From assembly GCF_009363095.1 (NCBI RefSeq), contig NZ_CP045295.1:5609001-5673000 (forward strand): 64,000 nt of DNA. Direction: 5' to 3'. Shown one piece after another: positions 1-64,000 of the stretch. The stretch comes from Paenibacillus cellulositrophicus. GTDB lineage: Bacteria > Bacillota > Bacilli > Paenibacillales > Paenibacillaceae. Both the position numbers and the translations under genes were made by a program. Every line of letters starts with the position of its first letter. Positions within the stretch are counted from its first letter, which is position 1. The notes beneath the pieces were generated by a model that had not been told where the DNA came from, ran no database searches, and saw only the letters and a list, made by a program, of their open reading frames with translations.

Positions 1-159
1 ATACAAGTTCTTGACCTGTATGTTTATAACCTGGCGATGGGGGGCGGCAGCTACTCCGTATCGGTCGCGATCAGTATGCTGAAGAGTTTGATTAGTGTTG
101 TTCTTCTCTTTTCGGTAAACGGATTCTCCAAATTGTTAAGAGGAGAGAGTATCGTATGA
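1..159 (+). CDS. Sugar ABC transporter permease, LplB type (C-terminal fragment)
   Basis: The open frame runs in from the left edge and ends at the TGA at 157-159, giving the last 52 residues of a protein. The tail is hydrophobic (around SVSVAISMLKSLISVVLLFSV) and closes with a short basic stretch, as in the last membrane segment of CUT1 permeases. The stop overlaps the start of the next permease in an ATGA, the usual coupling of the two inner-membrane subunits of an oligosaccharide importer. The assignment to LplB/YtcP-type partner rests mainly on this context because the EAA loop lies outside the window. Confidence 0.75.
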   Translation: MQVLDLYVYNLAMGGGSYSVSVAISMLKSLISVVLLFSVNGFSKLLRGESIV

Positions 160-1064
160 GAAAAGCAGTTCAGGTCAGCCCGACCGACAAAATGATCACT
201 GTATTAATCTACGTCCTTTTTTCCCTGTTTGCTTGCGTGTGCGTCTATCCGTTTTACTCCATCATCATTAATACGATAAGCGCAAACGATATCAGTGCCC
301 GGGGGGACGTCGTCTTTTATCCGCGGAACATCCATTTCCAGAACTATTTGGACGTTTTTAAAATACCGGGGCTGGGGAATGCGGCTTTGATCTCCCTGGG
401 CAGAACCGTGATCGGAACTCTGCTGACGGTAGGGGCCTCCGCCTTTTTGGGATTCATGTTCTCCCAAGAGGATATGTGGGGGAGAAGATTCTGGTATCGG
501 TTCACCGTAATCACCATGTTCTTTAACGCCGGCATTATTCCGTGGTATCTCACCATGCGCTCCCTGCATTTGACCAACAATTTTTTGGCATACATTCTGC
601 CGACGATCGTCGCCCCGTTCTTCATCATTCTGGTCAAGACCTTCGTGGAATCGACGCCGAAGGAATTGCAGCAGGCGGCAAGCATCGACGGAGCGGGAAC
701 GATGATGATCTTCTTCAGGATCATATTGCCGATAAGCAAGCCCATATTGGCAACGGTCGCGATATTCACTGCAGTGGATCAGTGGAACTCTTTTCAGGAT
801 ACGCTGCTGCTCGTTACGGATAGTAAATTATACACGCTGCAATTTATTCTCTATAACTATATCAATCAGGCGAGCTCATTATCGACCATGGTTAACCTGC
901 AAAATGCCGGTTCGACGGCTATAGCCAGTCTAGCCACAGAGCAAACCACGACTTCCATTCGCATGACTGTTACCATTATTGTCGTTGCCCCCATATTGCT
1001 CATCTACCCGATCTTCCAGAGGTTTTTCGTCAAGGGAATTATGATCGGGGCGGTCAAAGGTTGA
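156..1064 (+). CDS. Carbohydrate ABC transporter permease, YtcP/LplC (CUT1, MalG-like)
   Basis: This 302-residue inner-membrane subunit has about six hydrophobic segments, the first near residues 15-38, and the cytoplasmic EAA loop QQAASIDGAG near residue 170 that docks on the ATPase. It partners with the permease ending at 159, whose stop overlaps this start, and with the lipoprotein encoded 39 bases downstream. Length and the C-terminal FVKGIMIGAVKG-type ending fit the family. No ATP-binding subunit is encoded nearby, so a shared MsmX-type ATPase is presumed. The substrate is inferred from the locus to be a xylan-derived oligosaccharide. Confidence 0.93.
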   Translation: MRKAVQVSPTDKMITVLIYVLFSLFACVCVYPFYSIIINTISANDISARGDVVFYPRNIHFQNYLDVFKIPGLGNAALISLGRTVIGTLLTVGASAFLGFMFSQEDMWGRRFWYRFTVITMFFNAGIIPWYLTMRSLHLTNNFLAYILPTIVAPFFIILVKTFVESTPKELQQAASIDGAGTMMIFFRIILPISKPILATVAIFTAVDQWNSFQDTLLLVTDSKLYTLQFILYNYINQASSLSTMVNLQNAGSTAIASLATEQTTTSIRMTVTIIVVAPILLIYPIFQRFFVKGIMIGAVKG

Positions 1065-1103
1065 TTTTCACTTGATATTAAAATGGATTTAGGAGGATGG
1101 CCA

Positions 1104-2870
1104 ATGAGTAAAAGCAGGAAAGCAGCAAAAAAATCGGTCATGCTATTGTTCGCTTGCCTCTTCATCGCCTCGGTCGGGCTGGCCGGATGTGGAGGCGCTT
1201 CTAATGAGGAGCCGGGTACCGATGCAAAGACTTCCGAGAATAACACAGCCATCGATCACAGCAAGCCGCTGACGATTACGGTGTTCGATAACGCGGCGAA
1301 TTACCAGGGCGAGCAGACCGGATGGTATGGCAAGCTGCTTAAAGACAAGTTTAATCTGACGCTGAACATACTTGCTCCGCAGGTTGCCGGGGATCAGCTA
1401 TACAAGACGAGGTCGGCAGCAGGAAATTTGGGGGATCTCCTGATCATCGATAACAGTCAGCTGGAAGAGCTCATCCCGGCCGGTCTCGTTATGGACTTGA
1501 CGGATAGGGTCAAGAACACCAAGTACTTGTCCCAGTATGTGGATAATCACTTTAAACCTTTTAACGAGGCTTTCGATAAAGTGAATCCGGACGGCAAAAT
1601 TTACGCGATGCCGACGTTTACAGCCGATACTTCGCCAACGACCTTCTCGGAAGACCAGCCTTATTCAAGCCCTATTTTGCCTTGGGATTACTACAAGGGG
1701 GTAGGGGCGCCCAAGCTGAACAATTTGACCGACCTCCTGAATGTACTGAAAAAAATGCAGGAGAAGTATCCCAAGACTCCAGACGGGAAACCGATCGTTC
1801 CGATCACCCTGTGGAAGGATTGGGATGGCGGAGGAATGGAGAACGTACGCTGGCTGAGCAACTGGTACGGCTATGAGCAGCCTGACGGAACTTCAACCTT
1901 ACAGCTGAATGCGAAAGGCGATATCGTTCCGCTCATTGATGATAACAGCATGTACAAAAAGATTTTGCAATTTTATTTTACGGCCAATCAGATGGGGCTG
2001 ATCGATCCGGATTCCGCGTCGCAGGATTGGAACAAAGTCTCTGAAAAACTGACCAACAAACAGGTGCTCCTCTTATGGTATTCCTGGCAAAGAGGGTTCT
2101 ACAATTCCATTGAAAGGGGCAAAAACGGCGACGGCTATGTTTCAGTCCCGATCGCGGATTCCCGGATCATTCAGACCAGTGATGCCTATTACGGCAACGG
2201 CAGGGTTTTTGCCATCGGTTCAAAGGCCAAAAATCCCGAAAGGATTATGGAATTCCTGGATTGGTCGGTTTCTCCCGAGGGCTTGCGCTACTACACGAAC
2301 GGCTTTGAAGGGTTCAATTACGAAAAGACGGATGACGGCAAGTTCAAGCTGACCGAAACAGGACAAACCGCTTTCCAGAAGAACACCCCCGTACCGGATC
2401 AATATGGAGGCGGCGGATACCAGGACGGACAGAGCAAGATCAACAGCATGATCATGAGCGATTTTGTCAAGGACCCGGACACCGGCGAATTCTATAACAA
2501 CAATTACTGGAGTTCTACTATAGAAGCGAACAAGACCGCCCTGACCACGGACTGGCAGAACACCTACAACGCCAAGAACGCAACAGACTACTATCAGAAA
2601 AATAAGATGATCGACATCGTGCCGAATATCAATACAAGCTTCGGTGTTGACTCATCGGATATTAAAAATAAACGAAGCCAGATTTCGGACTATGTAAAAA
2701 ATGCATCCTGGAAAATGGTGTTTGCGAAGGATCAGGCGGAGTTTGACCAGCTGTGGGCAAAGATGAAAACGGATGTGGCAGGTCTCGGCTGGAATGACGT
2801 ACTTGCTGCGGATACGGCAAAAGCGCAAAAAATCGTTCAAATGCGTTCTGAGGCATCGGCCGGCAAATAA
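1104..2870 (+). CDS. Extracellular solute-binding lipoprotein of CUT1 importer
   Basis: A 588-residue binding protein for the permeases just upstream. The chosen ATG at 1104 follows AGGAGG at 1091-1096; an in-frame ATG at 1083 lies upstream of that ribosome site. The N-terminus is basic, then hydrophobic, then a lipobox LAGC with the lipidated cysteine at about residue 29, followed by a Ser/Gly/Asn-rich linker, so it should be tethered on the outer face of the membrane. The size is typical of the large YtcQ/LipO group of binding proteins in Paenibacillus rather than the 420-residue classical ones. Ligand unknown; the neighbouring esterase suggests acylated plant oligosaccharides. Confidence 0.92.
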   Translation: MSKSRKAAKKSVMLLFACLFIASVGLAGCGGASNEEPGTDAKTSENNTAIDHSKPLTITVFDNAANYQGEQTGWYGKLLKDKFNLTLNILAPQVAGDQLYKTRSAAGNLGDLLIIDNSQLEELIPAGLVMDLTDRVKNTKYLSQYVDNHFKPFNEAFDKVNPDGKIYAMPTFTADTSPTTFSEDQPYSSPILPWDYYKGVGAPKLNNLTDLLNVLKKMQEKYPKTPDGKPIVPITLWKDWDGGGMENVRWLSNWYGYEQPDGTSTLQLNAKGDIVPLIDDNSMYKKILQFYFTANQMGLIDPDSASQDWNKVSEKLTNKQVLLLWYSWQRGFYNSIERGKNGDGYVSVPIADSRIIQTSDAYYGNGRVFAIGSKAKNPERIMEFLDWSVSPEGLRYYTNGFEGFNYEKTDDGKFKLTETGQTAFQKNTPVPDQYGGGGYQDGQSKINSMIMSDFVKDPDTGEFYNNNYWSSTIEANKTALTTDWQNTYNAKNATDYYQKNKMIDIVPNINTSFGVDSSDIKNKRSQISDYVKNASWKMVFAKDQAEFDQLWAKMKTDVAGLGWNDVLAADTAKAQKIVQMRSEASAGK

Positions 2871-2923
2871 GAGCAGGGGCTGTGAAGGCCAGTGAATTCT
2901 AACGATGAAGGGAGACGTTACAC

Positions 2924-4468
2924 ATGCTTCGAATCGTACAAGTTGAAAACGGGGTGGTGCAGGGACTACCAGCAGCCGACCCCCGAATCACCAGTTTTAA
3001 AGGAATCCCATTCGCCGCTCCGCCCGTAGGCGACAATCGGTGGCGTGCCCCGCAGCCGGCCAACGACTGGGAAGGCGTGCTTAAGGCGTACGAATTCGCG
3101 CCGATCTCGATGCAGGTAAGGCAGGAGATCGACGAAAACAATATCTATACCCGGGAATGGGCCGTGGAACCGGACATCGCCATGGACGAGGACTGTCTCT
3201 ACCTGAACGTATGGACACCGGCTAATCGGACCGATGAGAAGCTGCCGGTCTACGTATGGTATTTTGGCGGAGGTCTTCAGGTCGGCCATACGGCTGAAAT
3301 GGAGTTCGACGGTGAGCGCATCGCCAGAAGAGGGATCGTGGTCGTCACGATCAACTACCGCCTCAATGTGTTCGGATTTTTATGCCATCCGGAAATTACG
3401 GCGGAAGCGCCCGAAGCGCCGGCTAACTTCGGCAATCTCGATCAGCAGGCGGCCACCAGATGGGTCAAGCGCAATATTGCGGCTTTCGGCGGCGATCCGG
3501 ACAACATCACGATCGGCGGTCAGTCCGCCGGCGGCGGCAGCGTGATGACCCAGCTGACTTCGCCTCAGAATGAGGGGCTGTTTCAAAAGGCGATCATTCA
3601 AAGCGGAATCTACACGAAGCTGTATCCGGGGACTCGCGTGCCCCCGCTTCGGAGTCATTTGGCTGATGCCGAACAGGATGGCGTGAAATTTTTTGAATAC
3701 CTTGGCGTATCTTCACTTGCGGAAGCCCGGCAGCTGGATGCCGTCACTCTCCGCGACAAGGCTGTGCAATACAAGGGATTCTGGGGCACCGTCGCAGATC
3801 AGGTGTTCAGCGTAGGCAATCCGTTTGAATTGTTCCTTGAGAACAAGCGCTGGAAGGTGCCGGTCATGTTTGGCCACACGTCCTCCGAGTTCTTCAGTAC
3901 TCCGGATGTCCATACGCCTGAAGACTTCAAGAAGCTGGCCGTGGACATGTTCGGAGACGATGCGGATGCGTTCCTGGAGCTGTGTGGCGCGCCATCGGCC
4001 AACGTGGAGGAGAGCCGGCAGAAGGCTGCGGTGAGTGGCATCGAATATGCGATCCGCATCGCCGCACAGGCCAATGCCGAGACCGGCTCCGGTACGCCAT
4101 TGTACTATTACAATTTTGATGCCGAGATCCCCGGCTGGGATCATCCGGGCACCTTCCACTCGGTAGATCTCTGGTTTTTCTTCGAAACGCTGGCTAAATG
4201 CTGGCGGCCCTTTGTCGGCAAGCATTACGATTTGGCCCGCCAGATGTGCAATTACTGGGCGAACTTCATCCGTAACGGTGATCCGAACGGGCTGGATGCA
4301 ACAGGAGAGGAACTGCCGCGATGGGAGCCTTATACCCCGGAAGCCCCCTATGGAATGCTCTTTGCTGATCAGGCCGAATCTTCCCAAGAGCAGCCGAGCG
4401 AGATCATAAAATTTCTGGTGCATCAATATTTCAAGAAGAACAGACCCGTCTTGCAACCAGAGGCTTAG
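2924..4468 (+). CDS. Type B carboxylesterase
   Basis: A 514-residue alpha/beta-hydrolase of the COesterase family. The oxyanion region reads WYFGGGL (residues 112-118), the nucleophile elbow GGQSAGG places the serine at about residue 201 after the family signature FGGDPDNI, and a GTFHSVDLWFFFE stretch near residue 410 supplies the catalytic histidine. There is no signal peptide, so it should act in the cytoplasm. It lies 54 bases after the binding-protein gene with its own GGGAGA ribosome site, probably in the same operon. A role in removing acetyl or other acyl groups from imported oligosaccharides is inferred. It runs convergently towards the AraC gene ending at 4487. Confidence 0.92.
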   Translation: MLRIVQVENGVVQGLPAADPRITSFKGIPFAAPPVGDNRWRAPQPANDWEGVLKAYEFAPISMQVRQEIDENNIYTREWAVEPDIAMDEDCLYLNVWTPANRTDEKLPVYVWYFGGGLQVGHTAEMEFDGERIARRGIVVVTINYRLNVFGFLCHPEITAEAPEAPANFGNLDQQAATRWVKRNIAAFGGDPDNITIGGQSAGGGSVMTQLTSPQNEGLFQKAIIQSGIYTKLYPGTRVPPLRSHLADAEQDGVKFFEYLGVSSLAEARQLDAVTLRDKAVQYKGFWGTVADQVFSVGNPFELFLENKRWKVPVMFGHTSSEFFSTPDVHTPEDFKKLAVDMFGDDADAFLELCGAPSANVEESRQKAAVSGIEYAIRIAAQANAETGSGTPLYYYNFDAEIPGWDHPGTFHSVDLWFFFETLAKCWRPFVGKHYDLARQMCNYWANFIRNGDPNGLDATGEELPRWEPYTPEAPYGMLFADQAESSQEQPSEIIKFLVHQYFKKNRPVLQPEA

Positions 4469-4486
4469 CATGACGTGATATGGATA

Positions 4487-5251
4487 TCAAGCTTGTTTAT
4501 GCTCCTGGAATTTTCTTGGCGAATAGCCTGTCAACTGTTTGAACTGTCTGCAGAAGTGCTCCACATTTTGATACCCGCATCGGGAGGCGACTTCAGCAAT
4601 GTTTTGGGTGCTGTGAATTAAATATTCTTTGGCCAACCGGATTCTGCTGTTGATGACGTCTTCCATGCAGGTGACCTTAAAGGTTTTTTTGTAGATGCTC
4701 TGCAGGTAGCCTGGGCTGATCCCGAGATATTCGGCCATTTTCGCAATCGTCCAGTAATCGCCCGGATCGTTCTGGATCGCGGTTCGAAGCTTCAACAAGT
4801 TATAATACTGAGGCGTAATCGGTTCGTGAAAATAAGATTCCAGCAGCTTGTTGAACAGCGTCCGCAGCAAACAGTCGATGGACGAAGCCCTGTAATCCCG
4901 ATGAAAGTTGTGTTCGATGGTCAACAGTTCAAACAGCTTGCGGCAGTAGTCCGGATCATCCAGGGAAAAGGGGACTCCGAGCGGCAGCGGCGATTCCGTA
5001 ATATAGGGTTCGTTGGATTCAAAGCGGATCCAGTCATTGATGAATTGATCGGCGCAGGCCCGATAATATACTTTCTGCTGCGGGCGGTAGAGGATAACGC
5101 TGTGTGTAGGATATTCCTTCAGCGCACCATTGACCCAGAATTGCGCGGGGGTCTTGGTGATGACAAGAAGCCAGTGATGACCCACGGGAACATCGATCAC
5201 AAAGTTGCTTGGGTGCGTCGTGTTATACTCAACAAAATGAATATGGGCCAT
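4487..5251 (-). CDS. AraC-family transcriptional regulator
   Basis: A 254-residue protein with an N-terminal sensing domain (residues 1-150, no membrane segment) and a C-terminal double helix-turn-helix of AraC type (about 155-252; IAKMAEYLGISPGYL and IAEVASRCGYQNVEHF are the two recognition units). The start at 5251 was chosen because AAGGAGG lies just upstream; the frame stays open to 5404 but that extension has no ribosome site. It is transcribed divergently from the cre-controlled importer operon starting at 5566, which it most likely controls. It is clearly paralogous, along its whole length, to the regulator at 49745-50521. Confidence 0.92.
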   Translation of the reverse strand: MAHIHFVEYNTTHPSNFVIDVPVGHHWLLVITKTPAQFWVNGALKEYPTHSVILYRPQQKVYYRACADQFINDWIRFESNEPYITESPLPLGVPFSLDDPDYCRKLFELLTIEHNFHRDYRASSIDCLLRTLFNKLLESYFHEPITPQYYNLLKLRTAIQNDPGDYWTIAKMAEYLGISPGYLQSIYKKTFKVTCMEDVINSRIRLAKEYLIHSTQNIAEVASRCGYQNVEHFCRQFKQLTGYSPRKFQEHKQA

Positions 5252-5380
5252 CCTTATCCCTCCTTGGAATGATGTCTCTACTATACTATAACAAGGAAAA
5301 TATGAACGAAACCCTATGAGTTCTACCTTAGCATCAGGTAATATGTTCAGTGAACGGATCATGAGATGATCTACCGTATG

Positions 5381-5430
5381 CAAGCGCCTCGCGGCTGCCG
5401 TCAATTCGCCGCGGGGCGCTTGTTTGTGTT
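5381..5430 (+). terminator. Strong GC-rich inverted repeat followed by a T-rich stretch
   Basis: CAAGCGCC-t-CGCGGC at 5381-5395 pairs with GCCGCG-g-GGCGCTTG at 5408-5422, and TTTGTGTT follows. It reads as a Rho-independent terminator on the + strand, yet no + gene ends in the preceding 900 bases, and it sits upstream of the importer promoter. It may insulate that promoter from readthrough, or act in the leader of the AraC gene. Confidence 0.5.
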
Positions 5431-5478
5431 AAACCTTGGGCGACTATATTTTTAGGGGGAACATCTTGAGTTTGTGAA

Positions 5479-5493
5479 TTGTAAGCGATTTCT
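5479..5493 (+). promoter_or_regulatory. cre site (CcpA operator), full consensus match
   Basis: TTGTAAGCGATTTCT fits the Bacillota cre consensus WTGNAANCGNWNNCW at every position. It overlaps the -35 region of the promoter at 5479-5506, a position where CcpA binding represses initiation. It implies that the importer operon beginning at 5566 is under carbon catabolite repression. Confidence 0.75.
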
Positions 5494-5506
5494 AGAAAGA
5501 TATAAT
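5479..5506 (+). promoter_or_regulatory. Sigma-A-type promoter of the importer operon
   Basis: TTGTAA (5479-5484), a 16-base spacer and a consensus TATAAT (5501-5506) lie about 60 bases before the start codon at 5566. The -35 element is shared with the cre site. The remainder of the 314-base gap between 5251 and 5566 holds the inverted repeat at 5381 and nothing else recognised. Confidence 0.6.
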
Positions 5507-5565
5507 TTAGTTATCACCGGGTGAGAATGTGTAACAATAGATGAAAAAGGGGAGGGCACAAAGAA

Positions 5566-7221
5566 ATGCGCAAAAAGGTAAAACGTTCACTCATCGTTTT
5601 GTGTATCGGCATGATTTCTACGGCACTGCTGCTATCCGGCTGCAGCGGATCAGGAAAAACGAGCGGCGGGGGATCGGCGGCTGAATCAAGCGGGGACGAT
5701 ACGAAACCTATTACCCTGTCTGTGTTTATGGACGCCCCGGGTCAGCAGCCTACGGCCGACAACAAAATTTATAAATTGATTAAAGAAAAAACCGGCGTCA
5801 GTCTGAATATGGAATTTTTGGTCGGGGATCTGCAGCAGAAGCTGGGCGTTATGATCGCAGGCGGCGACTACCCGGATCTCATCTCGGGCAATGACAAACT
5901 GATCAATGCGGGGGCTTATATTCCGCTGGAAGATTTAATTGAGAAGTATGCGCCCAATTTGAAGAAGCATTATGCGGAAGTATGGAATCAAATGAAGGAT
6001 CCGAAGGACGGACATATTTATGTACTCCCAAGCTACGGCGTGTATACCGGTTCGGTTCACGATACGACCTATCAGGGACCAGGGTTCTATTTGCAAAAGG
6101 ATGTTTTGAAAGAAATGGGCTATCCTACGCCGAAAACGCTGGAAGAGTACTTTGATATTATCGCGAAATATAAGGCCAAGCATCCGGATATGATCGGATT
6201 TGAAACCTTGAATTTTGACTGGAGGGTATTTCCGCTCCAGAACGCGCCGGAGCATTTATCCGGTCACCCTAATGACGGCGGCGTGATCGTGGACAACAAC
6301 AAGGCGCAAATTTTTGCGGACAAGGATATCGCGAAAACCTACTATAAGAAGCTGAATGAAGTGAACGCGCAGGGCTTGCTGGATAAAGAAGCCTTCGTGC
6401 AGAACTATGACCAGTACCTGGCCAAAATCGCCAGCGGACGAGTGATCGGCATGTTTGATCAGCATTGGAACTTCCAGGATGGTGAGAATTCCCTGATTTC
6501 CCAAGGGAAAATTGGAAGCACTTACGTCGGCTTTCCGCTCATGTATCCCGGTGCAAAGGAATACTACCGCGATCGCGGAGGGCTGAATCTCAATCGCGGG
6601 TTCGGTATTTCCGTAAAAGCCAAAGATCCGGTTCGGATCATTAAATTTATGGATGCATTGATGACTGAGGATTGGCAGAAGACGCTGCAATGGGGAATCA
6701 AGGGAGAAGATTATGAGGTAAAAGAGGACGGCACGTTCTACCGGACTCCGGAGCAGCGGAAAAATGCGGACAACAATACCTGGAAATTAGCGAACAAGGC
6801 AGATTCGTTCTTTGGATACATGCCTAAAATGCAGGGATCTTACAGTGATGGCAACGCAACGGATCCCGGAACCCAGCCGCAGGAATTTTACGATAGCTTG
6901 AAGCCTTATGATCAAGAGATCTTGAAAGCATACAACCATAAAACCTGGGCGGAATTTTTCAAGGAGCCCGGACCGAACCCGGTATATTTCCCGGCTTATA
7001 CCATCATTCTGGAGGACGGCTCGGCCGCTCAACTGGCCAGCACCAAATTAAACGACCTGTCGGTAAAATATTTGCCGAAAGCGATTATGGCTTCCCCTTC
7101 GGAATTTGATAGTGTATGGCAGGATTATGTGAATCAGATCCACAAGCTGGATATTAAGGCTTACGAAGACCGCATGAATGAACAAATTCAATGGCGGATT
7201 GAGAACTGGAGCAGCAAGTAA
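5566..7221 (+). CDS. Extracellular solute-binding lipoprotein (LipO/YtcQ-like)
   Basis: A 551-residue binding protein. AAAAGGGGAGGG precedes the ATG. Basic N-terminus, hydrophobic core and lipobox LSGC (cysteine at about residue 26), then a Gly/Ser linker, mark it as a lipoprotein on the outer membrane face. Downstream lie its two permeases, separated from it by a 14-base-pair perfect stem-loop at 7239-7268 that may keep this mRNA segment more abundant than the permease part. Expression is probably catabolite repressed through the cre at 5479 and controlled by the divergent AraC gene. Ligand not determinable from sequence; an oligosaccharide is inferred. Confidence 0.93.
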   Translation: MRKKVKRSLIVLCIGMISTALLLSGCSGSGKTSGGGSAAESSGDDTKPITLSVFMDAPGQQPTADNKIYKLIKEKTGVSLNMEFLVGDLQQKLGVMIAGGDYPDLISGNDKLINAGAYIPLEDLIEKYAPNLKKHYAEVWNQMKDPKDGHIYVLPSYGVYTGSVHDTTYQGPGFYLQKDVLKEMGYPTPKTLEEYFDIIAKYKAKHPDMIGFETLNFDWRVFPLQNAPEHLSGHPNDGGVIVDNNKAQIFADKDIAKTYYKKLNEVNAQGLLDKEAFVQNYDQYLAKIASGRVIGMFDQHWNFQDGENSLISQGKIGSTYVGFPLMYPGAKEYYRDRGGLNLNRGFGISVKAKDPVRIIKFMDALMTEDWQKTLQWGIKGEDYEVKEDGTFYRTPEQRKNADNNTWKLANKADSFFGYMPKMQGSYSDGNATDPGTQPQEFYDSLKPYDQEILKAYNHKTWAEFFKEPGPNPVYFPAYTIILEDGSAAQLASTKLNDLSVKYLPKAIMASPSEFDSVWQDYVNQIHKLDIKAYEDRMNEQIQWRIENWSSK

Positions 7222-7238
7222 GAGCTGTAGAAATCCAA

Positions 7239-7268
7239 ACGGGGCGGGGAATTCATTCCCCGCCCCGT
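7239..7268 (+). terminator. Intercistronic stem-loop between binding-protein and permease genes
   Basis: ACGGGGCGGGGAAT at 7239-7252 is perfectly complementary to ATTCCCCGCCCCGT at 7255-7268, with flanking CCAAA/ATTGG extending the pairing imperfectly. No T-run follows, so it should stabilise the 3' end of the upstream message or partially attenuate rather than terminate fully. Such a stem is a known way to give binding protein in excess of permeases. Confidence 0.65.
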
Positions 7269-7301
7269 ATTGGAAATGTCATAAGGGAGGGGAACAACGA
7301 G

Positions 7302-8285
7302 ATGTCTGAAATCGTGCTGACCGGGGAGGTCAAGAGCAAGAAGAAGAAGAAGAGAGTGGACCCAGAAATTGGTGTCAGCCTGAGCTGGAAAACCCTGAAA
7401 GCCCAAAAACAGCTGATATTCATGTCGGTTCCAATTGCCATTTACTTAATCATCTTTTCATATGTCCCCGTCTGGGGATGGCTGATGGCTTTTCAAAACT
7501 ATCGTCCGGCCCTGTCCTTCTGGAAACAGGATTGGGTTGGACTGCAGCAGTTCCGTTTTCTGTTTCAGGACGATGCTTTCCTTGGGGTGCTGCGAAATAC
7601 GATTGCCATGAGTTTCATCAACCTGGTTTTGGGTTTTGTAACGGCGATTGCCTTGGCACTGCTGCTGAACGAGATCAAGGTGCGGTTCTTTAAAAGGACG
7701 GTACAAACCATATCCTATCTGCCGCATTTTCTGTCATGGGTCATCGCGGCAGGCATTGTTGCGACTTCCTTATCTGTGGATGACGGCATCGTCAACACCG
7801 TACTCATGAAGCTGCATTTGATTGATCAGCCCGTGATGTGGCTGAGTAAAGGACACTATTTTTGGGGAATCGTCGGGCTGTCGAACGTTTGGAAAGAGGT
7901 TGGCTGGAATACGATCATCTATTTGGCAGCCATTACCTCGATCGATCCGTCCCTTTACGAAGCAGCTTCCATCGACGGTGCAGGCAGGTTTCATAAAATG
8001 AGGTATGTGACGCTCCCTGGGATCAAGTCCACTTTTATCATCCTGCTCATTATGAATATCGGGCATATCCTGGATGCAGGATTTGAGGTTCAGTATTTGC
8101 TGGGAAACGGCCTGGTCGTGGACTGGTCGCAAACGATTGATATTTTCGTGCTGAAGTACGGGATATCGATGGGGAATTATTCTCTTGCCACGGCAGCAGG
8201 CATATTTAAAACGATCGTGAGCGTCATACTCGTATTCATTGCGAATTCCATCGCAAAGCGTCTTGGCGAAGAACGATTGGTATAG
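7302..8285 (+). CDS. Sugar ABC transporter permease, LplB type (CUT1, MalF-like)
   Basis: A 327-residue inner-membrane subunit with a lysine-rich cytoplasmic N-terminus (KSKKKKKR near residues 11-18), about six membrane segments and an EAA loop YEAASIDGAGRFHKMRYVTLPG near residue 222. GGGAGGGGAA precedes the ATG. It is followed after 14 bases by its partner permease, and both belong to the operon started at 5566. It forms the translocation channel; ATP hydrolysis must come from an ATPase encoded elsewhere. Confidence 0.94.
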   Translation: MSEIVLTGEVKSKKKKKRVDPEIGVSLSWKTLKAQKQLIFMSVPIAIYLIIFSYVPVWGWLMAFQNYRPALSFWKQDWVGLQQFRFLFQDDAFLGVLRNTIAMSFINLVLGFVTAIALALLLNEIKVRFFKRTVQTISYLPHFLSWVIAAGIVATSLSVDDGIVNTVLMKLHLIDQPVMWLSKGHYFWGIVGLSNVWKEVGWNTIIYLAAITSIDPSLYEAASIDGAGRFHKMRYVTLPGIKSTFIILLIMNIGHILDAGFEVQYLLGNGLVVDWSQTIDIFVLKYGISMGNYSLATAAGIFKTIVSVILVFIANSIAKRLGEERLV

Positions 8286-8299
8286 AGGAGGACGGGGAA

Positions 8300-9211
8300 A
8301 TGAAAACAGAAGTCAAGAGTCAGTTTCGCCTGGAACCCGTCGTTTTCCATACGCTGAATACGCTGTTTATGCTGATTGTCGTCATTGTCACGCTGTACCC
8401 TTTTCTTCATACGATGGCGATTTCATTTAATGACGGAAGCGATTCACTGAAGGGGGGCGTGTACGTTTGGCCGCACACCTGGACCCTGCAAAATTATAAA
8501 GCGGTATTCGTATCGGGCACGATCTATCACGCCGCGTTCATTTCTGTGTCCCGTACCGTCATTTCGACCGTGCTCGGCGTATTTCTGACGACGATGCTGG
8601 CTTATACATTGGCCCAGCCTCACTATATTTTCCGCAAAAAAATAAGCATGCTGTTTATATTGACGATGTACTTCAACGCAGGCTTGATTCCCAACTATTT
8701 TTTGATCAAAGATCTGGGTTTGCGGAACAGCTTCTGGGTCTATATCCTGCCGGGTTTGGTCAGCGCATTTAACCTGATCGTGATCCGAACGTACATCAGG
8801 TCGCTCCCAGGGAGCCTGGTAGAATCCGCCAAAATTGACGGAGCCGGTGATTTCCGGATTTTCTGGCGGATCGTATTTCCGCTGTGTACGCCCGTCCTTG
8901 CGACCATTGCCTTGTTCATCGCCGTAGGCTCCTGGAATTCCTGGTTCGACACGTTCCTGTACGCTTCTTCTGAACAGAACCTCAGTTCACTCCAGTATGA
9001 AATGATGAAGCTGCTTGGATCGACCATGAGCACGAATAACGATCCGTCCATGATGGCAGGGGCTAATACGAACCAAACCCAGGCCATGGTAACGCCGGCG
9101 TCCATTCAGGCTGCAATCACGATCGTGACCGCGATGCCGATATTATTCGTTTATCCTTTTTTGCAAAGGTACTTTGTGGTAGGCTTGAACTTGGGAAGTG
9201 TCAAAGAATAA
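8300..9211 (+). CDS. Carbohydrate ABC transporter permease, YtcP type (CUT1, MalG-like)
   Basis: A 303-residue inner-membrane subunit, partner of the permease at 7302. AGAGGAGGACGGGGAA lies just before the ATG. The EAA loop reads VESAKIDGAGDFRIFWRIVFP near residue 175, and the C-terminal LQRYFVVGLNLGSVKE is the usual ending of this subgroup. The gene ends the importer operon; a terminator-like hairpin follows at 9248. Confidence 0.94.
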   Translation: MKTEVKSQFRLEPVVFHTLNTLFMLIVVIVTLYPFLHTMAISFNDGSDSLKGGVYVWPHTWTLQNYKAVFVSGTIYHAAFISVSRTVISTVLGVFLTTMLAYTLAQPHYIFRKKISMLFILTMYFNAGLIPNYFLIKDLGLRNSFWVYILPGLVSAFNLIVIRTYIRSLPGSLVESAKIDGAGDFRIFWRIVFPLCTPVLATIALFIAVGSWNSWFDTFLYASSEQNLSSLQYEMMKLLGSTMSTNNDPSMMAGANTNQTQAMVTPASIQAAITIVTAMPILFVYPFLQRYFVVGLNLGSVKE

Positions 9212-9247
9212 AAATTTTTCGGGTGCTCGTTTCAGACGAGAACAGTA

Positions 9248-9280
9248 CCGTTCCGGCAGCCTGTCGGAACGGTTTCTCCT
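9248..9280 (+). terminator. Rho-independent terminator after the importer operon
   Basis: CCGTTCCG at 9248-9255 pairs with CGGAACGG at 9265-9272 and is followed by TTTCTCCT. It separates the importer from the regulatory trio, whose own -10-like TATAAT lies at 9293-9298. Confidence 0.7.
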
Positions 9281-9332
9281 ATTCCATGGGTGTATAATGA
9301 AGCAAATTCAATCGGTGGAGCGGTGATGCCAA

Positions 9333-10871
9333 ATGCTTAAAGTCTTACTTGCCGACGACGAACCCTTGATGCTGGAAGGTCTGTGTTTTTTGGTCGACTG
9401 GACCGAATTGGGCTTTGAGATTTGTGGTACGGCTATGGATGGGGATGACGCCTTGCAGCTAATCCAAAGTCTCAATCCCGATTTGGTCATTACGGATGTT
9501 CGTATGCCCGTCATTGATGGATTAGAGCTGATTAAGCAGGTGCAGGGCGGGTCTCTCCAACCGAAATTTATTATTATAAGCGGATATGCTGATTTTCAAT
9601 ATGCCAAGACAGCCATTCAATATGGCGTTTGCAACTATCTGACCAAGCCTCTGGATGAGGGCGAGCTGGAATCGGCCGTGAAAAACATAGCTTCGGAGAT
9701 CCGGTCCGAGCGGAAATCGGATGCGCACCGCAGAGCCGAGACTGCCTATGTCAAAACAGAACTGCTCTCGCAGCTTCTCACAAGAGAATACGCTCCACAA
9801 GAGCTGGAGCAGGCGGTTAGGCAGCTCCCCATCGGCGATGATTCGCGGATTCGCTGCATGCTCGTGTATGGAACTACTTTGGAGCACGGAAATGTTCGCG
9901 GCTGTCAGCTGCTGGATCGGCTGAGCCGTCTGGCCGAACAGCAAATAGAGCATATTACCGTGCTTCCTTTCGTGATCGGGCAGGACAAGCACGGCTACGT
10001 ATTGATATCCAGCCCCGACGGACCGGAATTGACTCCCCTTCTTGTTACCCGGTTCATCCGATGCATTAGAAACGATTATGAGGAGAATGTCACCTTCTCG
10101 GTGAGCGATGAGCATAGAGGACCGTATTCCCTCAACACCGTTTTCCAAGAAGCCGTTGCGGCTGGGGTTTCCCGTCTCGATAACCGTCATCAAGAGGTTT
10201 ATTATTATGAGGAGGAGAATCTGGAACAGCAGCTCCTTCTTCCCTCTGCGTTTATGAAATCGCTCACAAAGGCGGTTGTGGAAGGCAGGGTGGATGAGCT
10301 GCCCGGTCGTGTGCGCGAGTTTTTCGCCGTCATTTCGGGAGACCACGCTTCAAAACCGTGGATCAGCGCTTATGCAGCCAATATCAAGGTTGAACTCCTC
10401 CATGAAATCGGCAGAAGGGGAGGCAGCACAGCGGACTGGGAGAGGAAATGGTTTACTGGCTCACCGGCGTTGACGATACAAAGCGACCTTGAACAACAAA
10501 CCCTGACCGAGCTTCGCGAAGCGGCGGAGTGGTTTGCTGAAGAAGATGGGGTTCAGACGGATCAAAACATATCGAAAGCGATAGAATTCATCCGTGATCA
10601 TTATCCCGAGAAACTGAAGCTGCAGGATATCGCCGAGGTTCTGCATGTCAATGCGGCCTATCTGGGACAGCGCTTCAAGAAGAAACTCGGCATTTCCTTT
10701 AACGAATATTATCATGCCGTGCGGATTGAAGAAGCTATGAAGCTTCTTCGGCGAACCGACTTGAACATTTGCGAGATTGCGGCTCGTGTCGGTTATGCCG
10801 ATACCGATCAGTTTACGGCCAAATTTAAAGCCATCAACGGCATATCCCCTTCGGTTTATAAGAAGGGCTGA
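9333..10871 (+). CDS. Two-component response regulator, YesN type (receiver + AraC HTH)
   Basis: A 512-residue regulator. The receiver domain (residues 1-120) has the acidic pair at D9/D10, the phospho-acceptor D55 in ITDVRMP, S83 and K105 in LTKP. A long middle region (130-400) links to an AraC-type double HTH at about 410-512 (IAEVLHVNAAYLGQRF, IAARVGYADTDQF). It directly precedes the kinase at 10896, and a second regulator follows that kinase, so the three form a regulator-kinase-regulator operon. The importer just upstream is the likely target. Confidence 0.94.
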   Translation: MLKVLLADDEPLMLEGLCFLVDWTELGFEICGTAMDGDDALQLIQSLNPDLVITDVRMPVIDGLELIKQVQGGSLQPKFIIISGYADFQYAKTAIQYGVCNYLTKPLDEGELESAVKNIASEIRSERKSDAHRRAETAYVKTELLSQLLTREYAPQELEQAVRQLPIGDDSRIRCMLVYGTTLEHGNVRGCQLLDRLSRLAEQQIEHITVLPFVIGQDKHGYVLISSPDGPELTPLLVTRFIRCIRNDYEENVTFSVSDEHRGPYSLNTVFQEAVAAGVSRLDNRHQEVYYYEEENLEQQLLLPSAFMKSLTKAVVEGRVDELPGRVREFFAVISGDHASKPWISAYAANIKVELLHEIGRRGGSTADWERKWFTGSPALTIQSDLEQQTLTELREAAEWFAEEDGVQTDQNISKAIEFIRDHYPEKLKLQDIAEVLHVNAAYLGQRFKKKLGISFNEYYHAVRIEEAMKLLRRTDLNICEIAARVGYADTDQFTAKFKAINGISPSVYKKG

Positions 10872-10895
10872 AAATATGATGCAGGAGACAGGTGC

Positions 10896-12716
10896 ATGAA
10901 CGTGAAGTGGAAGACCTCAGCTCTCATGGACGATATCCCTTTAAGATACAAGTTTTTAATCATCCTGCTCGGTGTGCTTATTCCGATCATCAGCATCAAT
11001 ACGCTGTTCTATTTGCAGACCAGCAAAAATGCCGAAACCCGTGAGCAGGAGAATCTGCAAATTTCGGTAGAGCGGGCGGGCTATGATTTTATGCAAATGG
11101 TTAATGAATGCGTTGCCATCGGCAACACGGTAGCTGCGGACCGGACGTTGAATGAAATGCTGGATTATAACTATGCGGATTATGATGAGTACTATGAAAA
11201 TTACGATAATGTATTAAGAGATCGGCTGCGTCAGTACAGTAACCTGCATTCCTATATTTTATGGCTTGGCGTATATACGACGAATCCGACCATTCAAAGC
11301 GGCAACAGCTATTTTGTCTTGCAGGACAGCGATAAGAACAGCGAGTGGTATCAAAAAATCGCCGGGAGCAAAGAAAAAGTGCTGCTCACTTCGTATTTGG
11401 ATACGAACCCGATGTACCCGAATCAAAAGAAGGTATACATCAGCATCATTCGGAAAATGGACAATTACCCCGGACTATTAAAGCATACAAAGTATCTGCG
11501 GATCGATTTGCGATTGGACAGTCTGAAGGAATTGTTCGCCAAGGAACGGGATTATATGACATTAAAGCTGATCGATGACAAAAACAGAATCGTTTTGGCA
11601 TCCGATCAGTCGCATGATAATGCGGGTGACAGTCAACTGTTGAGCCTCCCTGCTGAGAGCGGAGCTTCCGGAGATGGAGCGATAAAGGATATTATCAGGC
11701 CATTAGGACCGGCAAATTATACACAGGGCTGGAATCTGGTCGGAACGCCCGAAAGGAAAGATATCAGCGGCGAGCTTCGTCATATCCTTCGTTTTATCCT
11801 GATTTTAGCTCTGATCACCACGCTGATCCCGGCTATTTTGTTTGTAGTCATTCTGCGGTCCTATAATCTAAGAGTAAAGCAGCTGTACAAGCATATGAAG
11901 CTTGTGAATTACGAACGGTTCGAAACGATTCATATGTACGAGGGAAAAGATGAAATCGGCGGACTCCTGCGGAGCTTTAACATGATGACCGAAAAAATCC
12001 GCAATTTGATCAACGACGTCTACAAGCTGGAAATCCAGAAAAAGGATCTGGAGCTGGAACGGGTCAGGGCGGAATTGAACTATTTGCAAAGCCAGGTGGA
12101 CCCCCACTTTTTATTTAATACATTAAATGCGGTGCTGGTCATCTGCAAAAAATACAAGTACGAGCAGGTGACCGATATTATTCGCAATCTGGCCCAGATC
12201 CTGCGCAGACTATTAAGCTGGAAAGATGACCTGGTGACGATTGAGGAGGAGGTGATGTTCATTGAAATGTACCTCCAGATCGAAAAGTTCCGGTTCCAGG
12301 ACCGGTTTTCCTATGAGTTGGACGTTGATCCCGGCCTGATGAAGTACCGGATCCCTAAAATGAGCATCCAAGCGCTCGTGGAAAACTCTTGCAAGCATGG
12401 ACTCCAATCGGTCAAAGGAGCACGGTTGATCCGGATCGGGATCCATCGGTCCTATGAGGACCTCATCATTACCGTGGAAGACAACGGGATCGGCATGAAC
12501 AAGGACAAGCTGGATTGGATCAACCGCAATCTTCATTCGGACGATGACACCGGAAAAAATATCGGACTGCGCAACGTGTATAAGCGTCTGAAAGTGTACT
12601 ACGACGGTCAAGCCAAGCTTGTCATTGAAAGCGATCCATATGTACGTACGGCGATCGTAATCCAAATCCCGTTGAACCAGGTTCATGCACAAGCGGGAGG
12701 TGAAATTCATGTATAG
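10896..12716 (+). CDS. Sensor histidine kinase, YesM type
   Basis: A 606-residue membrane kinase. Membrane segments at about 22-42 and 292-317 enclose a 250-residue extracellular sensing domain; then HAMP (about 318-372), a His_kinase domain with the phosphorylated histidine at about 404 in VDPHFLFNTLN, and an ATPase domain with N box LVENSCKHG and G box EDNGIGM. AGGAGACAGGTGC precedes the ATG. The last bases overlap the next regulator by 8 nt, so the two are translationally coupled. The external ligand is probably a plant sugar or a sugar-loaded binding protein. Confidence 0.94.
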   Translation: MNVKWKTSALMDDIPLRYKFLIILLGVLIPIISINTLFYLQTSKNAETREQENLQISVERAGYDFMQMVNECVAIGNTVAADRTLNEMLDYNYADYDEYYENYDNVLRDRLRQYSNLHSYILWLGVYTTNPTIQSGNSYFVLQDSDKNSEWYQKIAGSKEKVLLTSYLDTNPMYPNQKKVYISIIRKMDNYPGLLKHTKYLRIDLRLDSLKELFAKERDYMTLKLIDDKNRIVLASDQSHDNAGDSQLLSLPAESGASGDGAIKDIIRPLGPANYTQGWNLVGTPERKDISGELRHILRFILILALITTLIPAILFVVILRSYNLRVKQLYKHMKLVNYERFETIHMYEGKDEIGGLLRSFNMMTEKIRNLINDVYKLEIQKKDLELERVRAELNYLQSQVDPHFLFNTLNAVLVICKKYKYEQVTDIIRNLAQILRRLLSWKDDLVTIEEEVMFIEMYLQIEKFRFQDRFSYELDVDPGLMKYRIPKMSIQALVENSCKHGLQSVKGARLIRIGIHRSYEDLIITVEDNGIGMNKDKLDWINRNLHSDDDTGKNIGLRNVYKRLKVYYDGQAKLVIESDPYVRTAIVIQIPLNQVHAQAGGEIHV

Positions 12717-14247
12717 CGTGCTTCTTGTGGATGACGAAGCGATTGCCCTCGAGGGGCTGAAGATGTTGAGCGATTGGGAAGGACTCGGTTTTCAAATCTG
12801 CGGAGCATGCGACGACGGCGAAGATGCCCTGTCTCTGATTATGGACACGCTGCCGGATTTGGTGGTCACCGATATTCGCATGCCGGGGATCGACGGACTG
12901 GAATTGATACGCCGAGTCCGTTCTATGGAACATTATGATCCGATCTTTATCGTTCTCAGCGGGTACAGCGACTTTGAATATGCCCGCACGGCTCTTCGGT
13001 ACGGGGTGAGATTTTATATGCTCAAACCGGTCATTGAGCCTGAGTGGGATGCGATGATCGCGACGATTGTTAGTGAACTTGACGCCAAATCACGCACCAG
13101 GGAGCAAGAGGAAGCCACCTCCAGACAAGTCTTGGCCATCGCCCTTTCCCGAATGCTTCGCGGAGAACTGATCGAAGTCGACGGGGATATTGCGCATTTG
13201 ATGGATCAGATGAATCAGCAAGTTACCGGCTGGCGGTATATCCACATTGAAGGGCTGACATGCGAGGGAACGGAAATTTGCCGGTCGCTGTCCCAGTCAG
13301 GGCATGCGTTATATGTAGATATGTACTGCAATCAAGCCGGTCTTATCGTAGATACTGCCCGTAAACCATTAGAGCTTGCGCGGCGCGTGCATGAAGAACT
13401 GCTGGAGCATGGCCTTGACTGCTCCGTGTCCGTCGGCACTTCGGTTCAAACCCTTCATGACTTGCCTGAGTCTTATATGAGGGCAGCCAAGGCTTCCCTT
13501 CAGCACTTCTTCCGTTCGGAGGAGGGAGGGGTGATTGACGGTGACCCGGATTCCTCGCATGAAATGAGTTACGTTCTTCCTCCGTCCCTTGTCCTGGATG
13601 AATTGCTCATCGCTGTTGAGAGATCACAGGAGCAGAAAGTTTGCGATATGCTCCATCAGTTGTTCGAGACATTTAAGGATAACAAGACTGCCCCTGAAGT
13701 GGCGTACATGGCAAGCATTCAGATCGTCATGAAAAGTATCGAGCTGCTCAGGGAATTCGGCGGGACCACGGATTTATGGCGGGATGTGTTCCATTTTTTA
13801 AAAACGAAGCCGGGTTCCGTTGCTGCGTTAAAGCAGTCGCTGCACGCGTTTTTAGAATTATGCATGGGAACCGTCAAGCACTACAAAGAAATGAATTCCG
13901 AGCATCCCTTGGTGCAAATCGAGCGTTACTTGCAAGAGAATTTCCATCAGAATCTGACGATCAAGAAGATCGCGGAACGATTTTTTATCAATCCGGTTTA
14001 TTTAGGGCAGGCGTTTATCAAAAAGAACGGTGTCGGCATTCTGGAATACATCCACGATCTGCGGATTGCCGAAGCCAAAAGAAGATTGTGCGACACCGAA
14101 GAAACGGTGCGGGTGATCGCAGAGGATCTCGGATATGTCCACTATCACCATTTTTTAAGAGAATTCGAGAAGCGGACGGCTCTCAAACCTGTAGCTTACA
14201 GAAAATGGCATCAACCGGGAGATCGGTTAGGTATTTCTGCCCCGTAA
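12709..14247 (+). CDS. Two-component response regulator, YesN type (second of the trio)
   Basis: A 512-residue regulator starting at the ATG at 12709, which has GGGAGGTG upstream; an in-frame ATG at 12685 lies inside the kinase gene without a ribosome site. Receiver: D8/D9, phospho-acceptor D55 in VTDIRMP, lysine in MLKPV near 105. The C-terminal AraC HTH occupies about 405-505 (IAERFFINPVYLGQAF, IAEDLGYVHYHHF). Having intact receivers in both regulators that flank a single kinase is unusual: one kinase may feed two regulators, or this one may control the downstream esterases. Confidence 0.93.
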   Translation: MYSVLLVDDEAIALEGLKMLSDWEGLGFQICGACDDGEDALSLIMDTLPDLVVTDIRMPGIDGLELIRRVRSMEHYDPIFIVLSGYSDFEYARTALRYGVRFYMLKPVIEPEWDAMIATIVSELDAKSRTREQEEATSRQVLAIALSRMLRGELIEVDGDIAHLMDQMNQQVTGWRYIHIEGLTCEGTEICRSLSQSGHALYVDMYCNQAGLIVDTARKPLELARRVHEELLEHGLDCSVSVGTSVQTLHDLPESYMRAAKASLQHFFRSEEGGVIDGDPDSSHEMSYVLPPSLVLDELLIAVERSQEQKVCDMLHQLFETFKDNKTAPEVAYMASIQIVMKSIELLREFGGTTDLWRDVFHFLKTKPGSVAALKQSLHAFLELCMGTVKHYKEMNSEHPLVQIERYLQENFHQNLTIKKIAERFFINPVYLGQAFIKKNGVGILEYIHDLRIAEAKRRLCDTEETVRVIAEDLGYVHYHHFLREFEKRTALKPVAYRKWHQPGDRLGISAP

Positions 14248-14369
14248 GCAGTAAACATCGGGTGGGTATGTAAAGAGATGCGGATTGAGTTTATCCGTCG
14301 GCTGCAGGGATAATGAAGTTTGATAAATCGAAACGCAAATTCCTAATCACAGTGAAAAGGGGATTTCCC

Positions 14370-15668
14370 ATGACAGACCATCCAGCTGCATCCACGAACG
14401 AAGCTCGCGGCCCTGCGGCCCCGCGGGACCCCGAAAACCGGCGTGAAGATCATCAAGCTGCCGAAGACATGATCGATCCTCCGGTTGACTTTGAAGGGCA
14501 GTCCTACCGTGACATGGTCGCCAAATCTCTTTTGAATCAAGGCAACAACCAGAGATTGAAAGCGGCCATCGAAAAAGCGAAGAGAGGGGAGCCGGTCACC
14601 ATCGCCTACATCGGCGGCTCTATCACTCATGGAGCTGGGGCTGTCCCGCTTCCTGCAAATAGTTACGCCTACAGGTCGTACGATCTTTTTAGGAAGCGGT
14701 TCGCCTCCTCCGAAGGCAGTCCGATCCGTCTGATCAAAGCGGGAGTAGGCGGGACGCCGTCAGAGCTGGGGATCGTACGTTATGATCGGGATGTGCTCCG
14801 GGACGGTACGGAGAATCCGGATATCGTGGTCGTGGAGTTTGCCGTCAATGACGCCGGCGACGAGACGCAGGGCAATTGCTACGAAAGCTTGGTGCTCAAG
14901 GCGCTTGGCGGCGATAGCCGGCCTGCGGTGATCTTGCTGTTCAGCGTGTTCCTGAACGACTGGAATCTTCAGGATCGGCTGGCTCCGGTCGGGTGGCACT
15001 ACGACCTTCCCATGGTCAGCATAAAGGATGCCGTCGTCGAGCAGTTCAGTTTGGCAAGGGACCAAGGAGGCGTCATCTCCAAAAGGCAGTTTTTCTATGA
15101 TATCTATCATCCGACGAATAGCGGCCATCAGATCATGGCGGATTGCCTGGACTGGCTGTTCGAAGTCACGGACCGGTCTGCTCCTGATGAGGAGGATGTC
15201 CTGACCGATAAACCGCCGTTGATCGGCAACGATTATGTCCACACCCGGCTGCTGGATCGCCAGAACGGTGACCGTATCGCTCAGATCGATACCGGTGGTT
15301 TTCGGGAGACCGATACCGATCTGCAGCTCGCGGAAATGGACGATCACGATTACGGCACGCCCCAATTTCCCCATAACTGGATGCATACAGCCGGATCGGG
15401 AGAGGGCCATTTTACAATGACCATCAGGAGCAAGCGTCTCATTCTCGTATTTAAAGACTCGGGAAGCAGCGATTTCGGATCCGCGGAGATTCGGGTGGAC
15501 GGAAAGCACAAGCTGACCGCTGATCCGCATGAGGTGAACTGGACGCACTGCAGTGCGGTTATTTTGTACGATGAGCCGGAATCAGGGCAGCATACCGTCG
15601 AGATCCGTATGGCGGCGGGCAGCGAACATAAACGGTTTACTATTCTGGGGTTTGGTTACGTGCTGTGA
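14370..15668 (+). CDS. SGNH/GDSL-type hydrolase, probable carbohydrate acylesterase
   Basis: A 432-residue protein starting at the ATG at 14370 (AAAAGGGG upstream); an in-frame ATG at 14313 lacks a ribosome site. Block I reads YIGGSITHGAG with the nucleophile serine at about residue 84, block III VEFAVNDAG supplies the oxyanion asparagine, and block V DIYHPTNSGH carries the catalytic Asp and His. A beta-rich C-terminal domain (about 290-432) follows. There is no signal peptide. The fold and context suggest removal of acetyl groups from imported xylo-oligosaccharides; this is inference. It probably shares an operon with the esterase 66 bases downstream. Confidence 0.85.
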   Translation: MTDHPAASTNEARGPAAPRDPENRREDHQAAEDMIDPPVDFEGQSYRDMVAKSLLNQGNNQRLKAAIEKAKRGEPVTIAYIGGSITHGAGAVPLPANSYAYRSYDLFRKRFASSEGSPIRLIKAGVGGTPSELGIVRYDRDVLRDGTENPDIVVVEFAVNDAGDETQGNCYESLVLKALGGDSRPAVILLFSVFLNDWNLQDRLAPVGWHYDLPMVSIKDAVVEQFSLARDQGGVISKRQFFYDIYHPTNSGHQIMADCLDWLFEVTDRSAPDEEDVLTDKPPLIGNDYVHTRLLDRQNGDRIAQIDTGGFRETDTDLQLAEMDDHDYGTPQFPHNWMHTAGSGEGHFTMTIRSKRLILVFKDSGSSDFGSAEIRVDGKHKLTADPHEVNWTHCSAVILYDEPESGQHTVEIRMAAGSEHKRFTILGFGYVL

Positions 15669-15733
15669 AGCTTGTTTGTGCTTGGTACAGTTCTATTTAA
15701 TAAGGTGAGTTCATAACAGGGGAGGAAAAGAAA

Positions 15734-16504
15734 TTGATAGAAACAGCGCCAACGGGCTTTGACCAATATAGGGAACATATCAGCCGCGGACAAATCGAAC
15801 TTGTGGAATATCATTCAGAAACTGTCGGCTGTGACCGCAATATGTTCATATACACCCCGCCCGAGTACTCAGAACAACATAAGTATAACGTGCTCTTTCT
15901 CCTGCACGGAATTGGCGGGGATGAAGCCGAATGGAAGAATCACGGCAATATACAGGTTGTGCTCGATAATCTTTACGCCGACGGCAAGCTCGAGCCCATG
16001 ATCGTCGTACTCCCTAATGGCCGCGCGATGCCGAACGACAGGGCGGAAGGAGACATATTCGATCCAGACAAGGTGAAAGCCTTCGAGACCTTCGAGTTCG
16101 ATTTGCTTCATGATCTGATTCCTTTTATTGAATCGAAATACCCGGTATTCACAGGCAGGGAGAATTATAGTATCGCCGGTTTGTCCATGGGCGGAGGGCA
16201 GGCGCTGAATATCGGATTGAATCATCTCGACCGCTTTGCCTGGGTAGGAGCCTTTTCTCCGGCCCCGAATACCAAGGTCCCCGAACTGCTCGTACCGAAT
16301 CCCGAAGAGGCAGCAAATCTCCTTAGACTGCTCTGGCTATCCTGCGGAGACCAGGATGACCTGAAGCATATCAGTGACCGGACGCACTCGCATTTGTCAA
16401 AGTATGGAGTTCCTCATGTCTGGTACGAGGAAAGCGGCGGTCACGATTGGCCGGTTTGGAAAAACGATCTGTACCATTTCTCGCAGTTGCTGTTTCGAGT
16501 TTAG
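15734..16504 (+). CDS. Alpha/beta-hydrolase esterase, CE1 / esterase D-like
   Basis: A 256-residue protein with a TTG start at 15734 preceded by GGGGAGGAAAAG. Features are the oxyanion segment FLLHGIGGDE near 55-63, the nucleophile elbow GLSMGGG with Ser at about 151, and a GGHDWPVW motif near 240 with the catalytic histidine. This matches the putative esterase (CE1/feruloyl esterase) family. The absence of a signal peptide points to action on imported feruloylated or acetylated oligosaccharides rather than on polymeric xylan. It ends the esterase operon and is followed by a clear terminator. Confidence 0.88.
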   Translation: MIETAPTGFDQYREHISRGQIELVEYHSETVGCDRNMFIYTPPEYSEQHKYNVLFLLHGIGGDEAEWKNHGNIQVVLDNLYADGKLEPMIVVLPNGRAMPNDRAEGDIFDPDKVKAFETFEFDLLHDLIPFIESKYPVFTGRENYSIAGLSMGGGQALNIGLNHLDRFAWVGAFSPAPNTKVPELLVPNPEEAANLLRLLWLSCGDQDDLKHISDRTHSHLSKYGVPHVWYEESGGHDWPVWKNDLYHFSQLLFRV

Positions 16505-16518
16505 CATCGTGGATCAGA

Positions 16519-16555
16519 AAGAAACCTTTCCTTTACGGAGAGGTTTCTTTTTTTT
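16519..16555 (+). terminator. Rho-independent terminator after the CE1-type esterase
   Basis: GAAACCTTTCC (from 16521) pairs with GGAGAGGTTTC (ending 16547), followed by eight Ts. It lies just 3' of the esterase stop and immediately 5' of the repeat element at 16559. Confidence 0.85.
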
Positions 16556-16558
16556 GAA

Positions 16559-16674
16559 GATTATAGAATTTAAAATTTCAGCGAAGCTGAACCATTCTAG
16601 AATCGCAAGAAAAACTTCAGCTACACGCGGTCTGTCTTCTTTGAAGGTACGTCGATAGACGTTTTTCTTAGCGC
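16559..16674. repeat. Structured interspersed repeat, copy 1
   Basis: An element of about 115 bases whose right part matches the copy at 27010-27123 closely (shared cgcggtctgtct and tacgtcgatagacg blocks) while its left hairpin differs in sequence but keeps its shape. Left hairpin: GATTATAGAAT (16559-16569) with ATTCTAGAATC (16594-16604), enclosing TTCAGC-gaa-GCTGAA. Right part: AAGAAAAAC at 16607-16615 is the exact reverse complement of GTTTTTCTT at 16661-16669, enclosing ACGTC-gata-GACGT. It codes for nothing evident. It fills most of the 393-base gap between 16504 and 16898. Confidence 0.8.
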
Positions 16675-16848
16675 ATATTGAAAATCCGAAATGATGTTTA
16701 AAACTTACAAATGCCATTTAGATTATCTATGGTTGTTTGCCGGAAATCCATTTAACATGATCCGTGTGCTTGCAGTTCATCAGGAACCACCAGCATCGGA
16801 ACCGATTCTTTCGGTCATCACGGAGGCATACGCGTGCAAGCTCATGTT

Positions 16849-16863
16849 TTGAAAGCGCTGTCC
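16849..16863 (+). promoter_or_regulatory. Probable cre site upstream of the orphan binding-protein gene
   Basis: TTGAAAGCGCTGTCC matches WTGNAANCGNWNNCW at all positions but the last. It lies 35 bases before the start codon at 16898, downstream of or within the likely promoter, a position used for CcpA roadblock or repression. Confidence 0.55.
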
Positions 16864-16897
16864 TATGAAGACAGCGAAATCCAAAGGGGGGTATTTT

Positions 16898-18271
16898 ATG
16901 AGGAAGCGTAAGTCAATGGTGCTGGTTTGGTGTTTGATTCTGATCCTGATGGCCTCTTGCAGCAGCGGTTCCGGAGGAGGCGCATCCAACACGGATTCAA
17001 GCGGCGGAAATACCGCTGAGGAAAGCACGAATGCACCCGCGAAGCCGGACGAAAAAGAAGAGAGCGGTACTTCGGAAATGAATTTCGACATGGGTGGCCG
17101 GACGATCAAATGGGTATCTTGGTACGACGAATCGATCAAGGAAGATAATCCGGACAATATTAAAAAGAAGCAGAACCTGGACGAACTCATGAAGAAGCAT
17201 AACTTTAAAATGGAATACGTCACGATCGACTATGGCGAGTACGTGAATAAAGTGACGTCATCGCTGTTAGCGGGAGAGCCGCTCGGCGACATGATCCGGA
17301 TGGCCAGACCTTGGATGATTCCAACGCTCGTGAAGCAGGATTTATTCTCCCCGGTTGATGAATTCACAAAAAATCAGAACGTATTTATTCAGCAGTACAC
17401 GAACGATTATTCGCAGTTTGAGGGCAGGGGCTACGGGTTCAGGGCAGGCATCAACGGTGCTTCATCAGGTATTTTTTATAATCGAACCTTGATGGAGAAA
17501 CTGGGCCTCAAGCCGCTGCAGGAATACGTCAACGAAGACGACTGGAATTGGGAGACCTTCATCCAGGCAGCCAAAGAGGCGAACAAAGATACGAATAATG
17601 ACGGTAAGCTGGACACCTGGGGGCTCGCTTCCGCTTCCATTTTAGTTCAGGCTCTGGCAGCCAACGACGCAAATATCGTGTCGGGAGATAAGCAAAATCT
17701 GGAGGATCCGAAAACGAAAGAAACCTTAAACTTCATATCCCAGCTCGCAACGGAAAACATCGCCAGACCGACCGAAGGCGGTGATTGGACCGAACCCGGC
17801 CAATTTTTCCGTCAAGGGAACACGCTGATGTATGCCGGGAGCGATTATGAGATGGATGGATTCAAAAAGGATATGCCTGATTTGGATATAGGCTTCCTGC
17901 CCTTCCCTAAAGGGCCCAGCGCGACAGAGTACCACTCCCATCTTACGATTCCGAATTACTTGACGATCCCGAAGGCGGTCGAACATCCCGAGCAATTGGT
18001 TTACATTTATGAAAAAATCAACGATATCGAGTCCATCTACGACTACCCGAAACAAGCTTCGCTCGAAACGTTATTCAAGAACGAAGACGACATCAACAAT
18101 GCAAAAATGGCAGGGGAAAGCATCAATGTCGTCGATGGCAAAGACGGGTATCCTTCCATGCCTTACTACGAGCTAGTCGGAGACATTATTGACGGAAATT
18201 CCGTTTCCACGGTCATTGGAAAATACAAAGAGCCGTTCCAGGCTTCGATTGATGAGGTTTGGAAAAAGTAG
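16898..18271 (+). CDS. Extracellular solute-binding lipoprotein without adjacent permeases
   Basis: A 457-residue binding protein. The ATG at 16898 has AAAGGGGGG upstream; an in-frame ATG at 16865 precedes that site. Lipobox LMASC puts the lipidated cysteine at about residue 21, then a Ser/Gly/Asn linker. A Ca-loop-like segment DTNNDGKLDTWG lies near residue 240. The protein is strongly similar end to end to the binding protein at 36862 (shared FDMGGRTIK, EDNPDNI, IDYGEY, LLAGEPLGD, GGDWTEPGQFFRQGNTLMY). No permease gene accompanies it, so it may feed the permeases encoded around 41-43 kb or act as a sensor. Confidence 0.92.
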   Translation: MRKRKSMVLVWCLILILMASCSSGSGGGASNTDSSGGNTAEESTNAPAKPDEKEESGTSEMNFDMGGRTIKWVSWYDESIKEDNPDNIKKKQNLDELMKKHNFKMEYVTIDYGEYVNKVTSSLLAGEPLGDMIRMARPWMIPTLVKQDLFSPVDEFTKNQNVFIQQYTNDYSQFEGRGYGFRAGINGASSGIFYNRTLMEKLGLKPLQEYVNEDDWNWETFIQAAKEANKDTNNDGKLDTWGLASASILVQALAANDANIVSGDKQNLEDPKTKETLNFISQLATENIARPTEGGDWTEPGQFFRQGNTLMYAGSDYEMDGFKKDMPDLDIGFLPFPKGPSATEYHSHLTIPNYLTIPKAVEHPEQLVYIYEKINDIESIYDYPKQASLETLFKNEDDINNAKMAGESINVVDGKDGYPSMPYYELVGDIIDGNSVSTVIGKYKEPFQASIDEVWKK

Positions 18272-18285
18272 CGGTGATATGTACC

Positions 18286-18320
18286 GTCCCCACAAAGAAA
18301 ACATCCGAAGTGGGGACTCC
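18286..18320. terminator. Terminator-like inverted repeat between convergent genes
   Basis: GTCCCCAC at 18286-18293 is exactly complementary to GTGGGGAC at 18310-18317. It sits between the stop of the binding-protein gene and the 3' end of the AraC gene on the other strand and could serve both. T-runs are weak on either side. Confidence 0.5.
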
Positions 18321-19154
18321 TTATTCAAGGAGGTGCTTCTGCCCTGCCTGCTTCCTTGCAGCAGATGGAGGATAGCCCTTCATTTCCTTGAACAGCTTGC
18401 TGAAATAGTAAATATCGTCAATCCCGCACATTTCCGCTGCGTTCTTCACGGTAAAGTCACCGGATGACAGCATCATTTCGGCATTGTTGATGCGAATGCG
18501 TTTGATGTACTCCTTGAGTGTCGTACCGGTATTCTGCTTAAATAACCTGCCCAAATAGACGGGGCTCAGATGCAGCCATTCCGCCAATTCGGCGATCGAG
18601 AGATTTTCCGAGTAATGCTCTGAAATGTATTCGGTTAATTTCTTGATCCGCGGATCGATCGGCATGGGCGCTTTCCGGTAATTGTTGGTGAGCAGACGGT
18701 GGAGGATAAGTTCGAACAAAGCGCGTGCCTGGATGTGGTAAAACGGCTGCTTGCTCATCCATACGTGGTTGAATTCACGAATATACCCCAGAATCTCCTT
18801 GGTGATCACTTTCTTGGTGACGCCTTTAAACGGGAGATGGATATGATTATACGGTTCAGCCCAAAAAAAGTTGAACGGATACGAATGCATGAGGGACTCC
18901 TTGAACGTATGGGCTTCCCGGATGCTTCCCTCGGGGACGTAGATCATGTCACCTGCTTCAACTGTGAATTTTTCTCCATTAATATAGTAATTCGCCATGC
19001 CTTCAACCACAAACGTTAGATCGTGGAAGCCGATTTTCGCTTTCTGGATCGTCCACTCGGGAAAGCATCTACGGTCGATGAACAGAAAGATATTCGGAAC
19101 AAGATGAGGATGATGCTCAATTTCCAAGTACACCGCCTCCTTTAAGCTAATCAT
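18321..19154 (-). CDS. AraC-family regulator with cupin sensing domain
   Basis: A 277-residue regulator. The ATG at 19154 has GGAG eight bases upstream; a GTG three codons earlier is too close to that site. The N-terminal cupin (about 15-110, including FVVEGMANYYINGEKF and AGDMIYVPEGS) is the arabinose-binding-type sugar sensor. The C-terminal HTH pair lies at about 175-270 (IAELAEWLHLSPVYLGRLF, AAEMCGIDDIYYFSKLF). It is divergent from the isomerase-like gene at 19253 and convergent with the orphan binding protein, either of which it may control. Confidence 0.92.
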   Translation of the reverse strand: MISLKEAVYLEIEHHPHLVPNIFLFIDRRCFPEWTIQKAKIGFHDLTFVVEGMANYYINGEKFTVEAGDMIYVPEGSIREAHTFKESLMHSYPFNFFWAEPYNHIHLPFKGVTKKVITKEILGYIREFNHVWMSKQPFYHIQARALFELILHRLLTNNYRKAPMPIDPRIKKLTEYISEHYSENLSIAELAEWLHLSPVYLGRLFKQNTGTTLKEYIKRIRINNAEMMLSSGDFTVKNAAEMCGIDDIYYFSKLFKEMKGYPPSAARKQAGQKHLLE

Positions 19155-19252
19155 AGGTTTCACTCCAGAAATTTCAAGAGAAAATCGAGATTGTATGACT
19201 CATCCAGGATAAAGTATTTCATTTCAGTTCAACAAATGAAGGGGATTTTGTC

Positions 19253-20077
19253 ATGATTACATTAACTGGTTTCGCGGATGAGATTTCATCGGATTTGGAA
19301 GAACAGCTGGATGTCCTCGAATCGGAAAATATTCGTTATCTGGAGCTGCGGGGAGTCTGGGGGAAAAATGTATTGAACTTAACCGAAGAGGAAACGGCAA
19401 AAATCAAAGAACGGCTGACCCGGCGGGGATTCGGCGTCTCCGCGATCGGCTCTCCTCTGGGAAAAATCAAGATCACCGATGACTTTGATCCACATTTTAC
19501 AAAGGCCGAGCACGCCATACGATTGGCAGCGTTTTTTGAAGCCAAGTTTGTCCGCATCTTTTCGTTTTATATTCCGGAGGGAGAACATGACAAATTCCGT
19601 GAGGAAGTATTCCGTCGCATGAAGCGGCTCGTTCAGCTGGCGAATGATGCCGGAATCGTACTGCTGCATGAGAATGAAAGCCACATTTACGGCGATACCG
19701 GAGAACGCTGCAAGGACATTTTGGAGGCTGTCTCGTCGCCCGGCATGAGAGCGGCCTTTGATCCCGCAAATTTCGTGCAATGCAGGGTACACCCCATGTC
19801 TGAGGCATACCCGCTGCTCGCCGGCTACATCTCTTATATTCATGTGAAGGACGCACGGATGGACAATGGTTCAGTGGTTCCTGCCGGCGAGGGAGACGGG
19901 CAGCTGCGTCTGCTTCTCCAGCAATTGAAACAGACGGGATATTCCGGATTTATGTCTTTGGAACCGCATCTGCAAGCAACCGGAAAGCTTGCGGGGCTCA
20001 GCCAACCTGAACTATTCGTAGTAGCCGCGAAAGCCATTAAGAAACTGCTGGCTGAGCAGGAAATGAAGTGGAATTGA
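19253..20077 (+). CDS. Sugar phosphate isomerase/epimerase-like TIM barrel
   Basis: A 274-residue protein of the AP-endonuclease-2/xylose-isomerase-like TIM-barrel family. GAAGGGGATT precedes the ATG. Likely metal ligands are the glutamates in LLHENES (near 144), the aspartate in AAFDPANF (near 170), the histidine in YIHVKDA (near 200) and the glutamate in SLEPH (near 240). It is probably cytoplasmic and may isomerise or epimerise a sugar or keto-sugar; the substrate cannot be read from sequence. It stands alone between a divergent AraC gene and the sensor triplet. Confidence 0.85.
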   Translation: MITLTGFADEISSDLEEQLDVLESENIRYLELRGVWGKNVLNLTEEETAKIKERLTRRGFGVSAIGSPLGKIKITDDFDPHFTKAEHAIRLAAFFEAKFVRIFSFYIPEGEHDKFREEVFRRMKRLVQLANDAGIVLLHENESHIYGDTGERCKDILEAVSSPGMRAAFDPANFVQCRVHPMSEAYPLLAGYISYIHVKDARMDNGSVVPAGEGDGQLRLLLQQLKQTGYSGFMSLEPHLQATGKLAGLSQPELFVVAAKAIKKLLAEQEMKWN

Positions 20078-20167
20078 CCGACGCAAAGTCCTGCATTTAT
20101 TGGGGGTATTTCTTTAGTTTATGAATAGGAGGGATCATAAAAACTGATTTAAAATAAATAGAGAAAA

Positions 20168-20182
20168 TGTTTGCGCTTTCAT
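20168..20182. promoter_or_regulatory. cre site (CcpA operator), full match on the reverse strand
   Basis: Read on the minus strand the site is ATGAAAGCGCAAACA, fitting WTGNAANCGNWNNCW at every position. It lies about 117 bases before the TTG start of the binding-protein gene at 20299, so catabolite repression of the sensor triplet is likely. The surrounding 220-base intergenic region has no other clear element. Confidence 0.7.
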
Positions 20183-20298
20183 TAAAAAGTAAAAAACGGG
20201 TGAGCAAGTAAAAAGATGCGGGTTGTGTGTGTGCGTACGCCATCAAGATAATAGTCTTGATACGCTTTAATGAATCTAATCGAAATGGGGTTGGCGCA

Positions 20299-21978
20299 TT
20301 GCGTATTCCCAAATGGAGTGTAGTTGGTCTAGTCCTGACGGTCACGATGCCCTTGTCCATGCTGGCGTCGTGCGACCGGGTCGGGGTGTCTGACAGTGAG
20401 GAGGTAACAGGGAAGACCGATGGTCAGTACGTCTACTCGGAACCCGGCCTGGAGAAGTATGATCCCCCGATTGAGCTCACTTTCGTGCGGGAGACGAGCG
20501 ATGATTTGGACAACCTGATCAGTACGTTTCCGGGAGAAACGCTGGAAGATAACCGGTGGACCCGGCTGTATGAACAAGTTCTGGGCATCCAGATCAAGTA
20601 TGATTGGACAGCCAAAGGCACCCTCTATAACCAGAAGCTGGGCGTTGCGCTTGCCTCGGGAAACCTGCCTGATGTCGTGAGAGTCGATGCAGATCAGCTG
20701 CGTCAGCTGAGCAATGCGGGCCTGATTCAGGATTTGACCGAAGCTTATGAGAAATATGCGGCGCCGTTCACGAAGGAAATTTTGGGCCAGGAGGGGACCG
20801 GACCGTTTGAAGCGGCCACGGTAGACGGCAAGTTGATGGGAATTCCCGAGACAAGTGCATCGATCGAGGGAGCACAGTATATTTGGATCCGGACGGATTG
20901 GCTGGACCGTCTCGGCTTACAGCCGCCACAAACGATGAATGACGTCCTGAACATTTCGAAAGCGTTTACAGAAAATGACCCCGACCGAAACGGAAAAAAG
21001 GATACATTGGGGCTCCCGGTAACCCAGTATTTGTGGGATCCCGTGATGGGCTTGTCGGCATTTATGGCCGGTTACGACGCCTTCCCCAATATATGGATTC
21101 GCGATCCATCCGGTAAGCTCGTATACGGAGCCGTTCAACCTGAAGTCAAGACTGCGCTGAAAGTCCTTCAGGACATGTATCGGAACGGAGAAATTGACCA
21201 GGAATTTATGTTTAAAGACGGCATCAAGGCCAAAGCAGAGCTTACCGCAGGTAAATACGGGATGATGTACGGCGAACAGTGGGGATCGTTTGTCGTGCAG
21301 GGTAATCATGAGCAGGATCCGGAAGCCAGATGGCAGGCTTTTCCCATTGTTTCGGCCACAGGGAAACCGGCGAAAGTGCCGCTCCGCTTCGCTACCCATC
21401 AATTTCTTGCCGTCCGTAAGGGATTCCAGCATCCCGAGGCCATCGTAAAGCTGTTCAATTTGCATCTGGAAAAGAACTGGGGAGCGACGGCCGAGTACGA
21501 AATCTATTACAGCACCCCATATCCGGCTTGGCAGCTTTCTCCGGTTACTCCGTATCCTGCGCTGAAGAATCTGGACGCCTACTACCAAATTGAAGAGGCA
21601 CGCCGAACCGGAAACCCTAATGTGCTTAAGGATGAGGCAAGGTCGATTCAAAAGAACATCGAGGCTTATCTGACCCGTGGCAATCCGTCCGGCTGGGGCT
21701 GGGAACGAACCTATGGCCCGTCGGGAGCGTTTTCCATCCTTGACCGGTATAAAAGGAACAACCAGTTATTGTATGAGAGCTTCGTAGGTGCGCCAACCGA
21801 TACGATGATCGAAAAACAATCGATTCTCGACTCTCTGACGATGGATACGTTCACCAACATTATCCTCGGACATCCCATCGATGAATTTGACCGTTTCGTC
21901 GAGGAATGGCATCGTCTGGGCGGTGATAAAATGACAGCCGAAGTCAATGATTGGTACTCGAACAAACAGAAAGATTAG
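20299..21978 (+). CDS. Solute-binding lipoprotein coupled to a two-component system
   Basis: A 559-residue binding-protein homologue. The TTG at 20299 was chosen because GGGG lies 8-11 bases upstream and it gives a compact lipoprotein signal (MRIPKW, hydrophobic core, LASC with cysteine at about 25); the frame is open further upstream but that part is not signal-like. A Ca-loop-like DPDRNGKKDTLG lies near residue 240. No permease is nearby. The histidine kinase starts 18 bases downstream, so this lipoprotein may be an extracellular co-receptor for the kinase, comparable to XylFII with LytS in Clostridium beijerinckii. Alternatively it is an ordinary importer component whose permeases lie elsewhere. 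Confidence 0.88.
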   Translation: MRIPKWSVVGLVLTVTMPLSMLASCDRVGVSDSEEVTGKTDGQYVYSEPGLEKYDPPIELTFVRETSDDLDNLISTFPGETLEDNRWTRLYEQVLGIQIKYDWTAKGTLYNQKLGVALASGNLPDVVRVDADQLRQLSNAGLIQDLTEAYEKYAAPFTKEILGQEGTGPFEAATVDGKLMGIPETSASIEGAQYIWIRTDWLDRLGLQPPQTMNDVLNISKAFTENDPDRNGKKDTLGLPVTQYLWDPVMGLSAFMAGYDAFPNIWIRDPSGKLVYGAVQPEVKTALKVLQDMYRNGEIDQEFMFKDGIKAKAELTAGKYGMMYGEQWGSFVVQGNHEQDPEARWQAFPIVSATGKPAKVPLRFATHQFLAVRKGFQHPEAIVKLFNLHLEKNWGATAEYEIYYSTPYPAWQLSPVTPYPALKNLDAYYQIEEARRTGNPNVLKDEARSIQKNIEAYLTRGNPSGWGWERTYGPSGAFSILDRYKRNNQLLYESFVGAPTDTMIEKQSILDSLTMDTFTNIILGHPIDEFDRFVEEWHRLGGDKMTAEVNDWYSNKQKD

Positions 21979-21996
21979 TGCATCGGAGGCGTTGTT

Positions 21997-23760
21997 TTGA
22001 TTAGGATTCCTGTGAATTCATTGCGTCATACCATCCTGGCCAGGCTCGTTCTGATGTATCTGGTGGTGATCCTCCCGATTATTCTGCTCGGCGTATACCT
22101 GTACAATTGGAGCTATACCAACGCAAGCGAAGAAATATCAAGAAATTCACTGGCGCAGTTATCGTCCTATCTCGAGGGGCTGAATCGGGAAATCGAATGG
22201 CTTGAAATTCAGCAGTTCGACATTTTGCAGGAAAGCGAGCTCCATAAAATTGCCGTCACCTGGGGGATGATGGACAGCGCCGAGAAAAGGTCCAGCGTAA
22301 ATTACTTGCTCCACCGTCTGACTTCCATAAAAAACAGCAGCCCGTACATTAAAGATATATATGTCCATATTCATTCGATCGGCAAAACGATTTCGGCCAG
22401 CAATGCCGTCCGTACGCTGGACCAGCAAAGATATGATGAAATACGCTCCATCGGAGAACGAAGCGGCGCCCGGCTGATGCGGCAGGGGGATTCGCTTCAG
22501 CTTACCGCCTCGAAGTTTGGCGGGACCAATGTGAAGGATCCGCTGTATCTCGTTCAAATCGAATTGGATAACGACAAGCTGAAGGACTCATTGAAACCGC
22601 TCGGCGTGTATCCCGGAAGCGGCTCGATTCTAATCGCTAGGGAAGCTGGATTCACATTGTCCAGCACCGGCACGCCGCCAGAACTGCTGGAGGATTTTAT
22701 AAAGGCGGCCAAGGGCGTGGACGACAGTACGATGCTGCTCGATATCGGGAGAAGGGAGTACCATTTCAATATCGCCAATTCCGACAAGCTGGCCCTCTCG
22801 CTCGTTTCGTACTTACCGGAGGGAACGGTCAAGAGACCGCTGATCAAATTCAACCTGTGGGCATGGGTGTTTGCGGTAACTTCGGTTTTTGCCATTATCG
22901 TATATGCCTATTCCACTTACCGTTACGTTCATCGTCCGCTGCTCTCGCTCGTCCAAAGCTTTCGCAGGATGGAAGGCGGGACCCTTGATATTCCGATCCA
23001 GCATGAGCAGAAGGATGAGTTCGGCTATTTGTATGACCGGTTTAATCAGATGCTCGTCAAGCTGCAAACGTTGATCGATCAAGATTTCAAACAGAAATTG
23101 ATGATGCAGAAGGCGGAACTGAAGCAGCTGCAGTCGCAAATTAAACCGCATTTCCTGTATAACAGCTTCTTTATCCTGAACTCGCTGGCCAAGACGGGCG
23201 ATACGGACAGGATCGAGCTGTTTACGATCATGCTCGGCGAGTATTACCGGTTCATCGCCCGCAACGGCGAGGACCACGCCACGCTGTCGGAAGAAATCAA
23301 GCATGCGAGAATGTACACGGAAATCCAGCAGCTCCGCTTCTCCCGGCGCATCCGTGTCCAGTTCGACGAATTGCCTGTGGACATGCAGCGCATCAAGGTG
23401 CCGAGGTTGATCGTCCAACCGTTGATCGAGAACGCCTATGAGCACAGTCTGGAGAGCATGCCGAACGAAGGGTTTCTCCGCGTTACGTTTGAGCAAACCG
23501 GCTCCGAATGCGTCATTAAGGTGGAGGATAACGGGAACAGCATCGACGATGTCGGGCTCGAAGCCCTCCGGTATCGGGTAGCAGGTCCTGCCGAATCCCA
23601 CGAAATGACCGGGATGATCAACATCCATCGGCGGATCCTGCTTACTTACGGCGAAGGCAGCGGACTGTTCTTGTCCAGAAGCAGTCTGGGCGGGCTTCAG
23701 GCCGCCATTCGTATCAAGATCAGGGAGGAGAACGGGGATGTACAGACTGCTAATCGTTGA
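21997..23760 (+). CDS. Sensor histidine kinase, YesM type
   Basis: A 587-residue kinase with a TTG start at 21997 (CGGAGG nearby upstream). Membrane segments at about 11-33 and 285-308 flank an extracellular sensor domain; HAMP follows (about 309-362), then the phospho-acceptor histidine at about 385 in IKPHFLYNSFF and an ATPase domain with LIENAYEHS and EDNGNS. The G1 box is shorter than usual (DNGNSI in place of DNGxG). It is encoded between its probable lipoprotein co-receptor and its response regulator, overlapping the latter by 23 bases. Confidence 0.93.
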   Translation: MIRIPVNSLRHTILARLVLMYLVVILPIILLGVYLYNWSYTNASEEISRNSLAQLSSYLEGLNREIEWLEIQQFDILQESELHKIAVTWGMMDSAEKRSSVNYLLHRLTSIKNSSPYIKDIYVHIHSIGKTISASNAVRTLDQQRYDEIRSIGERSGARLMRQGDSLQLTASKFGGTNVKDPLYLVQIELDNDKLKDSLKPLGVYPGSGSILIAREAGFTLSSTGTPPELLEDFIKAAKGVDDSTMLLDIGRREYHFNIANSDKLALSLVSYLPEGTVKRPLIKFNLWAWVFAVTSVFAIIVYAYSTYRYVHRPLLSLVQSFRRMEGGTLDIPIQHEQKDEFGYLYDRFNQMLVKLQTLIDQDFKQKLMMQKAELKQLQSQIKPHFLYNSFFILNSLAKTGDTDRIELFTIMLGEYYRFIARNGEDHATLSEEIKHARMYTEIQQLRFSRRIRVQFDELPVDMQRIKVPRLIVQPLIENAYEHSLESMPNEGFLRVTFEQTGSECVIKVEDNGNSIDDVGLEALRYRVAGPAESHEMTGMINIHRRILLTYGEGSGLFLSRSSLGGLQAAIRIKIREENGDVQTANR

Positions 23761-25369
23761 CGATGAAGATATCATTACGGATGGACTGTATGAAGTGTTC
23801 AACCGCTATCAACCGGAGCGGCTCGATGTGTGCAAAGCCTATTCCGCCAAGGAAGCGCTGGATTGGATGTCGCGCACGAGAATCGACATCGTCTTGACCG
23901 ATATAGCCATGCCCGGCATGAGCGGGCTGGAATTATCCGAGGAAATCCGGAAGTACTGGCCCAGATGCAGAGTCGTGTTCTTGACCGGCCACAGTGAATT
24001 CGAATATGCGTACCGCGCGATCCAAATGACAAATGCCCGTTATGTGCTGAAGACGGAAGGGTACGCCAAGGTGACCGACACCGTGCAGGTTGTCTTGGAC
24101 GAAATAGAACGCGCGCATCACGACAGTCTGCTGCTGGAACAGTCCCGTGAGCAGATGCTGGCGTTCCAATTCATGGCGCAGGGTGACTATATGAGGCACC
24201 TTCTCCAGAACAGCCGTGTATTGGATGAGGATACAGACATGCTGGCTCGCGAATTCAGCAAGCTGGACATCGGCCTCGATCCCGCCCAGCCTGTCGTGCT
24301 GGTCCTTGGCCGCATCTCGTATCCGGAGGGCAGGACGTATAGCGAAAGATGCGAAATCCTGTCGTCTGTCAGAAGGATATGGGATAACTACTTTTCGGGC
24401 AGGGCCCGGAGTATGGGAATCACCGACAAGCATGGCGACGCCTTTTGGTTTCTGCAACCGTCTGAACTGGCCGATGGCGGGACCGACAGCCATTTCATCC
24501 GGTTCGTGGAGGGGACATTGGAGCTGGTTCAGGAATCCTGCATCGGTTCTCTTGGATTGAGCATCGGGTTGGCGCTGAGCAGCGAAGCATGCAGGTGGGA
24601 AAGCTTGACGCGCCAATACGAAAGGCTGCGGGAGCTGCAGCAGTTAAGGAGCGGCAGCGGGGGAGCCATCATTGTACGCGACGGCTTCGAGCCGCTCGAT
24701 GGAATGGACTGCAAAGCGAGCTTTGCGGACAGTCAGACAGCGGAGGTGCTGAGGGCATATCTGGAGTCGGGGAGACACGATGAATATATCCAAGCGCTTG
24801 AGGAGGTGACGGCCAGTGCACTGCAGATGAGCTGTAAGGTTCAGTTAACGATCGAGACGTATTATACGATTGCGCTGATGCTGCATTCCTGCATAGGCCG
24901 TATGGGAATGCACGGGCATATCGGTGATACCGGAAAATTGATGCGGCTGAACGATCATCCCTCAATGGAGGAGGCCTTCGGCTATTTGAAACGCGTCGCG
25001 GAATCCATTTTCCTAAGCAAACAAACGCAGGAGAGGGACAGGGCCTCGCTGATTGTCGACCGGATCTGCCAGTACATCGAAGAGCACTTGAGTGAGGATT
25101 TGTCCCTGGTGCGCCTAGCGGAAATCCATTATTTCAATCCCTCGTATTTGTCGCGGTTCTTCAAGCAGGAGAAAGGAATCAACTTATCCGATTTTATCGA
25201 CAAGTGCCGGGTGAAGAAAGCCAAGGAGATGCTGCGGGACAACGATTTGAAAGTGCGCGAGGTGGGGTTATCCGTCGGTTACGAGGCGGCCCATTCGTTC
25301 ACCCGTTTTTTCAAAAAAGCAGCGGGGCTCACGCCGCAGGAATACCGGGATACACTTTCTTTGAATTGA
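23738..25369 (+). CDS. Two-component response regulator, YesN type
   Basis: A 543-residue regulator, with GGGAGGAGAACGGGG upstream of the ATG inside the kinase gene. Receiver: D8/D9, phospho-acceptor D55 in LTDIAMPG, threonine in FLTGH, lysine in VLKTEGY. The AraC double HTH occupies about 435-540 (LAEIHYFNPSYLSRFF, VGLSVGYEAAHSFTRFF). It forms the output of the lipoprotein-kinase-regulator triplet, and the GH43 gene 130 bases downstream is a natural target. Confidence 0.94.
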   Translation: MYRLLIVDDEDIITDGLYEVFNRYQPERLDVCKAYSAKEALDWMSRTRIDIVLTDIAMPGMSGLELSEEIRKYWPRCRVVFLTGHSEFEYAYRAIQMTNARYVLKTEGYAKVTDTVQVVLDEIERAHHDSLLLEQSREQMLAFQFMAQGDYMRHLLQNSRVLDEDTDMLAREFSKLDIGLDPAQPVVLVLGRISYPEGRTYSERCEILSSVRRIWDNYFSGRARSMGITDKHGDAFWFLQPSELADGGTDSHFIRFVEGTLELVQESCIGSLGLSIGLALSSEACRWESLTRQYERLRELQQLRSGSGGAIIVRDGFEPLDGMDCKASFADSQTAEVLRAYLESGRHDEYIQALEEVTASALQMSCKVQLTIETYYTIALMLHSCIGRMGMHGHIGDTGKLMRLNDHPSMEEAFGYLKRVAESIFLSKQTQERDRASLIVDRICQYIEEHLSEDLSLVRLAEIHYFNPSYLSRFFKQEKGINLSDFIDKCRVKKAKEMLRDNDLKVREVGLSVGYEAAHSFTRFFKKAAGLTPQEYRDTLSLN

Positions 25370-25500
25370 ACCTCTGGAAACTAGAGTTTGGCGGGTGATC
25401 CGGACGGATCAGACAGGTTGTTACCGCTGAACGCAAGCCTTACTCTTTTTAAGAGAGTTTGGTTATACAAAAAATGCTGAATACGGGAGTTGACACAAAA

Positions 25501-26934
25501 ATGAATGAACTCGTTCATGCACCGATCGGCAAGCTGCCGCGAAACGGAAATCCGCTTGTCGCCCATAAATTTGGAGCAGACCCCTATGTACTGGTGTTCG
25601 ACGGGCGCGTATACCTCTACAATACAGACGATGTATTAGAGTATGACGAGCAAGGAGCGGTCAAGGACAACAGCTATAGCTCCATCAACCGCATATCGGT
25701 AATTTCCTCGGATGATCTGGCGAACTGGACGGACCATGGCACCATTCAAGTGGCAGGTCCGGATGGAGCAGCCAAATGGGCGACGCAATCCTGGGCCCCT
25801 GCGGCGGCTCACAAAAGAATAGACGGCAAAGACCGCTTCTTCCTGTACTTTGCCAACAACGCCAGCGGCATCGGTGTGCTGACGAGCGACAGTCCGACCG
25901 GCCCATGGATCGATCCGATCGGCAGGCCGCTTATCGCAAGGGACACGCCGGGCGTTCCAGGCGTCGTATGGCTCTTCGATCCGGCCGTGCTGGTGGACGA
26001 TGACGGCAAAGGCTATATTTACTTTGGCGGGGGCGTTCCGGAAGGCCAGGATGAGAATCCCGGGACCGCTCGGATGATGCGGCTGGGTGACGATATGATC
26101 AGCGTGATCGGCGAAGCCGAGCCGATCCCGGCTCCGTTTATGTTCGAGGATGCCGGCATTCATAAGGCAGGCGGCCAATATTACTATTCGTATTGCTCCA
26201 ACTTCTACAATGGCGTTCGGCCGGAGGGAAGTCCTCCGGCAGGGGAGATTGCCTATATGACCAGCACCGGTCCAATGGGGCCATGGACGTACCAGGGGTC
26301 GATCCTTAAAAATCCCGGCCATTTTTTCGGTGTCAGCGGCAACAACCACCATGCCATGTTCCAGTTTCATGGGGATTGGTATATCGCTTATCACGCCCAG
26401 ACCTTGTCGAAGGCCATGGGCGTGGTGAAGGGGTATCGGTCGACCCACCTTAACCGGGTGATCTTGGACGAAGATGGTGCGATCCAATCCATTGAAGCGG
26501 ACATGGCCGGCGTTGAGCAGATCAAGCCGCTGAATCCATATGACCGCGTTGGAGCGGAGACGATCGCTTGGTGCGCAGGCGTGAATGTGCGTAAGCTTCA
26601 GACGGATGGACTGGAACAGGGCGAAGACCTCATGGTTTTAACGGACATTCATCATGGGGACTGGACCGCCGTGTCCGGCGTTGATTTCGGCGCCGGGGCC
26701 TCAGCGTTTTCAGCGTCTGTATCGTGCGCGAATGATGGGGGAGTCATCGAGCTCCGCCTGGACAGCCCTGAAGGCAAATCGATCGGTACGCTTCAAGTGT
26801 CTTCGACCGGCGGACAGTGGAGCGAAATGGCGGCGCCCGTCAGCGGTGCGGAGGGCGTGCATGATTTGTTCCTGATCTTCAAAGGGAAGCCGGATATCGA
26901 GCTGTTCCAGATCGACTATTGGCAATTTCGATAA
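25501..26934 (+). CDS. GH43 arabinofuranosidase/xylosidase with C-terminal CBM6, cytoplasmic
   Basis: A 477-residue protein taking the ATG at 25501 (GGGAG 11 bases upstream); TTG at 25459 and ATG at 25474 are possible longer starts. The five-bladed propeller (about 1-345) has the GH43 signatures AHKFGADPYVLVFDGRVYLYNT with catalytic Asp, LFDPAVLVDDDGKGYIYFGG and FEDAGIHKAGGQYYY with the probable general-acid glutamate. A CBM6-like beta-sandwich (about 355-477, ending IELFQIDYWQF) follows. This is the XynD-like arabinoxylan arabinofuranohydrolase architecture, yet no signal peptide is visible, so it should act on imported oligosaccharides. Confidence 0.9.
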   Translation: MNELVHAPIGKLPRNGNPLVAHKFGADPYVLVFDGRVYLYNTDDVLEYDEQGAVKDNSYSSINRISVISSDDLANWTDHGTIQVAGPDGAAKWATQSWAPAAAHKRIDGKDRFFLYFANNASGIGVLTSDSPTGPWIDPIGRPLIARDTPGVPGVVWLFDPAVLVDDDGKGYIYFGGGVPEGQDENPGTARMMRLGDDMISVIGEAEPIPAPFMFEDAGIHKAGGQYYYSYCSNFYNGVRPEGSPPAGEIAYMTSTGPMGPWTYQGSILKNPGHFFGVSGNNHHAMFQFHGDWYIAYHAQTLSKAMGVVKGYRSTHLNRVILDEDGAIQSIEADMAGVEQIKPLNPYDRVGAETIAWCAGVNVRKLQTDGLEQGEDLMVLTDIHHGDWTAVSGVDFGAGASAFSASVSCANDGGVIELRLDSPEGKSIGTLQVSSTGGQWSEMAAPVSGAEGVHDLFLIFKGKPDIELFQIDYWQFR

Positions 26935-26975
26935 TGCGCCGGTAATGAATATGTGAGAGTAAGGTCGTTGTAAGA

Positions 26976-27007
26976 AATGCCGTCCGTTTCATCGGGCGGC
27001 ATTTTTT
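26976..27007 (+). terminator. Rho-independent terminator after GH43-CBM6
   Basis: AATGCCGTCCG (26976-26986) pairs with CGGGCGGCATT (26993 onward) and six Ts follow. It lies immediately 5' of the second repeat element. Confidence 0.88.
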
Positions 27008-27009
27008 AA

Positions 27010-27123
27010 GATATCAGAAAGTATAAAATTCGAAGCGAGACCTTCCTGATATCGCAAGAAAAACAACATCTAAACGCGGTCTGTCTCCTTTGAGAGTACG
27101 TCGATAGACGTTTTTCTTATTGC
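27010..27123. repeat. Structured interspersed repeat, copy 2
   Basis: Matches copy 1 at 16559-16674. The left hairpin is GATATCAG (27010-27017) with CTGATATC (27046-27053) around a small TCG-aag-CGA stem; the right inverted repeat is AAGAAAAAC (27056-27064) and GTTTTTCTT (27110-27118) around ACGTC-gata-GACGT. The left arms differ from copy 1 on both sides yet still pair, evidence of selection on structure. Like copy 1 it directly follows a terminator. With that terminator and the cre-like site at 27210 it accounts for most of the 336-base gap 26935-27270. Confidence 0.8.
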
Positions 27124-27209
27124 ATACACGCAGCCGCAGAACTTGCAGCCTGCACATATCTACATTTTCTCAGGTAAACGAACGGGAACTGGCGGGTACT
27201 TCCCCCTGA

Positions 27210-27224
27210 ATGGAAGCGCTACAA
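27210..27224 (+). promoter_or_regulatory. cre-like site before the export operon
   Basis: ATGGAAGCGCTACAA matches the cre consensus except at position 14 (A for C). It overlaps a possible -10 element TACAAT (27220-27225) some 46 bases before the ATPase start at 27271. A good -35 could not be placed. Confidence 0.4.
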
Positions 27225-27270
27225 TGAGGTTGGTGAAGGCGAATCGGGTCAGAACAAAGGGGCGAGTGCA

Positions 27271-28002
27271 ATGACCGGTAAGGAAACAGAGACGAAGGAT
27301 ACAGGCGGCGGACCGATTCTGCAGGCAAGCGGAATCACACGGATTTTTGGCAGGGGGAATACCTCCGTTACCGCTTTGGAAAATATCCATCTGAACATTC
27401 CGCCTGGAACGATCGTGGCTCTGAGAGGGCGCTCGGGTTCCGGAAAGACCACGCTATTGAACATTCTCAGCGCATTAGACGATCCGACGGAGGGGCAGGT
27501 GTATTTCAAAGGGAGGGAAATCACCGGTTTATCCGGCTCCGAACGCAGCCAGATCCGGCGCAAGGAGATCGGCCTCGTATTCCAGTCGTATGGCTTGATT
27601 CCGCTGATGTCGGCTTACGAAAATGTTGAATTCGGGCTGCGTATCGCGGGACTGAAGGGTAATCGGGAGGTGGTGGAGCATGCGCTTGACCGCGTCGGCA
27701 TGCGGGAGCGGATGAAGCATCGGCCGTCCGAACTGTCGGGCGGCGAGCAGCAGCGCGTAGCCATTGCCCGCGCCATCGTGCACCAGCCTGAGCTGTTGAT
27801 TGCGGATGAGCCGACCGCCGAACTGGACAGCCGGATGGGGCTGCAGGTCGTCCGCATTTTTCGCGAGCTGGTGAAAGAATCGGGGATGACGGTCGTTCTC
27901 ACGACGCATGACCCCGGGATGATGGAGCTTGTCGATCACGTTATCGCATTGGAGGATGGAAATATTGTATCGCAGACAACGAACGAATCTCCCCTTATCT
28001 AA
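27271..28002 (+). CDS. ABC transporter ATP-binding protein, MacB/LolD type
   Basis: A 243-residue ATPase with Walker A GRSGSGKTTLL (near residue 53), Q-loop VFQSYGLIPL, signature LSGGEQQRVAIARA and Walker B LLIADEPTAELD, then the H-loop THDP. Length and signature place it with the LolD/MacB/FtsE group, which works with FtsX-fold permeases rather than with sugar importers. It begins a four-gene operon with an adaptor lipoprotein, an FtsX permease and a second ATPase. The ribosome site GGGGCGAG is modest. Confidence 0.94.
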   Translation: MTGKETETKDTGGGPILQASGITRIFGRGNTSVTALENIHLNIPPGTIVALRGRSGSGKTTLLNILSALDDPTEGQVYFKGREITGLSGSERSQIRRKEIGLVFQSYGLIPLMSAYENVEFGLRIAGLKGNREVVEHALDRVGMRERMKHRPSELSGGEQQRVAIARAIVHQPELLIADEPTAELDSRMGLQVVRIFRELVKESGMTVVLTTHDPGMMELVDHVIALEDGNIVSQTTNESPLI

Positions 28003-29023
28003 AATAGACCGGCGTCTGCGGCGAATAGCCGCGCTTCTGACGACGCTGATGCTGCTCTCGGGCTGTTCGCTCCTTCCGGTCGAACCGGAAACGCTGCAGC
28101 CGCCCTTGGTCGAGCCGGCCAAAGAACAGTTTAACCTCGTGCAGGCCAGCCGCGGGAAGATTCAGACCTTCCTGAAGGGAACGGCTTATTTTGTGTCGGC
28201 CCAATCCGAAGCGCTGTCCTTCAAGGAGATGGGCGGAAGGCTCAAATCGATTCCGGTGACAGTGGGCCAGGAGGTGAAGGCGGGCGATTTGCTGGCCGAG
28301 CTGGAGACGGGGGACCTCGATTTTCAGGTGCGTCTGCAGCAGCTGAATGTAGAGCGCGCACAGCTGCTGTACAAACAGGCACGCGATGCCGGCGCAGGCG
28401 CCGTAGACCTGCGGCTCAAGGAAATCGACCTGGAGCGCGAGCGGATGTCGCTGCAGGAGATGAAGGCCAAGCTTGGCCAATCACGCTTGTACGCTCCCGT
28501 TTCGGGAACGGTGACGTTTGTCGAGAAGCTGAATGCGGGAGACAACGTGAACGCTTATCAAGCGATCGTCACGGTCTCCGACCCGTCCAAAGTGCAGCTG
28601 ACTTATGTTGCAGCGGACAGCAAGGATCTGAATCCGGTCAAAGCCGGCATGCCTGTGAGTCTCAAGTATAAAGGCAAGGACTATAAGGGAAAGGTCCTTC
28701 AAGCCCCTTCGGATTTGCCGGCAGCCGCCGACAGTTCGAAGGCCGAGAAGAACGGGGTTACGATCTTCATGAGCATGGACAACGCTCCGGGAGACGTCAA
28801 GGTCGGCGACAGCGCCGAGCTGACGATCGAGCTTCAGAAGCGGGATAACGCCATCATTGTACCCCGCTCGGCAATCCGCTCCTATATGGGGCGTTCCTAT
28901 GTTCAAATCGCCGAAGGAGAACGCCGCAAGGAGGTTGACATCGAGATCGGATTGACGACGCCGACGGAAGTCGAGATTGTCAAAGGACTTGAGGAAGGCC
29001 AGAAGGTCATTCTGAACAATTAA
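27965..29023 (+). CDS. HlyD/MacA-type adaptor, lipoprotein
   Basis: A 352-residue membrane-fusion-type protein. The TTG at 27965 was chosen because GGAGG at 27951-27955 lies nine bases upstream; the ATG at 27956 is directly against that site. It overlaps the ATPase gene by 38 bases. A basic N-terminus, hydrophobic core and LLSGC (cysteine at about 34) give a lipobox. Then come a lipoyl-like beta region split by a coiled-coil hairpin (about 105-170, rich in Q, R, L), and a beta-barrel domain ending GLEEGQKVILNN. In Gram-positives such adaptors couple the FtsX permease to extracellular release; the substrate is unknown. Confidence 0.88.
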   Translation: MYRRQRTNLPLSKIDRRLRRIAALLTTLMLLSGCSLLPVEPETLQPPLVEPAKEQFNLVQASRGKIQTFLKGTAYFVSAQSEALSFKEMGGRLKSIPVTVGQEVKAGDLLAELETGDLDFQVRLQQLNVERAQLLYKQARDAGAGAVDLRLKEIDLERERMSLQEMKAKLGQSRLYAPVSGTVTFVEKLNAGDNVNAYQAIVTVSDPSKVQLTYVAADSKDLNPVKAGMPVSLKYKGKDYKGKVLQAPSDLPAAADSSKAEKNGVTIFMSMDNAPGDVKVGDSAELTIELQKRDNAIIVPRSAIRSYMGRSYVQIAEGERRKEVDIEIGLTTPTEVEIVKGLEEGQKVILNN

Positions 29024-29075
29024 CCGAAGAGCTATGGCCCGGGCCGACCGGGCATTTAGGGATGGGGTGTATGTA

Positions 29076-31949
29076 TTGGCTTTGTGGACGATGATCCTGC
29101 GCAAGATGGCCAACAACAAGTGGCTGCAGCTGAATTTGTGGATCGGCCTTACCGTATGCGTGGCCCTGTTCAGCTCCATGCCGCTCTACTCGCAGGCCAT
29201 TTTGCAGCGGACATTACTGAAGGAGCTGCAGTCCGTGCAGACCGGGAACGGCGTGTATCCGGGCTTTCTCCGAATAAGCACGACGGTCTCGGCATCATCC
29301 ATGGATGCAAAGACGAAGGAAGCCATCGGAAGCGCCGACCGGTTCGTGAAGACGATTCCGGAGCGCATGGGGCTGGAAGCACTGTCGTTCTATCAGCAGC
29401 GGTTCACGCCGAAGATGAAGGTATACGGCGCCGATGCTTCGGCTCAAGAGAAGCAATCGCAAAAGACGTTAGGAAGCTTTATGTCGCTGTCTGATCTGGA
29501 GAAACGGGTCCGGCTGATCGAGGGGCGGATGCCTGCGGATCGTTCGGACGGGATCATCGAGGCACTGGTCACGCAGAAGTTTCAGCTGGCGACCAAGCGG
29601 AAGCTTGATGAAGAACTGACCGTAGAGCCGCAGGATGGCGGAAGTACCCGCTTTCGGGTCATCCCGGTCGGCATCGTAGAGACGAATCCGGAGGCGGACC
29701 GGTATTTGCCGTTTCTGACCACGGAGAACGAGGATGGATTCCTGATCCCATTCCAGCAGTTCGAGCGAGAATTTACTCAGGGCGGCAAAGCCAGGGTCTC
29801 CAGCATGGAATGGCGGCTCGCGCTCAATTACGAACAGCTGTCGCTGGGCAAGGTCGATGCGTTCACCCAGGCGGACCGGGAGGTCCGGCGTTATTTTAAA
29901 GGCAAGCTTGGGGTAGCCGAAATCAAAATTCCGGCGAGCCCGACCATCGCCTCGTACCAGGGCAAACAGGAGAAGCTCGATACGGTGACGCTTTCGCTGT
30001 ATACCCCTGTCATGCTGATGCTGGCATTCTATTTATATATGACCGCCAATCTGATCATTGACCGGCAGAAGACGGAAATTTCCGTGCTCCGCAGCCGGGG
30101 AGCAAGCCGGCTGCAGATCATGGCTGCCTACCTGCTGGAGAGCCTGCTGCTCGGGCTGAGCGCGCTGGCGGCCGGGCCGTTTCTCGGCGTATGGTTTACC
30201 AAACTGCTTGGCGCCTCCAATGGGTTTCTGGAGTTCGTGCAGCGCTCCGCGCTGAAGGTCAGCATGACGAGCAGCGCCTATCAAGTGGCTGCAGCCGCTG
30301 TGGCGGGAGCGGTCATCCTGATCCTCATTCCGGCCTTCCTCGCAACGCGGGTCAGCATCGTAAGCCACAAGCAGCAGACGGCGCGCCTCACCCGGCTGTC
30401 GATCTGGCACAGGACAGGTTTGGATCTTGTTCTTATCTGCCTAGCAGCTTACCTGCTGTACAATTTCAACCAGCGCCAGGAGGATCTGCGGAGGCTTGCG
30501 CTGGGATCTGCCGACCTGCAGGTTGATCCGCTCCTGTTCCTGACCCCGGCTCTTTTCGCGCTTGGAGGCGGCCTGCTGGTGCTGCGGGTATACCCCTGGT
30601 TCGTCCGGCTCGTTTATTGGCTGGGCCGAAACGGATGGCCGCCTGCGTTGTATCATACGCTCGTTCAGATCAGCCGCTCGTCCGGGCAGTATTTGACCAT
30701 TCAGGTGTTCCTGATCATGACGGTGGCGACGGGTCTGTTCAGCGCGAATGCGGCCAGGACGATCAACGACAACATGGACAGCAAGGTTCGGTATGCGGTC
30801 GGCACGGACATTGCGCTGACGACGAAGTGGGAAAGCGATGCGCCTCCACCCGTATCCCCGGGGGCGGGAGGGCAGCCTCCGTCTGAGCCGGCAACGACAA
30901 CCGTGCAGAAACGGGTTCAGTATACAGAGCCGCCCTTCGAGCCCTTTGAGGAACTGGACGGTGTGCAAGCGACAGCAAAGGTGTTCAAGAAGCAGGAGGC
31001 CAGGTTCAGTGCCGTCGGCAATGAAAAGTCCGGCAAAACGGCTCTCTTTGGCATCGACACGAAGGATTTCGGCAGTACCGCTTGGATGAAGGAGGGGCTG
31101 CTGCAGTATCCGATCAACAGCTACCTGAATCTGATCGCCCCGAATCCGGAGGCCGTGCTCATTTCGCGGTCGCTCGCGGAGGATGCGAAGTTGAAGCCCG
31201 GCGATCCGATCCGGGTTTACTGGGACAGCCTGGACGGGGCGACGTTCACCGTGTACGGTATCATCGATTATTGGCCCAGCTGGAGCCCGCTGCCGTCCGA
31301 TCAGGGAAGCGGAAAACCCGAGCAGCCGCATCTCGTTGTCGGACATCTGGGCACGATTCAGAACAGGCTGGCTGTCGAGCCATATGAGGTGTGGCTGAAG
31401 CTGGCGGACGGTACGAACAGCGAACAAATCTACAGGGAGCTGCAGGAGAAGAAGCTGCAGGTGACGAGCCTGCGGGACGCGACGCAGGAGTTGGTCCAGT
31501 CCAGAAATGATCCTTTCCGGTTGGCGATGAACGGCGTGATGACGCTCGGTTTTTCCATTTCAATGCTGGTCAGCTTCATCGGGTTCCTGCTGTTCTGGGT
31601 GCTGACCTTATCCGGCCGGACGCTTCAATACGGGGTTCTGCGGGCCATGGGCATCTCTTTCCCGCAAATGATCGGCATGCTCGTCAGCGAACAGCTGCTC
31701 ACGTCGGGGGCCGCGGTCCTCATCGGCGTGTTCATCGGCAACGTCACGAGCATGAAATTCGTGCCGCTGTTCGAAATGTCGTTTGCGTCCAAAGAACAAG
31801 TCCCTCCATTCACGATTACCTATCAACTCAGCGATTATTTGCAGCTGTACGGCATTATCGGATTCACGCTGGCGACCGGGCTGCTCATTCTGGGGTACCG
31901 GCTGACACGAATCCGCATCGCGCAGGCGCTGAAGCTCGGGGAGGAATAG
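29076..31949 (+). CDS. FtsX-type ABC permease, large, two FtsX domains
   Basis: A permease of about 957 residues. The start is uncertain: TTG at 29076 has GGGGTG upstream, while ATG at 29034 and ATG at 29091 are alternatives. An N-terminal membrane segment is followed by a large extracellular domain, a three-segment FtsX block (about 310-440, with SVLRSRGASRLQIMAAYLLE), further membrane segments near 445-530, a second extracellular domain with a Pro/Gly-rich linker near 590-615, and a last FtsX block (about 815-957, with YGVLRAMGISFPQMIGMLVSE). It forms the core of the export system with the flanking ATPases and adaptor. Confidence 0.9.
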   Translation: MALWTMILRKMANNKWLQLNLWIGLTVCVALFSSMPLYSQAILQRTLLKELQSVQTGNGVYPGFLRISTTVSASSMDAKTKEAIGSADRFVKTIPERMGLEALSFYQQRFTPKMKVYGADASAQEKQSQKTLGSFMSLSDLEKRVRLIEGRMPADRSDGIIEALVTQKFQLATKRKLDEELTVEPQDGGSTRFRVIPVGIVETNPEADRYLPFLTTENEDGFLIPFQQFEREFTQGGKARVSSMEWRLALNYEQLSLGKVDAFTQADREVRRYFKGKLGVAEIKIPASPTIASYQGKQEKLDTVTLSLYTPVMLMLAFYLYMTANLIIDRQKTEISVLRSRGASRLQIMAAYLLESLLLGLSALAAGPFLGVWFTKLLGASNGFLEFVQRSALKVSMTSSAYQVAAAAVAGAVILILIPAFLATRVSIVSHKQQTARLTRLSIWHRTGLDLVLICLAAYLLYNFNQRQEDLRRLALGSADLQVDPLLFLTPALFALGGGLLVLRVYPWFVRLVYWLGRNGWPPALYHTLVQISRSSGQYLTIQVFLIMTVATGLFSANAARTINDNMDSKVRYAVGTDIALTTKWESDAPPPVSPGAGGQPPSEPATTTVQKRVQYTEPPFEPFEELDGVQATAKVFKKQEARFSAVGNEKSGKTALFGIDTKDFGSTAWMKEGLLQYPINSYLNLIAPNPEAVLISRSLAEDAKLKPGDPIRVYWDSLDGATFTVYGIIDYWPSWSPLPSDQGSGKPEQPHLVVGHLGTIQNRLAVEPYEVWLKLADGTNSEQIYRELQEKKLQVTSLRDATQELVQSRNDPFRLAMNGVMTLGFSISMLVSFIGFLLFWVLTLSGRTLQYGVLRAMGISFPQMIGMLVSEQLLTSGAAVLIGVFIGNVTSMKFVPLFEMSFASKEQVPPFTITYQLSDYLQLYGIIGFTLATGLLILGYRLTRIRIAQALKLGEE

Positions 31950-31952
31950 CTC

Positions 31953-32852
31953 ATGATTCAATGCGAAGGGCTCGTCAAAATCTATAAAACGGCGGATTTG
32001 GAAGTCGTCGCCCTTCAGGGCCTGGACCTTCAGGTGGAGAACGGTGAATTCATGGCGATCATCGGCAATTCCGGCAGCGGCAAATCGACGCTGCTCAACA
32101 TGCTGGGCGGCCTCGACAAACCATCGGCCGGCAAGCTGTTCGTAGACGGCAAGGACCTGCTCGCGTTCAGCGAGCGCGACCTGGTGCAATATAAACGGGA
32201 GTCGGTCGGGTTCGTCTGGCAAAATAACGCGCGCAACCTGATTCCCTATTTGACCGCGATCGAAAATGTCGAGCTGCCGATTCTCCTACGGGGCCGAAGA
32301 CGCCGGGCCCGCGCGCTCGAGCTCCTGGAAGCGGTCGGCTTGAGCCACAGGGTGAAGAACAAGCTCAGCGAATTGTCCGGCGGTGAGCAGCAGCGGGTGG
32401 CTATCGCCATCGCGCTGGCGAACGAACCGCGGCTGCTGCTGGCCGATGAGCCAACCGGATCGCTCGATACGGGCACGTCGAATCAGGTCCTCGATTTGTT
32501 CCGGACGTTGAATCGGGCCATCGGCATTACGATAGTGATCGTGACTCATGATCCGGAGTTGGCCCGCAAGGTCGACCGGGTTGTTCAGATCCGCGACGGC
32601 AAGACATCGGCCGAGATGATCCGCAGGATCTCTTATTCCGATGTGCTGACGCAAATGGACGCCGACACCGCCCGGCGGGAAGCCGAGAGCCATATCGAGT
32701 ATGCAGTGCTCGACAAGGCTGGCCGGCTGCAAATTCCTGCCGGTTACCTCGACACGGGGAGCTTCAAGGACAGCAACAAGGTGCGTGTCGAGCTTGAAGA
32801 CGGGTGTATCGTTCTGTACCCGGCAAACGAAAGGCAGACGGTCTCAACTTAA
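31953..32852 (+). CDS. ABC ATP-binding protein with AbrB-like C-terminal tail
   Basis: A 299-residue protein starting 3 bases after the FtsX permease stop. The ATPase part (1-225) has Walker A GNSGSGKSTLL near 38, signature LSGGEQQRVAIAIA near 141 and Walker B LLLADEPTGSLD near 161. It is about 70 residues longer than the usual LolD/MacB ATPase. The extra tail, about 250-292, reads YAVLDKAGRLQIPAG and then KVRVELEDGCIVLYP, which strongly resembles the SpoVT/AbrB swapped-hairpin fold. What such a tail would do here (dimerisation, nucleic acid or partner binding) is not known. It ends the export operon. Confidence 0.9.
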   Translation: MIQCEGLVKIYKTADLEVVALQGLDLQVENGEFMAIIGNSGSGKSTLLNMLGGLDKPSAGKLFVDGKDLLAFSERDLVQYKRESVGFVWQNNARNLIPYLTAIENVELPILLRGRRRRARALELLEAVGLSHRVKNKLSELSGGEQQRVAIAIALANEPRLLLADEPTGSLDTGTSNQVLDLFRTLNRAIGITIVIVTHDPELARKVDRVVQIRDGKTSAEMIRRISYSDVLTQMDADTARREAESHIEYAVLDKAGRLQIPAGYLDTGSFKDSNKVRVELEDGCIVLYPANERQTVST

Positions 32853-32951
32853 CCTGGTTTTATTTATGGAATGAAGCGATCCATTACATGGCCATGGAAT
32901 GCCGTAATGAGGCGTTTTAATGGAATAGATGACATGAGGAGAGGTGGATTC

Positions 32952-35687
32952 ATGAAGAAACATCGAATCAAACGTTCCATACTGCTGATGCTCGCGCTTG
33001 TTCTCGTATTGGCCCCTTTATCGCTCGGCACACGCCCGGGTCTGGCCAGTGCGGAGCAGGAGTCGGCCGGCCCGCTATCTGAAGGCCGCATGGGAACAGC
33101 CGGAACGAGCGATGCGGCAGCAAGCGTTCCGGTAAGCATCTCAAAAGATTTTGAGGACGGGACGCTTCAAGGCTGGTACGGGCGGGGCGGCAACGAAGTC
33201 CTGACGGTTTCCCCGAATGCAGCCCATACGGGATCTTACGGCATGCAGGTCACCGGTAGAACCCAGGGCTGGAACGGCCCGCAGCTCGACGTGACCCCAA
33301 TCATGGAAACGGGAAAGACGTACCATTTATCGGCTTGGGTCAAGCTGCCTGCCGGCACGGCAAGCTCGCCGGTATCGATTGTGGTCCAACGCACGACGGA
33401 TGGCGCCAATGCCTATGAACTCGTCAAATCGGTCCAGGCGAGCGACAGCGGATGGGTCAAGCTCAGCGGAGAATATACCTTGCAACACCCGATTGAAAGC
33501 CTAGCCGTTTATATCGAATCCTTCGATGTTCCGACGCTTGATTTTTACGTGGACGATGTCGTGATTGAGCGCGCTCCGGATCCGGTTCCGATCGAGATTC
33601 AGAAGGACATTCCGAGCCTGAAGGACGTGTTTGCCGGCCAATTCAAGCTGGGGACGGCTGTGCTGGTCAATGAAATCCAGAATCCGAACAGCCCTGATGC
33701 GGAGCTGGTCCGGAAGCATTTCAACAGCCTGACGGCCGGCAACGAGCTGAAATGGGACGCCACCGAGCCCGCGGAGGGTCAATTCAATTTTACGGCAGCC
33801 GATAAAATTGTAAGCTTTGCCACGGAAAACGGGATCGCCATGCGGGGCCACACGCTCATCTGGCATTCTCAGACGCCGAAATGGGTGTTTTACGACAGTG
33901 ACGGCAACCTCGCCAGCAAGGAGCTTCTATATGCGCGGATGAAAAAGCATATCGATACCGTCGTCGGCCGGTACAAGGGGAAAATTTACGCTTGGGACGT
34001 TGTAAACGAGGTCATTGAGCCCGGCGATCAGAAACCGGGGGGCCTCCGCAACAGCTTATGGTATCAAATTGCAGGCGAGGAATTCATTGAGAAGGCGTTC
34101 ATTTATGCACATGAAGCCGATCCGGACGCCAAGCTGTTCATCAACGATTACAACACGAATGATCCCGTGAAACGGCAATTTCTGCATGATCTGATTAAGC
34201 GTCTGAAAGCCAAGGGGATTCCGGTTGACGGAGTCGGCCACCAGACGCATATCGGGATCGAATATCCCCGGGTGCAGGAATTGGATGATATGATTCAGGC
34301 GTTCCGGGATCTAGACATCGATCAGCAAATCACCGAACTGGACATGAGCATCTATACGAATGACACGGAGGCCTATGAGACGTTCCCAGCCGAGCTGCAA
34401 ATCAAGCAGGCTAACCGCTACAGAGAGATCTTCGACGTATTCAGGAAGCATTCGGATCAGCTCAGTGCCGTCATATTCTGGGGCAAGGATGACCTGAACA
34501 CCTGGCTGCGCACGTTCCCGGTCGTTCGCAACAATTGGCCGCTGCTGTTCGATGAACGGCTGCAAGCCAAATACGCATACTGGGCGCTCGTCGATCCGGC
34601 GAAGGTTCCGGTTGAAACGAAGCGCACGAAAGCTCTGGAGGCCAGCGTGAAGATTGACGGCCAGGCGGAAGCGGTATGGAATGTGGCGCAGGCGGTACCG
34701 ATCCAGACAGGCGGCAAAGCGGCAGCGACATATAAGACATTATGGGGCGCAGGACATCTATACCTATGGGTCGATGTCGATGATGCCACAGTCAACGGCA
34801 ATGATTCCGTCGAAGTGTACATTGACGGCAATAACGGCAAAACGAATGCTTATGAAGCGGACGACAAAAAGTATACGTTTCGGCGCAGCGGCGCGAATCC
34901 GCATAAACCGGCCGAGTATAACGTGGTGAAAACGGAGAAGGGATACCGGATCGAAGCCTCGATCCCGGTCGACGGTGCGCAAACCGGAAAGGAAATCGGC
35001 TTTGACGTCCGTATTCGCGACCGGTCTGGTTCAGCGGAAGAGCTGGCGTCCTGGAACGATATTCATCACAGGCAGGATACGGATACGTCCGGGTTTGGCG
35101 TATTGACGATGGTGGAAGGTCCGCGAACCGCCAAAGCTGTAAAAGGAACGGCGGTCATCGACGGAGACATCGATGACATTTGGAACAAGGCCGAGCAGAT
35201 CGTAACCGACCGCTGGGTCAGCGGATCTTCGGGCTCAACGGCCAAAGTTCGAACGCTTTGGGACGATCACCGTCTGTACGTGCTGGCCGAGGTGACCGAC
35301 TCTCTGGTGACCAAGCGGAGCGCCAATGCGTGGGAGCAGGATTCGGTTGAAATTTTCATCGATCAGAACAACGCACGAGCCGCTTCTTATGACAGCGACG
35401 ACGGGCAGTATCGTGTGAACTTCGATAACGAGCCGTCGGTCAGCCCCGGATCGCTCGGCGCCAATTTGACATCCGCCGCGAAGCGGACCCCGACCGGCTA
35501 CATCATTGAGGCCGCTGTCGATTGGCTCGGAACACCTCCAAAGGCGGGCAGCCTCATCGGGTTTGACGTGCAGGTCAATAATGACGGAAACGACGACGGG
35601 GTTCGCGACAGCGTGGCGATCTGGAATGATACGTCGGACAGAACGTGGCAAAACCTGTCTAACATCGGACTGTTAACATTGGAATAA
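32952..35687 (+). CDS. Secreted multidomain GH10 endo-beta-1,4-xylanase
   Basis: A 911-residue enzyme starting at ATG 32952 behind AGGAGAGGTGG; earlier in-frame ATGs lack such a site. Signal peptide (about 1-37), a CBM4/9/22-type domain (about 55-205), the GH10 barrel (about 215-560) with acid/base E353 in WDVVNEVI and nucleophile E462 in ITELDMS, then two tandem CBM9-like domains (about 565-730 and 735-911), each opening with an ID-G-x-D/A-x-x-W-type strand and containing DSVEVYID or DSVEIFID. There are no S-layer homology repeats, so it should be released. It hydrolyses the xylan backbone outside the cell and so generates substrate for the neighbouring importers. Confidence 0.94.
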   Translation: MKKHRIKRSILLMLALVLVLAPLSLGTRPGLASAEQESAGPLSEGRMGTAGTSDAAASVPVSISKDFEDGTLQGWYGRGGNEVLTVSPNAAHTGSYGMQVTGRTQGWNGPQLDVTPIMETGKTYHLSAWVKLPAGTASSPVSIVVQRTTDGANAYELVKSVQASDSGWVKLSGEYTLQHPIESLAVYIESFDVPTLDFYVDDVVIERAPDPVPIEIQKDIPSLKDVFAGQFKLGTAVLVNEIQNPNSPDAELVRKHFNSLTAGNELKWDATEPAEGQFNFTAADKIVSFATENGIAMRGHTLIWHSQTPKWVFYDSDGNLASKELLYARMKKHIDTVVGRYKGKIYAWDVVNEVIEPGDQKPGGLRNSLWYQIAGEEFIEKAFIYAHEADPDAKLFINDYNTNDPVKRQFLHDLIKRLKAKGIPVDGVGHQTHIGIEYPRVQELDDMIQAFRDLDIDQQITELDMSIYTNDTEAYETFPAELQIKQANRYREIFDVFRKHSDQLSAVIFWGKDDLNTWLRTFPVVRNNWPLLFDERLQAKYAYWALVDPAKVPVETKRTKALEASVKIDGQAEAVWNVAQAVPIQTGGKAAATYKTLWGAGHLYLWVDVDDATVNGNDSVEVYIDGNNGKTNAYEADDKKYTFRRSGANPHKPAEYNVVKTEKGYRIEASIPVDGAQTGKEIGFDVRIRDRSGSAEELASWNDIHHRQDTDTSGFGVLTMVEGPRTAKAVKGTAVIDGDIDDIWNKAEQIVTDRWVSGSSGSTAKVRTLWDDHRLYVLAEVTDSLVTKRSANAWEQDSVEIFIDQNNARAASYDSDDGQYRVNFDNEPSVSPGSLGANLTSAAKRTPTGYIIEAAVDWLGTPPKAGSLIGFDVQVNNDGNDDGVRDSVAIWNDTSDRTWQNLSNIGLLTLE

Positions 35688-35710
35688 CCCCAGTGAGTGG
35701 GGGAACGAAT

Positions 35711-35756
35711 AAAGGCCGCTCCCGGATAAACAACCGGGAAGCGGCCTTTGGTTTTA
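35711..35756 (+). terminator. Rho-independent terminator after the secreted xylanase
   Basis: AAAGGCCGCT-CCCGG (35711 onward) pairs with CCGGG-AAGCGGCCTTT (ending 35749), followed by GGTTTTA. It lies 24 bases after the xylanase stop and before the 3' end of the regulator on the other strand. Confidence 0.8.
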
Positions 35757-35814
35757 GGGAGCAGGTGGTCAGGCTTCATCGAATATACGCCATGTACGCC
35801 GAAATACGCTTAAA

Positions 35815-36585
35815 TCACGCTGTTATGATCAGGGTCTTTCTATATTTGTTAGCGCTTACACCAGTATACGTTTTGAACTTCTTATAGAACCAGTCCATCT
35901 CGGTATAACCGACTTCATTAGCGATTTCATACACCTTCATATCGGTATTCTCCAGCAGGAATTTTGCCTTCTCCATGCGCTGCTGAAGCAGATATTCCTT
36001 GAAGGTCATCTTCTCTTCAACTTTGAATTTCTGGCCGAGGTAAGAATAGTTGAAATGAAAAATATGGGAGATTTCCTTCAGCGTGATGTTCTGATGCAGG
36101 GCCTCTTCCACATACGCCTTCACCTTGTCGATGATACCGGCCGAAGAGATGGCGGAGGCAGCTCCCTGAACGGATCCTACCCATGGGACCGGTTGATGAC
36201 CGGAATACGGCGCTTCGTCCATCTCCCGCTTCACGGTCTTCAGGCTAGCCGCGAATTCCTCCGGCGTTACGGGGTCGGGCAGGTAGTCGTTCACCTGATA
36301 ATACAAAGCCTTCCGGGCAAGCTGAAACTCATTGCGCCCGCCGATCAGAACGATCGGGACACGGCTTTTCTCCCGGATACGGCCACAGAGCTGAAGTCCT
36401 TCTTCCTCCGAGGCTCTCATGCTGATCAGCACCAGCTGATGATCCTTGGCGGATAGCATCGACATCGCCTCGGCAGCTGCAGCGGCATGGCACTCCAATT
36501 CAAATTCCGCTTGGTGTCTGTCCAGCATACGCTTTATCCATTCCTTCGCATGATGATCGGGATCAACAAGCAGCATCTTATACAC
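35815..36585 (-). CDS. AraC-type regulator with degenerate (pseudo) receiver domain
   Basis: A 256-residue protein with a GTG start at 36585 preceded by AGGGGGG; an ATG at 36618 lacks a site. The first 115 residues align with YesN-type receivers, but the acidic pair is VDPDH, the phospho-acceptor is replaced by serine (S55 in VLISMRAS), the switch Ser/Thr by glycine (VLIGGRN) and the lysine by P-D (YLPDPV). It therefore should not be phosphorylated by the usual route. The AraC double HTH lies at about 155-253 (ISHIFHFNYSYLGQKF, IANEVGYTEMDWFYKKF). It is divergent from the binding-protein gene at 36862 and is the likely regulator of the large operon there. No kinase is adjacent. Confidence 0.9.
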   Translation of the reverse strand: MYKMLLVDPDHHAKEWIKRMLDRHQAEFELECHAAAAAEAMSMLSAKDHQLVLISMRASEEEGLQLCGRIREKSRVPIVLIGGRNEFQLARKALYYQVNDYLPDPVTPEEFAASLKTVKREMDEAPYSGHQPVPWVGSVQGAASAISSAGIIDKVKAYVEEALHQNITLKEISHIFHFNYSYLGQKFKVEEKMTFKEYLLQQRMEKAKFLLENTDMKVYEIANEVGYTEMDWFYKKFKTYTGVSANKYRKTLIITA

Positions 36586-36784
36586 GATATTCCCCCCTGT
36601 TTCTTTTTCGTAAATCATTGGCTCCGGTGAAGCTGCTTATCTCTCATTATGAAAAAGAACCCGATACCCAAACAATGTGCTTTTCTTTATATTGCTATCC
36701 ATTGTTTACTTATTGGCCATTTGTAATGTAAGGGGTTACAAGCAACCTATATTTTGACGGGTAGAATATCTAACTTACCACAGG

Positions 36785-36814
36785 TTGTTGCTCTTTCAAT
36801 GTAAGCGCTACACT
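36785..36814 (+). promoter_or_regulatory. Promoter with cre-like site before the large operon
   Basis: TTGTTG (36785-36790), an 18-base spacer and TACACT (36809-36814) form a plausible promoter 48 bases before the start at 36862. ATGTAAGCGCTACAC at 36799-36813 matches the cre consensus in 13 of 15 positions and overlaps it. The rest of this 276-base divergent region shows no further clear element. Confidence 0.4.
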
Positions 36815-36861
36815 TTGAATGTAATTGGGATGCAAATCACTTTAACGGGGGGATTAGAGGA

Positions 36862-38256
36862 ATGCGTATGGGAAAAATGATGCTGCTGCTCTGCACACTG
36901 TTACTTGTGCTTTCGGCGTGCAGCAGCGGCGGCTCCAAAAGTGGGTCAAGCGCCGGTACGGCGGAGACGAATACGGAGACGGGTACCGAGACTGCTGCAA
37001 CCAACACCGACAATAAAGGTGCGGAAGAGAAGGATGCGGAGCAAACGTACAAGACGCCTGACATGGATTTCGACATGGGCGGAAGAACGATCAAGGTCGT
37101 ATCGTGGTGGGATATGACGATTCCGGAGGATAACCCGGATAACATCCAGCGCAAAAAAAATCTGGAGGAGCTGGAGAAGAAGCATAATTTCAAAATGGAA
37201 TACGTCGCGATCGATTACGGCGAATACCAGCAAAAAGTGACGGCTTCCCTGTTGGCCGGCGAACCGCTTGGCGACATCGTCAGATTGGGCAAAACCTACA
37301 CGATTCCGGCACTTGTGAAACAGGACTTGTTGTGGCCCATCGATGAGTATACGAAAAATCCGGTAGCCTTTAACCAAAGTGTGACCAATCAATACATGCA
37401 ATATAACGGTAGGGGTTACGGTTTTTCGGAAGGGCAGGGCAACAATGTCATGGGTATTTTTTACAACCGGACGCTCATGAGCAAGCTTGGCTTGAAGTCG
37501 CTTCAAGATTATGTCAATGAAGACAGCTGGAATTGGGATACGTTTTTGCAAGTGGCCAAAGAAGCCAACAAGGATACGAACAATGACGGCAAGCTTGACT
37601 CTTGGGGGCTCGCTAACCCGGCGCCGCTCGAATTTGCGCTTGCTTCCAACGAAACGAGCTTGACGAAGGATAACAAGCAAAACCTGGAAGATCCGAAAAC
37701 GACCGAAGCGCTTAATTTTATTTCCAAGATTGCGACCGAAAAAGTGGCCAGACCAACGGAAGGCGGCGACTGGACGGAGCCGGGCCAATTTTTCCGCCAA
37801 GGCAACACATTGATGTACACGGGAGCGCTCTACGAACTTAGCGGTTTCAAGAAGGATATGCCTGACGCGGATATCGGATTTGTGCCATTCCCTAAAGGGC
37901 CAAGTGCAAGCTCGTACCACTCTTACGAAGGCCTCTATCAATCCTTGTTCATTCCTAAGGCTGTAAAGGATCCGGATAAGCTGCTCTATATTTGGGAGAA
38001 AATCAACGACATCGATTCGATGTATGACTATCCGGACCAGGCTTCCTATGAGACCTCGTTTACGGACGAAAACGACATTAACAATGCGAAGGAAGTCGCC
38101 GCCAATTTGATTGTCCTCGACCACTTCACATTCCCGAACTTGAAGTTCTATGATTTCCTCGGCGAAATCACCAGTGGAACCTCGGTGTCTACTGTGGTGG
38201 AAAAGTACAAAGCGCCGTTCCAGGCAGCCATTAATGAGGTCTACGGATCGAAATAA
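36862..38256 (+). CDS. Extracellular solute-binding lipoprotein, first gene of the large operon
   Basis: A 464-residue binding protein (GGGGGGATTAGAGGA before the ATG). The lipobox LSAC gives a lipidated cysteine at about residue 20, followed by a Ser/Gly/Thr linker. Shared blocks along the whole length with the orphan binding protein at 16898 (FDMGGRTIK, EDNPDNI, GGDWTEPGQFFRQGNTLMY, TVVEKYKAPFQAAINEV) show a recent duplication. A Ca-loop-like DTNNDGKLDSWG is present. A long stem-loop at 38275 separates it from the fusion binding protein and permeases downstream, which would allow more of this protein than of the membrane parts. Confidence 0.93.
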   Translation: MRMGKMMLLLCTLLLVLSACSSGGSKSGSSAGTAETNTETGTETAATNTDNKGAEEKDAEQTYKTPDMDFDMGGRTIKVVSWWDMTIPEDNPDNIQRKKNLEELEKKHNFKMEYVAIDYGEYQQKVTASLLAGEPLGDIVRLGKTYTIPALVKQDLLWPIDEYTKNPVAFNQSVTNQYMQYNGRGYGFSEGQGNNVMGIFYNRTLMSKLGLKSLQDYVNEDSWNWDTFLQVAKEANKDTNNDGKLDSWGLANPAPLEFALASNETSLTKDNKQNLEDPKTTEALNFISKIATEKVARPTEGGDWTEPGQFFRQGNTLMYTGALYELSGFKKDMPDADIGFVPFPKGPSASSYHSYEGLYQSLFIPKAVKDPDKLLYIWEKINDIDSMYDYPDQASYETSFTDENDINNAKEVAANLIVLDHFTFPNLKFYDFLGEITSGTSVSTVVEKYKAPFQAAINEVYGSK

Positions 38257-38274
38257 TTTCACATGTTGAAGCAG

Positions 38275-38316
38275 CAGTCCCTATTAGAAATTTTTTTCTA
38301 ACGGGGACTGTTATTG
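38275..38316 (+). terminator. Stem-loop, partial terminator within the large operon
   Basis: CAGTCCC..TTAGAAA (38275-38290) pairs with TTTCTAA.cGGGGACTG (ending 38310), followed by TTATTG. The T-run is weak, so partial readthrough into the gene at 38351 is expected. This is the second binding-protein gene in the window with such a stem directly after it (compare 7239-7268). Confidence 0.6.
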
Positions 38317-38350
38317 ACATGACATGTCTCTTGCTTCAGGAGGGAGAAGC

Positions 38351-41233
38351 GTGAACAACCGAAAGAAGAGCTACGTCGCTGTCCTGCTCGTCCTTGCCAT
38401 ACTGGTGTCCATTTGGGCATTCTACCCTTCCGGTTCATCCGAAGTGCGGAGCGTTCAAGCCATGGCCGATTTTGCGGCTGTTACGGGATCGGGCGGAGAT
38501 GACGGCGGCTACGATGCATATGTGAAAGCCCATTCGGATGCTAAGCGCCCGGATCAGGTTATCCGGGTCGAGGGCGAGAGCTTTACCCAAACCGACGGGC
38601 CGGGATTCGAGGTTGTCCATCCGTCAGGGGAAACCGCCGTCCTCACGCCGGAGTCGGGTTCCATCAGCTGGAACGTGCCCATCGAACAAGCGGGCCTGTA
38701 CAACATCCGAATCCGGTATTTGCCGGTTGAAGGCAAAAGTTCCGCGATCGAACGCGGATTGACGATCAATCAACAGCTGCCCTTTAAGGGCGCCGACCTG
38801 GTTACGTTTGACCGGGTCTGGGGCAACCGGGACGACAAGATCGGTCGCGATGACAGAGGGAACGATCTGCGTCCGAGTCAGGTAGAGAAGCCGATCTGGC
38901 AGCTCGAATCCGTCACCGACCGCAGCGGTTATTATGACGAACCCTATTTGTTCTATTTTGACAAAGGCAATCAAAGCGTGACCTTGACGGCATTGCGTGA
39001 GCCTATGGCCATCGATTATATCGAGCTGTACCAGGAAGAAGCATTAAAGACATACGCAGAAATCAAGAGCGATTATTCAACCGAAGGGCTGCAGCCGGTC
39101 AAAGACCAATACACCCTGATTCAGGCAGAGGATGCGGTGTATAAGTCCTCTCCGACCTTGTACCCGGTTTCTGACAGATCGAGCCCGACGGTTATTCCAT
39201 ACGATGTGTCCAAAATTCGGATCAACACGATCGGAGGGCTGAACTGGAAGCTGCCCGGACAATGGATCGAGTGGGAATTCGAAGCGCAGGAGGACGGCTT
39301 GTACCAGATCGCTTTAAAAGAGAAGCAGGATCAGCTGCGCGGCGTCTTCGCCACGCGAAGCCTGACGATTGACGGAAAGGTTCCGTTCAAGGAGATGAAG
39401 CGGATTCCTTTTGAATTCGGCAGGGACTGGAGCATGTACGTCTTGGGAGAGGATGAGCCGTACCTGTTTCATTTGACCCAAGGCAAGCACCGGATTCGCA
39501 TGACGGTTTCCCTTGGCGAGCTGGCCCCGCTGATCCAGACGATCGAGTCAAGCGTGCTGCAGCTGAACGAAATGTACCGCAAAATTTTGATGATCACGTC
39601 CAATTCGCCCGATCCGTACCGGGACTACCAATTGGAGAAGCGGATCCCGGAAATGGCGGAGGTATTCCGCAAACAAGCCGAAACGATCCAGAGCGTGGCC
39701 GATTACCTGGAACAAACGACAGGCGAGCAGAGCGACAAGGTGGCCATTTTGCACACGATGGTCAAGCAGCTCCAAGAGATGGCCAAACGGCCGGATACGG
39801 TTGCGAACCGTTTGGAGGCCTTCAAGACCAACGTCGGCGGCTTGGGTACATGGATTCTGACCGTCCGGGAACAGCCGCTTACGCTGGATTATCTGGTCGT
39901 TTCCTCGCCGGATCATAAGCTGCCGAGAGCGGACGCGTCGTTTCTGCAAGTGGTGAAGCATGAAGCCGGGTCGCTCACCGCTTCTTATACCGAAGATTAC
40001 GACAGCATCGGCAATACCGGCAAGCAGAAGCGGTCGACGACGGTTTGGATTACGACGGGACGGGATCAGGCGCAGGTGTTGAAAAACCTGATCGATGATT
40101 CGTTTACCCCGAAATCGGACATTTCGGTCAATCTGAAGCTCGTACCCGCCAACATCCTTCTGCCCGCGACGCTCGCCGGGGAAGGGCCGGACGTGGCCAT
40201 GCAGATCGGCGAAGACGTGCCCGTGAACTATGCCATGCGGGGGGCGGCTGCCGATTTGTCGAAATTTGCCGATTATAACGAAGTCGCATCCCGCTTTCGC
40301 GACAGCGGATTGGTGCCTTACGAATATGACGGGGGCGTCTACGCGCTGCCGGAGCAGCAGTCGTTCCCGATGCTCTTTTACCGCAAGGATATCCTGAAGG
40401 AGCTTAACCTGGAGCCGCCCCAAACGTGGCAGGATATTTACAACATGATTTCGGTTCTGCAGAAGCACAACATGGAATTTTATCTGCCGATCGAGGCCGC
40501 CAACGCGAGCCTGGTGCCGAACCCGACGTTCTCCATGCTGCTGTACCAGAACGGCGGCGAATTCTACCGGAACGGGGGCAGAAAGAGCGCGCTGGATTCC
40601 GAAATCTCCATGGATGCCTTCAAGAAATGGACGCAGTTCTATACGAGCTACAAGTTCCCGCTGCTGGCCGACTTTCCGAACCGGTTCCGGACCGGCGAAA
40701 TGCCGATCGGCATCGCGGATTATACGACGTACAACATGCTGACCGTCCTCGCGCCGGAAATCAAGGGGCTCTGGGAATTTACCATGGTACCCGGCACGGA
40801 GAAGAACGGCACGATCCATCATGAAGTGGCGAGCCACACGACCGGCGTGATGATGCTAGAGGGCGCACGGGATCAAGAGGCGGCTTGGGAGTTCATGAAA
40901 TGGTGGACGGATAAGGATACCCAAATCGCATACGGCCGCGAGATGGAAGGGCTGATGGGCGAGGCTGCCCGTTATCCGACAGCTAACGTCGAGGCGCTCG
41001 AGGAGCTGCCTTGGCCGGTTAAAGACTATCGTAATTTGGAGAATCAGTGGAAATGGGTCCGGGGGATCCCGCAGGTTCCGGGCGGCTATTTTACCGGCCG
41101 GCATCTGGACAACGCATTCCGCAAAGTCGTCAACGCCAGCGAGAATCCCCGCGAGGCTTTGTCGGATTATCTCTTGTACATCAATGACGAAATTGCGGTC
41201 AAGCGGAAGGAATTCAATTTACCTGAACAGTAA
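38351..41233 (+). CDS. Very large membrane-anchored binding-protein fusion (960 residues)
   Basis: The GTG at 38351 follows AGGAGGGAG; an upstream in-frame ATG at 38324 lacks a site. A single N-terminal membrane segment (about 8-27) without a lipobox cysteine should anchor it outside. Two related beta-rich modules follow (about 60-245, opening VIRVEGESF, and 255-400, opening LIQAEDAVY), resembling CBM-like sandwiches. A helical linker (about 405-510) and another beta region lead to a periplasmic-binding-protein-type domain (about 580-950, with YALPEQQSFPMLFYRKDIL). At about twice normal length it may combine polymer capture with delivery to the permeases that follow 12 bases later. Confidence 0.85.
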   Translation: MNNRKKSYVAVLLVLAILVSIWAFYPSGSSEVRSVQAMADFAAVTGSGGDDGGYDAYVKAHSDAKRPDQVIRVEGESFTQTDGPGFEVVHPSGETAVLTPESGSISWNVPIEQAGLYNIRIRYLPVEGKSSAIERGLTINQQLPFKGADLVTFDRVWGNRDDKIGRDDRGNDLRPSQVEKPIWQLESVTDRSGYYDEPYLFYFDKGNQSVTLTALREPMAIDYIELYQEEALKTYAEIKSDYSTEGLQPVKDQYTLIQAEDAVYKSSPTLYPVSDRSSPTVIPYDVSKIRINTIGGLNWKLPGQWIEWEFEAQEDGLYQIALKEKQDQLRGVFATRSLTIDGKVPFKEMKRIPFEFGRDWSMYVLGEDEPYLFHLTQGKHRIRMTVSLGELAPLIQTIESSVLQLNEMYRKILMITSNSPDPYRDYQLEKRIPEMAEVFRKQAETIQSVADYLEQTTGEQSDKVAILHTMVKQLQEMAKRPDTVANRLEAFKTNVGGLGTWILTVREQPLTLDYLVVSSPDHKLPRADASFLQVVKHEAGSLTASYTEDYDSIGNTGKQKRSTTVWITTGRDQAQVLKNLIDDSFTPKSDISVNLKLVPANILLPATLAGEGPDVAMQIGEDVPVNYAMRGAAADLSKFADYNEVASRFRDSGLVPYEYDGGVYALPEQQSFPMLFYRKDILKELNLEPPQTWQDIYNMISVLQKHNMEFYLPIEAANASLVPNPTFSMLLYQNGGEFYRNGGRKSALDSEISMDAFKKWTQFYTSYKFPLLADFPNRFRTGEMPIGIADYTTYNMLTVLAPEIKGLWEFTMVPGTEKNGTIHHEVASHTTGVMMLEGARDQEAAWEFMKWWTDKDTQIAYGREMEGLMGEAARYPTANVEALEELPWPVKDYRNLENQWKWVRGIPQVPGGYFTGRHLDNAFRKVVNASENPREALSDYLLYINDEIAVKRKEFNLPEQ

Positions 41234-41245
41234 GGGGGGAATCGG

Positions 41246-42205
41246 ATGCAAGCCGAAACAACCAGCCCGCCCGCCGTTTCGAGCCTCGTGCAGCCGAAAA
41301 AGCAGTCGCGGCTGGCCAACGTTTGGAGAGAGCTGAAGAAAAACAAGCATTATTACATCCTGATGAGTCCGTACATGCTGATCTTTTTTGCCTTTACGGT
41401 GGTTCCGGTCGTTTTCTCGATCGTTCTGAGCTTCTTTTATTTCAATATGCTGGAATTCCCCCGGTTTGTCGGGTGGCAGAACTACTCCAGATTGTTTTTG
41501 AATGATGACGTCTTTATGATCGCTTTGAAAAATACGCTGCTGTTTGCGGTCATTTGCGGACCAATCAGCTACATTGCCTGCTTTCTGTTTGCATGGATTA
41601 TCAATGAGCTGTCCCCGAAGGTCCGCGCGTTGATGACGCTTGTTTTCTATGCGCCATCGATTTCCGGCAACGTTTTCTTTATTTGGCTCATTATTTTTTC
41701 AGGCGACAGATACGGCTATTTGAACGGCTTTTTAATTAAATTCGGCTTTATGCTGGAACCGATTCAATGGCTGACGAACGAGAAGTACATTTTGCCGATC
41801 ATCATGATCGTCCAGCTGTGGCTCAGCCTGGGCACCAGCTTCCTGGCTTTTATTGCGGGCCTGCAGACGATCGACAAGTCCCTGATTGAAGCAGGAGCGA
41901 TCGACGGCATCCGCAACCGCTGGCAGGAGCTATGGTTCATTACGCTGCCGTCCATGAGGCCGCAGTTGATGTTCGGCGCGGTTATGCAGATCACCAGCTC
42001 GTTTGCGGTGGCCGATATCTCGGTGGCGCTCGCCGGTTTTCCCAGCGTCAACTACGCGGGACATACGATCGTCACGCACTTGATGGATTACGGAACGATC
42101 CGCTTTGAAATGGGGTATGCGTCCGCGATTGCGACGGTGCTGTTCGCCATGATGCTCGGTGCCAACAAATTGACGCAGCGATTGCTCAGAAAGGTAGGGG
42201 AGTGA
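41246..42205 (+). CDS. Sugar ABC transporter permease (CUT1, MalF-like), first pair
   Basis: A 319-residue inner-membrane protein with about six membrane segments (first at about 37-60) and a variant EAA loop LIEAGAIDGIRNRWQELWFITLPSM near residue 212. AAGGGGGG precedes the ATG. It partners with the permease starting at 42210. The EAA loop departs from the usual EAASIDGAG more than those of other permeases in the window, which may reflect an unusual ATPase interface or simply divergence. Confidence 0.92.
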   Translation: MQAETTSPPAVSSLVQPKKQSRLANVWRELKKNKHYYILMSPYMLIFFAFTVVPVVFSIVLSFFYFNMLEFPRFVGWQNYSRLFLNDDVFMIALKNTLLFAVICGPISYIACFLFAWIINELSPKVRALMTLVFYAPSISGNVFFIWLIIFSGDRYGYLNGFLIKFGFMLEPIQWLTNEKYILPIIMIVQLWLSLGTSFLAFIAGLQTIDKSLIEAGAIDGIRNRWQELWFITLPSMRPQLMFGAVMQITSSFAVADISVALAGFPSVNYAGHTIVTHLMDYGTIRFEMGYASAIATVLFAMMLGANKLTQRLLRKVGE

Positions 42206-42209
42206 TTTG

Positions 42210-43082
42210 GTGACGAGAATGATGGCCGCCTTTCGCATGCCGAGAAGGCTGAACCGCTCTTTTACCGTCAGCTTTATGCTGTTTGCGTTCCTGGCCGTAT
42301 TCGGCGCATTCATGGCGCTGCCGCTGATCTACGCCGTTAATAATGCTTTTAAACCGCTGAACGAACTGTTTCTGTTTCCGCCGCGTTTCTTCGTGAACAA
42401 TCCGACGATGGACAACTTTTACGATCTGGTGGCGTTAATGGGAAATTCCTGGGTTCCGCTGTCACGGTATATCGTGAACACACTCTTCATTACGATTGTA
42501 GGGACCATCGGCCATATCCTGCTGTCGTCCGCCGCGGCCTATCCGCTGGCAAAATACCGTTTTCCCGGGTCCAAGATCCTGTTCTCGATCGTCGTCATGT
42601 CCTTGATGTTTTCCGGGCATGTTACGGCGATTCCCAACTATATGGTGATGTCTTGGCTCGGCTGGATCAATACGCACGCATCGATTATCGTCCCGTCGCT
42701 TGCGTTCCCGTTAGGCTTATTCCTGATGAAGCAGTTCATGGAGCAGATTCCGGATGCCCTGCTGGAAGCGGCCAAAATCGACGGGGCGAACGAATACCGG
42801 ATTTATTGGACGATCGTCATGCCCAATGTGAAGCCTGCTTGGCTAACGTTGATGATTTTGCAGTTTCCGATGCTCTGGGGCTCAGACGGAGGCAATTTCA
42901 TTTACAGCGAGAACCTCAAGACGCTTCACTACGCCTTAGGCCAAATCACCGCGGGCGGGATTGCCCGTGCCGGCGTGGGAGCTGCCGTCGCGCTGATTCT
43001 GATGGTCGTGCCGATTACACTCTTTATCATTTCGCAGAGCAACGTCCTTCAGACGATGGCGACCTCCGGAATGAAAGAATAG
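42210..43082 (+). CDS. Carbohydrate ABC transporter permease (CUT1, MalG-like), first pair
   Basis: A 290-residue inner-membrane protein. The GTG at 42210 has GGGGAG seven bases upstream; TTG at 42207 is an adjacent alternative. The EAA loop LLEAAKIDGANEYRIYWTIVMPNV lies near residue 187, with about six membrane segments. It starts four bases after the stop of its partner. It is followed not by another importer part but by the exported NHL-repeat protein. Confidence 0.93.
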   Translation: MTRMMAAFRMPRRLNRSFTVSFMLFAFLAVFGAFMALPLIYAVNNAFKPLNELFLFPPRFFVNNPTMDNFYDLVALMGNSWVPLSRYIVNTLFITIVGTIGHILLSSAAAYPLAKYRFPGSKILFSIVVMSLMFSGHVTAIPNYMVMSWLGWINTHASIIVPSLAFPLGLFLMKQFMEQIPDALLEAAKIDGANEYRIYWTIVMPNVKPAWLTLMILQFPMLWGSDGGNFIYSENLKTLHYALGQITAGGIARAGVGAAVALILMVVPITLFIISQSNVLQTMATSGMKE

Positions 43083-43098
43083 AGGGGAGACTAGCACG

Positions 43099-44565
43099 AT
43101 GCGAATGAGCATACCGAAAGTGAAAAAGTACCTCCTGGTGGCTGCCCTCTGCTGCCTGCTGGGGACGAGTATAGGCGTAAATGCGGCTCACGCCGAAGGC
43201 AGCGCCTCCTACAACTATTCCTTCTGGAATGACACGACGCCGGCTCCTGCCGCATATGAGGCCACGTCCTTGTTGAACGGCGCGCAGCTTGGCGTGGGCC
43301 CCTTCAAAAACCCGAGCGACATCCACGTAACGGCCGACAAAGAGATTTACGTGCTCGATTCCGGCAACAACCGCATCATCGTCCTCGACGAGCATTTTAA
43401 GCCGGTTAAGGTGGTGGATTCCTTTGACCACAAGGGGAAAAAAGATACGTTCAATAACCCGCAAGGGATCTTCGTGACCGACCGGAAGGAGCTGTTTATC
43501 GCCGATACGGGCAATAAACGGGTGGTTCATCTGGATTCAAACTTAAGGGTGGCGGGGGTGCTTGAAGCGCCGAAGTCCGACCTGCTGCAGGCCAATTTCG
43601 ATTTTCAGCCGGTTCGGGTAGTTGTTGACACGGCGCAGCGGATCTACGTCATGTCGACCGGCGTATTTGACGGTTTTATGGAATTCAATCCGGACGGGGC
43701 GTTCACCTCGTTCATCGGCGCTAACCGGGTGACGGTTGATCCGGTGGAGCTGTTCTGGAAAAGGATGTCTACGCAGGCGCAGCGGAGCCAAATGGTGATG
43801 TTCACACCTACCGAATTCACGAATCTGGATATGGATGACGAAGGCTTCATTTACGCAACAAGCGGTGACTACTCGAATAATCCGATCAAAAAGCTGAACG
43901 CTCAGGGCAACGATATTCTCCGGCGGACGGGATATCTCAGCCTGATGGGGGATATCCGGTATTCAAAAGATGTCGGCCCTTCACGGCTCATCGATATCGA
44001 TGTCACCGACAGCGAAATGTATTCGGTCCTCGACTCCAAGCGGGGCAGAATCTTCACTTACAGCGGGGATGGACATTTGATGTACATATTCGGCGGCTTG
44101 GGCAACCAAATGGGCCAATTTAACACTCCCGCGGCGATTGAACGGGTCGGGGACGATTTTCTTGTGCTGGATAAGGCATTCGGCGAGATAACGGTATTTC
44201 AGACAACAGCGTACGGCCGGATGTTGAACGAAGCGGTCCGGAGCTACTACAGGGGCGATGAGGAAAAGGCGTTTGATCTCTATCAACAGGCGATCAATAT
44301 GAATGCGAACCTGGAATTTGCTTATTCCGGCGTGGGCAAGGCCCTCCTTCGGAAAGGGGACTACAAAGGGGCTATGCAGTATTTCAAGGAAAGCTATGAT
44401 CAAGCCAATTATTCAAAGGCGTACCTGCTTTACCGCAAAGAGGTGATGAGAGAATACTTCCCGGCAGTCATGACCGGATTGATCGTGCTTGCCGCAGCTC
44501 TCCTGCTCTTCAAAAAGCTCCGGAAGCGGATGAGGAGACAAGGAGGTGTTACGATTGAATCGTGA
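43099..44565 (+). CDS. Exported NHL-repeat/TPR membrane-anchored protein
   Basis: A 488-residue protein with a signal peptide (about 1-32, ending NAAHA), a beta-propeller of NHL type (about 60-370, recurring IYVLDSGNNRIIVLD, LFIADTGNKRVVHLD, FLVLDKAFGEITVF), a short TPR-like helical region (about 375-440, FDLYQQAINMNANLEFAYSGVGKALLRKGDYKGAM) and a C-terminal membrane segment (about 453-472) with a basic tail. The topology puts propeller and TPR outside the cell with the C-terminus inside. NHL and TPR domains usually mediate protein binding, so a scaffold for surface complexes is a reasonable guess. The gene overlaps the Yip1-like gene by 11 bases. Confidence 0.82.
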   Translation: MRMSIPKVKKYLLVAALCCLLGTSIGVNAAHAEGSASYNYSFWNDTTPAPAAYEATSLLNGAQLGVGPFKNPSDIHVTADKEIYVLDSGNNRIIVLDEHFKPVKVVDSFDHKGKKDTFNNPQGIFVTDRKELFIADTGNKRVVHLDSNLRVAGVLEAPKSDLLQANFDFQPVRVVVDTAQRIYVMSTGVFDGFMEFNPDGAFTSFIGANRVTVDPVELFWKRMSTQAQRSQMVMFTPTEFTNLDMDDEGFIYATSGDYSNNPIKKLNAQGNDILRRTGYLSLMGDIRYSKDVGPSRLIDIDVTDSEMYSVLDSKRGRIFTYSGDGHLMYIFGGLGNQMGQFNTPAAIERVGDDFLVLDKAFGEITVFQTTAYGRMLNEAVRSYYRGDEEKAFDLYQQAINMNANLEFAYSGVGKALLRKGDYKGAMQYFKESYDQANYSKAYLLYRKEVMREYFPAVMTGLIVLAAALLLFKKLRKRMRRQGGVTIES

Positions 44566-45181
44566 GCTCGTAAAATACCCGTTTTATCTCATCGTGCATC
44601 CGTTTAACGCCTATTGGGACCTGAAATACGAACGAAACAAGCGGCACATGCTGATCGCTTCCTTGATCATTTTGTTTTTGATGATCATCACCAATGTCCT
44701 TAGCAACCAGTACAGCGGCTTCCTGGTCAAAATCACCAATCCGGATGATATGAACAGCCTGATGGAAGTAGTGTACATCGTTGTCCCGGTCTTGTTCTGG
44801 TGCGTGGCCAACTGGTCGCTGACGACGCTCATGGACGGCGAAGGGAAGTTCGTTGACATTTTTACATCGACGTGCTTTGCCCTCGTTCCGATGATGATTA
44901 TCAACTTCCCGTGGATCTGGCTCAGCAATGTCATATCGCTGCAGGAGACGGCGTTTTATAACTTCTGCAGCACCGCGGCCTTCCTCTGGTCGGCGTATCT
45001 TTTGTTCGTCGGCAACATGACCGTGCATCAATACTCGCCGTCGAAAACCATCGGGACGATCCTCCTGACGATCGTGGCGATGGGCTTTATGGCTTTTATC
45101 TGCCTGCTGTTTTTCGGACTGATTCAGCAGATGATTTCGTTCGTTCACGTCATTTATCAGGAAATCATGCTGAGAAACTAA
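44555..45181 (+). CDS. Yip1-family integral membrane protein
   Basis: A 208-residue protein. The TTG at 44555 lies eight bases after AAGGAGG; a GTG at 44546 overlaps that site. Five or so hydrophobic segments (about 27-45, 62-85, 98-125, 135-155, 165-195) and the N-terminal LVKYPFYLIVHPFNAYWDLKYE motif match bacterial Yip1-domain proteins. Function is not established for these. Its tight coupling to the NHL protein and position between that and the DUF5696 lipoprotein suggest that the three form a membrane complex with the importer. Confidence 0.8.
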   Translation: MNRELVKYPFYLIVHPFNAYWDLKYERNKRHMLIASLIILFLMIITNVLSNQYSGFLVKITNPDDMNSLMEVVYIVVPVLFWCVANWSLTTLMDGEGKFVDIFTSTCFALVPMMIINFPWIWLSNVISLQETAFYNFCSTAAFLWSAYLLFVGNMTVHQYSPSKTIGTILLTIVAMGFMAFICLLFFGLIQQMISFVHVIYQEIMLRN

Positions 45182-45198
45182 AGAAAGGAGGAGAAACC

Positions 45199-47754
45199 AT
45201 GCGCAAAGCCAGAATCGCCCTGTGGCTCCCGGTACTGATCGCGGGGATCGCGCTAGCCGGCTGTGCCGATTCGAACGCCGCCCGCTCCGGGGCCAATGAT
45301 GCACCGGCTGCAGCCCAATTCACCAAGGGCCAGCCTTTGAAGGCGGCTTTCACCGACGCCCGCGCAGCCGGCATGAAAGGCGTAGCCGAAAATGAACGAC
45401 TGCGGCTGTTCGTGGATGAGAGTACGGGCGCTATCGCTGTGTTAAATAAGGAAACCGGAGAGACGTGGTACAGCAACCCGCCGGAGCAGGGCAAGGACCC
45501 GCTCGCCTCGGGGGTGAACAAAGCCAACCTTTCTTCCCAGCTCAAGATCGATTATTACAACAATTTCGGCCAGGTGAATTCCATCAATACGTTCACGGAC
45601 AGCGTCTCGCATAAGCAGATCAAATTCGAACCGATCCCAAGCGGGGTAAGGGTCACGTACCAGTTCGGAACCGCCGTGAAGTCGGCGGCCGATTTGCCGA
45701 TGATGCTCAGCAGCGAGCGGATCGAGGCGATGCTGGGCAAGCTGGACAAAACGGGTCAGCGGGCTCTGAAAATCGCCTATAAAGAAGATCCGGATAAAAA
45801 GGTCTATGTCCGTAACGACAGCGCCTTAAATGGACTGCAGCTCGATCGCGCCTTCAAGGCATTTGACGATGCCGGATATACCGAAGAGGACCTCATGAAG
45901 GACATGGAGGAGCTGCATTTTACACAGGAGAAGCCGGAACCTCGGATATTCCTCGCATCGATCGAATATGCTCTGGACGGCGGCAGCCTAGTCGCCAAAA
46001 TCCCTTCATCCGGTATTCAATATCCGAGCGCATATCCGATCGGGAATATTTCCTTCCTCAGTTTTTTTGGCGCCGGCAGTTCCAAGGAGAAGGGGGCGAT
46101 CTTCGTGCCGGACGGATCCGGTGCGCTCATCCACTTCAACAACGGGAAAAAGCAGTATCCCGCTTACCAGCAGCCGGTGTACGGGGAAGACCTGACGATG
46201 AAGACGACCGAGGATGCCAAGACCGAGCAGGCGGTCCGGCTGCCGGTGTTCGGCATCATCCGGGAAAGCGGCGCGATCCTCGGCATTATCGAGGAAGGCG
46301 CATCGGCTGCGGCCATTCATGCCGATATCAGCGGAAAGCTGAACAGCTATAACTATGTATATCCCAGCTTCAATGTCATGAACAAAGGAGAAGTGACACT
46401 GCAAGCGAACGGCCAGGAGCGTACGCTCCCCAGGTTCCAGGAACAGGCGATGAAAACGGATTTTACGGTCCGGTACGCGTTCCTGAACAAAGAGGAGGCT
46501 TCTTACCAAGGCTTGGCCCGCTACTACCAGCGTTATTTGGAGCAGCATGGAGGTCTCCCTAAGCCAGAAGAGGCTGCCGCAGGTACGACAGATACGCCGT
46601 TCTACCTGCAGCTGGTCGGCGGCATCGCCAAAGAAAAGCATGTCGCCGGCATTCCTTACCGGACGATCGAGCCTCTCACGACGTTCGAACAGTCGGAGGA
46701 TATCATCAACCAGATGAAGAGCCGCGACATCTCCAACATCAAACTGAAATTTTCGGGCTGGTTTAATGGCGGATTGGATCATGAGGTTCCGGATCATATT
46801 TCGGTCGATAAGGCGGTCGGCGGCAGCAATGGTTTGCGGGGATTCTTATCGTTCACGCAGGATCAAAGGGTTTCTTTCTTTCCGGATGTTGCCGTTTTGA
46901 CCGCGAATACGGGAAAGGGATTCAACGAGAACGCGAATGCTGCGAGAACGCTGAGAGGCGTTCCTGCCGCTCTCTACCCGCTGGATCAGGCGCTCAATCG
47001 GAGGGACCGGGATAAGCCGCCTTCTTATGTTGTATCACCTCGGCTTACTGTTCCCTATACCAAGTCGGTGCTGGAGAGCTTGAAGGGGTATCAGACCGGC
47101 GGCATTTCACTCCGGGATCTCGCCGATCAGCTCAACAGCGATTACCGCAAGCACAATCAACTGGATCGCACGCAGTCCGAGAAACTATCGGTTCAGGCGC
47201 TGGGCAGCATCTCGCAGCAAAATTTGAAGGTCATGGCGGACGGCGGCAACGCTTATGCGCTTCCATTCTTGTCGGATATTACGAACGCACCGATGTCCGG
47301 CAGCCGATTCAAGATCGAGGACGAAGAGATCCCATTCTATCAAATGGTCATTCGGGGGTCCGTCGACTACACGGGAAGCCCGTTTAACTTGTCAACCTAT
47401 ACGGATGAACGGCAGTATATCCTGAGATGCCTCGAATACGGAGCGGGCGTGTACTTCGAATGGATCCATGAACCGAATGACAAAGTAAAGGATACGGATT
47501 ATAACGACTTGTATGCCGTCCATTACAAGCAGTGGATCGACCAGGCTGCCGAAATGTACCGCGAGGTGAACGATGTGCTGAAGAACGTCCGGAACGAGCC
47601 GATCACGGGCCATGAGAAGCTTGGCGAAGGCGTGTTCAAGACCGTGTACGGGAACGGCATATACGTCATTGTGAACTATAACCGTACGGATGTGACGGTG
47701 GACGGCCAAACGGTGAAAGCCGAGAGCTATTTGACGGGTGGTGTGCAATCTTGA
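45199..47754 (+). CDS. DUF5696-type lipoprotein, possibly glycosidase-like
   Basis: An 851-residue protein; AAAGGAGGAGAAACC precedes the ATG. Lipobox LAGC (cysteine at about 22) marks it as surface lipoprotein. An N-terminal beta-sandwich-like part (about 55-430, beginning LRLFVDESTGAIAVLNKETGETW) is followed by a probable alpha/beta barrel (about 435-780; NIKLKFSGWFNGGLDHE, AGVYFEWIHEPND) and a small C-terminal beta domain. The order recalls clan-D-like glycoside hydrolases, though no catalytic residue can be assigned with confidence. It overlaps the following permease by an in-phase TTGA. The DUF5696 name is from memory of the family; a profile search would settle it. Confidence 0.75.
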   Translation: MRKARIALWLPVLIAGIALAGCADSNAARSGANDAPAAAQFTKGQPLKAAFTDARAAGMKGVAENERLRLFVDESTGAIAVLNKETGETWYSNPPEQGKDPLASGVNKANLSSQLKIDYYNNFGQVNSINTFTDSVSHKQIKFEPIPSGVRVTYQFGTAVKSAADLPMMLSSERIEAMLGKLDKTGQRALKIAYKEDPDKKVYVRNDSALNGLQLDRAFKAFDDAGYTEEDLMKDMEELHFTQEKPEPRIFLASIEYALDGGSLVAKIPSSGIQYPSAYPIGNISFLSFFGAGSSKEKGAIFVPDGSGALIHFNNGKKQYPAYQQPVYGEDLTMKTTEDAKTEQAVRLPVFGIIRESGAILGIIEEGASAAAIHADISGKLNSYNYVYPSFNVMNKGEVTLQANGQERTLPRFQEQAMKTDFTVRYAFLNKEEASYQGLARYYQRYLEQHGGLPKPEEAAAGTTDTPFYLQLVGGIAKEKHVAGIPYRTIEPLTTFEQSEDIINQMKSRDISNIKLKFSGWFNGGLDHEVPDHISVDKAVGGSNGLRGFLSFTQDQRVSFFPDVAVLTANTGKGFNENANAARTLRGVPAALYPLDQALNRRDRDKPPSYVVSPRLTVPYTKSVLESLKGYQTGGISLRDLADQLNSDYRKHNQLDRTQSEKLSVQALGSISQQNLKVMADGGNAYALPFLSDITNAPMSGSRFKIEDEEIPFYQMVIRGSVDYTGSPFNLSTYTDERQYILRCLEYGAGVYFEWIHEPNDKVKDTDYNDLYAVHYKQWIDQAAEMYREVNDVLKNVRNEPITGHEKLGEGVFKTVYGNGIYVIVNYNRTDVTVDGQTVKAESYLTGGVQS

Positions 47755-48659
47755 AGTCGATCATGAAAATCGGCGCGAAGCGGCGGACGTACGCCGAACA
47801 GAAGGCGCTTTGGGGTTTTATCTACGTTTTGCCGTGGCTGCTCGGATTCCTTCTCTTTTTCCTGATACCCTTAATTTCCTCATTAAGGTACAGCTTCAGC
47901 TCCATCGAAGCCAATGCTAACGGCATGAACATCAGCTTTATCGGCATCTCCAATTACGTGGAAGCCCTTACGGTCAATACGAGCTTTAACCGTACGCTGA
48001 CGACCTCGATCGTAAACATGGTCATCAACGTGCCGCTCATTGTGATCTTCAGCCTGTTTTTGGCTGTACTGCTGAACCAAAGGTTTGTCGGCAGAGCCAT
48101 TGCCAGATCGATCTTTTTCCTTCCGGTCATCCTGGCGTCTGGAGTCATTGCGAATTTGGAGACGTCCAGCCTCGTTCAGGCTATCAATGAGCAGAACGCC
48201 GGCGGTGCCGTGAGCGGCCTGGGGACCAGCGAGCTGACGCGGATCATGGTCAATTCCGGTGTCAGCGATAACATCGTCGCGTACCTGACGAGCGCCGTGG
48301 ATCGCATCTACCAGATCGTCAGCCAGTCGGGCGTGCAAATTCTGATCTTCCTGGCAGGGATCCAGTCGGTATCCCCCCAGCTGTATGAGGCATCCAAGAT
48401 CGAGGGAGCGACCGGTTACGAAGCGTTTTGGAAAATCACGCTGCCCATGGTCAGTCCGCTCATCCTGGTCAACGTGATTTATACGGTGATCGACTCGTTC
48501 TCCCGGAGCGAAATGACGACACTGATCAGGGAAACGGGATTTACAAATTTCAATTTCGGCCTCAGCTCAGCGATGGCCTGGATTTACTTCCTGGCGATCA
48601 TGGTTATTTTGCTAATTATTACGTTTTTCATTTCCAAAAGAATTTTCTATCAAGAATAG
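47751..48659 (+). CDS. Sugar ABC transporter permease (CUT1, MalF-like), second pair
   Basis: A 302-residue inner-membrane protein with a TTG start overlapping the stop of the preceding lipoprotein gene (TTGA). GGGTGGTG acts as the ribosome site. It has about six membrane segments and an EAA loop LYEASKIEGATGYEAFWKITLPMV near residue 212. This is the second MalF-like subunit of the same operon. Confidence 0.93.
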   Translation: MKSIMKIGAKRRTYAEQKALWGFIYVLPWLLGFLLFFLIPLISSLRYSFSSIEANANGMNISFIGISNYVEALTVNTSFNRTLTTSIVNMVINVPLIVIFSLFLAVLLNQRFVGRAIARSIFFLPVILASGVIANLETSSLVQAINEQNAGGAVSGLGTSELTRIMVNSGVSDNIVAYLTSAVDRIYQIVSQSGVQILIFLAGIQSVSPQLYEASKIEGATGYEAFWKITLPMVSPLILVNVIYTVIDSFSRSEMTTLIRETGFTNFNFGLSSAMAWIYFLAIMVILLIITFFISKRIFYQE

Positions 48660-48676
48660 AAGGAGCGTGAGCAGCG

Positions 48677-49624
48677 TTGATCATCGCCCGTTTGTTGTCG
48701 CTCGAAAGCTGGAAGCGCTGGCTGTGGACCGTCGTGCGGCTGGTCCTGATGGCAGGACTGTCGTTTGTCATTCTGTACCCCATTCTTCAAAAGATTTCAA
48801 CGGCCATCAAGGATAAGAGCGACCTGTATTCGCCGATCGTCGTCTTTATCCCGGAGCATTATTCGCTGGACAATTTCAAAAAAGCCATCTCGATCATGGA
48901 CTATTGGCACACGCTGTTCAATACGTTTACGTTATCGGCCATGACGACGATCCTGACGGCCGTGTCCTGCGCGTTTGCAGGCTACGCTTTCGCGCGGCTT
49001 AAATTCAAAGGCAGCAATTTGCTCTTTGGAGGTGTCATCCTGACCATTCTGGTGCCGCCAACGACCATTCTGATACCGATCTACATGAATTTGAAGGATT
49101 TCAGCCTCATGGGGCTGATCCCGCTGCTGACCGGGAAGTCGGTGAACCTGCTGGATTCGTACTGGCCCTTCTTTCTAACCTCAGTCACCGCAAACTCGCT
49201 GAAGGCGGGTCTGTACATTTTTATTTTCAGGCAGTTTTTCCGGGGTATCCCGAAAGAAGTGGAAGAGGCGGCTTATATCGATGGGGCGGGCGTAAGCAAA
49301 ACTTTTATGCGCATCATGCTCCCGAATGCCGTTCCGGCCATCGTTACCGTGCTGTTGTTTTCGTTCGTATGGCAGTGGAATGACAGCTTCTTTACGACAA
49401 CGTATTTAACGTCGGGCAAAGTGATGTCCACCCAACTGGCGTCGCTGCCGCACAACCTCTCCATCATGCTCGAGGGCGGGGTTGCGACCAACAAGGATCC
49501 TTTCTATATGAGCATGGTCCAGGATACCGGCATATTGCTGGCGATCCTGCCGCTGATCATTATTTATTTGTTCGTGCAGCGTTACTTTGTGGAAAGCATC
49601 GAACGGACCGGCATCGTCGGGTAA
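48677..49624 (+). CDS. Carbohydrate ABC transporter permease (CUT1, MalG-like), second pair
   Basis: A 315-residue inner-membrane protein, TTG start at 48677 after AAGGAGCG. EAA loop VEEAAYIDGAGVSKTFMRIMLPNA near residue 198, about six membrane segments, C-terminal FVQRYFVESIERTGIVG. It closes an operon of nine genes (36862-49624), and a symmetrical terminator follows at 49651. Confidence 0.93.
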   Translation: MIIARLLSLESWKRWLWTVVRLVLMAGLSFVILYPILQKISTAIKDKSDLYSPIVVFIPEHYSLDNFKKAISIMDYWHTLFNTFTLSAMTTILTAVSCAFAGYAFARLKFKGSNLLFGGVILTILVPPTTILIPIYMNLKDFSLMGLIPLLTGKSVNLLDSYWPFFLTSVTANSLKAGLYIFIFRQFFRGIPKEVEEAAYIDGAGVSKTFMRIMLPNAVPAIVTVLLFSFVWQWNDSFFTTTYLTSGKVMSTQLASLPHNLSIMLEGGVATNKDPFYMSMVQDTGILLAILPLIIIYLFVQRYFVESIERTGIVG

Positions 49625-49650
49625 GGTTGGGTTATGGTATTAACAAAAAA

Positions 49651-49684
49651 GCAGCATGCGGGACCGCATGCTGCTGCTCTATTT
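49651..49684. terminator. Bidirectional terminator between convergent genes
   Basis: GCAGCATGCGG at 49651-49661 pairs with CCGCATGCTGC at 49664-49674. An A-run (49645-49650) and a T-rich right flank let it work on both strands, for the + operon and for the AraC gene ending at 49745. Confidence 0.8.
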
Positions 49685-49744
49685 TATTTATCTATAAGGA
49701 GAAGGTTTCTATTGGAAACGGATAGAAAGCTGCTTGATTTAATC

Positions 49745-50521
49745 TCAAGGCCGTAAATCACCCGATTGCCGGTACTCACGAGGCGTGCAGCCCACAATAC
49801 GCCGGAATTGTCTGGAGAAATGCTCGACATTTTTGTATCCGCACAGCTCGCTGATATCAGCGATTCGGAGCGATCCGTGGATCAACCTTTCCTTGGCGAG
49901 GCGGATCCTGCACTGGATAACGTCGTCCATGCAGGAAATCCCGAAAGTCGCCTTATACAGCGTTTGCAGGTACCCGGGGCTCAAGTGAACGTCATCGGCC
50001 ATGGAAGGGACGCTCCATTCAGCGCCGGGACGGTTATGGATCGCCTTGCGCAGATTCAGCAGTTTCTGGTAATGCGGCGAATTTTCCTTGGATTGAAAAG
50101 CTTCGAGCAGCTTGTTGAACAAGATCCGAAACAGGTAGTCGATCGAGAGCTCCCGGTAATCGCAGCTGAAAAAATTTTCGGTGGCCAGAAGCTGAAACAG
50201 CTGGCGGCAGTACCCGGGATCCGGGACCGGAATCGGAACGCCCTGCGGAAGTGTTGTTTCCAAAACGTAGGATTCGTCCGTCTCGAAACGGACCCAGTCA
50301 TTCACAAATTGGCCTGAGCAGGCGCGGTACATAATCTTTTGCTGAGGGGGAAAGAGAACGGCACAGTTTGCCGAATACTCCCGGATTTCTCCTTGAACCC
50401 AGAACTCGGCCGGCGTTTGCGTAAGAATCAGCAGCCAAAAATCATGTCCTTCCGGAATGTCATAAATAAAGTCTCCGGGATGGGCAGCATCATATCCGAC
50501 ATAGTAAATGGATGTCGTCAT
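49745..50521 (-). CDS. AraC-family transcriptional regulator
   Basis: A 258-residue regulator; ATG at 50521 has GGAG six bases upstream, while a TTG at 50533 overlaps that site. The N-terminal sensing domain is about 1-150 and the C-terminal HTH pair about 155-255 (MADDVHLSPGYLQTLY, ISELCGYKNVEHFSRQF). Its sequence tracks that of the regulator at 4487-5251 throughout (shared RACxxQFxNDWxRFE, SPGYLQ, CGYxNVEHFxRQF), so the two are paralogues probably sensing related sugars. It is divergent from the GH43 operon at 50699. Confidence 0.92.
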   Translation of the reverse strand: MTTSIYYVGYDAAHPGDFIYDIPEGHDFWLLILTQTPAEFWVQGEIREYSANCAVLFPPQQKIMYRACSGQFVNDWVRFETDESYVLETTLPQGVPIPVPDPGYCRQLFQLLATENFFSCDYRELSIDYLFRILFNKLLEAFQSKENSPHYQKLLNLRKAIHNRPGAEWSVPSMADDVHLSPGYLQTLYKATFGISCMDDVIQCRIRLAKERLIHGSLRIADISELCGYKNVEHFSRQFRRIVGCTPREYRQSGDLRP

Positions 50522-50698
50522 CACGATCTCCAATCTTAGAATAGATCAAGTTTCTGTCAGCATAGATCATTCATTGCTGAGATGTCCTAATTTATAATTT
50601 CATAGTAAACCCAATATAAAGTCAATAGAATAATCAGAAATGGCGTTACTCCGTCAGCAAATCCGTATTTGAAATGATCAATAAAGGTGTGGCATGCC

Positions 50699-52513
50699 AT
50701 GATATTGAAAAGCGAATTTATCAAAGTACTATGCTATACCCGCACTCCGCAGGAGGACATCATCTATGCACCTAGACTGGCATACAGCATGCATCTTGCC
50801 TACAGCGAGGACGGCAGGCATTTCCATGCCTTGAACCATAATTCAGGCGTTCTGTTCGCCAAGGCAACGAACCATGATAACGGGACGCTCCGGGCCAAAA
50901 GCCTGAAAAATCCGTACCTCTTCCGTATGGCCGACGGAAAATTCGGTGTCGTTGCCGTACGGACGGAGGCGGATGGACAGCAGGATGAAGAGAGCCGAGG
51001 AGCGGTGCTGTTCTTTACTTCCGACGATTTGCTGCAGTATCAAGAAATCGGGCTTGTCGATTTGAAGAGCGATGCTTACGCCCATGATGTCGCTTGCGAG
51101 TACGATGAATCAAGCCAGGCATACGTCATCCGGTGGAGCGACGGGAAGGGCGGCAGCTACCAAAATAAGATTCAGGACCTTTATGATTTGGCTGGCGCCG
51201 GGACTCCGGAAAAAGCGGAGGCGTTTACGCTCGAAGCCGTATCGGCAGACATTGAAGGCGTCCAGCCCCGTAACGTGATCCGCGTTCCGCGGGAAACGGC
51301 ACAACGCCTCGTATGCCGGCTTACGGTTCCCGAGAATGTCGCCATTGAAGTTCCGGATAGCATCAAGGCGGCATCGGCCATGGATTTGAAAGCGCTCAAA
51401 GCGACCGCGGTATACAGTGACGGCACCACGGCCCCCAAAGCCGTAGACTGGGATACGGCAGCGGTTCGCTGGGATCAGGCGGGAACCTATCGGGTGAAGG
51501 GAAGGGTTCGTCAGGAGCATTATGCGTTTCCGATCGCGCCGAACCGGGCGGACCCTTGCATCGCGAAATGGAACGGCAAGTATTATTTCATTGCGACCAA
51601 CGACGCCGACGGCAACCGAACCTTGTATATCCGGGAAGCAGAGACGATATCCGGTCTTGTTCAGGCCGGCGAGTCTTTAATCTTGGATACACAAACCTAT
51701 GATCACATTAAAGGGCTGTTATGGGCGCCCGAGTTCCATATTATCGAGGACGGGCTGTACATTTTTCATGCGGCAACGACAGGCGAATTTTTCTATGAAG
51801 AGTGCCACGTGATGAAGCTGCGCGAGGGTGGGGATCCCACTTGCGCCGCTGACTGGTCGATGCCCCGGCGCGTCGTCAGGAAAGACGGTACCGAGTTATG
51901 CGAGGCGGGCAAGGTGATCTCCCTGGACATGACCGTCATCCAGGTGAACGGGGATTGTTATGCGGCTTGGTCGGAGCGGCAATTCGTGCCTGTAGATCTT
52001 GGCGCCTGGGTTTATATCGCGAAATTGGATCCGAAGGAGCCGTGGAGGCTGGCGAGCGATCCGGTGCTGCTGACCAAGCCGGACTTTGGCTGGGCCAATA
52101 ACCATACCTTTGTCGATGAAGGGCCGTTTGCTTTGATCCGGGACGGCAGGATTTTTGTAACCTTTTCGAGCGCGGCGGTAGACGCTACTTATTGTGTAGG
52201 CCTGCTGACCGCCGACGCGAATGCGGACCTGCTGGATCCCGGCAGCTGGACGAAGGGCAATTATCCGCTGCTGACGTCGAGAAGCGTCCCGGGCGAATAC
52301 GGTCCGGGCCATAATTCTTACATTACCGATGACGATGGCGTCACTTGGAACGTATACCATGCCCGACCGGGAGTAGAGGGGCCGAGAGGCTCCGGAATCC
52401 GCCGCGTTCATTTCGGCATGGACGGATATCCGGTGCTTGATTTAACGGAAGAAAGGGATTTGAACCCGGCTTTGGCCGAGGTGTCGATCGAAATCATTGT
52501 ACAACGCGATTAG
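50699..52513 (+). CDS. GH43-family protein with extra N-terminal propeller-like part and Ig-like insert
   Basis: A 604-residue protein; ATG at 50699 with AAAGGTG nine bases upstream, GTG at 50687 alternative. Residues about 5-170 look like part of a GH43-type propeller (MHLAYSEDGRHFHALN, KNPYLFRMADGKFGVVAV). A Big_4/Ig-like bacterial domain (about 215-285, LKATAVYSDGTTAPKAVDWD) follows. The C-terminal GH43 propeller (about 290-600) has IAPNRADPCIAKWNGKYYFIAT with catalytic Asp, ISLDMTVIQVNGDCY and LLWAPEFHII. No signal peptide. Probable arabinofuranosidase or xylosidase acting on imported oligosaccharides. Confidence 0.85.
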   Translation: MILKSEFIKVLCYTRTPQEDIIYAPRLAYSMHLAYSEDGRHFHALNHNSGVLFAKATNHDNGTLRAKSLKNPYLFRMADGKFGVVAVRTEADGQQDEESRGAVLFFTSDDLLQYQEIGLVDLKSDAYAHDVACEYDESSQAYVIRWSDGKGGSYQNKIQDLYDLAGAGTPEKAEAFTLEAVSADIEGVQPRNVIRVPRETAQRLVCRLTVPENVAIEVPDSIKAASAMDLKALKATAVYSDGTTAPKAVDWDTAAVRWDQAGTYRVKGRVRQEHYAFPIAPNRADPCIAKWNGKYYFIATNDADGNRTLYIREAETISGLVQAGESLILDTQTYDHIKGLLWAPEFHIIEDGLYIFHAATTGEFFYEECHVMKLREGGDPTCAADWSMPRRVVRKDGTELCEAGKVISLDMTVIQVNGDCYAAWSERQFVPVDLGAWVYIAKLDPKEPWRLASDPVLLTKPDFGWANNHTFVDEGPFALIRDGRIFVTFSSAAVDATYCVGLLTADANADLLDPGSWTKGNYPLLTSRSVPGEYGPGHNSYITDDDGVTWNVYHARPGVEGPRGSGIRRVHFGMDGYPVLDLTEERDLNPALAEVSIEIIVQRD

Positions 52514-52530
52514 GAAGGGGCAGAGAGAAC

Positions 52531-54066
52531 ATGTATCCAAATCCGATTATATGGGCCGATTATCCGGATCTTGACGTGATCCGGGTAGAGGATACCTACT
52601 ATATGGTGAGCACGACGATGCACATGATGCCGGGCTGCGTCATTCTGCGATCATATGACCTGATTCAATGGGAGGTGGCTTCACATGTGTACGACGTATT
52701 GGACAATACGCCGGCGCAGCGGCTCGAAGACGGCCAACATATTTACGGCCAGGGCATGTGGGCGCCATCTTTTCGTTACCACGAGGGAAAATTCTACGTC
52801 ATCTTCGTGGCGAACGATACCCGCCGGACTTACCTGTACACGGCAGATAGCGTAACCGGTCCATGGACGAAGCAATACATCGAGGGCTTTTATCACGACT
52901 GCTCCCTGCTGTTTGACGATGACGGCCGGTCGTACCTGATATACGGCAATACCGAGATTCGCCTGCTCGAATTGAAGGAGTATCTTTCCGGTCCCAAACC
53001 CGGCGGGCTGAACCGCGTTATCGTGAAAGATCGGGAGCCGTATCATCTCGGGTACGAGGGTGCCCACTTTTATAAGATCGATGGCAGGTATTATGCTTTC
53101 TTTATCCATATTTCGAAGGCTTCAGGGCGCCGAACGCAGGCCTGCTTTGCGGCGGATTCCCTGGAGGGCGAATTTACGGGCGGAGAGGTCTTTAATGACG
53201 ATATGGGGTATTTCAATTCAGGCGTAGCGCAGGGAGGCATCGTGGATACGCCGGACGGGAAATGGGTGGCTGTGCTGTTTCAGGATCACGGCGCCGTCGG
53301 CCGGATTCCGGTGCTTGTTCCGCTGCGCTTTGAGAACGGTTTTCCGGTATTCGCCAAAGCAGCACCCCCAATGATCGAGCTGCCAAGCACAAGACCGGGG
53401 TATACCTACCAGCCTTTGGTTGGAAGCGATGACTTTGATTACACGCCGGACGAAGACGGCAAAGTACGCCTGAAGGATGTTTGGCAGTGGAATCATACGC
53501 CTGACGATGCATTATGGTCCGTAACGGACAAACCGGGAGCCTACCGGGTCACATCCGGCAAGATCAGCCCCAATTTGACGTTTGCGGTCAATACGCTGAC
53601 GCAGCGCGCCATGGGACCGGCATGCGAGGTGACAGTCACGCTGGACGGCAGCGGGCTGAAGGATGGCGATTATGCAGGTTTATGCTTTTTGATCGGTACG
53701 TACGGCTTGATCGCCCTGACCAAGGAGGCCGGCCAATTCTACCTGGTGATGCTGGCCAGGGAGGCCAAAGATCACTCCATTTTCGGCAAATTGGTCGACG
53801 AAGAGCCCGGGACCGAGCTCGCCAGAATTCCCGTTTCCGGAAACACCGTCACACTCAAGACGATCGGCAATTTCGTGAACAATGCGGATGAGTGCATGTT
53901 TTATTACCGGGATGGTGCGGATTGGAGGCAGCTCGGGATTACGCACAAGATGGTATACAAGCTGGACCATTTTATGGGATGCCGCATCGGTCTGTTTTTG
54001 TTTTCCACCCGCGAGGTCGGAGGGACGGCGGATTTTTCCGATTTTCAATACCAGGTGCTGAAGTAA
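52531..54066 (+). CDS. GH43 beta-xylosidase/arabinofuranosidase, cytoplasmic
   Basis: A 511-residue enzyme 18 bases after the previous GH43 gene (GGAAGGGGCAGAGAG before ATG). The propeller (about 1-300) starts PIIWADYPDLDVIRVEDTYYMVSTT, the usual catalytic-Asp strand of beta-xylosidases, though the common PDPD is PDLD here; HDCSLLFDDDGRSYLIYG and GYEGAHFYKIDGRYYAF supply the modulating Asp and acid Glu. A C-terminal beta-sandwich (about 315-511, DUF1349/GH43-C type) shapes the active site. No signal peptide is seen. It would release xylose or arabinose from short oligosaccharides. Confidence 0.92.
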   Translation: MYPNPIIWADYPDLDVIRVEDTYYMVSTTMHMMPGCVILRSYDLIQWEVASHVYDVLDNTPAQRLEDGQHIYGQGMWAPSFRYHEGKFYVIFVANDTRRTYLYTADSVTGPWTKQYIEGFYHDCSLLFDDDGRSYLIYGNTEIRLLELKEYLSGPKPGGLNRVIVKDREPYHLGYEGAHFYKIDGRYYAFFIHISKASGRRTQACFAADSLEGEFTGGEVFNDDMGYFNSGVAQGGIVDTPDGKWVAVLFQDHGAVGRIPVLVPLRFENGFPVFAKAAPPMIELPSTRPGYTYQPLVGSDDFDYTPDEDGKVRLKDVWQWNHTPDDALWSVTDKPGAYRVTSGKISPNLTFAVNTLTQRAMGPACEVTVTLDGSGLKDGDYAGLCFLIGTYGLIALTKEAGQFYLVMLAREAKDHSIFGKLVDEEPGTELARIPVSGNTVTLKTIGNFVNNADECMFYYRDGADWRQLGITHKMVYKLDHFMGCRIGLFLFSTREVGGTADFSDFQYQVLK

Positions 54067-54297
54067 CCCGACTTCCGTTCGCTCCTTATCCAAAAGGGGG
54101 GGCCTGTGGGAATGTCCTCGTTTGAGCTGGATGTTATTTTGAAAGTCGCAAGGTGTGGTCGAAGACAACCATACTTTGCCGGGTGAGGACACGGTCAATG
54201 GCAGGTTGTTGCGTGATCATGAGGAGGCTTACACTTTGGGATGAAGGTGTCTTTCATGAAGCATTGGCGTGTAGAACTTCTCTAGGAGGGGATAGGT

Positions 54298-55296
54298 ATG
54301 ATGAGGTTGCGCGAAGCGTTTAAAGAACAGTTTTTGATCGGGGCCGCCGTCAATCCAGTGACGTTGGACTCGCAGCGTGATTTGCTTATCGAGCATTTCA
54401 ACAGCGTGACTGCCGAAAATGAAATGAAATTCGAAAGGTTGCATCCTGCGGAGGACCGGTATACGCTTGAGGCGGCAGACCGTATGGTGGCCCTGGCTAA
54501 AGCCAACGGCATGGGAGTAAGGGGCCATACGCTGGTGTGGCACAATCAGACGCCGACATGGGTGTTTGAAAATGAAGACGGCAGCCAAACGGATCGGGTG
54601 ACGCTGCTGGCCCGCATGAAATCTCATATCAACACGGTCGTATCCCGTTACCGGGGAGAACTCTATGCTTGGGACGTGGTGAACGAAGCGGTATCCGACA
54701 GCGGCAGCGAGTTGCTGCGGCCTTCGAAGTGGCTCGATATCATCGGCGAGGATTTCATCGCCAAGGCGTTTGAGTACGCCCATGAAGCCGATCCGGAGGC
54801 GCTGCTGTTCTACAACGATTACAACGAGGCCGATCCGGTGAAAAGCGAGAAAATCTACACGCTCGTCAAATCGCTGCTTGAGCAGGGGGTACCGATCCAC
54901 GGTATCGGGCTTCAGGCGCACTGGAGCCTGTATCACCCGTCGCTGGATCATATCCGCGTGGCGATCGAGAAATACGCCAGTTTGGGCGTGAAGCTGCATA
55001 TTACGGAGCTGGACGTTTCGATGTTTGCGTTCGATGACCGGCGGACCGACCTAACGGCTCCAACGGAAGAGATGCTGGCTCTTCAAGCGGAACGTTACGG
55101 TCAATTTTTTCGGTTATTCCAAGAATACAGCGAATATATCACTTCCGTCACTTTTTGGGGCGCTGCCGATGATTATACCTGGCTGGACCATTTCCCTGTA
55201 CGGGGCCGAAAGAATTGGCCATTCTTATTTGATGCGAAGCATCAGCCCAAACCGTCTTATTCGGAAGTGCTGAAGACAGTGGGCTTGACTCTTTAG
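54298..55296 (+). CDS. Cytoplasmic single-domain GH10 xylanase
   Basis: A 332-residue GH10 enzyme with AGGAGGGGATAGG before the ATG. It is a bare catalytic barrel: acid/base E130 in WDVVNEAV, nucleophile E237 in ITELDVS, substrate-contact motifs RGHTLVWHNQTP and FWGAADDYTWL. No signal peptide or CBM. Enzymes of this form trim imported xylo-oligosaccharides inside Paenibacillus and Geobacillus-type cells, in contrast with the secreted enzyme at 32952. It lies 231 bases downstream of the GH43 pair. Confidence 0.95.
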   Translation: MMRLREAFKEQFLIGAAVNPVTLDSQRDLLIEHFNSVTAENEMKFERLHPAEDRYTLEAADRMVALAKANGMGVRGHTLVWHNQTPTWVFENEDGSQTDRVTLLARMKSHINTVVSRYRGELYAWDVVNEAVSDSGSELLRPSKWLDIIGEDFIAKAFEYAHEADPEALLFYNDYNEADPVKSEKIYTLVKSLLEQGVPIHGIGLQAHWSLYHPSLDHIRVAIEKYASLGVKLHITELDVSMFAFDDRRTDLTAPTEEMLALQAERYGQFFRLFQEYSEYITSVTFWGAADDYTWLDHFPVRGRKNWPFLFDAKHQPKPSYSEVLKTVGLTL

Positions 55297-55316
55297 GCAA
55301 GGCAGTTTTTCATTGG

Positions 55317-55347
55317 AATGGTGCTTGTACAAGCACCATTTTTTTTC
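55317..55347 (+). terminator. Rho-independent terminator after the cytoplasmic GH10
   Basis: AATGGTGCTTG (from 55317) pairs with CAAGCACCATT (ending 55340) and a T-run continues to about 55346. It also sits close to the 3' end of the AraC gene at 55377 on the other strand. Confidence 0.9.
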
Positions 55348-55376
55348 GTGTTAACGGCAGCTGCACCAGCTTTTCA

Positions 55377-56219
55377 TTAAGGTGATACCGTTTGATGGGA
55401 ATTGAAGGTCATCCGGTATGCGGTCGGCGAGAAGCCGGTCGACTCCTTGAAAATTCTGGATAAGTAGGAGATATCGGATATTCCGATCCGGTCGCCGATT
55501 TCAGATAACGGGAGGTTCGTCGTCACAAGCAGCAGTTTTGCTTCCTCCAGCCTTCTTTTCTTGATGTATTGGATCGGGGAAATCCCGAACTGGCGTTTAA
55601 ATACACGGATGAAATAGTTGGGATGCAAATGAGCCTTTTCTGCCAAGTCCGCAATGGTCAGGTTGTGACGGTAGCTGCTCTGAATATACGAAATCACCTG
55701 CTCGAGAGGTTCGGGCTCCGTCGAGCCATGGAGGCTGACCTCGGAGGAAACCGCATGCTCAATATAATAAGAAACCAATCTTAGCATGGCTGATTTCACA
55801 AGCAGCGGACCGCTAATGGAAGCCGCAGCATCGCTGTCGAGCAATTCGCGGAACAGCCGGATCGCATCGCTGTCATTTTTTGTGTCCACATACAGTGGGG
55901 TTTGAATCAGGTCAAAGAGATTGCGGTCTCCAATCCGAGCCGTAAAATGGCACCAATATTTCGTGTATCTGGGCCCTGAAGTGTAAGAATAGGACTGTTT
56001 CACGCCATGAGGCATAAGAAACCATTGTCCGGGTTTTGGACGGAATTCCGAATCGCCGATTTTCAGCCATCCCTCCCCGTCACAGATCAAATAAAACTTG
56101 TTAAAGTCCGGCGTATAGTCGAGCTCCCGCCAATCCGTCCATACCTGGTTATATCCCATCGATGAGACCCGTACGTCCAGATTTTCCATATACAGCCTTG
56201 CTAGTGATTGGTTGCTCAT
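55377..56219 (-). CDS. AraC-family regulator with cupin sensing domain
   Basis: A 280-residue regulator, GGGGAA upstream of the ATG at 56219. The N-terminal cupin (about 15-115, FYLICDGEGWLKIGDSEFRPKPGQWFLMPHG) is the sugar-binding part and the C-terminal HTH pair lies at about 180-275 (LAEKAHLHPNYFIRVF, IGDRIGISDISYLSRIF). It is divergent from the GH29 gene at 56348 and probably controls it. Confidence 0.92.
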   Translation of the reverse strand: MSNQSLARLYMENLDVRVSSMGYNQVWTDWRELDYTPDFNKFYLICDGEGWLKIGDSEFRPKPGQWFLMPHGVKQSYSYTSGPRYTKYWCHFTARIGDRNLFDLIQTPLYVDTKNDSDAIRLFRELLDSDAAASISGPLLVKSAMLRLVSYYIEHAVSSEVSLHGSTEPEPLEQVISYIQSSYRHNLTIADLAEKAHLHPNYFIRVFKRQFGISPIQYIKKRRLEEAKLLLVTTNLPLSEIGDRIGISDISYLSRIFKESTGFSPTAYRMTFNSHQTVSP

Positions 56220-56347
56220 ATATATTCCCCGTTCTATATAGAGTAGATAATTTTATCCAACAGAAGGTTAGGATTCTGTATTCATTCATGGTATGAGGAT
56301 TGCTAGGATTAAATCAATTCCTGATTCGAGCAAAGGAGGCAATACCG

Positions 56348-57844
56348 ATGAACTGGAACGAAATCGCCGCAGGCCCCTATCAACCTACCTTTGAGTCCCT
56401 CCGCCAATTCGAATGTCCGGAGTGGTTCCGGGACGCCAAGTTCGGGATTTGGTCGCACTGGGGCGCCCAGTCCGTACCGATGTACGGAGACTGGTATGCA
56501 CGGAACATCTACATCGAAGGTTCGGAACAATACCGATACCATGTCCGTCACTACGGGCACCCATCGAAATTTGGCTATAAAGATCTTGTGCAGCTGTGGA
56601 AAGCGGAGGCGTTTGACCCGGATGCCTTAATGGACTTATACACGGCAGCCGGGGCCAAATATTTCGTGGCGCAGGCGATGCACCATGATAACTTCTTCAA
56701 TTATGATTCTAGCATCCATCGCTGGAACTCGGTCAATATGGGACCCAAAAAAGATATTGTCGCTCTGTGGAAGGATGCCGCCGCACGGCGTGGGCTGCCT
56801 TTTGGCCTAACGGAGCATCTCGGCGCCACATTCAGCTGGTTTCATTGGAATAAAGGCAGCGATAAGGAGGGGCCATATGCCGGCATACCTTACGATGGGA
56901 ACGATCCGGCGAATGAGGATTTGTACCTGCCCAATAAGGAACACCATCAAGGCAGGATACAGGCTGATTCGATTGCGCCTTGGTATACATCCAATCCATG
57001 GTGGCATCGTCACTGGTTTTCCGTGATGAAGGAAATCATTGATAAGTATCAGCCGGATCTGCTGTACTCGGACGGCGGGCTGCCGTTCACACCAGGCTAC
57101 TGGGAAAAGCCGGAGCTGTCCCTGGATGATCCCGCCTACGAGGCTGGACTGCGCGCTGTCGCACACCTGTATAATACGAGCGCGGCGATTCATGGCGGCG
57201 TGAACCGTGCGGTCTATAACCAGAAGGATCGGCGAAAAGAAATATACGCGATAGGCGTGCTGGATATCGAGCGGAGCCAAGAGCCTGACATTAAGCCTGA
57301 GCCGTGGCAGACCGACACATGCGTAGGGGACTGGTTCTATAATGTGAGGTCTGTGTATAAAAAGCCGGGGCATGTCATCGAAATCCTGGTCGATATCGTT
57401 TCTAAAAACGGCAATCTTCTCTTGAATATTCCGCAGAAGCCGGATGGTACAATCGACGACGAGTGCACGCATATCCTCAGGGAGATGGCCGAGTGGATTC
57501 GAGTCTGCGAAGAAGGAATATTTGGCACCCGCCCATTCCGCGTGTCAGGCGAAGGCCCTTCACAGGTGGTCATTGACCATTTCACCGAAAACAAAGTGGA
57601 ATGGACAGCGGCAGATTACCGATTTACGCAGAAGGGGAATATGCTCTACGCCTTCCAAATGCGCTGGCCGGAGGATCGTCTGGCCGTCATTCGTACGTTG
57701 ACCCCGGCTGACAAAGTAAAGTCCGTGCGGCTGCTGGGGGTGGGCGATGTACCGTTCGAACAGCCTTACGGAGCTCTGGTGGTTTCCCTTCCGGAGCATA
57801 GGCCGACAAATCATGCCCACTGCCTGGCTATTGAGCTCGGGTGA
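56348..57844 (+). CDS. GH29-family alpha-L-fucosidase-like enzyme, cytoplasmic
   Basis: A 498-residue protein starting at ATG 56348 behind AAAGGAGG; an ATG at 56300 lacks a site. GH29 signatures are FGIWSHWGAQSVP near residue 31, YFVAQAMHHDNFFNYDSS near 110, FGLTEHLG near 150 and PDLLYSDGGLPF near 235 carrying the likely nucleophile Asp. A C-terminal beta domain occupies about 400-498. No signal peptide. Alpha-L-fucose removal from imported plant oligosaccharides is the family function; some GH29 members have other substrates. Confidence 0.9.
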   Translation: MNWNEIAAGPYQPTFESLRQFECPEWFRDAKFGIWSHWGAQSVPMYGDWYARNIYIEGSEQYRYHVRHYGHPSKFGYKDLVQLWKAEAFDPDALMDLYTAAGAKYFVAQAMHHDNFFNYDSSIHRWNSVNMGPKKDIVALWKDAAARRGLPFGLTEHLGATFSWFHWNKGSDKEGPYAGIPYDGNDPANEDLYLPNKEHHQGRIQADSIAPWYTSNPWWHRHWFSVMKEIIDKYQPDLLYSDGGLPFTPGYWEKPELSLDDPAYEAGLRAVAHLYNTSAAIHGGVNRAVYNQKDRRKEIYAIGVLDIERSQEPDIKPEPWQTDTCVGDWFYNVRSVYKKPGHVIEILVDIVSKNGNLLLNIPQKPDGTIDDECTHILREMAEWIRVCEEGIFGTRPFRVSGEGPSQVVIDHFTENKVEWTAADYRFTQKGNMLYAFQMRWPEDRLAVIRTLTPADKVKSVRLLGVGDVPFEQPYGALVVSLPEHRPTNHAHCLAIELG

Positions 57845-57925
57845 CACGCCGATGATCCATTTGGACCGGCATCGCTGGCTGAGTTAGGCATATAATCAGT
57901 ATAAAAATATAATACTCGTTGGATT

Positions 57926-57966
57926 ACGCCCTGCGGCTGTTATAATGATGCCGTGGGGCGTTTTTA
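57926..57966 (+). terminator. Rho-independent terminator after the GH29 gene
   Basis: ACGCCC-tg-CGG (from 57926) pairs with CCG-t-GGGGCGT (to 57961) and TTTTT follows. The loop contains TATAAT by chance. Confidence 0.75.
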
Positions 57967-57993
57967 ATAACCATTGTTAAGGAGATGATGACG

Positions 57994-58350
57994 ATGAAAG
58001 CGCTGAAGCTAAGGCCTTTTGTTCCGTCCGGTGAGAATTACCCGCTTGCTGTGCAGTTCTATGAGGATTTGGGATTTGAAAAAATCTTCACCAGCGATGA
58101 GCTTACGATTTTCCGGATGGACGAAACGGAATTCCATTTACAGAACTATCAGAACGCTGAATTGCAAATGAACTATATGCTGGAGCTATGCGTCCAGGAT
58201 TTGGATGCGTGGTGGAGCCATCTTCAACACTCCGGTGTCATCGGAAAATACGGCGTGAAAGCCAAGCCTCCTGAAATCCAGCCGTACGGCAGACGCGCCA
58301 TCCACCTGCTGGATCCCGCCGGTGTTCTCTGGCATATTACAGAAGTCTGA
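57994..58350 (+). CDS. VOC (glyoxalase/bleomycin-resistance-type) protein
   Basis: A 118-residue protein. The ATG at 57994 is nine bases after AAGGAG; the ATG at 57985 adjoins that site. The beta-alpha-beta-beta-beta repeats of the vicinal-oxygen-chelate fold can be followed: LAVQFYEDLGFEKIFTSDELTIFRMDETEFHL, then ELCVQDLDAWWSHLQ, then IHLLDPAGVLWHITE. Its substrate is unknown; relatives bind metal-dependent small molecules or antibiotics. It may be co-transcribed with the kinase-like gene at 58415. Confidence 0.85.
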   Translation: MKALKLRPFVPSGENYPLAVQFYEDLGFEKIFTSDELTIFRMDETEFHLQNYQNAELQMNYMLELCVQDLDAWWSHLQHSGVIGKYGVKAKPPEIQPYGRRAIHLLDPAGVLWHITEV

Positions 58351-58414
58351 ACCCGGCCGAGTTGGAAAGGTTAGACGCAGCTGATGACTTTTGCAGAGAG
58401 GAGGAAGATGACAT

Positions 58415-58939
58415 ATGGACGGTGATACGAAGCAAATCTATCTGATCTCCGGTCCGCTCGGGGTTGGAAAATCGACAACGTCGAAAGAACTGGCGCGACT
58501 CGTGGAACGCTGTGTGCTGATCGAGGGCGACGATTTACTCCACATGCAGATGACGGAGCCTGCCCCGACATGGGAGGAACGTCTGAGCTTGGCCTGGATG
58601 AATATCCTTTCGGTCACCAGAAACTTTATCCAAAACGATTTTCACGTCGTGATCGACTTTGTCGTCGAAGATGAATTCGAGTGGTTCTGCCGGCAGATCG
58701 CCGATTTAAACGTACAGCTCAAATATGCGGTACTGCACGCAGACGAAGAAACGATAGCGGAGCGGCTCCATAAGAGAGGGGATATCCATTCACTGGACCG
58801 GTCACTGTTTTTGCTAAATAAACTGAAGTCAGCAGCAGACAATGCGGATTATCTTGTGGATACGAATCAAAAGGATCCGGCCGAGACTGCCGCAGGAGTG
58901 ATCCAACATGACAGGTTTCACGTTCATATTGGAATGTAA
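58415..58939 (+). CDS. P-loop NTPase, small-molecule kinase-like
   Basis: A 174-residue protein with AGAGGAGGAAG before the ATG. Walker A GPLGVGKSTTSKEL begins at about residue 13, IEGDDLLHM near 37 resembles the gluconate/shikimate/chloramphenicol-kinase substrate loop, and VVIDFVVEDEFEW near 75 provides the second acidic segment; the lid LHKRGDIHSLDRS contains arginines. It is an AAA_18/AAA_33-type phosphotransferase; the acceptor cannot be told from sequence. Confidence 0.85.
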   Translation: MDGDTKQIYLISGPLGVGKSTTSKELARLVERCVLIEGDDLLHMQMTEPAPTWEERLSLAWMNILSVTRNFIQNDFHVVIDFVVEDEFEWFCRQIADLNVQLKYAVLHADEETIAERLHKRGDIHSLDRSLFLLNKLKSAADNADYLVDTNQKDPAETAAGVIQHDRFHVHIGM

Positions 58940-58954
58940 CGGAAAGCATGGTTA

Positions 58955-59016
58955 AACAACGGCTGCCGCAGGGATAGACTGCTATTCTTCAAGTCTTCGT
59001 CGGCCGCCGTTTTGTT
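58955..59016 (+). terminator. Probable terminator with a long loop
   Basis: AACGGCtGCCG (58958-58968) can pair with CGGCcGCCGTT (59001-59011), with one mismatch and a loop of about 30 bases, and TTGTTG follows. It lies 15 bases after the kinase-like gene. Confidence 0.5.
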
Positions 59017-59065
59017 GTGCCCGAAAGTGTCTGAACAGGCAAATGCTGATGCATAAAAAAAGGGG

Positions 59066-59094
59066 TTGACAATAACTGTTAATCACCGCATAAT
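59066..59094 (+). promoter_or_regulatory. Sigma-A-type promoter of the flavoprotein-TetR operon
   Basis: TTGACA (59066-59071), a 17-base spacer and CATAAT (59089-59094). The first repressor operator begins four bases downstream of the -10 element, across the expected transcription start. Confidence 0.75.
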
Positions 59095-59098
59095 GACA

Positions 59099-59115
59099 TT
59101 GACTGACTGAGTCAA
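59099..59115. promoter_or_regulatory. TetR-type operator 1
   Basis: TTGACTGACTGAGTCAA, an inverted repeat with 6-base arms (TTGACT/AGTCAA) around a 5-base centre. Nearly identical to operator 2 at 59153. TTGACTGAnTGAGTCAA-like boxes are typical binding sites of AcrR/TetR repressors in Bacillota. Confidence 0.8.
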
Positions 59116-59152
59116 TCTAATTTACGGGACTTCGTATTTTTTTGGAATATTA

Positions 59153-59169
59153 TTGACTGAATGAGTCAA
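59153..59169. promoter_or_regulatory. TetR-type operator 2
   Basis: TTGACTGAATGAGTCAA, one base different from operator 1 at the centre and followed by the same TCTAA. Centre-to-centre distance to operator 1 is 54 bases, close to five helical turns, so two repressor dimers could bind on one face. It lies 24 bases before the flavoprotein start. Confidence 0.8.
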
Positions 59170-59193
59170 TCTAAACTAGGGAGGAATCATTTT

Positions 59194-60669
59194 ATGGTTA
59201 CCAAGGCGAACACAAGCAAAGCCATCGTCATCGGTGGAGGTATGGCGGGACTCATGACCGCACGCGTGCTCTCGGAACATTTCAAAGAGGTACTGATCGT
59301 CGAAAATGATGCCTATCCGACAGGGCCGGACGTCCGGCCGGGAACGCCTCAGGCATTCCATCCGCATCGCTTTACGGCGCGGGGGAAAGCGGTCATCGAA
59401 CGCCTCTTTCCTGGATATGAGCAGGATATGATCGCGAACGGCTGCCCGTCTTCCCTGAACAAAAACGCGTATTTTATGAACCAGTACGGCACCCTGGAAA
59501 TGAAGTACGACCGGGATGATCTTAAATTCAGCAGAGCGATTCTGGAGTGGGTCATCCGCCAGCGGACGGCAGCCATTTCCAACGTGAAATTTCTGACGAA
59601 ACACCAGGTGACGGGGTTGTTAACGAGCCCAGACGGAACCGAGGTAATGGGGGTGCAAGCCAGAGACCGCGAGCAGTCCGGCAAGGAGAAAGCCCTGATG
59701 GCCGACCTGGTTATTGATACGAGCGGGCGATCTTCAAAGCTGTCGGGCTGGCTTACGGATCTGGGCTACGAGGTTCCCAAGCCGGATCTGTTGAAAGTTT
59801 CGCTCGGGTACAGCACCCGCCGCTATAAAGTACCGCCGCATCTGACTCATTTGATCGATGAATGGGATGTCATCAATATTCAAGGGCAGCCTGCGAGCGG
59901 TACGTATACAAGTGTTTTCTCTTTTATCGAAAACGATACGGCAGAAGTGCTGCTCGCCCGTCCGGGCGGGAATTACCCTCCGACGGATTCCGCCGAATTC
60001 GAGAGCGCCTTGGAGCAGCTTCCGAGCCCGAAAATCGCAGAACTCGTCCGCGATTTCGAACCGATGGCGTCACCCAGACCTTTCCGCGTTCCGGAATTGT
60101 ACTGCCATCGATACGAACAGATGCCGCAGTGGCCGCAAGGCTTGCTGGTCTTGGGAGATGCTTACTGCATCTATGACCCGATCTTCGGTCAAGGGATGAC
60201 GGTCGCGGCCATCTCTGTCGAAATCCTGGAGGCTTGTCTGCGGGAACAGCGCGATGAGAAGCGGCCGGATTGGGAGCAAGGCGTGCTTCACCGAATCAAG
60301 GAGGCCATCGAGCCGGCGTTCTGGCTGAACTGTACGGCCGATCTACGGTGGAAGGGGGTCGAATACCATGGGGCGGATTCGGGGAAGGGGAACGCCTTCA
60401 ACCGAGAATATATGGAGCTGTTCCTGAGATATGCGGTCAGCAAACCCGATTGGAAGTTCTATGGACTCTATTGGGCGGTCAATACGTTAGCGGTTTCCCC
60501 CCGAAACATTTTCAACCCTGAAACAGCGGTCCAAGTGTTAACTGATTCGGAAGAAGGTAGGGAACTGCTCTCCAGTCTTACAGCGGACAACAGCCAACCC
60601 GTGGAAACGATTCTCGAAGAAATGCTTCCGCAGTTCCCGGAATCGGCGTTCGAGCTGGTCAGACCATAG
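59194..60669 (+). CDS. FAD-dependent oxidoreductase, monooxygenase-like
   Basis: A 491-residue flavoprotein. ATG 59194 has AGGGAGGAATC upstream; the ATG at 59161 lies inside operator 2. The dinucleotide motif VIGGGMAGLMTARVLSEHF near residue 14 and the second FAD motif LVLGDAYCIYDPIFGQGM near 322 place it with aromatic hydroxylase/geranylgeranyl-reductase-type oxidoreductases. Substrate unknown; control by a co-transcribed TetR repressor suggests a response to a toxic or signalling small molecule. It is unrelated to the carbohydrate genes to the left. Confidence 0.88.
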   Translation: MVTKANTSKAIVIGGGMAGLMTARVLSEHFKEVLIVENDAYPTGPDVRPGTPQAFHPHRFTARGKAVIERLFPGYEQDMIANGCPSSLNKNAYFMNQYGTLEMKYDRDDLKFSRAILEWVIRQRTAAISNVKFLTKHQVTGLLTSPDGTEVMGVQARDREQSGKEKALMADLVIDTSGRSSKLSGWLTDLGYEVPKPDLLKVSLGYSTRRYKVPPHLTHLIDEWDVINIQGQPASGTYTSVFSFIENDTAEVLLARPGGNYPPTDSAEFESALEQLPSPKIAELVRDFEPMASPRPFRVPELYCHRYEQMPQWPQGLLVLGDAYCIYDPIFGQGMTVAAISVEILEACLREQRDEKRPDWEQGVLHRIKEAIEPAFWLNCTADLRWKGVEYHGADSGKGNAFNREYMELFLRYAVSKPDWKFYGLYWAVNTLAVSPRNIFNPETAVQVLTDSEEGRELLSSLTADNSQPVETILEEMLPQFPESAFELVRP

Positions 60670-60737
60670 CGATAGCCAAGATGGATTTGATATACTGGTA
60701 GAAAAAACGGTAGCTTCCGGTAAAGGGGTTCTTGACA

Positions 60738-61334
60738 TTGGCACCATTAAACGAAGAGCAATTGCACCAAATTCGCGATGAACGAAAAGAACAAATCAAG
60801 GCGGCAGCGCTTCAGGTGTTTGCCCGCAAAGGCATCCTCAGCGCAAAAATGAGTATGATCGCGGAGACGGCAGGCATCAGCAACGGGCTGCTGTACCATT
60901 ATTTTAAATCCAAAGACGAATTGTTCACGTCGCTCGTTCAGGAGGCGATGGCCGAATCGGAAGCGGCGCTGCGCAGTATCTATGACATGCCGGGAACGCC
61001 GCTCGAGAGAATCAAGGCGTTAACGGCTGAAATCCTAAATGAAGGCGGCGCGCCGTATTTCATGCTGATTCACCAGTCCATCACGTCCGACGGCGTGCCC
61101 GAGCAAGTCAAGCAGCTTCAACAGGAATATTCCATGGATTCCTCTGTCGATATACTGCTTCCGTTATTCAAGGAGGGGCAGCAGGCAGGGGAATTGGTGG
61201 AAGGAGATCCCCGGGAACTCATCGCTTGTTACTTATCTGTCCTCTCCGGCGTAATGGTCGTCAATTCGAATGGAAGCGGGGTATATCGAATTCCGAAGGT
61301 CGACATGCTGATGGGGCTGATTGCCCGGAAATAA
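60738..61334 (+). CDS. TetR-family transcriptional repressor
   Basis: A 198-residue repressor; TTG at 60738 is nine bases after AAAGGGG, with an alternative TTG at 60732. The N-terminal HTH (about 15-62) is typical: AALQVFARKGILSAKMSMIAETAGISNGLLYHYFKSKDELF. The C-terminal ligand-binding part is about 70-198. It follows the flavoprotein gene by 68 bases and very likely binds the two operators at 59099 and 59153, repressing both genes. Confidence 0.93.
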   Translation: MAPLNEEQLHQIRDERKEQIKAAALQVFARKGILSAKMSMIAETAGISNGLLYHYFKSKDELFTSLVQEAMAESEAALRSIYDMPGTPLERIKALTAEILNEGGAPYFMLIHQSITSDGVPEQVKQLQQEYSMDSSVDILLPLFKEGQQAGELVEGDPRELIACYLSVLSGVMVVNSNGSGVYRIPKVDMLMGLIARK

Positions 61335-61355
61335 ACGCAGTTTGTACAGCGTGAA

Positions 61356-61400
61356 AAAACTCTTTCCAACCCGTCTATCAAGGCGGTTGGAAAGAGTTTT
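61356..61400. terminator. Bidirectional terminator between convergent genes
   Basis: AAAACTCTTTCCAACC (61356-61371) is exactly complementary to GGTTGGAAAGAGTTTT (61385-61400). The A/T ends of the stem supply T-runs for both the TetR gene and the phosphotransferase gene. Confidence 0.92.
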
Positions 61401-61458
61401 ATGATGTGTTCTCCGTATTCAAGAACAGCAATCCGTTTCTACCTCTAACGCTGCCTGC

Positions 61459-62463
61459 TTATCCAGCTCCATACTGGGCGAGATACTGCGGATACGAGCG
61501 GAGATGGACCGCTTTGGCTTTGCGCTGGGCCTCTTCCCGATGTTCCGGGACCTCCTCCGACTCGACGTAATCGGCCAGTACGTCAATGACGTCGTCCAGC
61601 AACTTTGCCCGAAAATACAGCTCAAGCCGCTCGGCAACCGCATCTCCTGCCGCCACCAGAACGCGTTCCCTCCAAACCGGCCATGATGGGCCATGCCTTA
61701 GCGGCCATAACATAACCGAATAGTCCATCGCCGCATCTCCCTGGCCGGAAAGATCGTCCCAGTCGATGATCCGAAAGCTGTCCTTGCCGCAAGTCAGCAG
61801 GTTGTTTCCGTTCAGATCGTTATGAACCACATCGCGCGCAGGGAGCCCAAAAGCGGGAGTATGACGGACGGTTTCCCTCAGCCTTTCGATCTCTTCTCCA
61901 AACCACAAAAGGGTCTCATCCGACACGAAGTCCCGCAGCAGCTCCCGGGATCCGCGGATTCCTTCCAAGTCTTCCGTAAACCTGGATATGTACTCATCTT
62001 CAAAGGCATCCGCAAAAGTGCGGGCTTCCGCTTCAGACAGCATTCCGCGAAGAATGCCGTCGTGATGCAGCCTGGAGGCGGTCTCGATGACGCCCGTCAG
62101 AATAGCTTCCGAATTCGCCGCTTCCGCCAGCGGGACCGCATCCTCGATATATTCGAACACAAGGCCGTATGGATACCCTTCTACGATCTCTCGGTCAATC
62201 CTGTGGACCAGCTTGGGTGCGGCGTAGTGTTCGGCAAGATAATCGCTGACGCCCGCCCACTGCTGCAGCCGCTCGCTCCGATCGGGCGGAGCCAGCTTAA
62301 CGTGAAGCCGCGTGCGGCCGTCCGACAAGCGGAGAGACAAATTGCCGAAGCCTCCCGGATTATAGATGTATGAAGCCTGGATATGATGGGGATCTAAGCC
62401 GATCGCACCGGCATTCGCCGATGCCCATTTTTCGATGAGTCGTTCTGCCAGCCTTACATTCAT
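61459..62463 (-). CDS. Aminoglycoside-phosphotransferase-family kinase
   Basis: A 334-residue protein; GGAGGCAGGAGG precedes the ATG. The kinase-fold catalytic loop reads DVVHNDLNGNNLL (near 213-225, HxDxxxxN) and the metal-binding aspartate is in FRIIDWDDLSGQGDAAMDY (near 234). An upstream lobe with VKLAPPDRSERLQQW provides the ATP lysine. The family includes antibiotic, choline and homoserine kinases, so resistance cannot be claimed. It is convergent with the TetR gene. Confidence 0.85.
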   Translation of the reverse strand: MNVRLAERLIEKWASANAGAIGLDPHHIQASYIYNPGGFGNLSLRLSDGRTRLHVKLAPPDRSERLQQWAGVSDYLAEHYAAPKLVHRIDREIVEGYPYGLVFEYIEDAVPLAEAANSEAILTGVIETASRLHHDGILRGMLSEAEARTFADAFEDEYISRFTEDLEGIRGSRELLRDFVSDETLLWFGEEIERLRETVRHTPAFGLPARDVVHNDLNGNNLLTCGKDSFRIIDWDDLSGQGDAAMDYSVMLWPLRHGPSWPVWRERVLVAAGDAVAERLELYFRAKLLDDVIDVLADYVESEEVPEHREEAQRKAKAVHLRSYPQYLAQYGAG

Positions 62464-62554
62464 AACAGCCTCCTGCCTCCTTGCTTTCTTTTGGGATATA
62501 CCGGATATTGTAGCATGGAATGGGTCCGATTACCCGGCTGTCAAGAAGCAGGAA

Positions 62555-62583
62555 AAAACCATTCGTTCACGAATGGTTTTTAA
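62555..62583. terminator. Terminator-like hairpin in a divergent intergenic region
   Basis: AAAACCATTCG (62555-62565) pairs with CGAATGGTTTT (62570-62580), with T-runs on both strands. It lies between two genes that diverge (phosphotransferase start 62463, GDPD start 62713), so no gene ends at it; an attenuator or insulator role is possible. Confidence 0.5.
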
Positions 62584-62712
62584 TATGTTAACGACGCTGC
62601 CGCTGCGGGTCATTTTCCCCTGTTTGTAAAAATACTTTGACAAAGGGGTTATGCTCGGTTCGATTAAAGGATGAGGACAGCAACAAAAATTCGGATCATG
62701 GGGTGAAAACAG

Positions 62713-63426
62713 GTGAATCAGCAACCGAAGTATGTAGCCCATCGGGGGCTTAGTATGCAGGCGCCTGAGAATACCGTCGCGGCTTTTGAACTGGCGGGCC
62801 GGTCGGGGTTCTGGGGCATCGAATGCGATACCTATTGCACAACGGACGGCCGCTGGATTGTCCATCATGACCGTACCGTCGACCGGATGACGAACGGAAC
62901 GGGGAGGACGAAGGATTTCGCGTTTGCCGAGATCCGCGAACTGAGCATCACCTCCGGAAATGGGATCAGCGATTATTCCGGCCTGCTAATCCCGACGCTG
63001 GAGGAAGTGTTGTCCGTCTGCGTCAAATACGGCATGCACGCATTTGTCGAGATTGAGGAATACCACCAAGATCGCGATCTGGAGAGGCTCGTTGAGCTGG
63101 TCCGCGGCTCCGGCATGATGGGGCAAATGAGCTTCATCTGCTTCAATGCCAACGATCTGTTAAAGGTGCGTGCCATCGATCCGGCGGTGCCGCTCGGCTT
63201 TTTATCAGCCAACCCGCCAAGCGCTGCAGACCTCGAGCTCATCGGCCGGCTTCAGCCCGCTTTTCTGGATTACGACTACCGTTCGACGACGCCGGATGAC
63301 GTACGATACTGCAGCAGGGCTGGAGTTGACGTGTCGATCTGGACTGTAAACGAGCGGGAGATTTCGCGGCCGTTTGAGGAGGCGGGTGCGGCCTATATTA
63401 CGACGGATACGATTTTGTGGGATTGA
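62713..63426 (+). CDS. Glycerophosphodiester phosphodiesterase (GDPD)
   Basis: A 237-residue protein with a GTG start at 62713 after ATGGGGTG. The family motifs are present: HRGLSMQAPENT near residue 9, GIECDTYCTTDGRWIVHHDRTVDRMTNGTG near 35-64 (metal ligands Glu, Asp and catalytic His), FVEIEEY near 113 and VSIWTVNE near 215. It hydrolyses glycerophosphodiesters to sn-glycerol-3-phosphate and an alcohol. No signal peptide, so cytoplasmic. Confidence 0.94.
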   Translation: MNQQPKYVAHRGLSMQAPENTVAAFELAGRSGFWGIECDTYCTTDGRWIVHHDRTVDRMTNGTGRTKDFAFAEIRELSITSGNGISDYSGLLIPTLEEVLSVCVKYGMHAFVEIEEYHQDRDLERLVELVRGSGMMGQMSFICFNANDLLKVRAIDPAVPLGFLSANPPSAADLELIGRLQPAFLDYDYRSTTPDDVRYCSRAGVDVSIWTVNEREISRPFEEAGAAYITTDTILWD

Positions 63427-63519
63427 AAGAGGAGTCTCATTTTAATTATAAAAAGGAATCCTCAACCCCCATGTGGAAACTACTAGGCAGATGAATAACC
63501 GAAAGAGAGGAATATCGCG

Positions 63520-63666
63520 ATGATGCCGGCTCAGGACCTACTGAATCCAAAAGCTTACCCGATGCAAAGTTTACATCTTTGCTCCATGCAGAGTCTATAT
63601 GACAAACAGCGGCGGTTGTTTTGCATGGAGCCTTATCTATTAACCGCATCATTTTCAATTCATTAG
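63520..63666 (+). CDS. Possible small protein, 48 residues
   Basis: ATG at 63520 with AGAGAGG nine bases upstream opens a 48-codon frame ending TAG at 63666. The product is Met/Leu/Gln-rich with two Cys (LHLCSMQSLYD, RRLFCMEPYLL) and no recognisable motif or signal peptide. It sits in the 309-base interval between the GDPD gene and the CD3324-family gene, where nothing else was recognised. Only the ribosome site and uninterrupted frame support it. Confidence 0.3.
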   Translation: MMPAQDLLNPKAYPMQSLHLCSMQSLYDKQRRLFCMEPYLLTASFSIH

Positions 63667-63735
63667 CAGGATGTTTGTCATGCAGGCTTTGCTACCTTAC
63701 CATCTGCAACTCACTTAGATGAAAGGGCGAAGCCA

Positions 63736-64000
63736 ATGAAATATGTATCTGCGAGCGACATTTTACCTGAACAGCTGCTTCAGGAAATTCAAAAATACGT
63801 CCAAGGCAGGACGATCTATATTCCTTCTCCGGAGGATGGCCGCAAAAAATGGGGCCAGCTTTCGGGACAGCGGGATTATCTGCGGAAACGCAATCTGGAG
63901 ATCAGGCAATCGTTTCGTAAAGGAAATGGTGTGGAGCAGCTCTCCCAGTCCTATTGCCTCGCTGAAGAAACGATCCGGAAGATCGTATACCAGAAAAATT
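63736..64000 (+). CDS. CD3324-family protein (truncated by window end)
   Basis: The ATG at 63736 follows GAAAGGG; 88 codons are visible with no stop before the edge. The sequence MKYVSASDILPEQLLQEIQKYVQGRTIYIP, then KKWGQLSG, then LRKRNLEIRQSFRKGNGVEQLSQSYCLAEETIRKIVYQK, matches the CD3324 family, small (about 90 residues) HTH proteins related to the Mor-type activator domain, so almost the whole protein is probably present. The C-terminal helices resemble a DNA-binding HTH (VEQLSQSYCLAEETIRKI). Target unknown. Confidence 0.8.
   Translation, partial: MKYVSASDILPEQLLQEIQKYVQGRTIYIPSPEDGRKKWGQLSGQRDYLRKRNLEIRQSFRKGNGVEQLSQSYCLAEETIRKIVYQKN

Follow-up and report, generated by a model that had tools for sequence, protein, structure and literature searches.

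A nine-gene operon with two permease pairs

Why should one glycan system contain two permease pairs? The question is raised by an operon of Paenibacillus cellulositrophicus within the stretch of 64,000 nucleotides analysed here (the window; contig NZ_CP045295.1, positions 5,609,001 to 5,673,000). The initial annotation had described nine genes on one strand with tiny gaps or overlaps, and all nine reading frames, designated A to I (Table 1), indeed lie on the plus strand (36862-49624), overlapping or standing 1-17 nt apart; the sole exception is the 94 nt between A and B. Pfam assigns SBP_bac_1, NHL, Yip1 and DUF5696 domains to the encoded proteins (E 2.6e-222 for DUF5696 in G) and BPD_transp_1 to all four permeases. 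We consider it reasonably probable that A-I belongs to a glycan-uptake core that is widespread in Bacillota and apparently undescribed, the copy seen here being associated with xylan.

Table 1. Positions, in window coordinates, of the operon genes, RNA signals and neighbouring genes
Feature	Position	Strand	Basis
GH10 xylanase with CBM4_9 and CBM9 (neighbour)	32871-35687	+	
Divergent regulator: response-regulator receiver domain and AraC-type HTH	35815-36618	-	Pfam
A: lipoprotein solute-binding protein (SBP_bac_1)	36862-38256	+	ORF call, Pfam; lipobox LSAC
Strong RNA hairpin in A-B gap (core)	38273-38312	+	Folding vs shuffles
B: fusion SBP, 960 aa	38351-41233	+	ORF call, Pfam
C: MalF-type permease, importer 1, EAA loop EAGAIDG	41246-42205	+	ORF call, Pfam
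D: MalG-type permease, importer 1, EAA loop EAAKIDG	42207-43082	+	ORF call, Pfam
E: exported NHL-repeat and TPR-like protein, C-terminal hydrophobic stretch	43099-44565	+	ORF call, Pfam
F: integral membrane protein with Yip1 domain	44546-45181	+	ORF call, Pfam
G: DUF5696 lipoprotein, predicted GH129-like fold	45199-47754	+	Pfam, model; lipobox LAGC
H: MalF-type permease, importer 2, EAA loop EASKIEG	47751-48659	+	ORF call, Pfam
I: MalG-type permease, importer 2, EAA loop EAAYIDG	48677-49624	+	ORF call, Pfam
Terminator-like stem at operon end, 11 pairs	49650-49675	both	Scan
AraC-type regulator (neighbour)	49745-50533	-	
GH43 (neighbour)	50687-52513	+	
GH43 with beta-xylosidase C-terminal domain (neighbour)	52531-54066	+	
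GH10 (neighbour)	54298-55296	+	

The start codon of B is GTG, preceded by a GGAGG-type site, in an ORF that itself opens at 38324. At its N-terminus the protein has a hydrophobic anchor or signal; two CBM35-like sandwiches, a helical part and an SBP domain follow. In Pfam, whole B matches SBP families only, and a scan of 16 domain-2 members returned CBM_6 for one (E 0.21). The best CBM35 match, that of domain 2 to the CITase 5x7g, is weak (E 1.8e-4), as is the profile match of domain 1 to 2vzp (E 0.12); we take the matched segments of both chains to be CBM35. The two N-terminal domains thus resemble CBM35 weakly.

The CUT1 parts found here are both permease pairs, with BPD_transp_1 domains and EAA loops, and both SBPs; XynEFG and LplABC are CUT1 oligosaccharide importer types. 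Instead of the usual one SBP and one permease pair, there are two pairs, and B is present in 130 of 130 complete loci. The EAA loops are the parts through which permeases couple to the ATPase; for each of the four permeases, at least 121 of 130 proteins retain the loop's Glu and at least 128 its Gly. No MalK/MsmX-type ATPase gene was found within the A-I operon. However, the source genome encodes two OB_MalK ATPases for its permease domains, of which there are at least 150 (scoring covered 150 of 350 candidates), and a MalK-type ATPase gene adjoins B inside the operon in six of 11 short-type loci. The missing subunit is therefore likely a shared MalK-type ATPase; given the EAA loops and the MalK-type ATPases, a dead importer is an unlikely explanation. 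Further permease domains lie at the start of the window, so that simple xylo-oligosaccharide uptake may not need the A-I system.

The exceptional A-B gap folds into a strong hairpin. The stretch 38250-38330 reaches -30 kcal/mol (z -5.8), a stability equalled by none of 200 shuffles, and has no clear U-tract. Among the 88 loci in which the corresponding stretch, including 30 nt of the B ORF, measures 60-330 nt, z is below -2 in 61 and below -3 in 38, while 27 miss -2. Control stretches within B, which are 118 nt long and not matched to the gaps in length or composition, gave z below -3 in 0 of 131. Perhaps the hairpin stabilises the A message or lowers B expression. A single terminator had been proposed for the operon end; a stem is indeed present there and is the strongest in a scan that yielded 17 terminator-like sites against 16.9 in shuffles, but that proposal overlooked the A-B hairpin. 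The same scan gave seven promoter-like sites against 13.7 in shuffles. One of them, late in A (38125-38154), is at most a candidate for an internal promoter ahead of B.

Conservation across Bacillota

We compared 141 loci, all selected for DUF5696: 40 and 20 taken by hand from matches, the best 80 of at least 587 relatives, and the window. They overlap (125 distinct sequences among 130 G proteins), and translated ORFs begin at the first possible start codon, which makes some too long. The full core B-C-D-E-F-G-H-I stands in one run in 130 of the 141, and eight of the 11 incomplete loci are cut off by contig ends. In 120 of the 141, an A-type SBP accompanies the core in the same orientation, according to an HMM that other SBPs can also match. 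A lipobox-like pattern occurs in 101 of 116 A proteins but is rarer in G (57 of 130).

At the genome level, DUF5696 (best E below 1e-10) and domain 2 of B (matches with E up to 1e-10) mark identical sets, 121 of the 198 sampled genomes of the order. Any DUF5696 match at all is present in 131 genomes, and the ten left out have best E-values of 1e-6 to 1e-3; no genome falls between 1e-6 and 1e-87. The agreement holds for genomes and not for copy numbers, because domain 2 also occurs outside B: there are four matches for three B genes in the source genome, and 16 in one other (G006). The source genome has three E matches and three near-full-length B genes, each beside one of its three DUF5696 genes. 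The core is also present in other classes of Bacillota, and such conservation across the phylum places the arrangement beyond chance. The expectation that the NHL, Yip1 and DUF5696 genes would be kept beside the permeases was thus borne out, both by the loci and by the genome sets, and chance neighbours or a local oddity are ruled out.

A search of the text of open papers returned no description of the operon, and no papers were found there for DUF5696 by name or for combinations of NHL repeat, Yip1 and Paenibacillus. Nor is it described in the available parts of PMC5698469, PMC8106489, PMC6923384, PMC12827396, PMC10269863, PMC4867992 and PMC4765114. This eight- or nine-gene set of many Gram-positive bacteria has thus apparently remained undescribed.

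A glycoside-hydrolase fold in DUF5696

The structural model of G (pLDDT 87.9) consists of a super-sandwich, a TIM barrel and a C-terminal sandwich. It matches NagBb (5wzn) with Z 30.8 and DagB/ZgGH129 (5opq, 8rzk) with Z 31.9 over its whole length (577-587 residues, about 16% identity), and sequence profiles match these GH129-type enzymes (E 6.5e-12 and 4.2e-10). As modelled, G has a glycoside-hydrolase fold, closest to GH129-type DagB and NagBb. This supersedes the view of DUF5696 as a plain unknown. The Pfam GH129 model itself gave no match in G (hmmscan, E up to 0.01; DUF5696 was the sole result), nor any in 119 Bacillota genomes, a search in which the controls likewise gave none.

Whether the fold is catalytic is less straightforward. 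The C-terminal half of DUF5696 alone found no GH match among PDB sequences, so the mapping of catalytic residues rests on counting. By ungapped count from the alignment end, Asp640 falls at the expected place of NagBb Asp435. Asp is found there in 108 of 110 proteins of the long type and in three of 11 of the short type; six of these 11 have Asp or Glu at the adjacent position 639. The second catalytic residue of NagBb, presumably Glu478, was not found at the counted position in the DUF5696 alignment; that place (683/684, an uncertain mapping) shows Gly in 98 and Asn in all of the 110 long-type proteins. Three positions at which the aligned 5wzq chain departs from 5wzn are not conserved in DUF5696.

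These observations give some room to a different reading, in which G, E and F form a non-catalytic sensing or binding assembly and DUF5696, though a hydrolase by fold, has become a carbohydrate receptor, which would report substrate or load the importers without being an enzyme. The lack of an acid/base residue at the counted position, the poor conservation of the nucleophile position among short-type proteins and the failure of the Pfam GH129 model to match G would all fit, and repeats of the NHL and TPR kinds are known to take part in interactions. On the other hand, the long subfamily keeps not only Asp640 but also Asp648, Asp708 and Glu746 (each in 107-110 of 110). Moreover, according to PMC5698469, DagB is active and is likewise without the second residue of NagBb. 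On balance, we regard a receptor as doubtful, though worth weighing.

Two apparent modules

E and F belong together: they are fused into one protein in 34 of 141 loci (for identity tables, the fused proteins were split by length fraction). Distance matrices of all nine proteins correlate (0.82-0.96, 116 loci), the highest partial correlations being E-G (0.58), C-D (0.48), B-D (0.48) and H-I (0.42). Gene order suggests a finer structure. In two genomes, B-C-D and E-F-G-H-I-A are also found at separate loci. A lies downstream of I in ten of 20 phylum-level loci and in two split loci (L190 and L196), and upstream of E in two swapped loci; by its placement, A thus goes with the E-I block. In one locus (L195), a different gene occupies the expected place of D. 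Judged by the split and swapped loci, the operon would consist of two modules, B-C-D on the one side and E-F-G-H-I plus A on the other, instead of the one composite machine originally envisaged. Some partial correlations that cross the modules (F-H 0.37, B-G 0.35, B-H 0.31, A-F -0.31) count against our main reading.

Could these simply be two ordinary CUT1 importers sharing an operon with unrelated surface proteins, with nothing composite about them? Each importer alone is complete save for the ATPase, and the separate loci of the two genomes agree with such independence. However, this would leave the identical genome sets of B domain 2 and DUF5696 unaccounted for, as well as the completeness of 130 of 141 loci at G identities down to 23% (116 compared). 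The E-F fusions and the correlated divergence of nine proteins are likewise hard to obtain by chance. Ordinary importers therefore seem quite improbable.

Neighbouring enzymes change by clade

Adjoining enzymes and regulators switch by clade. On the G tree (FastTree, with long branches among short-type and phylum-level rows), enzyme class changes four times over 72 labelled loci, against a mean of 34.5 and a minimum of 28 in 1000 shuffles; the other 58 of 130 rows are unlabelled and uncounted, partly for having neighbours that were never scanned. Labels derive from BLAST clusters, a single member of each having been scanned with Pfam, and the window's were set by hand. One locus in the xylan clade (L095) bears a mannan label owing to GH5-cluster genes on the opposite strand. 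An AraC-type gene lies upstream of 26 of the 33 xylan-labelled loci; the other seven have no labelled regulator. The part least conserved between enzyme classes is A.

The identified enzyme neighbours are mostly GH10/43, GH26/113 and GH30, with GH32, GH67, alginate lyase and GH28 at single loci; many loci thus have enzymes for xylan or mannan, and single ones have enzymes for fructan, pectin or alginate. These clade-specific polysaccharidases support the proposal of a role in glycan handling for the extra surface proteins, as do the GH129-like fold predicted for G and the weakly CBM35-like domains of B. Two loci (L204 and L206), whose scanned neighbours include no carbohydrate enzymes, count against our main reading and would suit an operon for cell-surface glycan turnover or assembly, as would a GH129-like fold beside an NHL/TPR-Yip1 membrane protein; but with most identified enzymes being polysaccharidases and glycosidases of nutritional type, and the permeases and SBPs of importer types, a role outside nutrition is highly improbable.

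Proposed mechanism and implications

Returning to a widespread glycan-uptake core, we propose that B, through its CBM35-like domains and SBP part, would form one CUT1-type importer with C and D, and A a second one with H and I, both powered by one common MalK/MsmX-type ATPase whose gene lies elsewhere. From its anchor on the outside, G could trim or hold oligosaccharides freed by the adjoining GH10/GH43 enzymes. E and F would make an anchored scaffold, with propeller and TPR outside and the Yip1 helices within the membrane, and so hold G next to the importers. The parts that change fastest between enzyme classes, A and G, may set the substrate, C and D being the constant part.

A bolder joint reading makes B-I a single envelope machine, a counterpart of Sus-type systems, and DUF5696 a new glycoside hydrolase family. 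We think this unlikely. If it were true, the two permease pairs would use one MsmX-type ATPase, the NHL/TPR-Yip1 protein would hold CBM-bearing B and GH129-like G, and captured chains would be fed stepwise into the cell: Sus-type 'selfish' polysaccharide uptake in monoderm form, serving many glycans throughout Bacillota, with clade-specific DUF5696 activities.

As this constant gene set is apparently undescribed, part of glycan uptake in these bacteria is uncharacterised. DUF5696 together with B may serve as a marker by which polysaccharide loci can be located and their substrates guessed, and a family of unknown function gains a testable enzyme fold.

Comparison with known systems

With CUT1 importers of the MalEFGK2 kind, A-I has in common SBP_bac_1 proteins, MalF/MalG-type permeases, EAA loops and, probably, a shared MalK-type ATPase. 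It differs in having two SBPs, two permease pairs, the constant partners E, F and G, and two extra CBM35-like domains in B. G shares a predicted whole-length fold with GH129-type NagBb and DagB, but differs in belonging to an ABC operon. Sus-like loci of Bacteroidota combine a constant capture and import core with exchangeable enzymes, binding and processing glycan at the surface. The likeness is one of analogy only: neither SusC nor SusD is among the nine genes, and the permeases are of ABC type. A gpPUL, by the definition cited in PMC12827396, unites a degrading enzyme, a transporter and a regulator in one locus. The A-I locus, with GH10/GH43 enzymes, importers and AraC-type regulators together, is alike; that definition is loose, however, and A-I stands apart by a fixed eight-gene core that recurs with different enzymes.

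Conservation and layout of the operon

Gene-neighbourhood comparison upheld the proposal that the genes for the NHL/TPR protein (E), the Yip1 membrane protein (F) and the DUF5696 lipoprotein (G) are kept beside the two permease pairs (C/D and H/I): the whole core, from the fusion binding protein B to I, forms a single same-strand run in 130 of 141 DUF5696 loci. These comprise 40 order-level loci, 80 named ones (the best 80 of 587 relatives), 20 phylum-level ones, 19 of which fall outside the window's class by recorded kinship, and the window itself, whose G is closest, among those best 80 named relatives, to a P. rhizosphaerae locus (94% identical), which places the genome with Paenibacillus. 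Across the order, 131 of 198 genomes match DUF5696 (PF18952), 124 of them above the cut-off; across the phylum 46 of 398 do, 39 of them above it. Eight of the 11 incomplete loci (L067, L102, L105, L114, L126, L135, L160 and L198) end at contig ends; L190 and L196 hold E-F-G-H-I-A alone, despite room for more genes, and at L195 another ORF occupies the position of D.

Some loci have features of their own. L101, filed under the title Bacillus subtilis DE0224, contains a complete nine-gene operon; mislabelling of the genome, contamination or transfer may account for this. At L189 and L191, gene I of the second permease pair is followed by a tandem series of A-type binding-protein genes. At L204, a complete B-I core is followed downstream by one gene weakly matching S55 peptidases and by an Omp85/POTRA gene, which hints that the system also occurs in a Bacillota lineage with two membranes.

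By ORF and Pfam reading, the nine ORFs of the window match the initial annotation, and the 960-residue length of B most probably stands. The tiny gaps and overlaps described between the genes hold throughout (all ≤17 nt or overlapping) except between A, the lipoprotein binding protein, and B, where a hairpin is predicted. This gap folds comparably in 61 of 88 loci at z < −2, with printed sequences that differ among loci; none of 131 control stretches inside B, unmatched to the A-B gaps, reached z < −3. Such elements often hold binding-protein gene expression above that of the genes behind, and this one may act likewise for A relative to B.

Coordinates of features in the window, its genome (G000) and locus L204
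Feature	Position	Remark
Window	G000 contig 1, 5609001-5673000	genome 7.42 Mb
B start codon	window 38351	GTG, most likely start
A-B hairpin core	window 38273-38312	40 nt; z −5.8, much more stable than shuffled sequence
MacB-like exporter genes	window 27929-32849	HlyD-type, FtsX/MacB-type, ABC ATPase
Extra short-type core copy (L077)	G000 C1:3208400-3228399	one of L077/L078 has a MalK-type ATPase before B
Extra short-type core copy (L078)	G000 C1:3014900-3034899	see L077
S55-like and Omp85/POTRA genes	L204:14320-18488

Two modules

Split loci and swapped gene order reveal that the system consists of two modules. The genomes of L190 and L196 hold further B genes, with B-C-D standing alone at L212 and L215, as well as complete or near-complete operons (e.g. 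L218), and the genes run E-F-G-H-I-B-C-D in L199, L202 and L205. A precedes B in the Paenibacillaceae loci that have it. Among the 20 phylum-level loci, 10 carry A after I, and in L199 and L202 it stands ahead of E; these latter positions argue that A works with H/I and B with C/D. E and F are one fused protein in 34 of the 141 loci, which points to the NHL/TPR and Yip1 parts acting as one working unit.

Co-occurrence was also tested independently of locus: of the same 198 genomes, 121 contain B's second N-terminal domain (E up to 1e-10), and this set is identical to that of the genomes whose DUF5696 match is better than 1e-10. Since this domain is not confined to B (four matches vs three B genes in G000; 16 matches in G006, another genome of the order), its presence agrees with that of DUF5696 while its copy number does not. 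The three E matches and three near-full-length B matches of G000 each adjoin a DUF5696 gene; the remaining 20 B matches span the SBP part only. All nine proteins co-diverge (r 0.82-0.96, 116 loci), and partial correlations peak for E-G, C-D, B-D and H-I, with cross-module values of 0.37 (F-H), 0.35 (B-G) and 0.31 (B-H), relatedness being incompletely removed from all these figures.

Predicted roles of G, B and the ATPase

G has the fold of the GH129-type enzymes NagBb and DagB. The DUF5696 profile matches both in the PDB (E 6.5e-12 and 4.2e-10, respectively), and that of the short-type subfamily matches DagB (E 2.5e-11). The AlphaFold2 model of G (pLDDT 87.9) gives Z 31.9 with DagB (4.0 Å over 587 residues) and 30.8 with NagBb; the next families score about 20. 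DagB requires four acids, Asp486 among them, and shares with the catalytic pair of NagBb just Asp435, the equivalent of its Asp486 (PMC5698469). Counting onward from the last aligned residue of the short-type profile alignment places NagBb Asp435 on Asp640 of the window's G, an Asp in 108 of 110 long-type and 3 of 11 short-type proteins; each of Asp648, Asp708 and Glu746 is conserved in 107-110 of the 110 long-type proteins. The second NagBb residue, Glu478, counts to Gly683/Asn684, and a Pfam search of G gave no match to the GH129 model; for both reasons we describe G as GH129-like rather than GH129.

The model of B (pLDDT 85.4) comprises two beta-sandwiches, a helical part and an SBP matching oligosaccharide-binding proteins. 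Domain 2 matches a segment of a cycloisomaltooligosaccharide glucanotransferase (E 1.8e-4) and domain 1, weakly, one of an exo-glucosaminidase (E 0.12), both segments presumably being CBM35s. Given these likenesses, B is probably a surface protein that holds glycan and passes it to C/D.

None of the nine genes encodes an ATPase, and the EAA loop is kept in all four permeases in nearly all of the 130 loci. G000 has two OB_MalK ATPases vs at least 150 permease domains (150 of 350 candidates scored); one lies directly before B in its third DUF5696 cluster, a position taken by a MalK-type ATPase in 6 of 11 short-type loci. The natural reading is that a shared MsmX-type ATPase would drive the importers.

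Enzyme neighbours and proposed mechanism

The window operon is flanked by GH10 and GH43 enzymes. For the 72 loci whose enzyme neighbour carries a label, four classes (GH10/43; GH26/113/5; GH30; GH38/GH20-like) require 4 changes on the G tree, against a mean of 34.5 and a minimum of 28 in 1000 shuffles. Regulator type tracks enzyme class: AraC-type regulators accompany 26 of 33 xylan-labelled loci, and LacI- or GntR-type ones 19/21 mannan-, 9/10 GH38/20- and 5/9 GH30-labelled loci, the others having no labelled regulator. The ratio of between-class to within-class identity is lowest for A (0.48), then G (0.63), and highest for C (0.86). Neighbours at short-type or phylum-level loci, one scanned locus each, include GH32, GH16 with GH123, GH35/42, GH67 with GH3, alginate lyase, GH28, GH106-like, apiosidase-like and another GH26 gene; the genes scanned beside L204 and L206 include no carbohydrate enzymes. 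In the window's xylan region, MacB-like exporter genes lie between a GH43-CBM6 gene and a GH10-CBM9 gene.

We propose that secreted xylanases would set free oligosaccharides, which B and A would capture and G, held by E/F, might trim or bind; uptake would proceed via the two importers with their shared ATPase, and GH43 enzymes would complete the breakdown. The open-access literature searched, in the portions accessible, yielded no description of this operon. Among known systems it is a variant of the CUT1/gpPUL kind, and an unusually conserved one.
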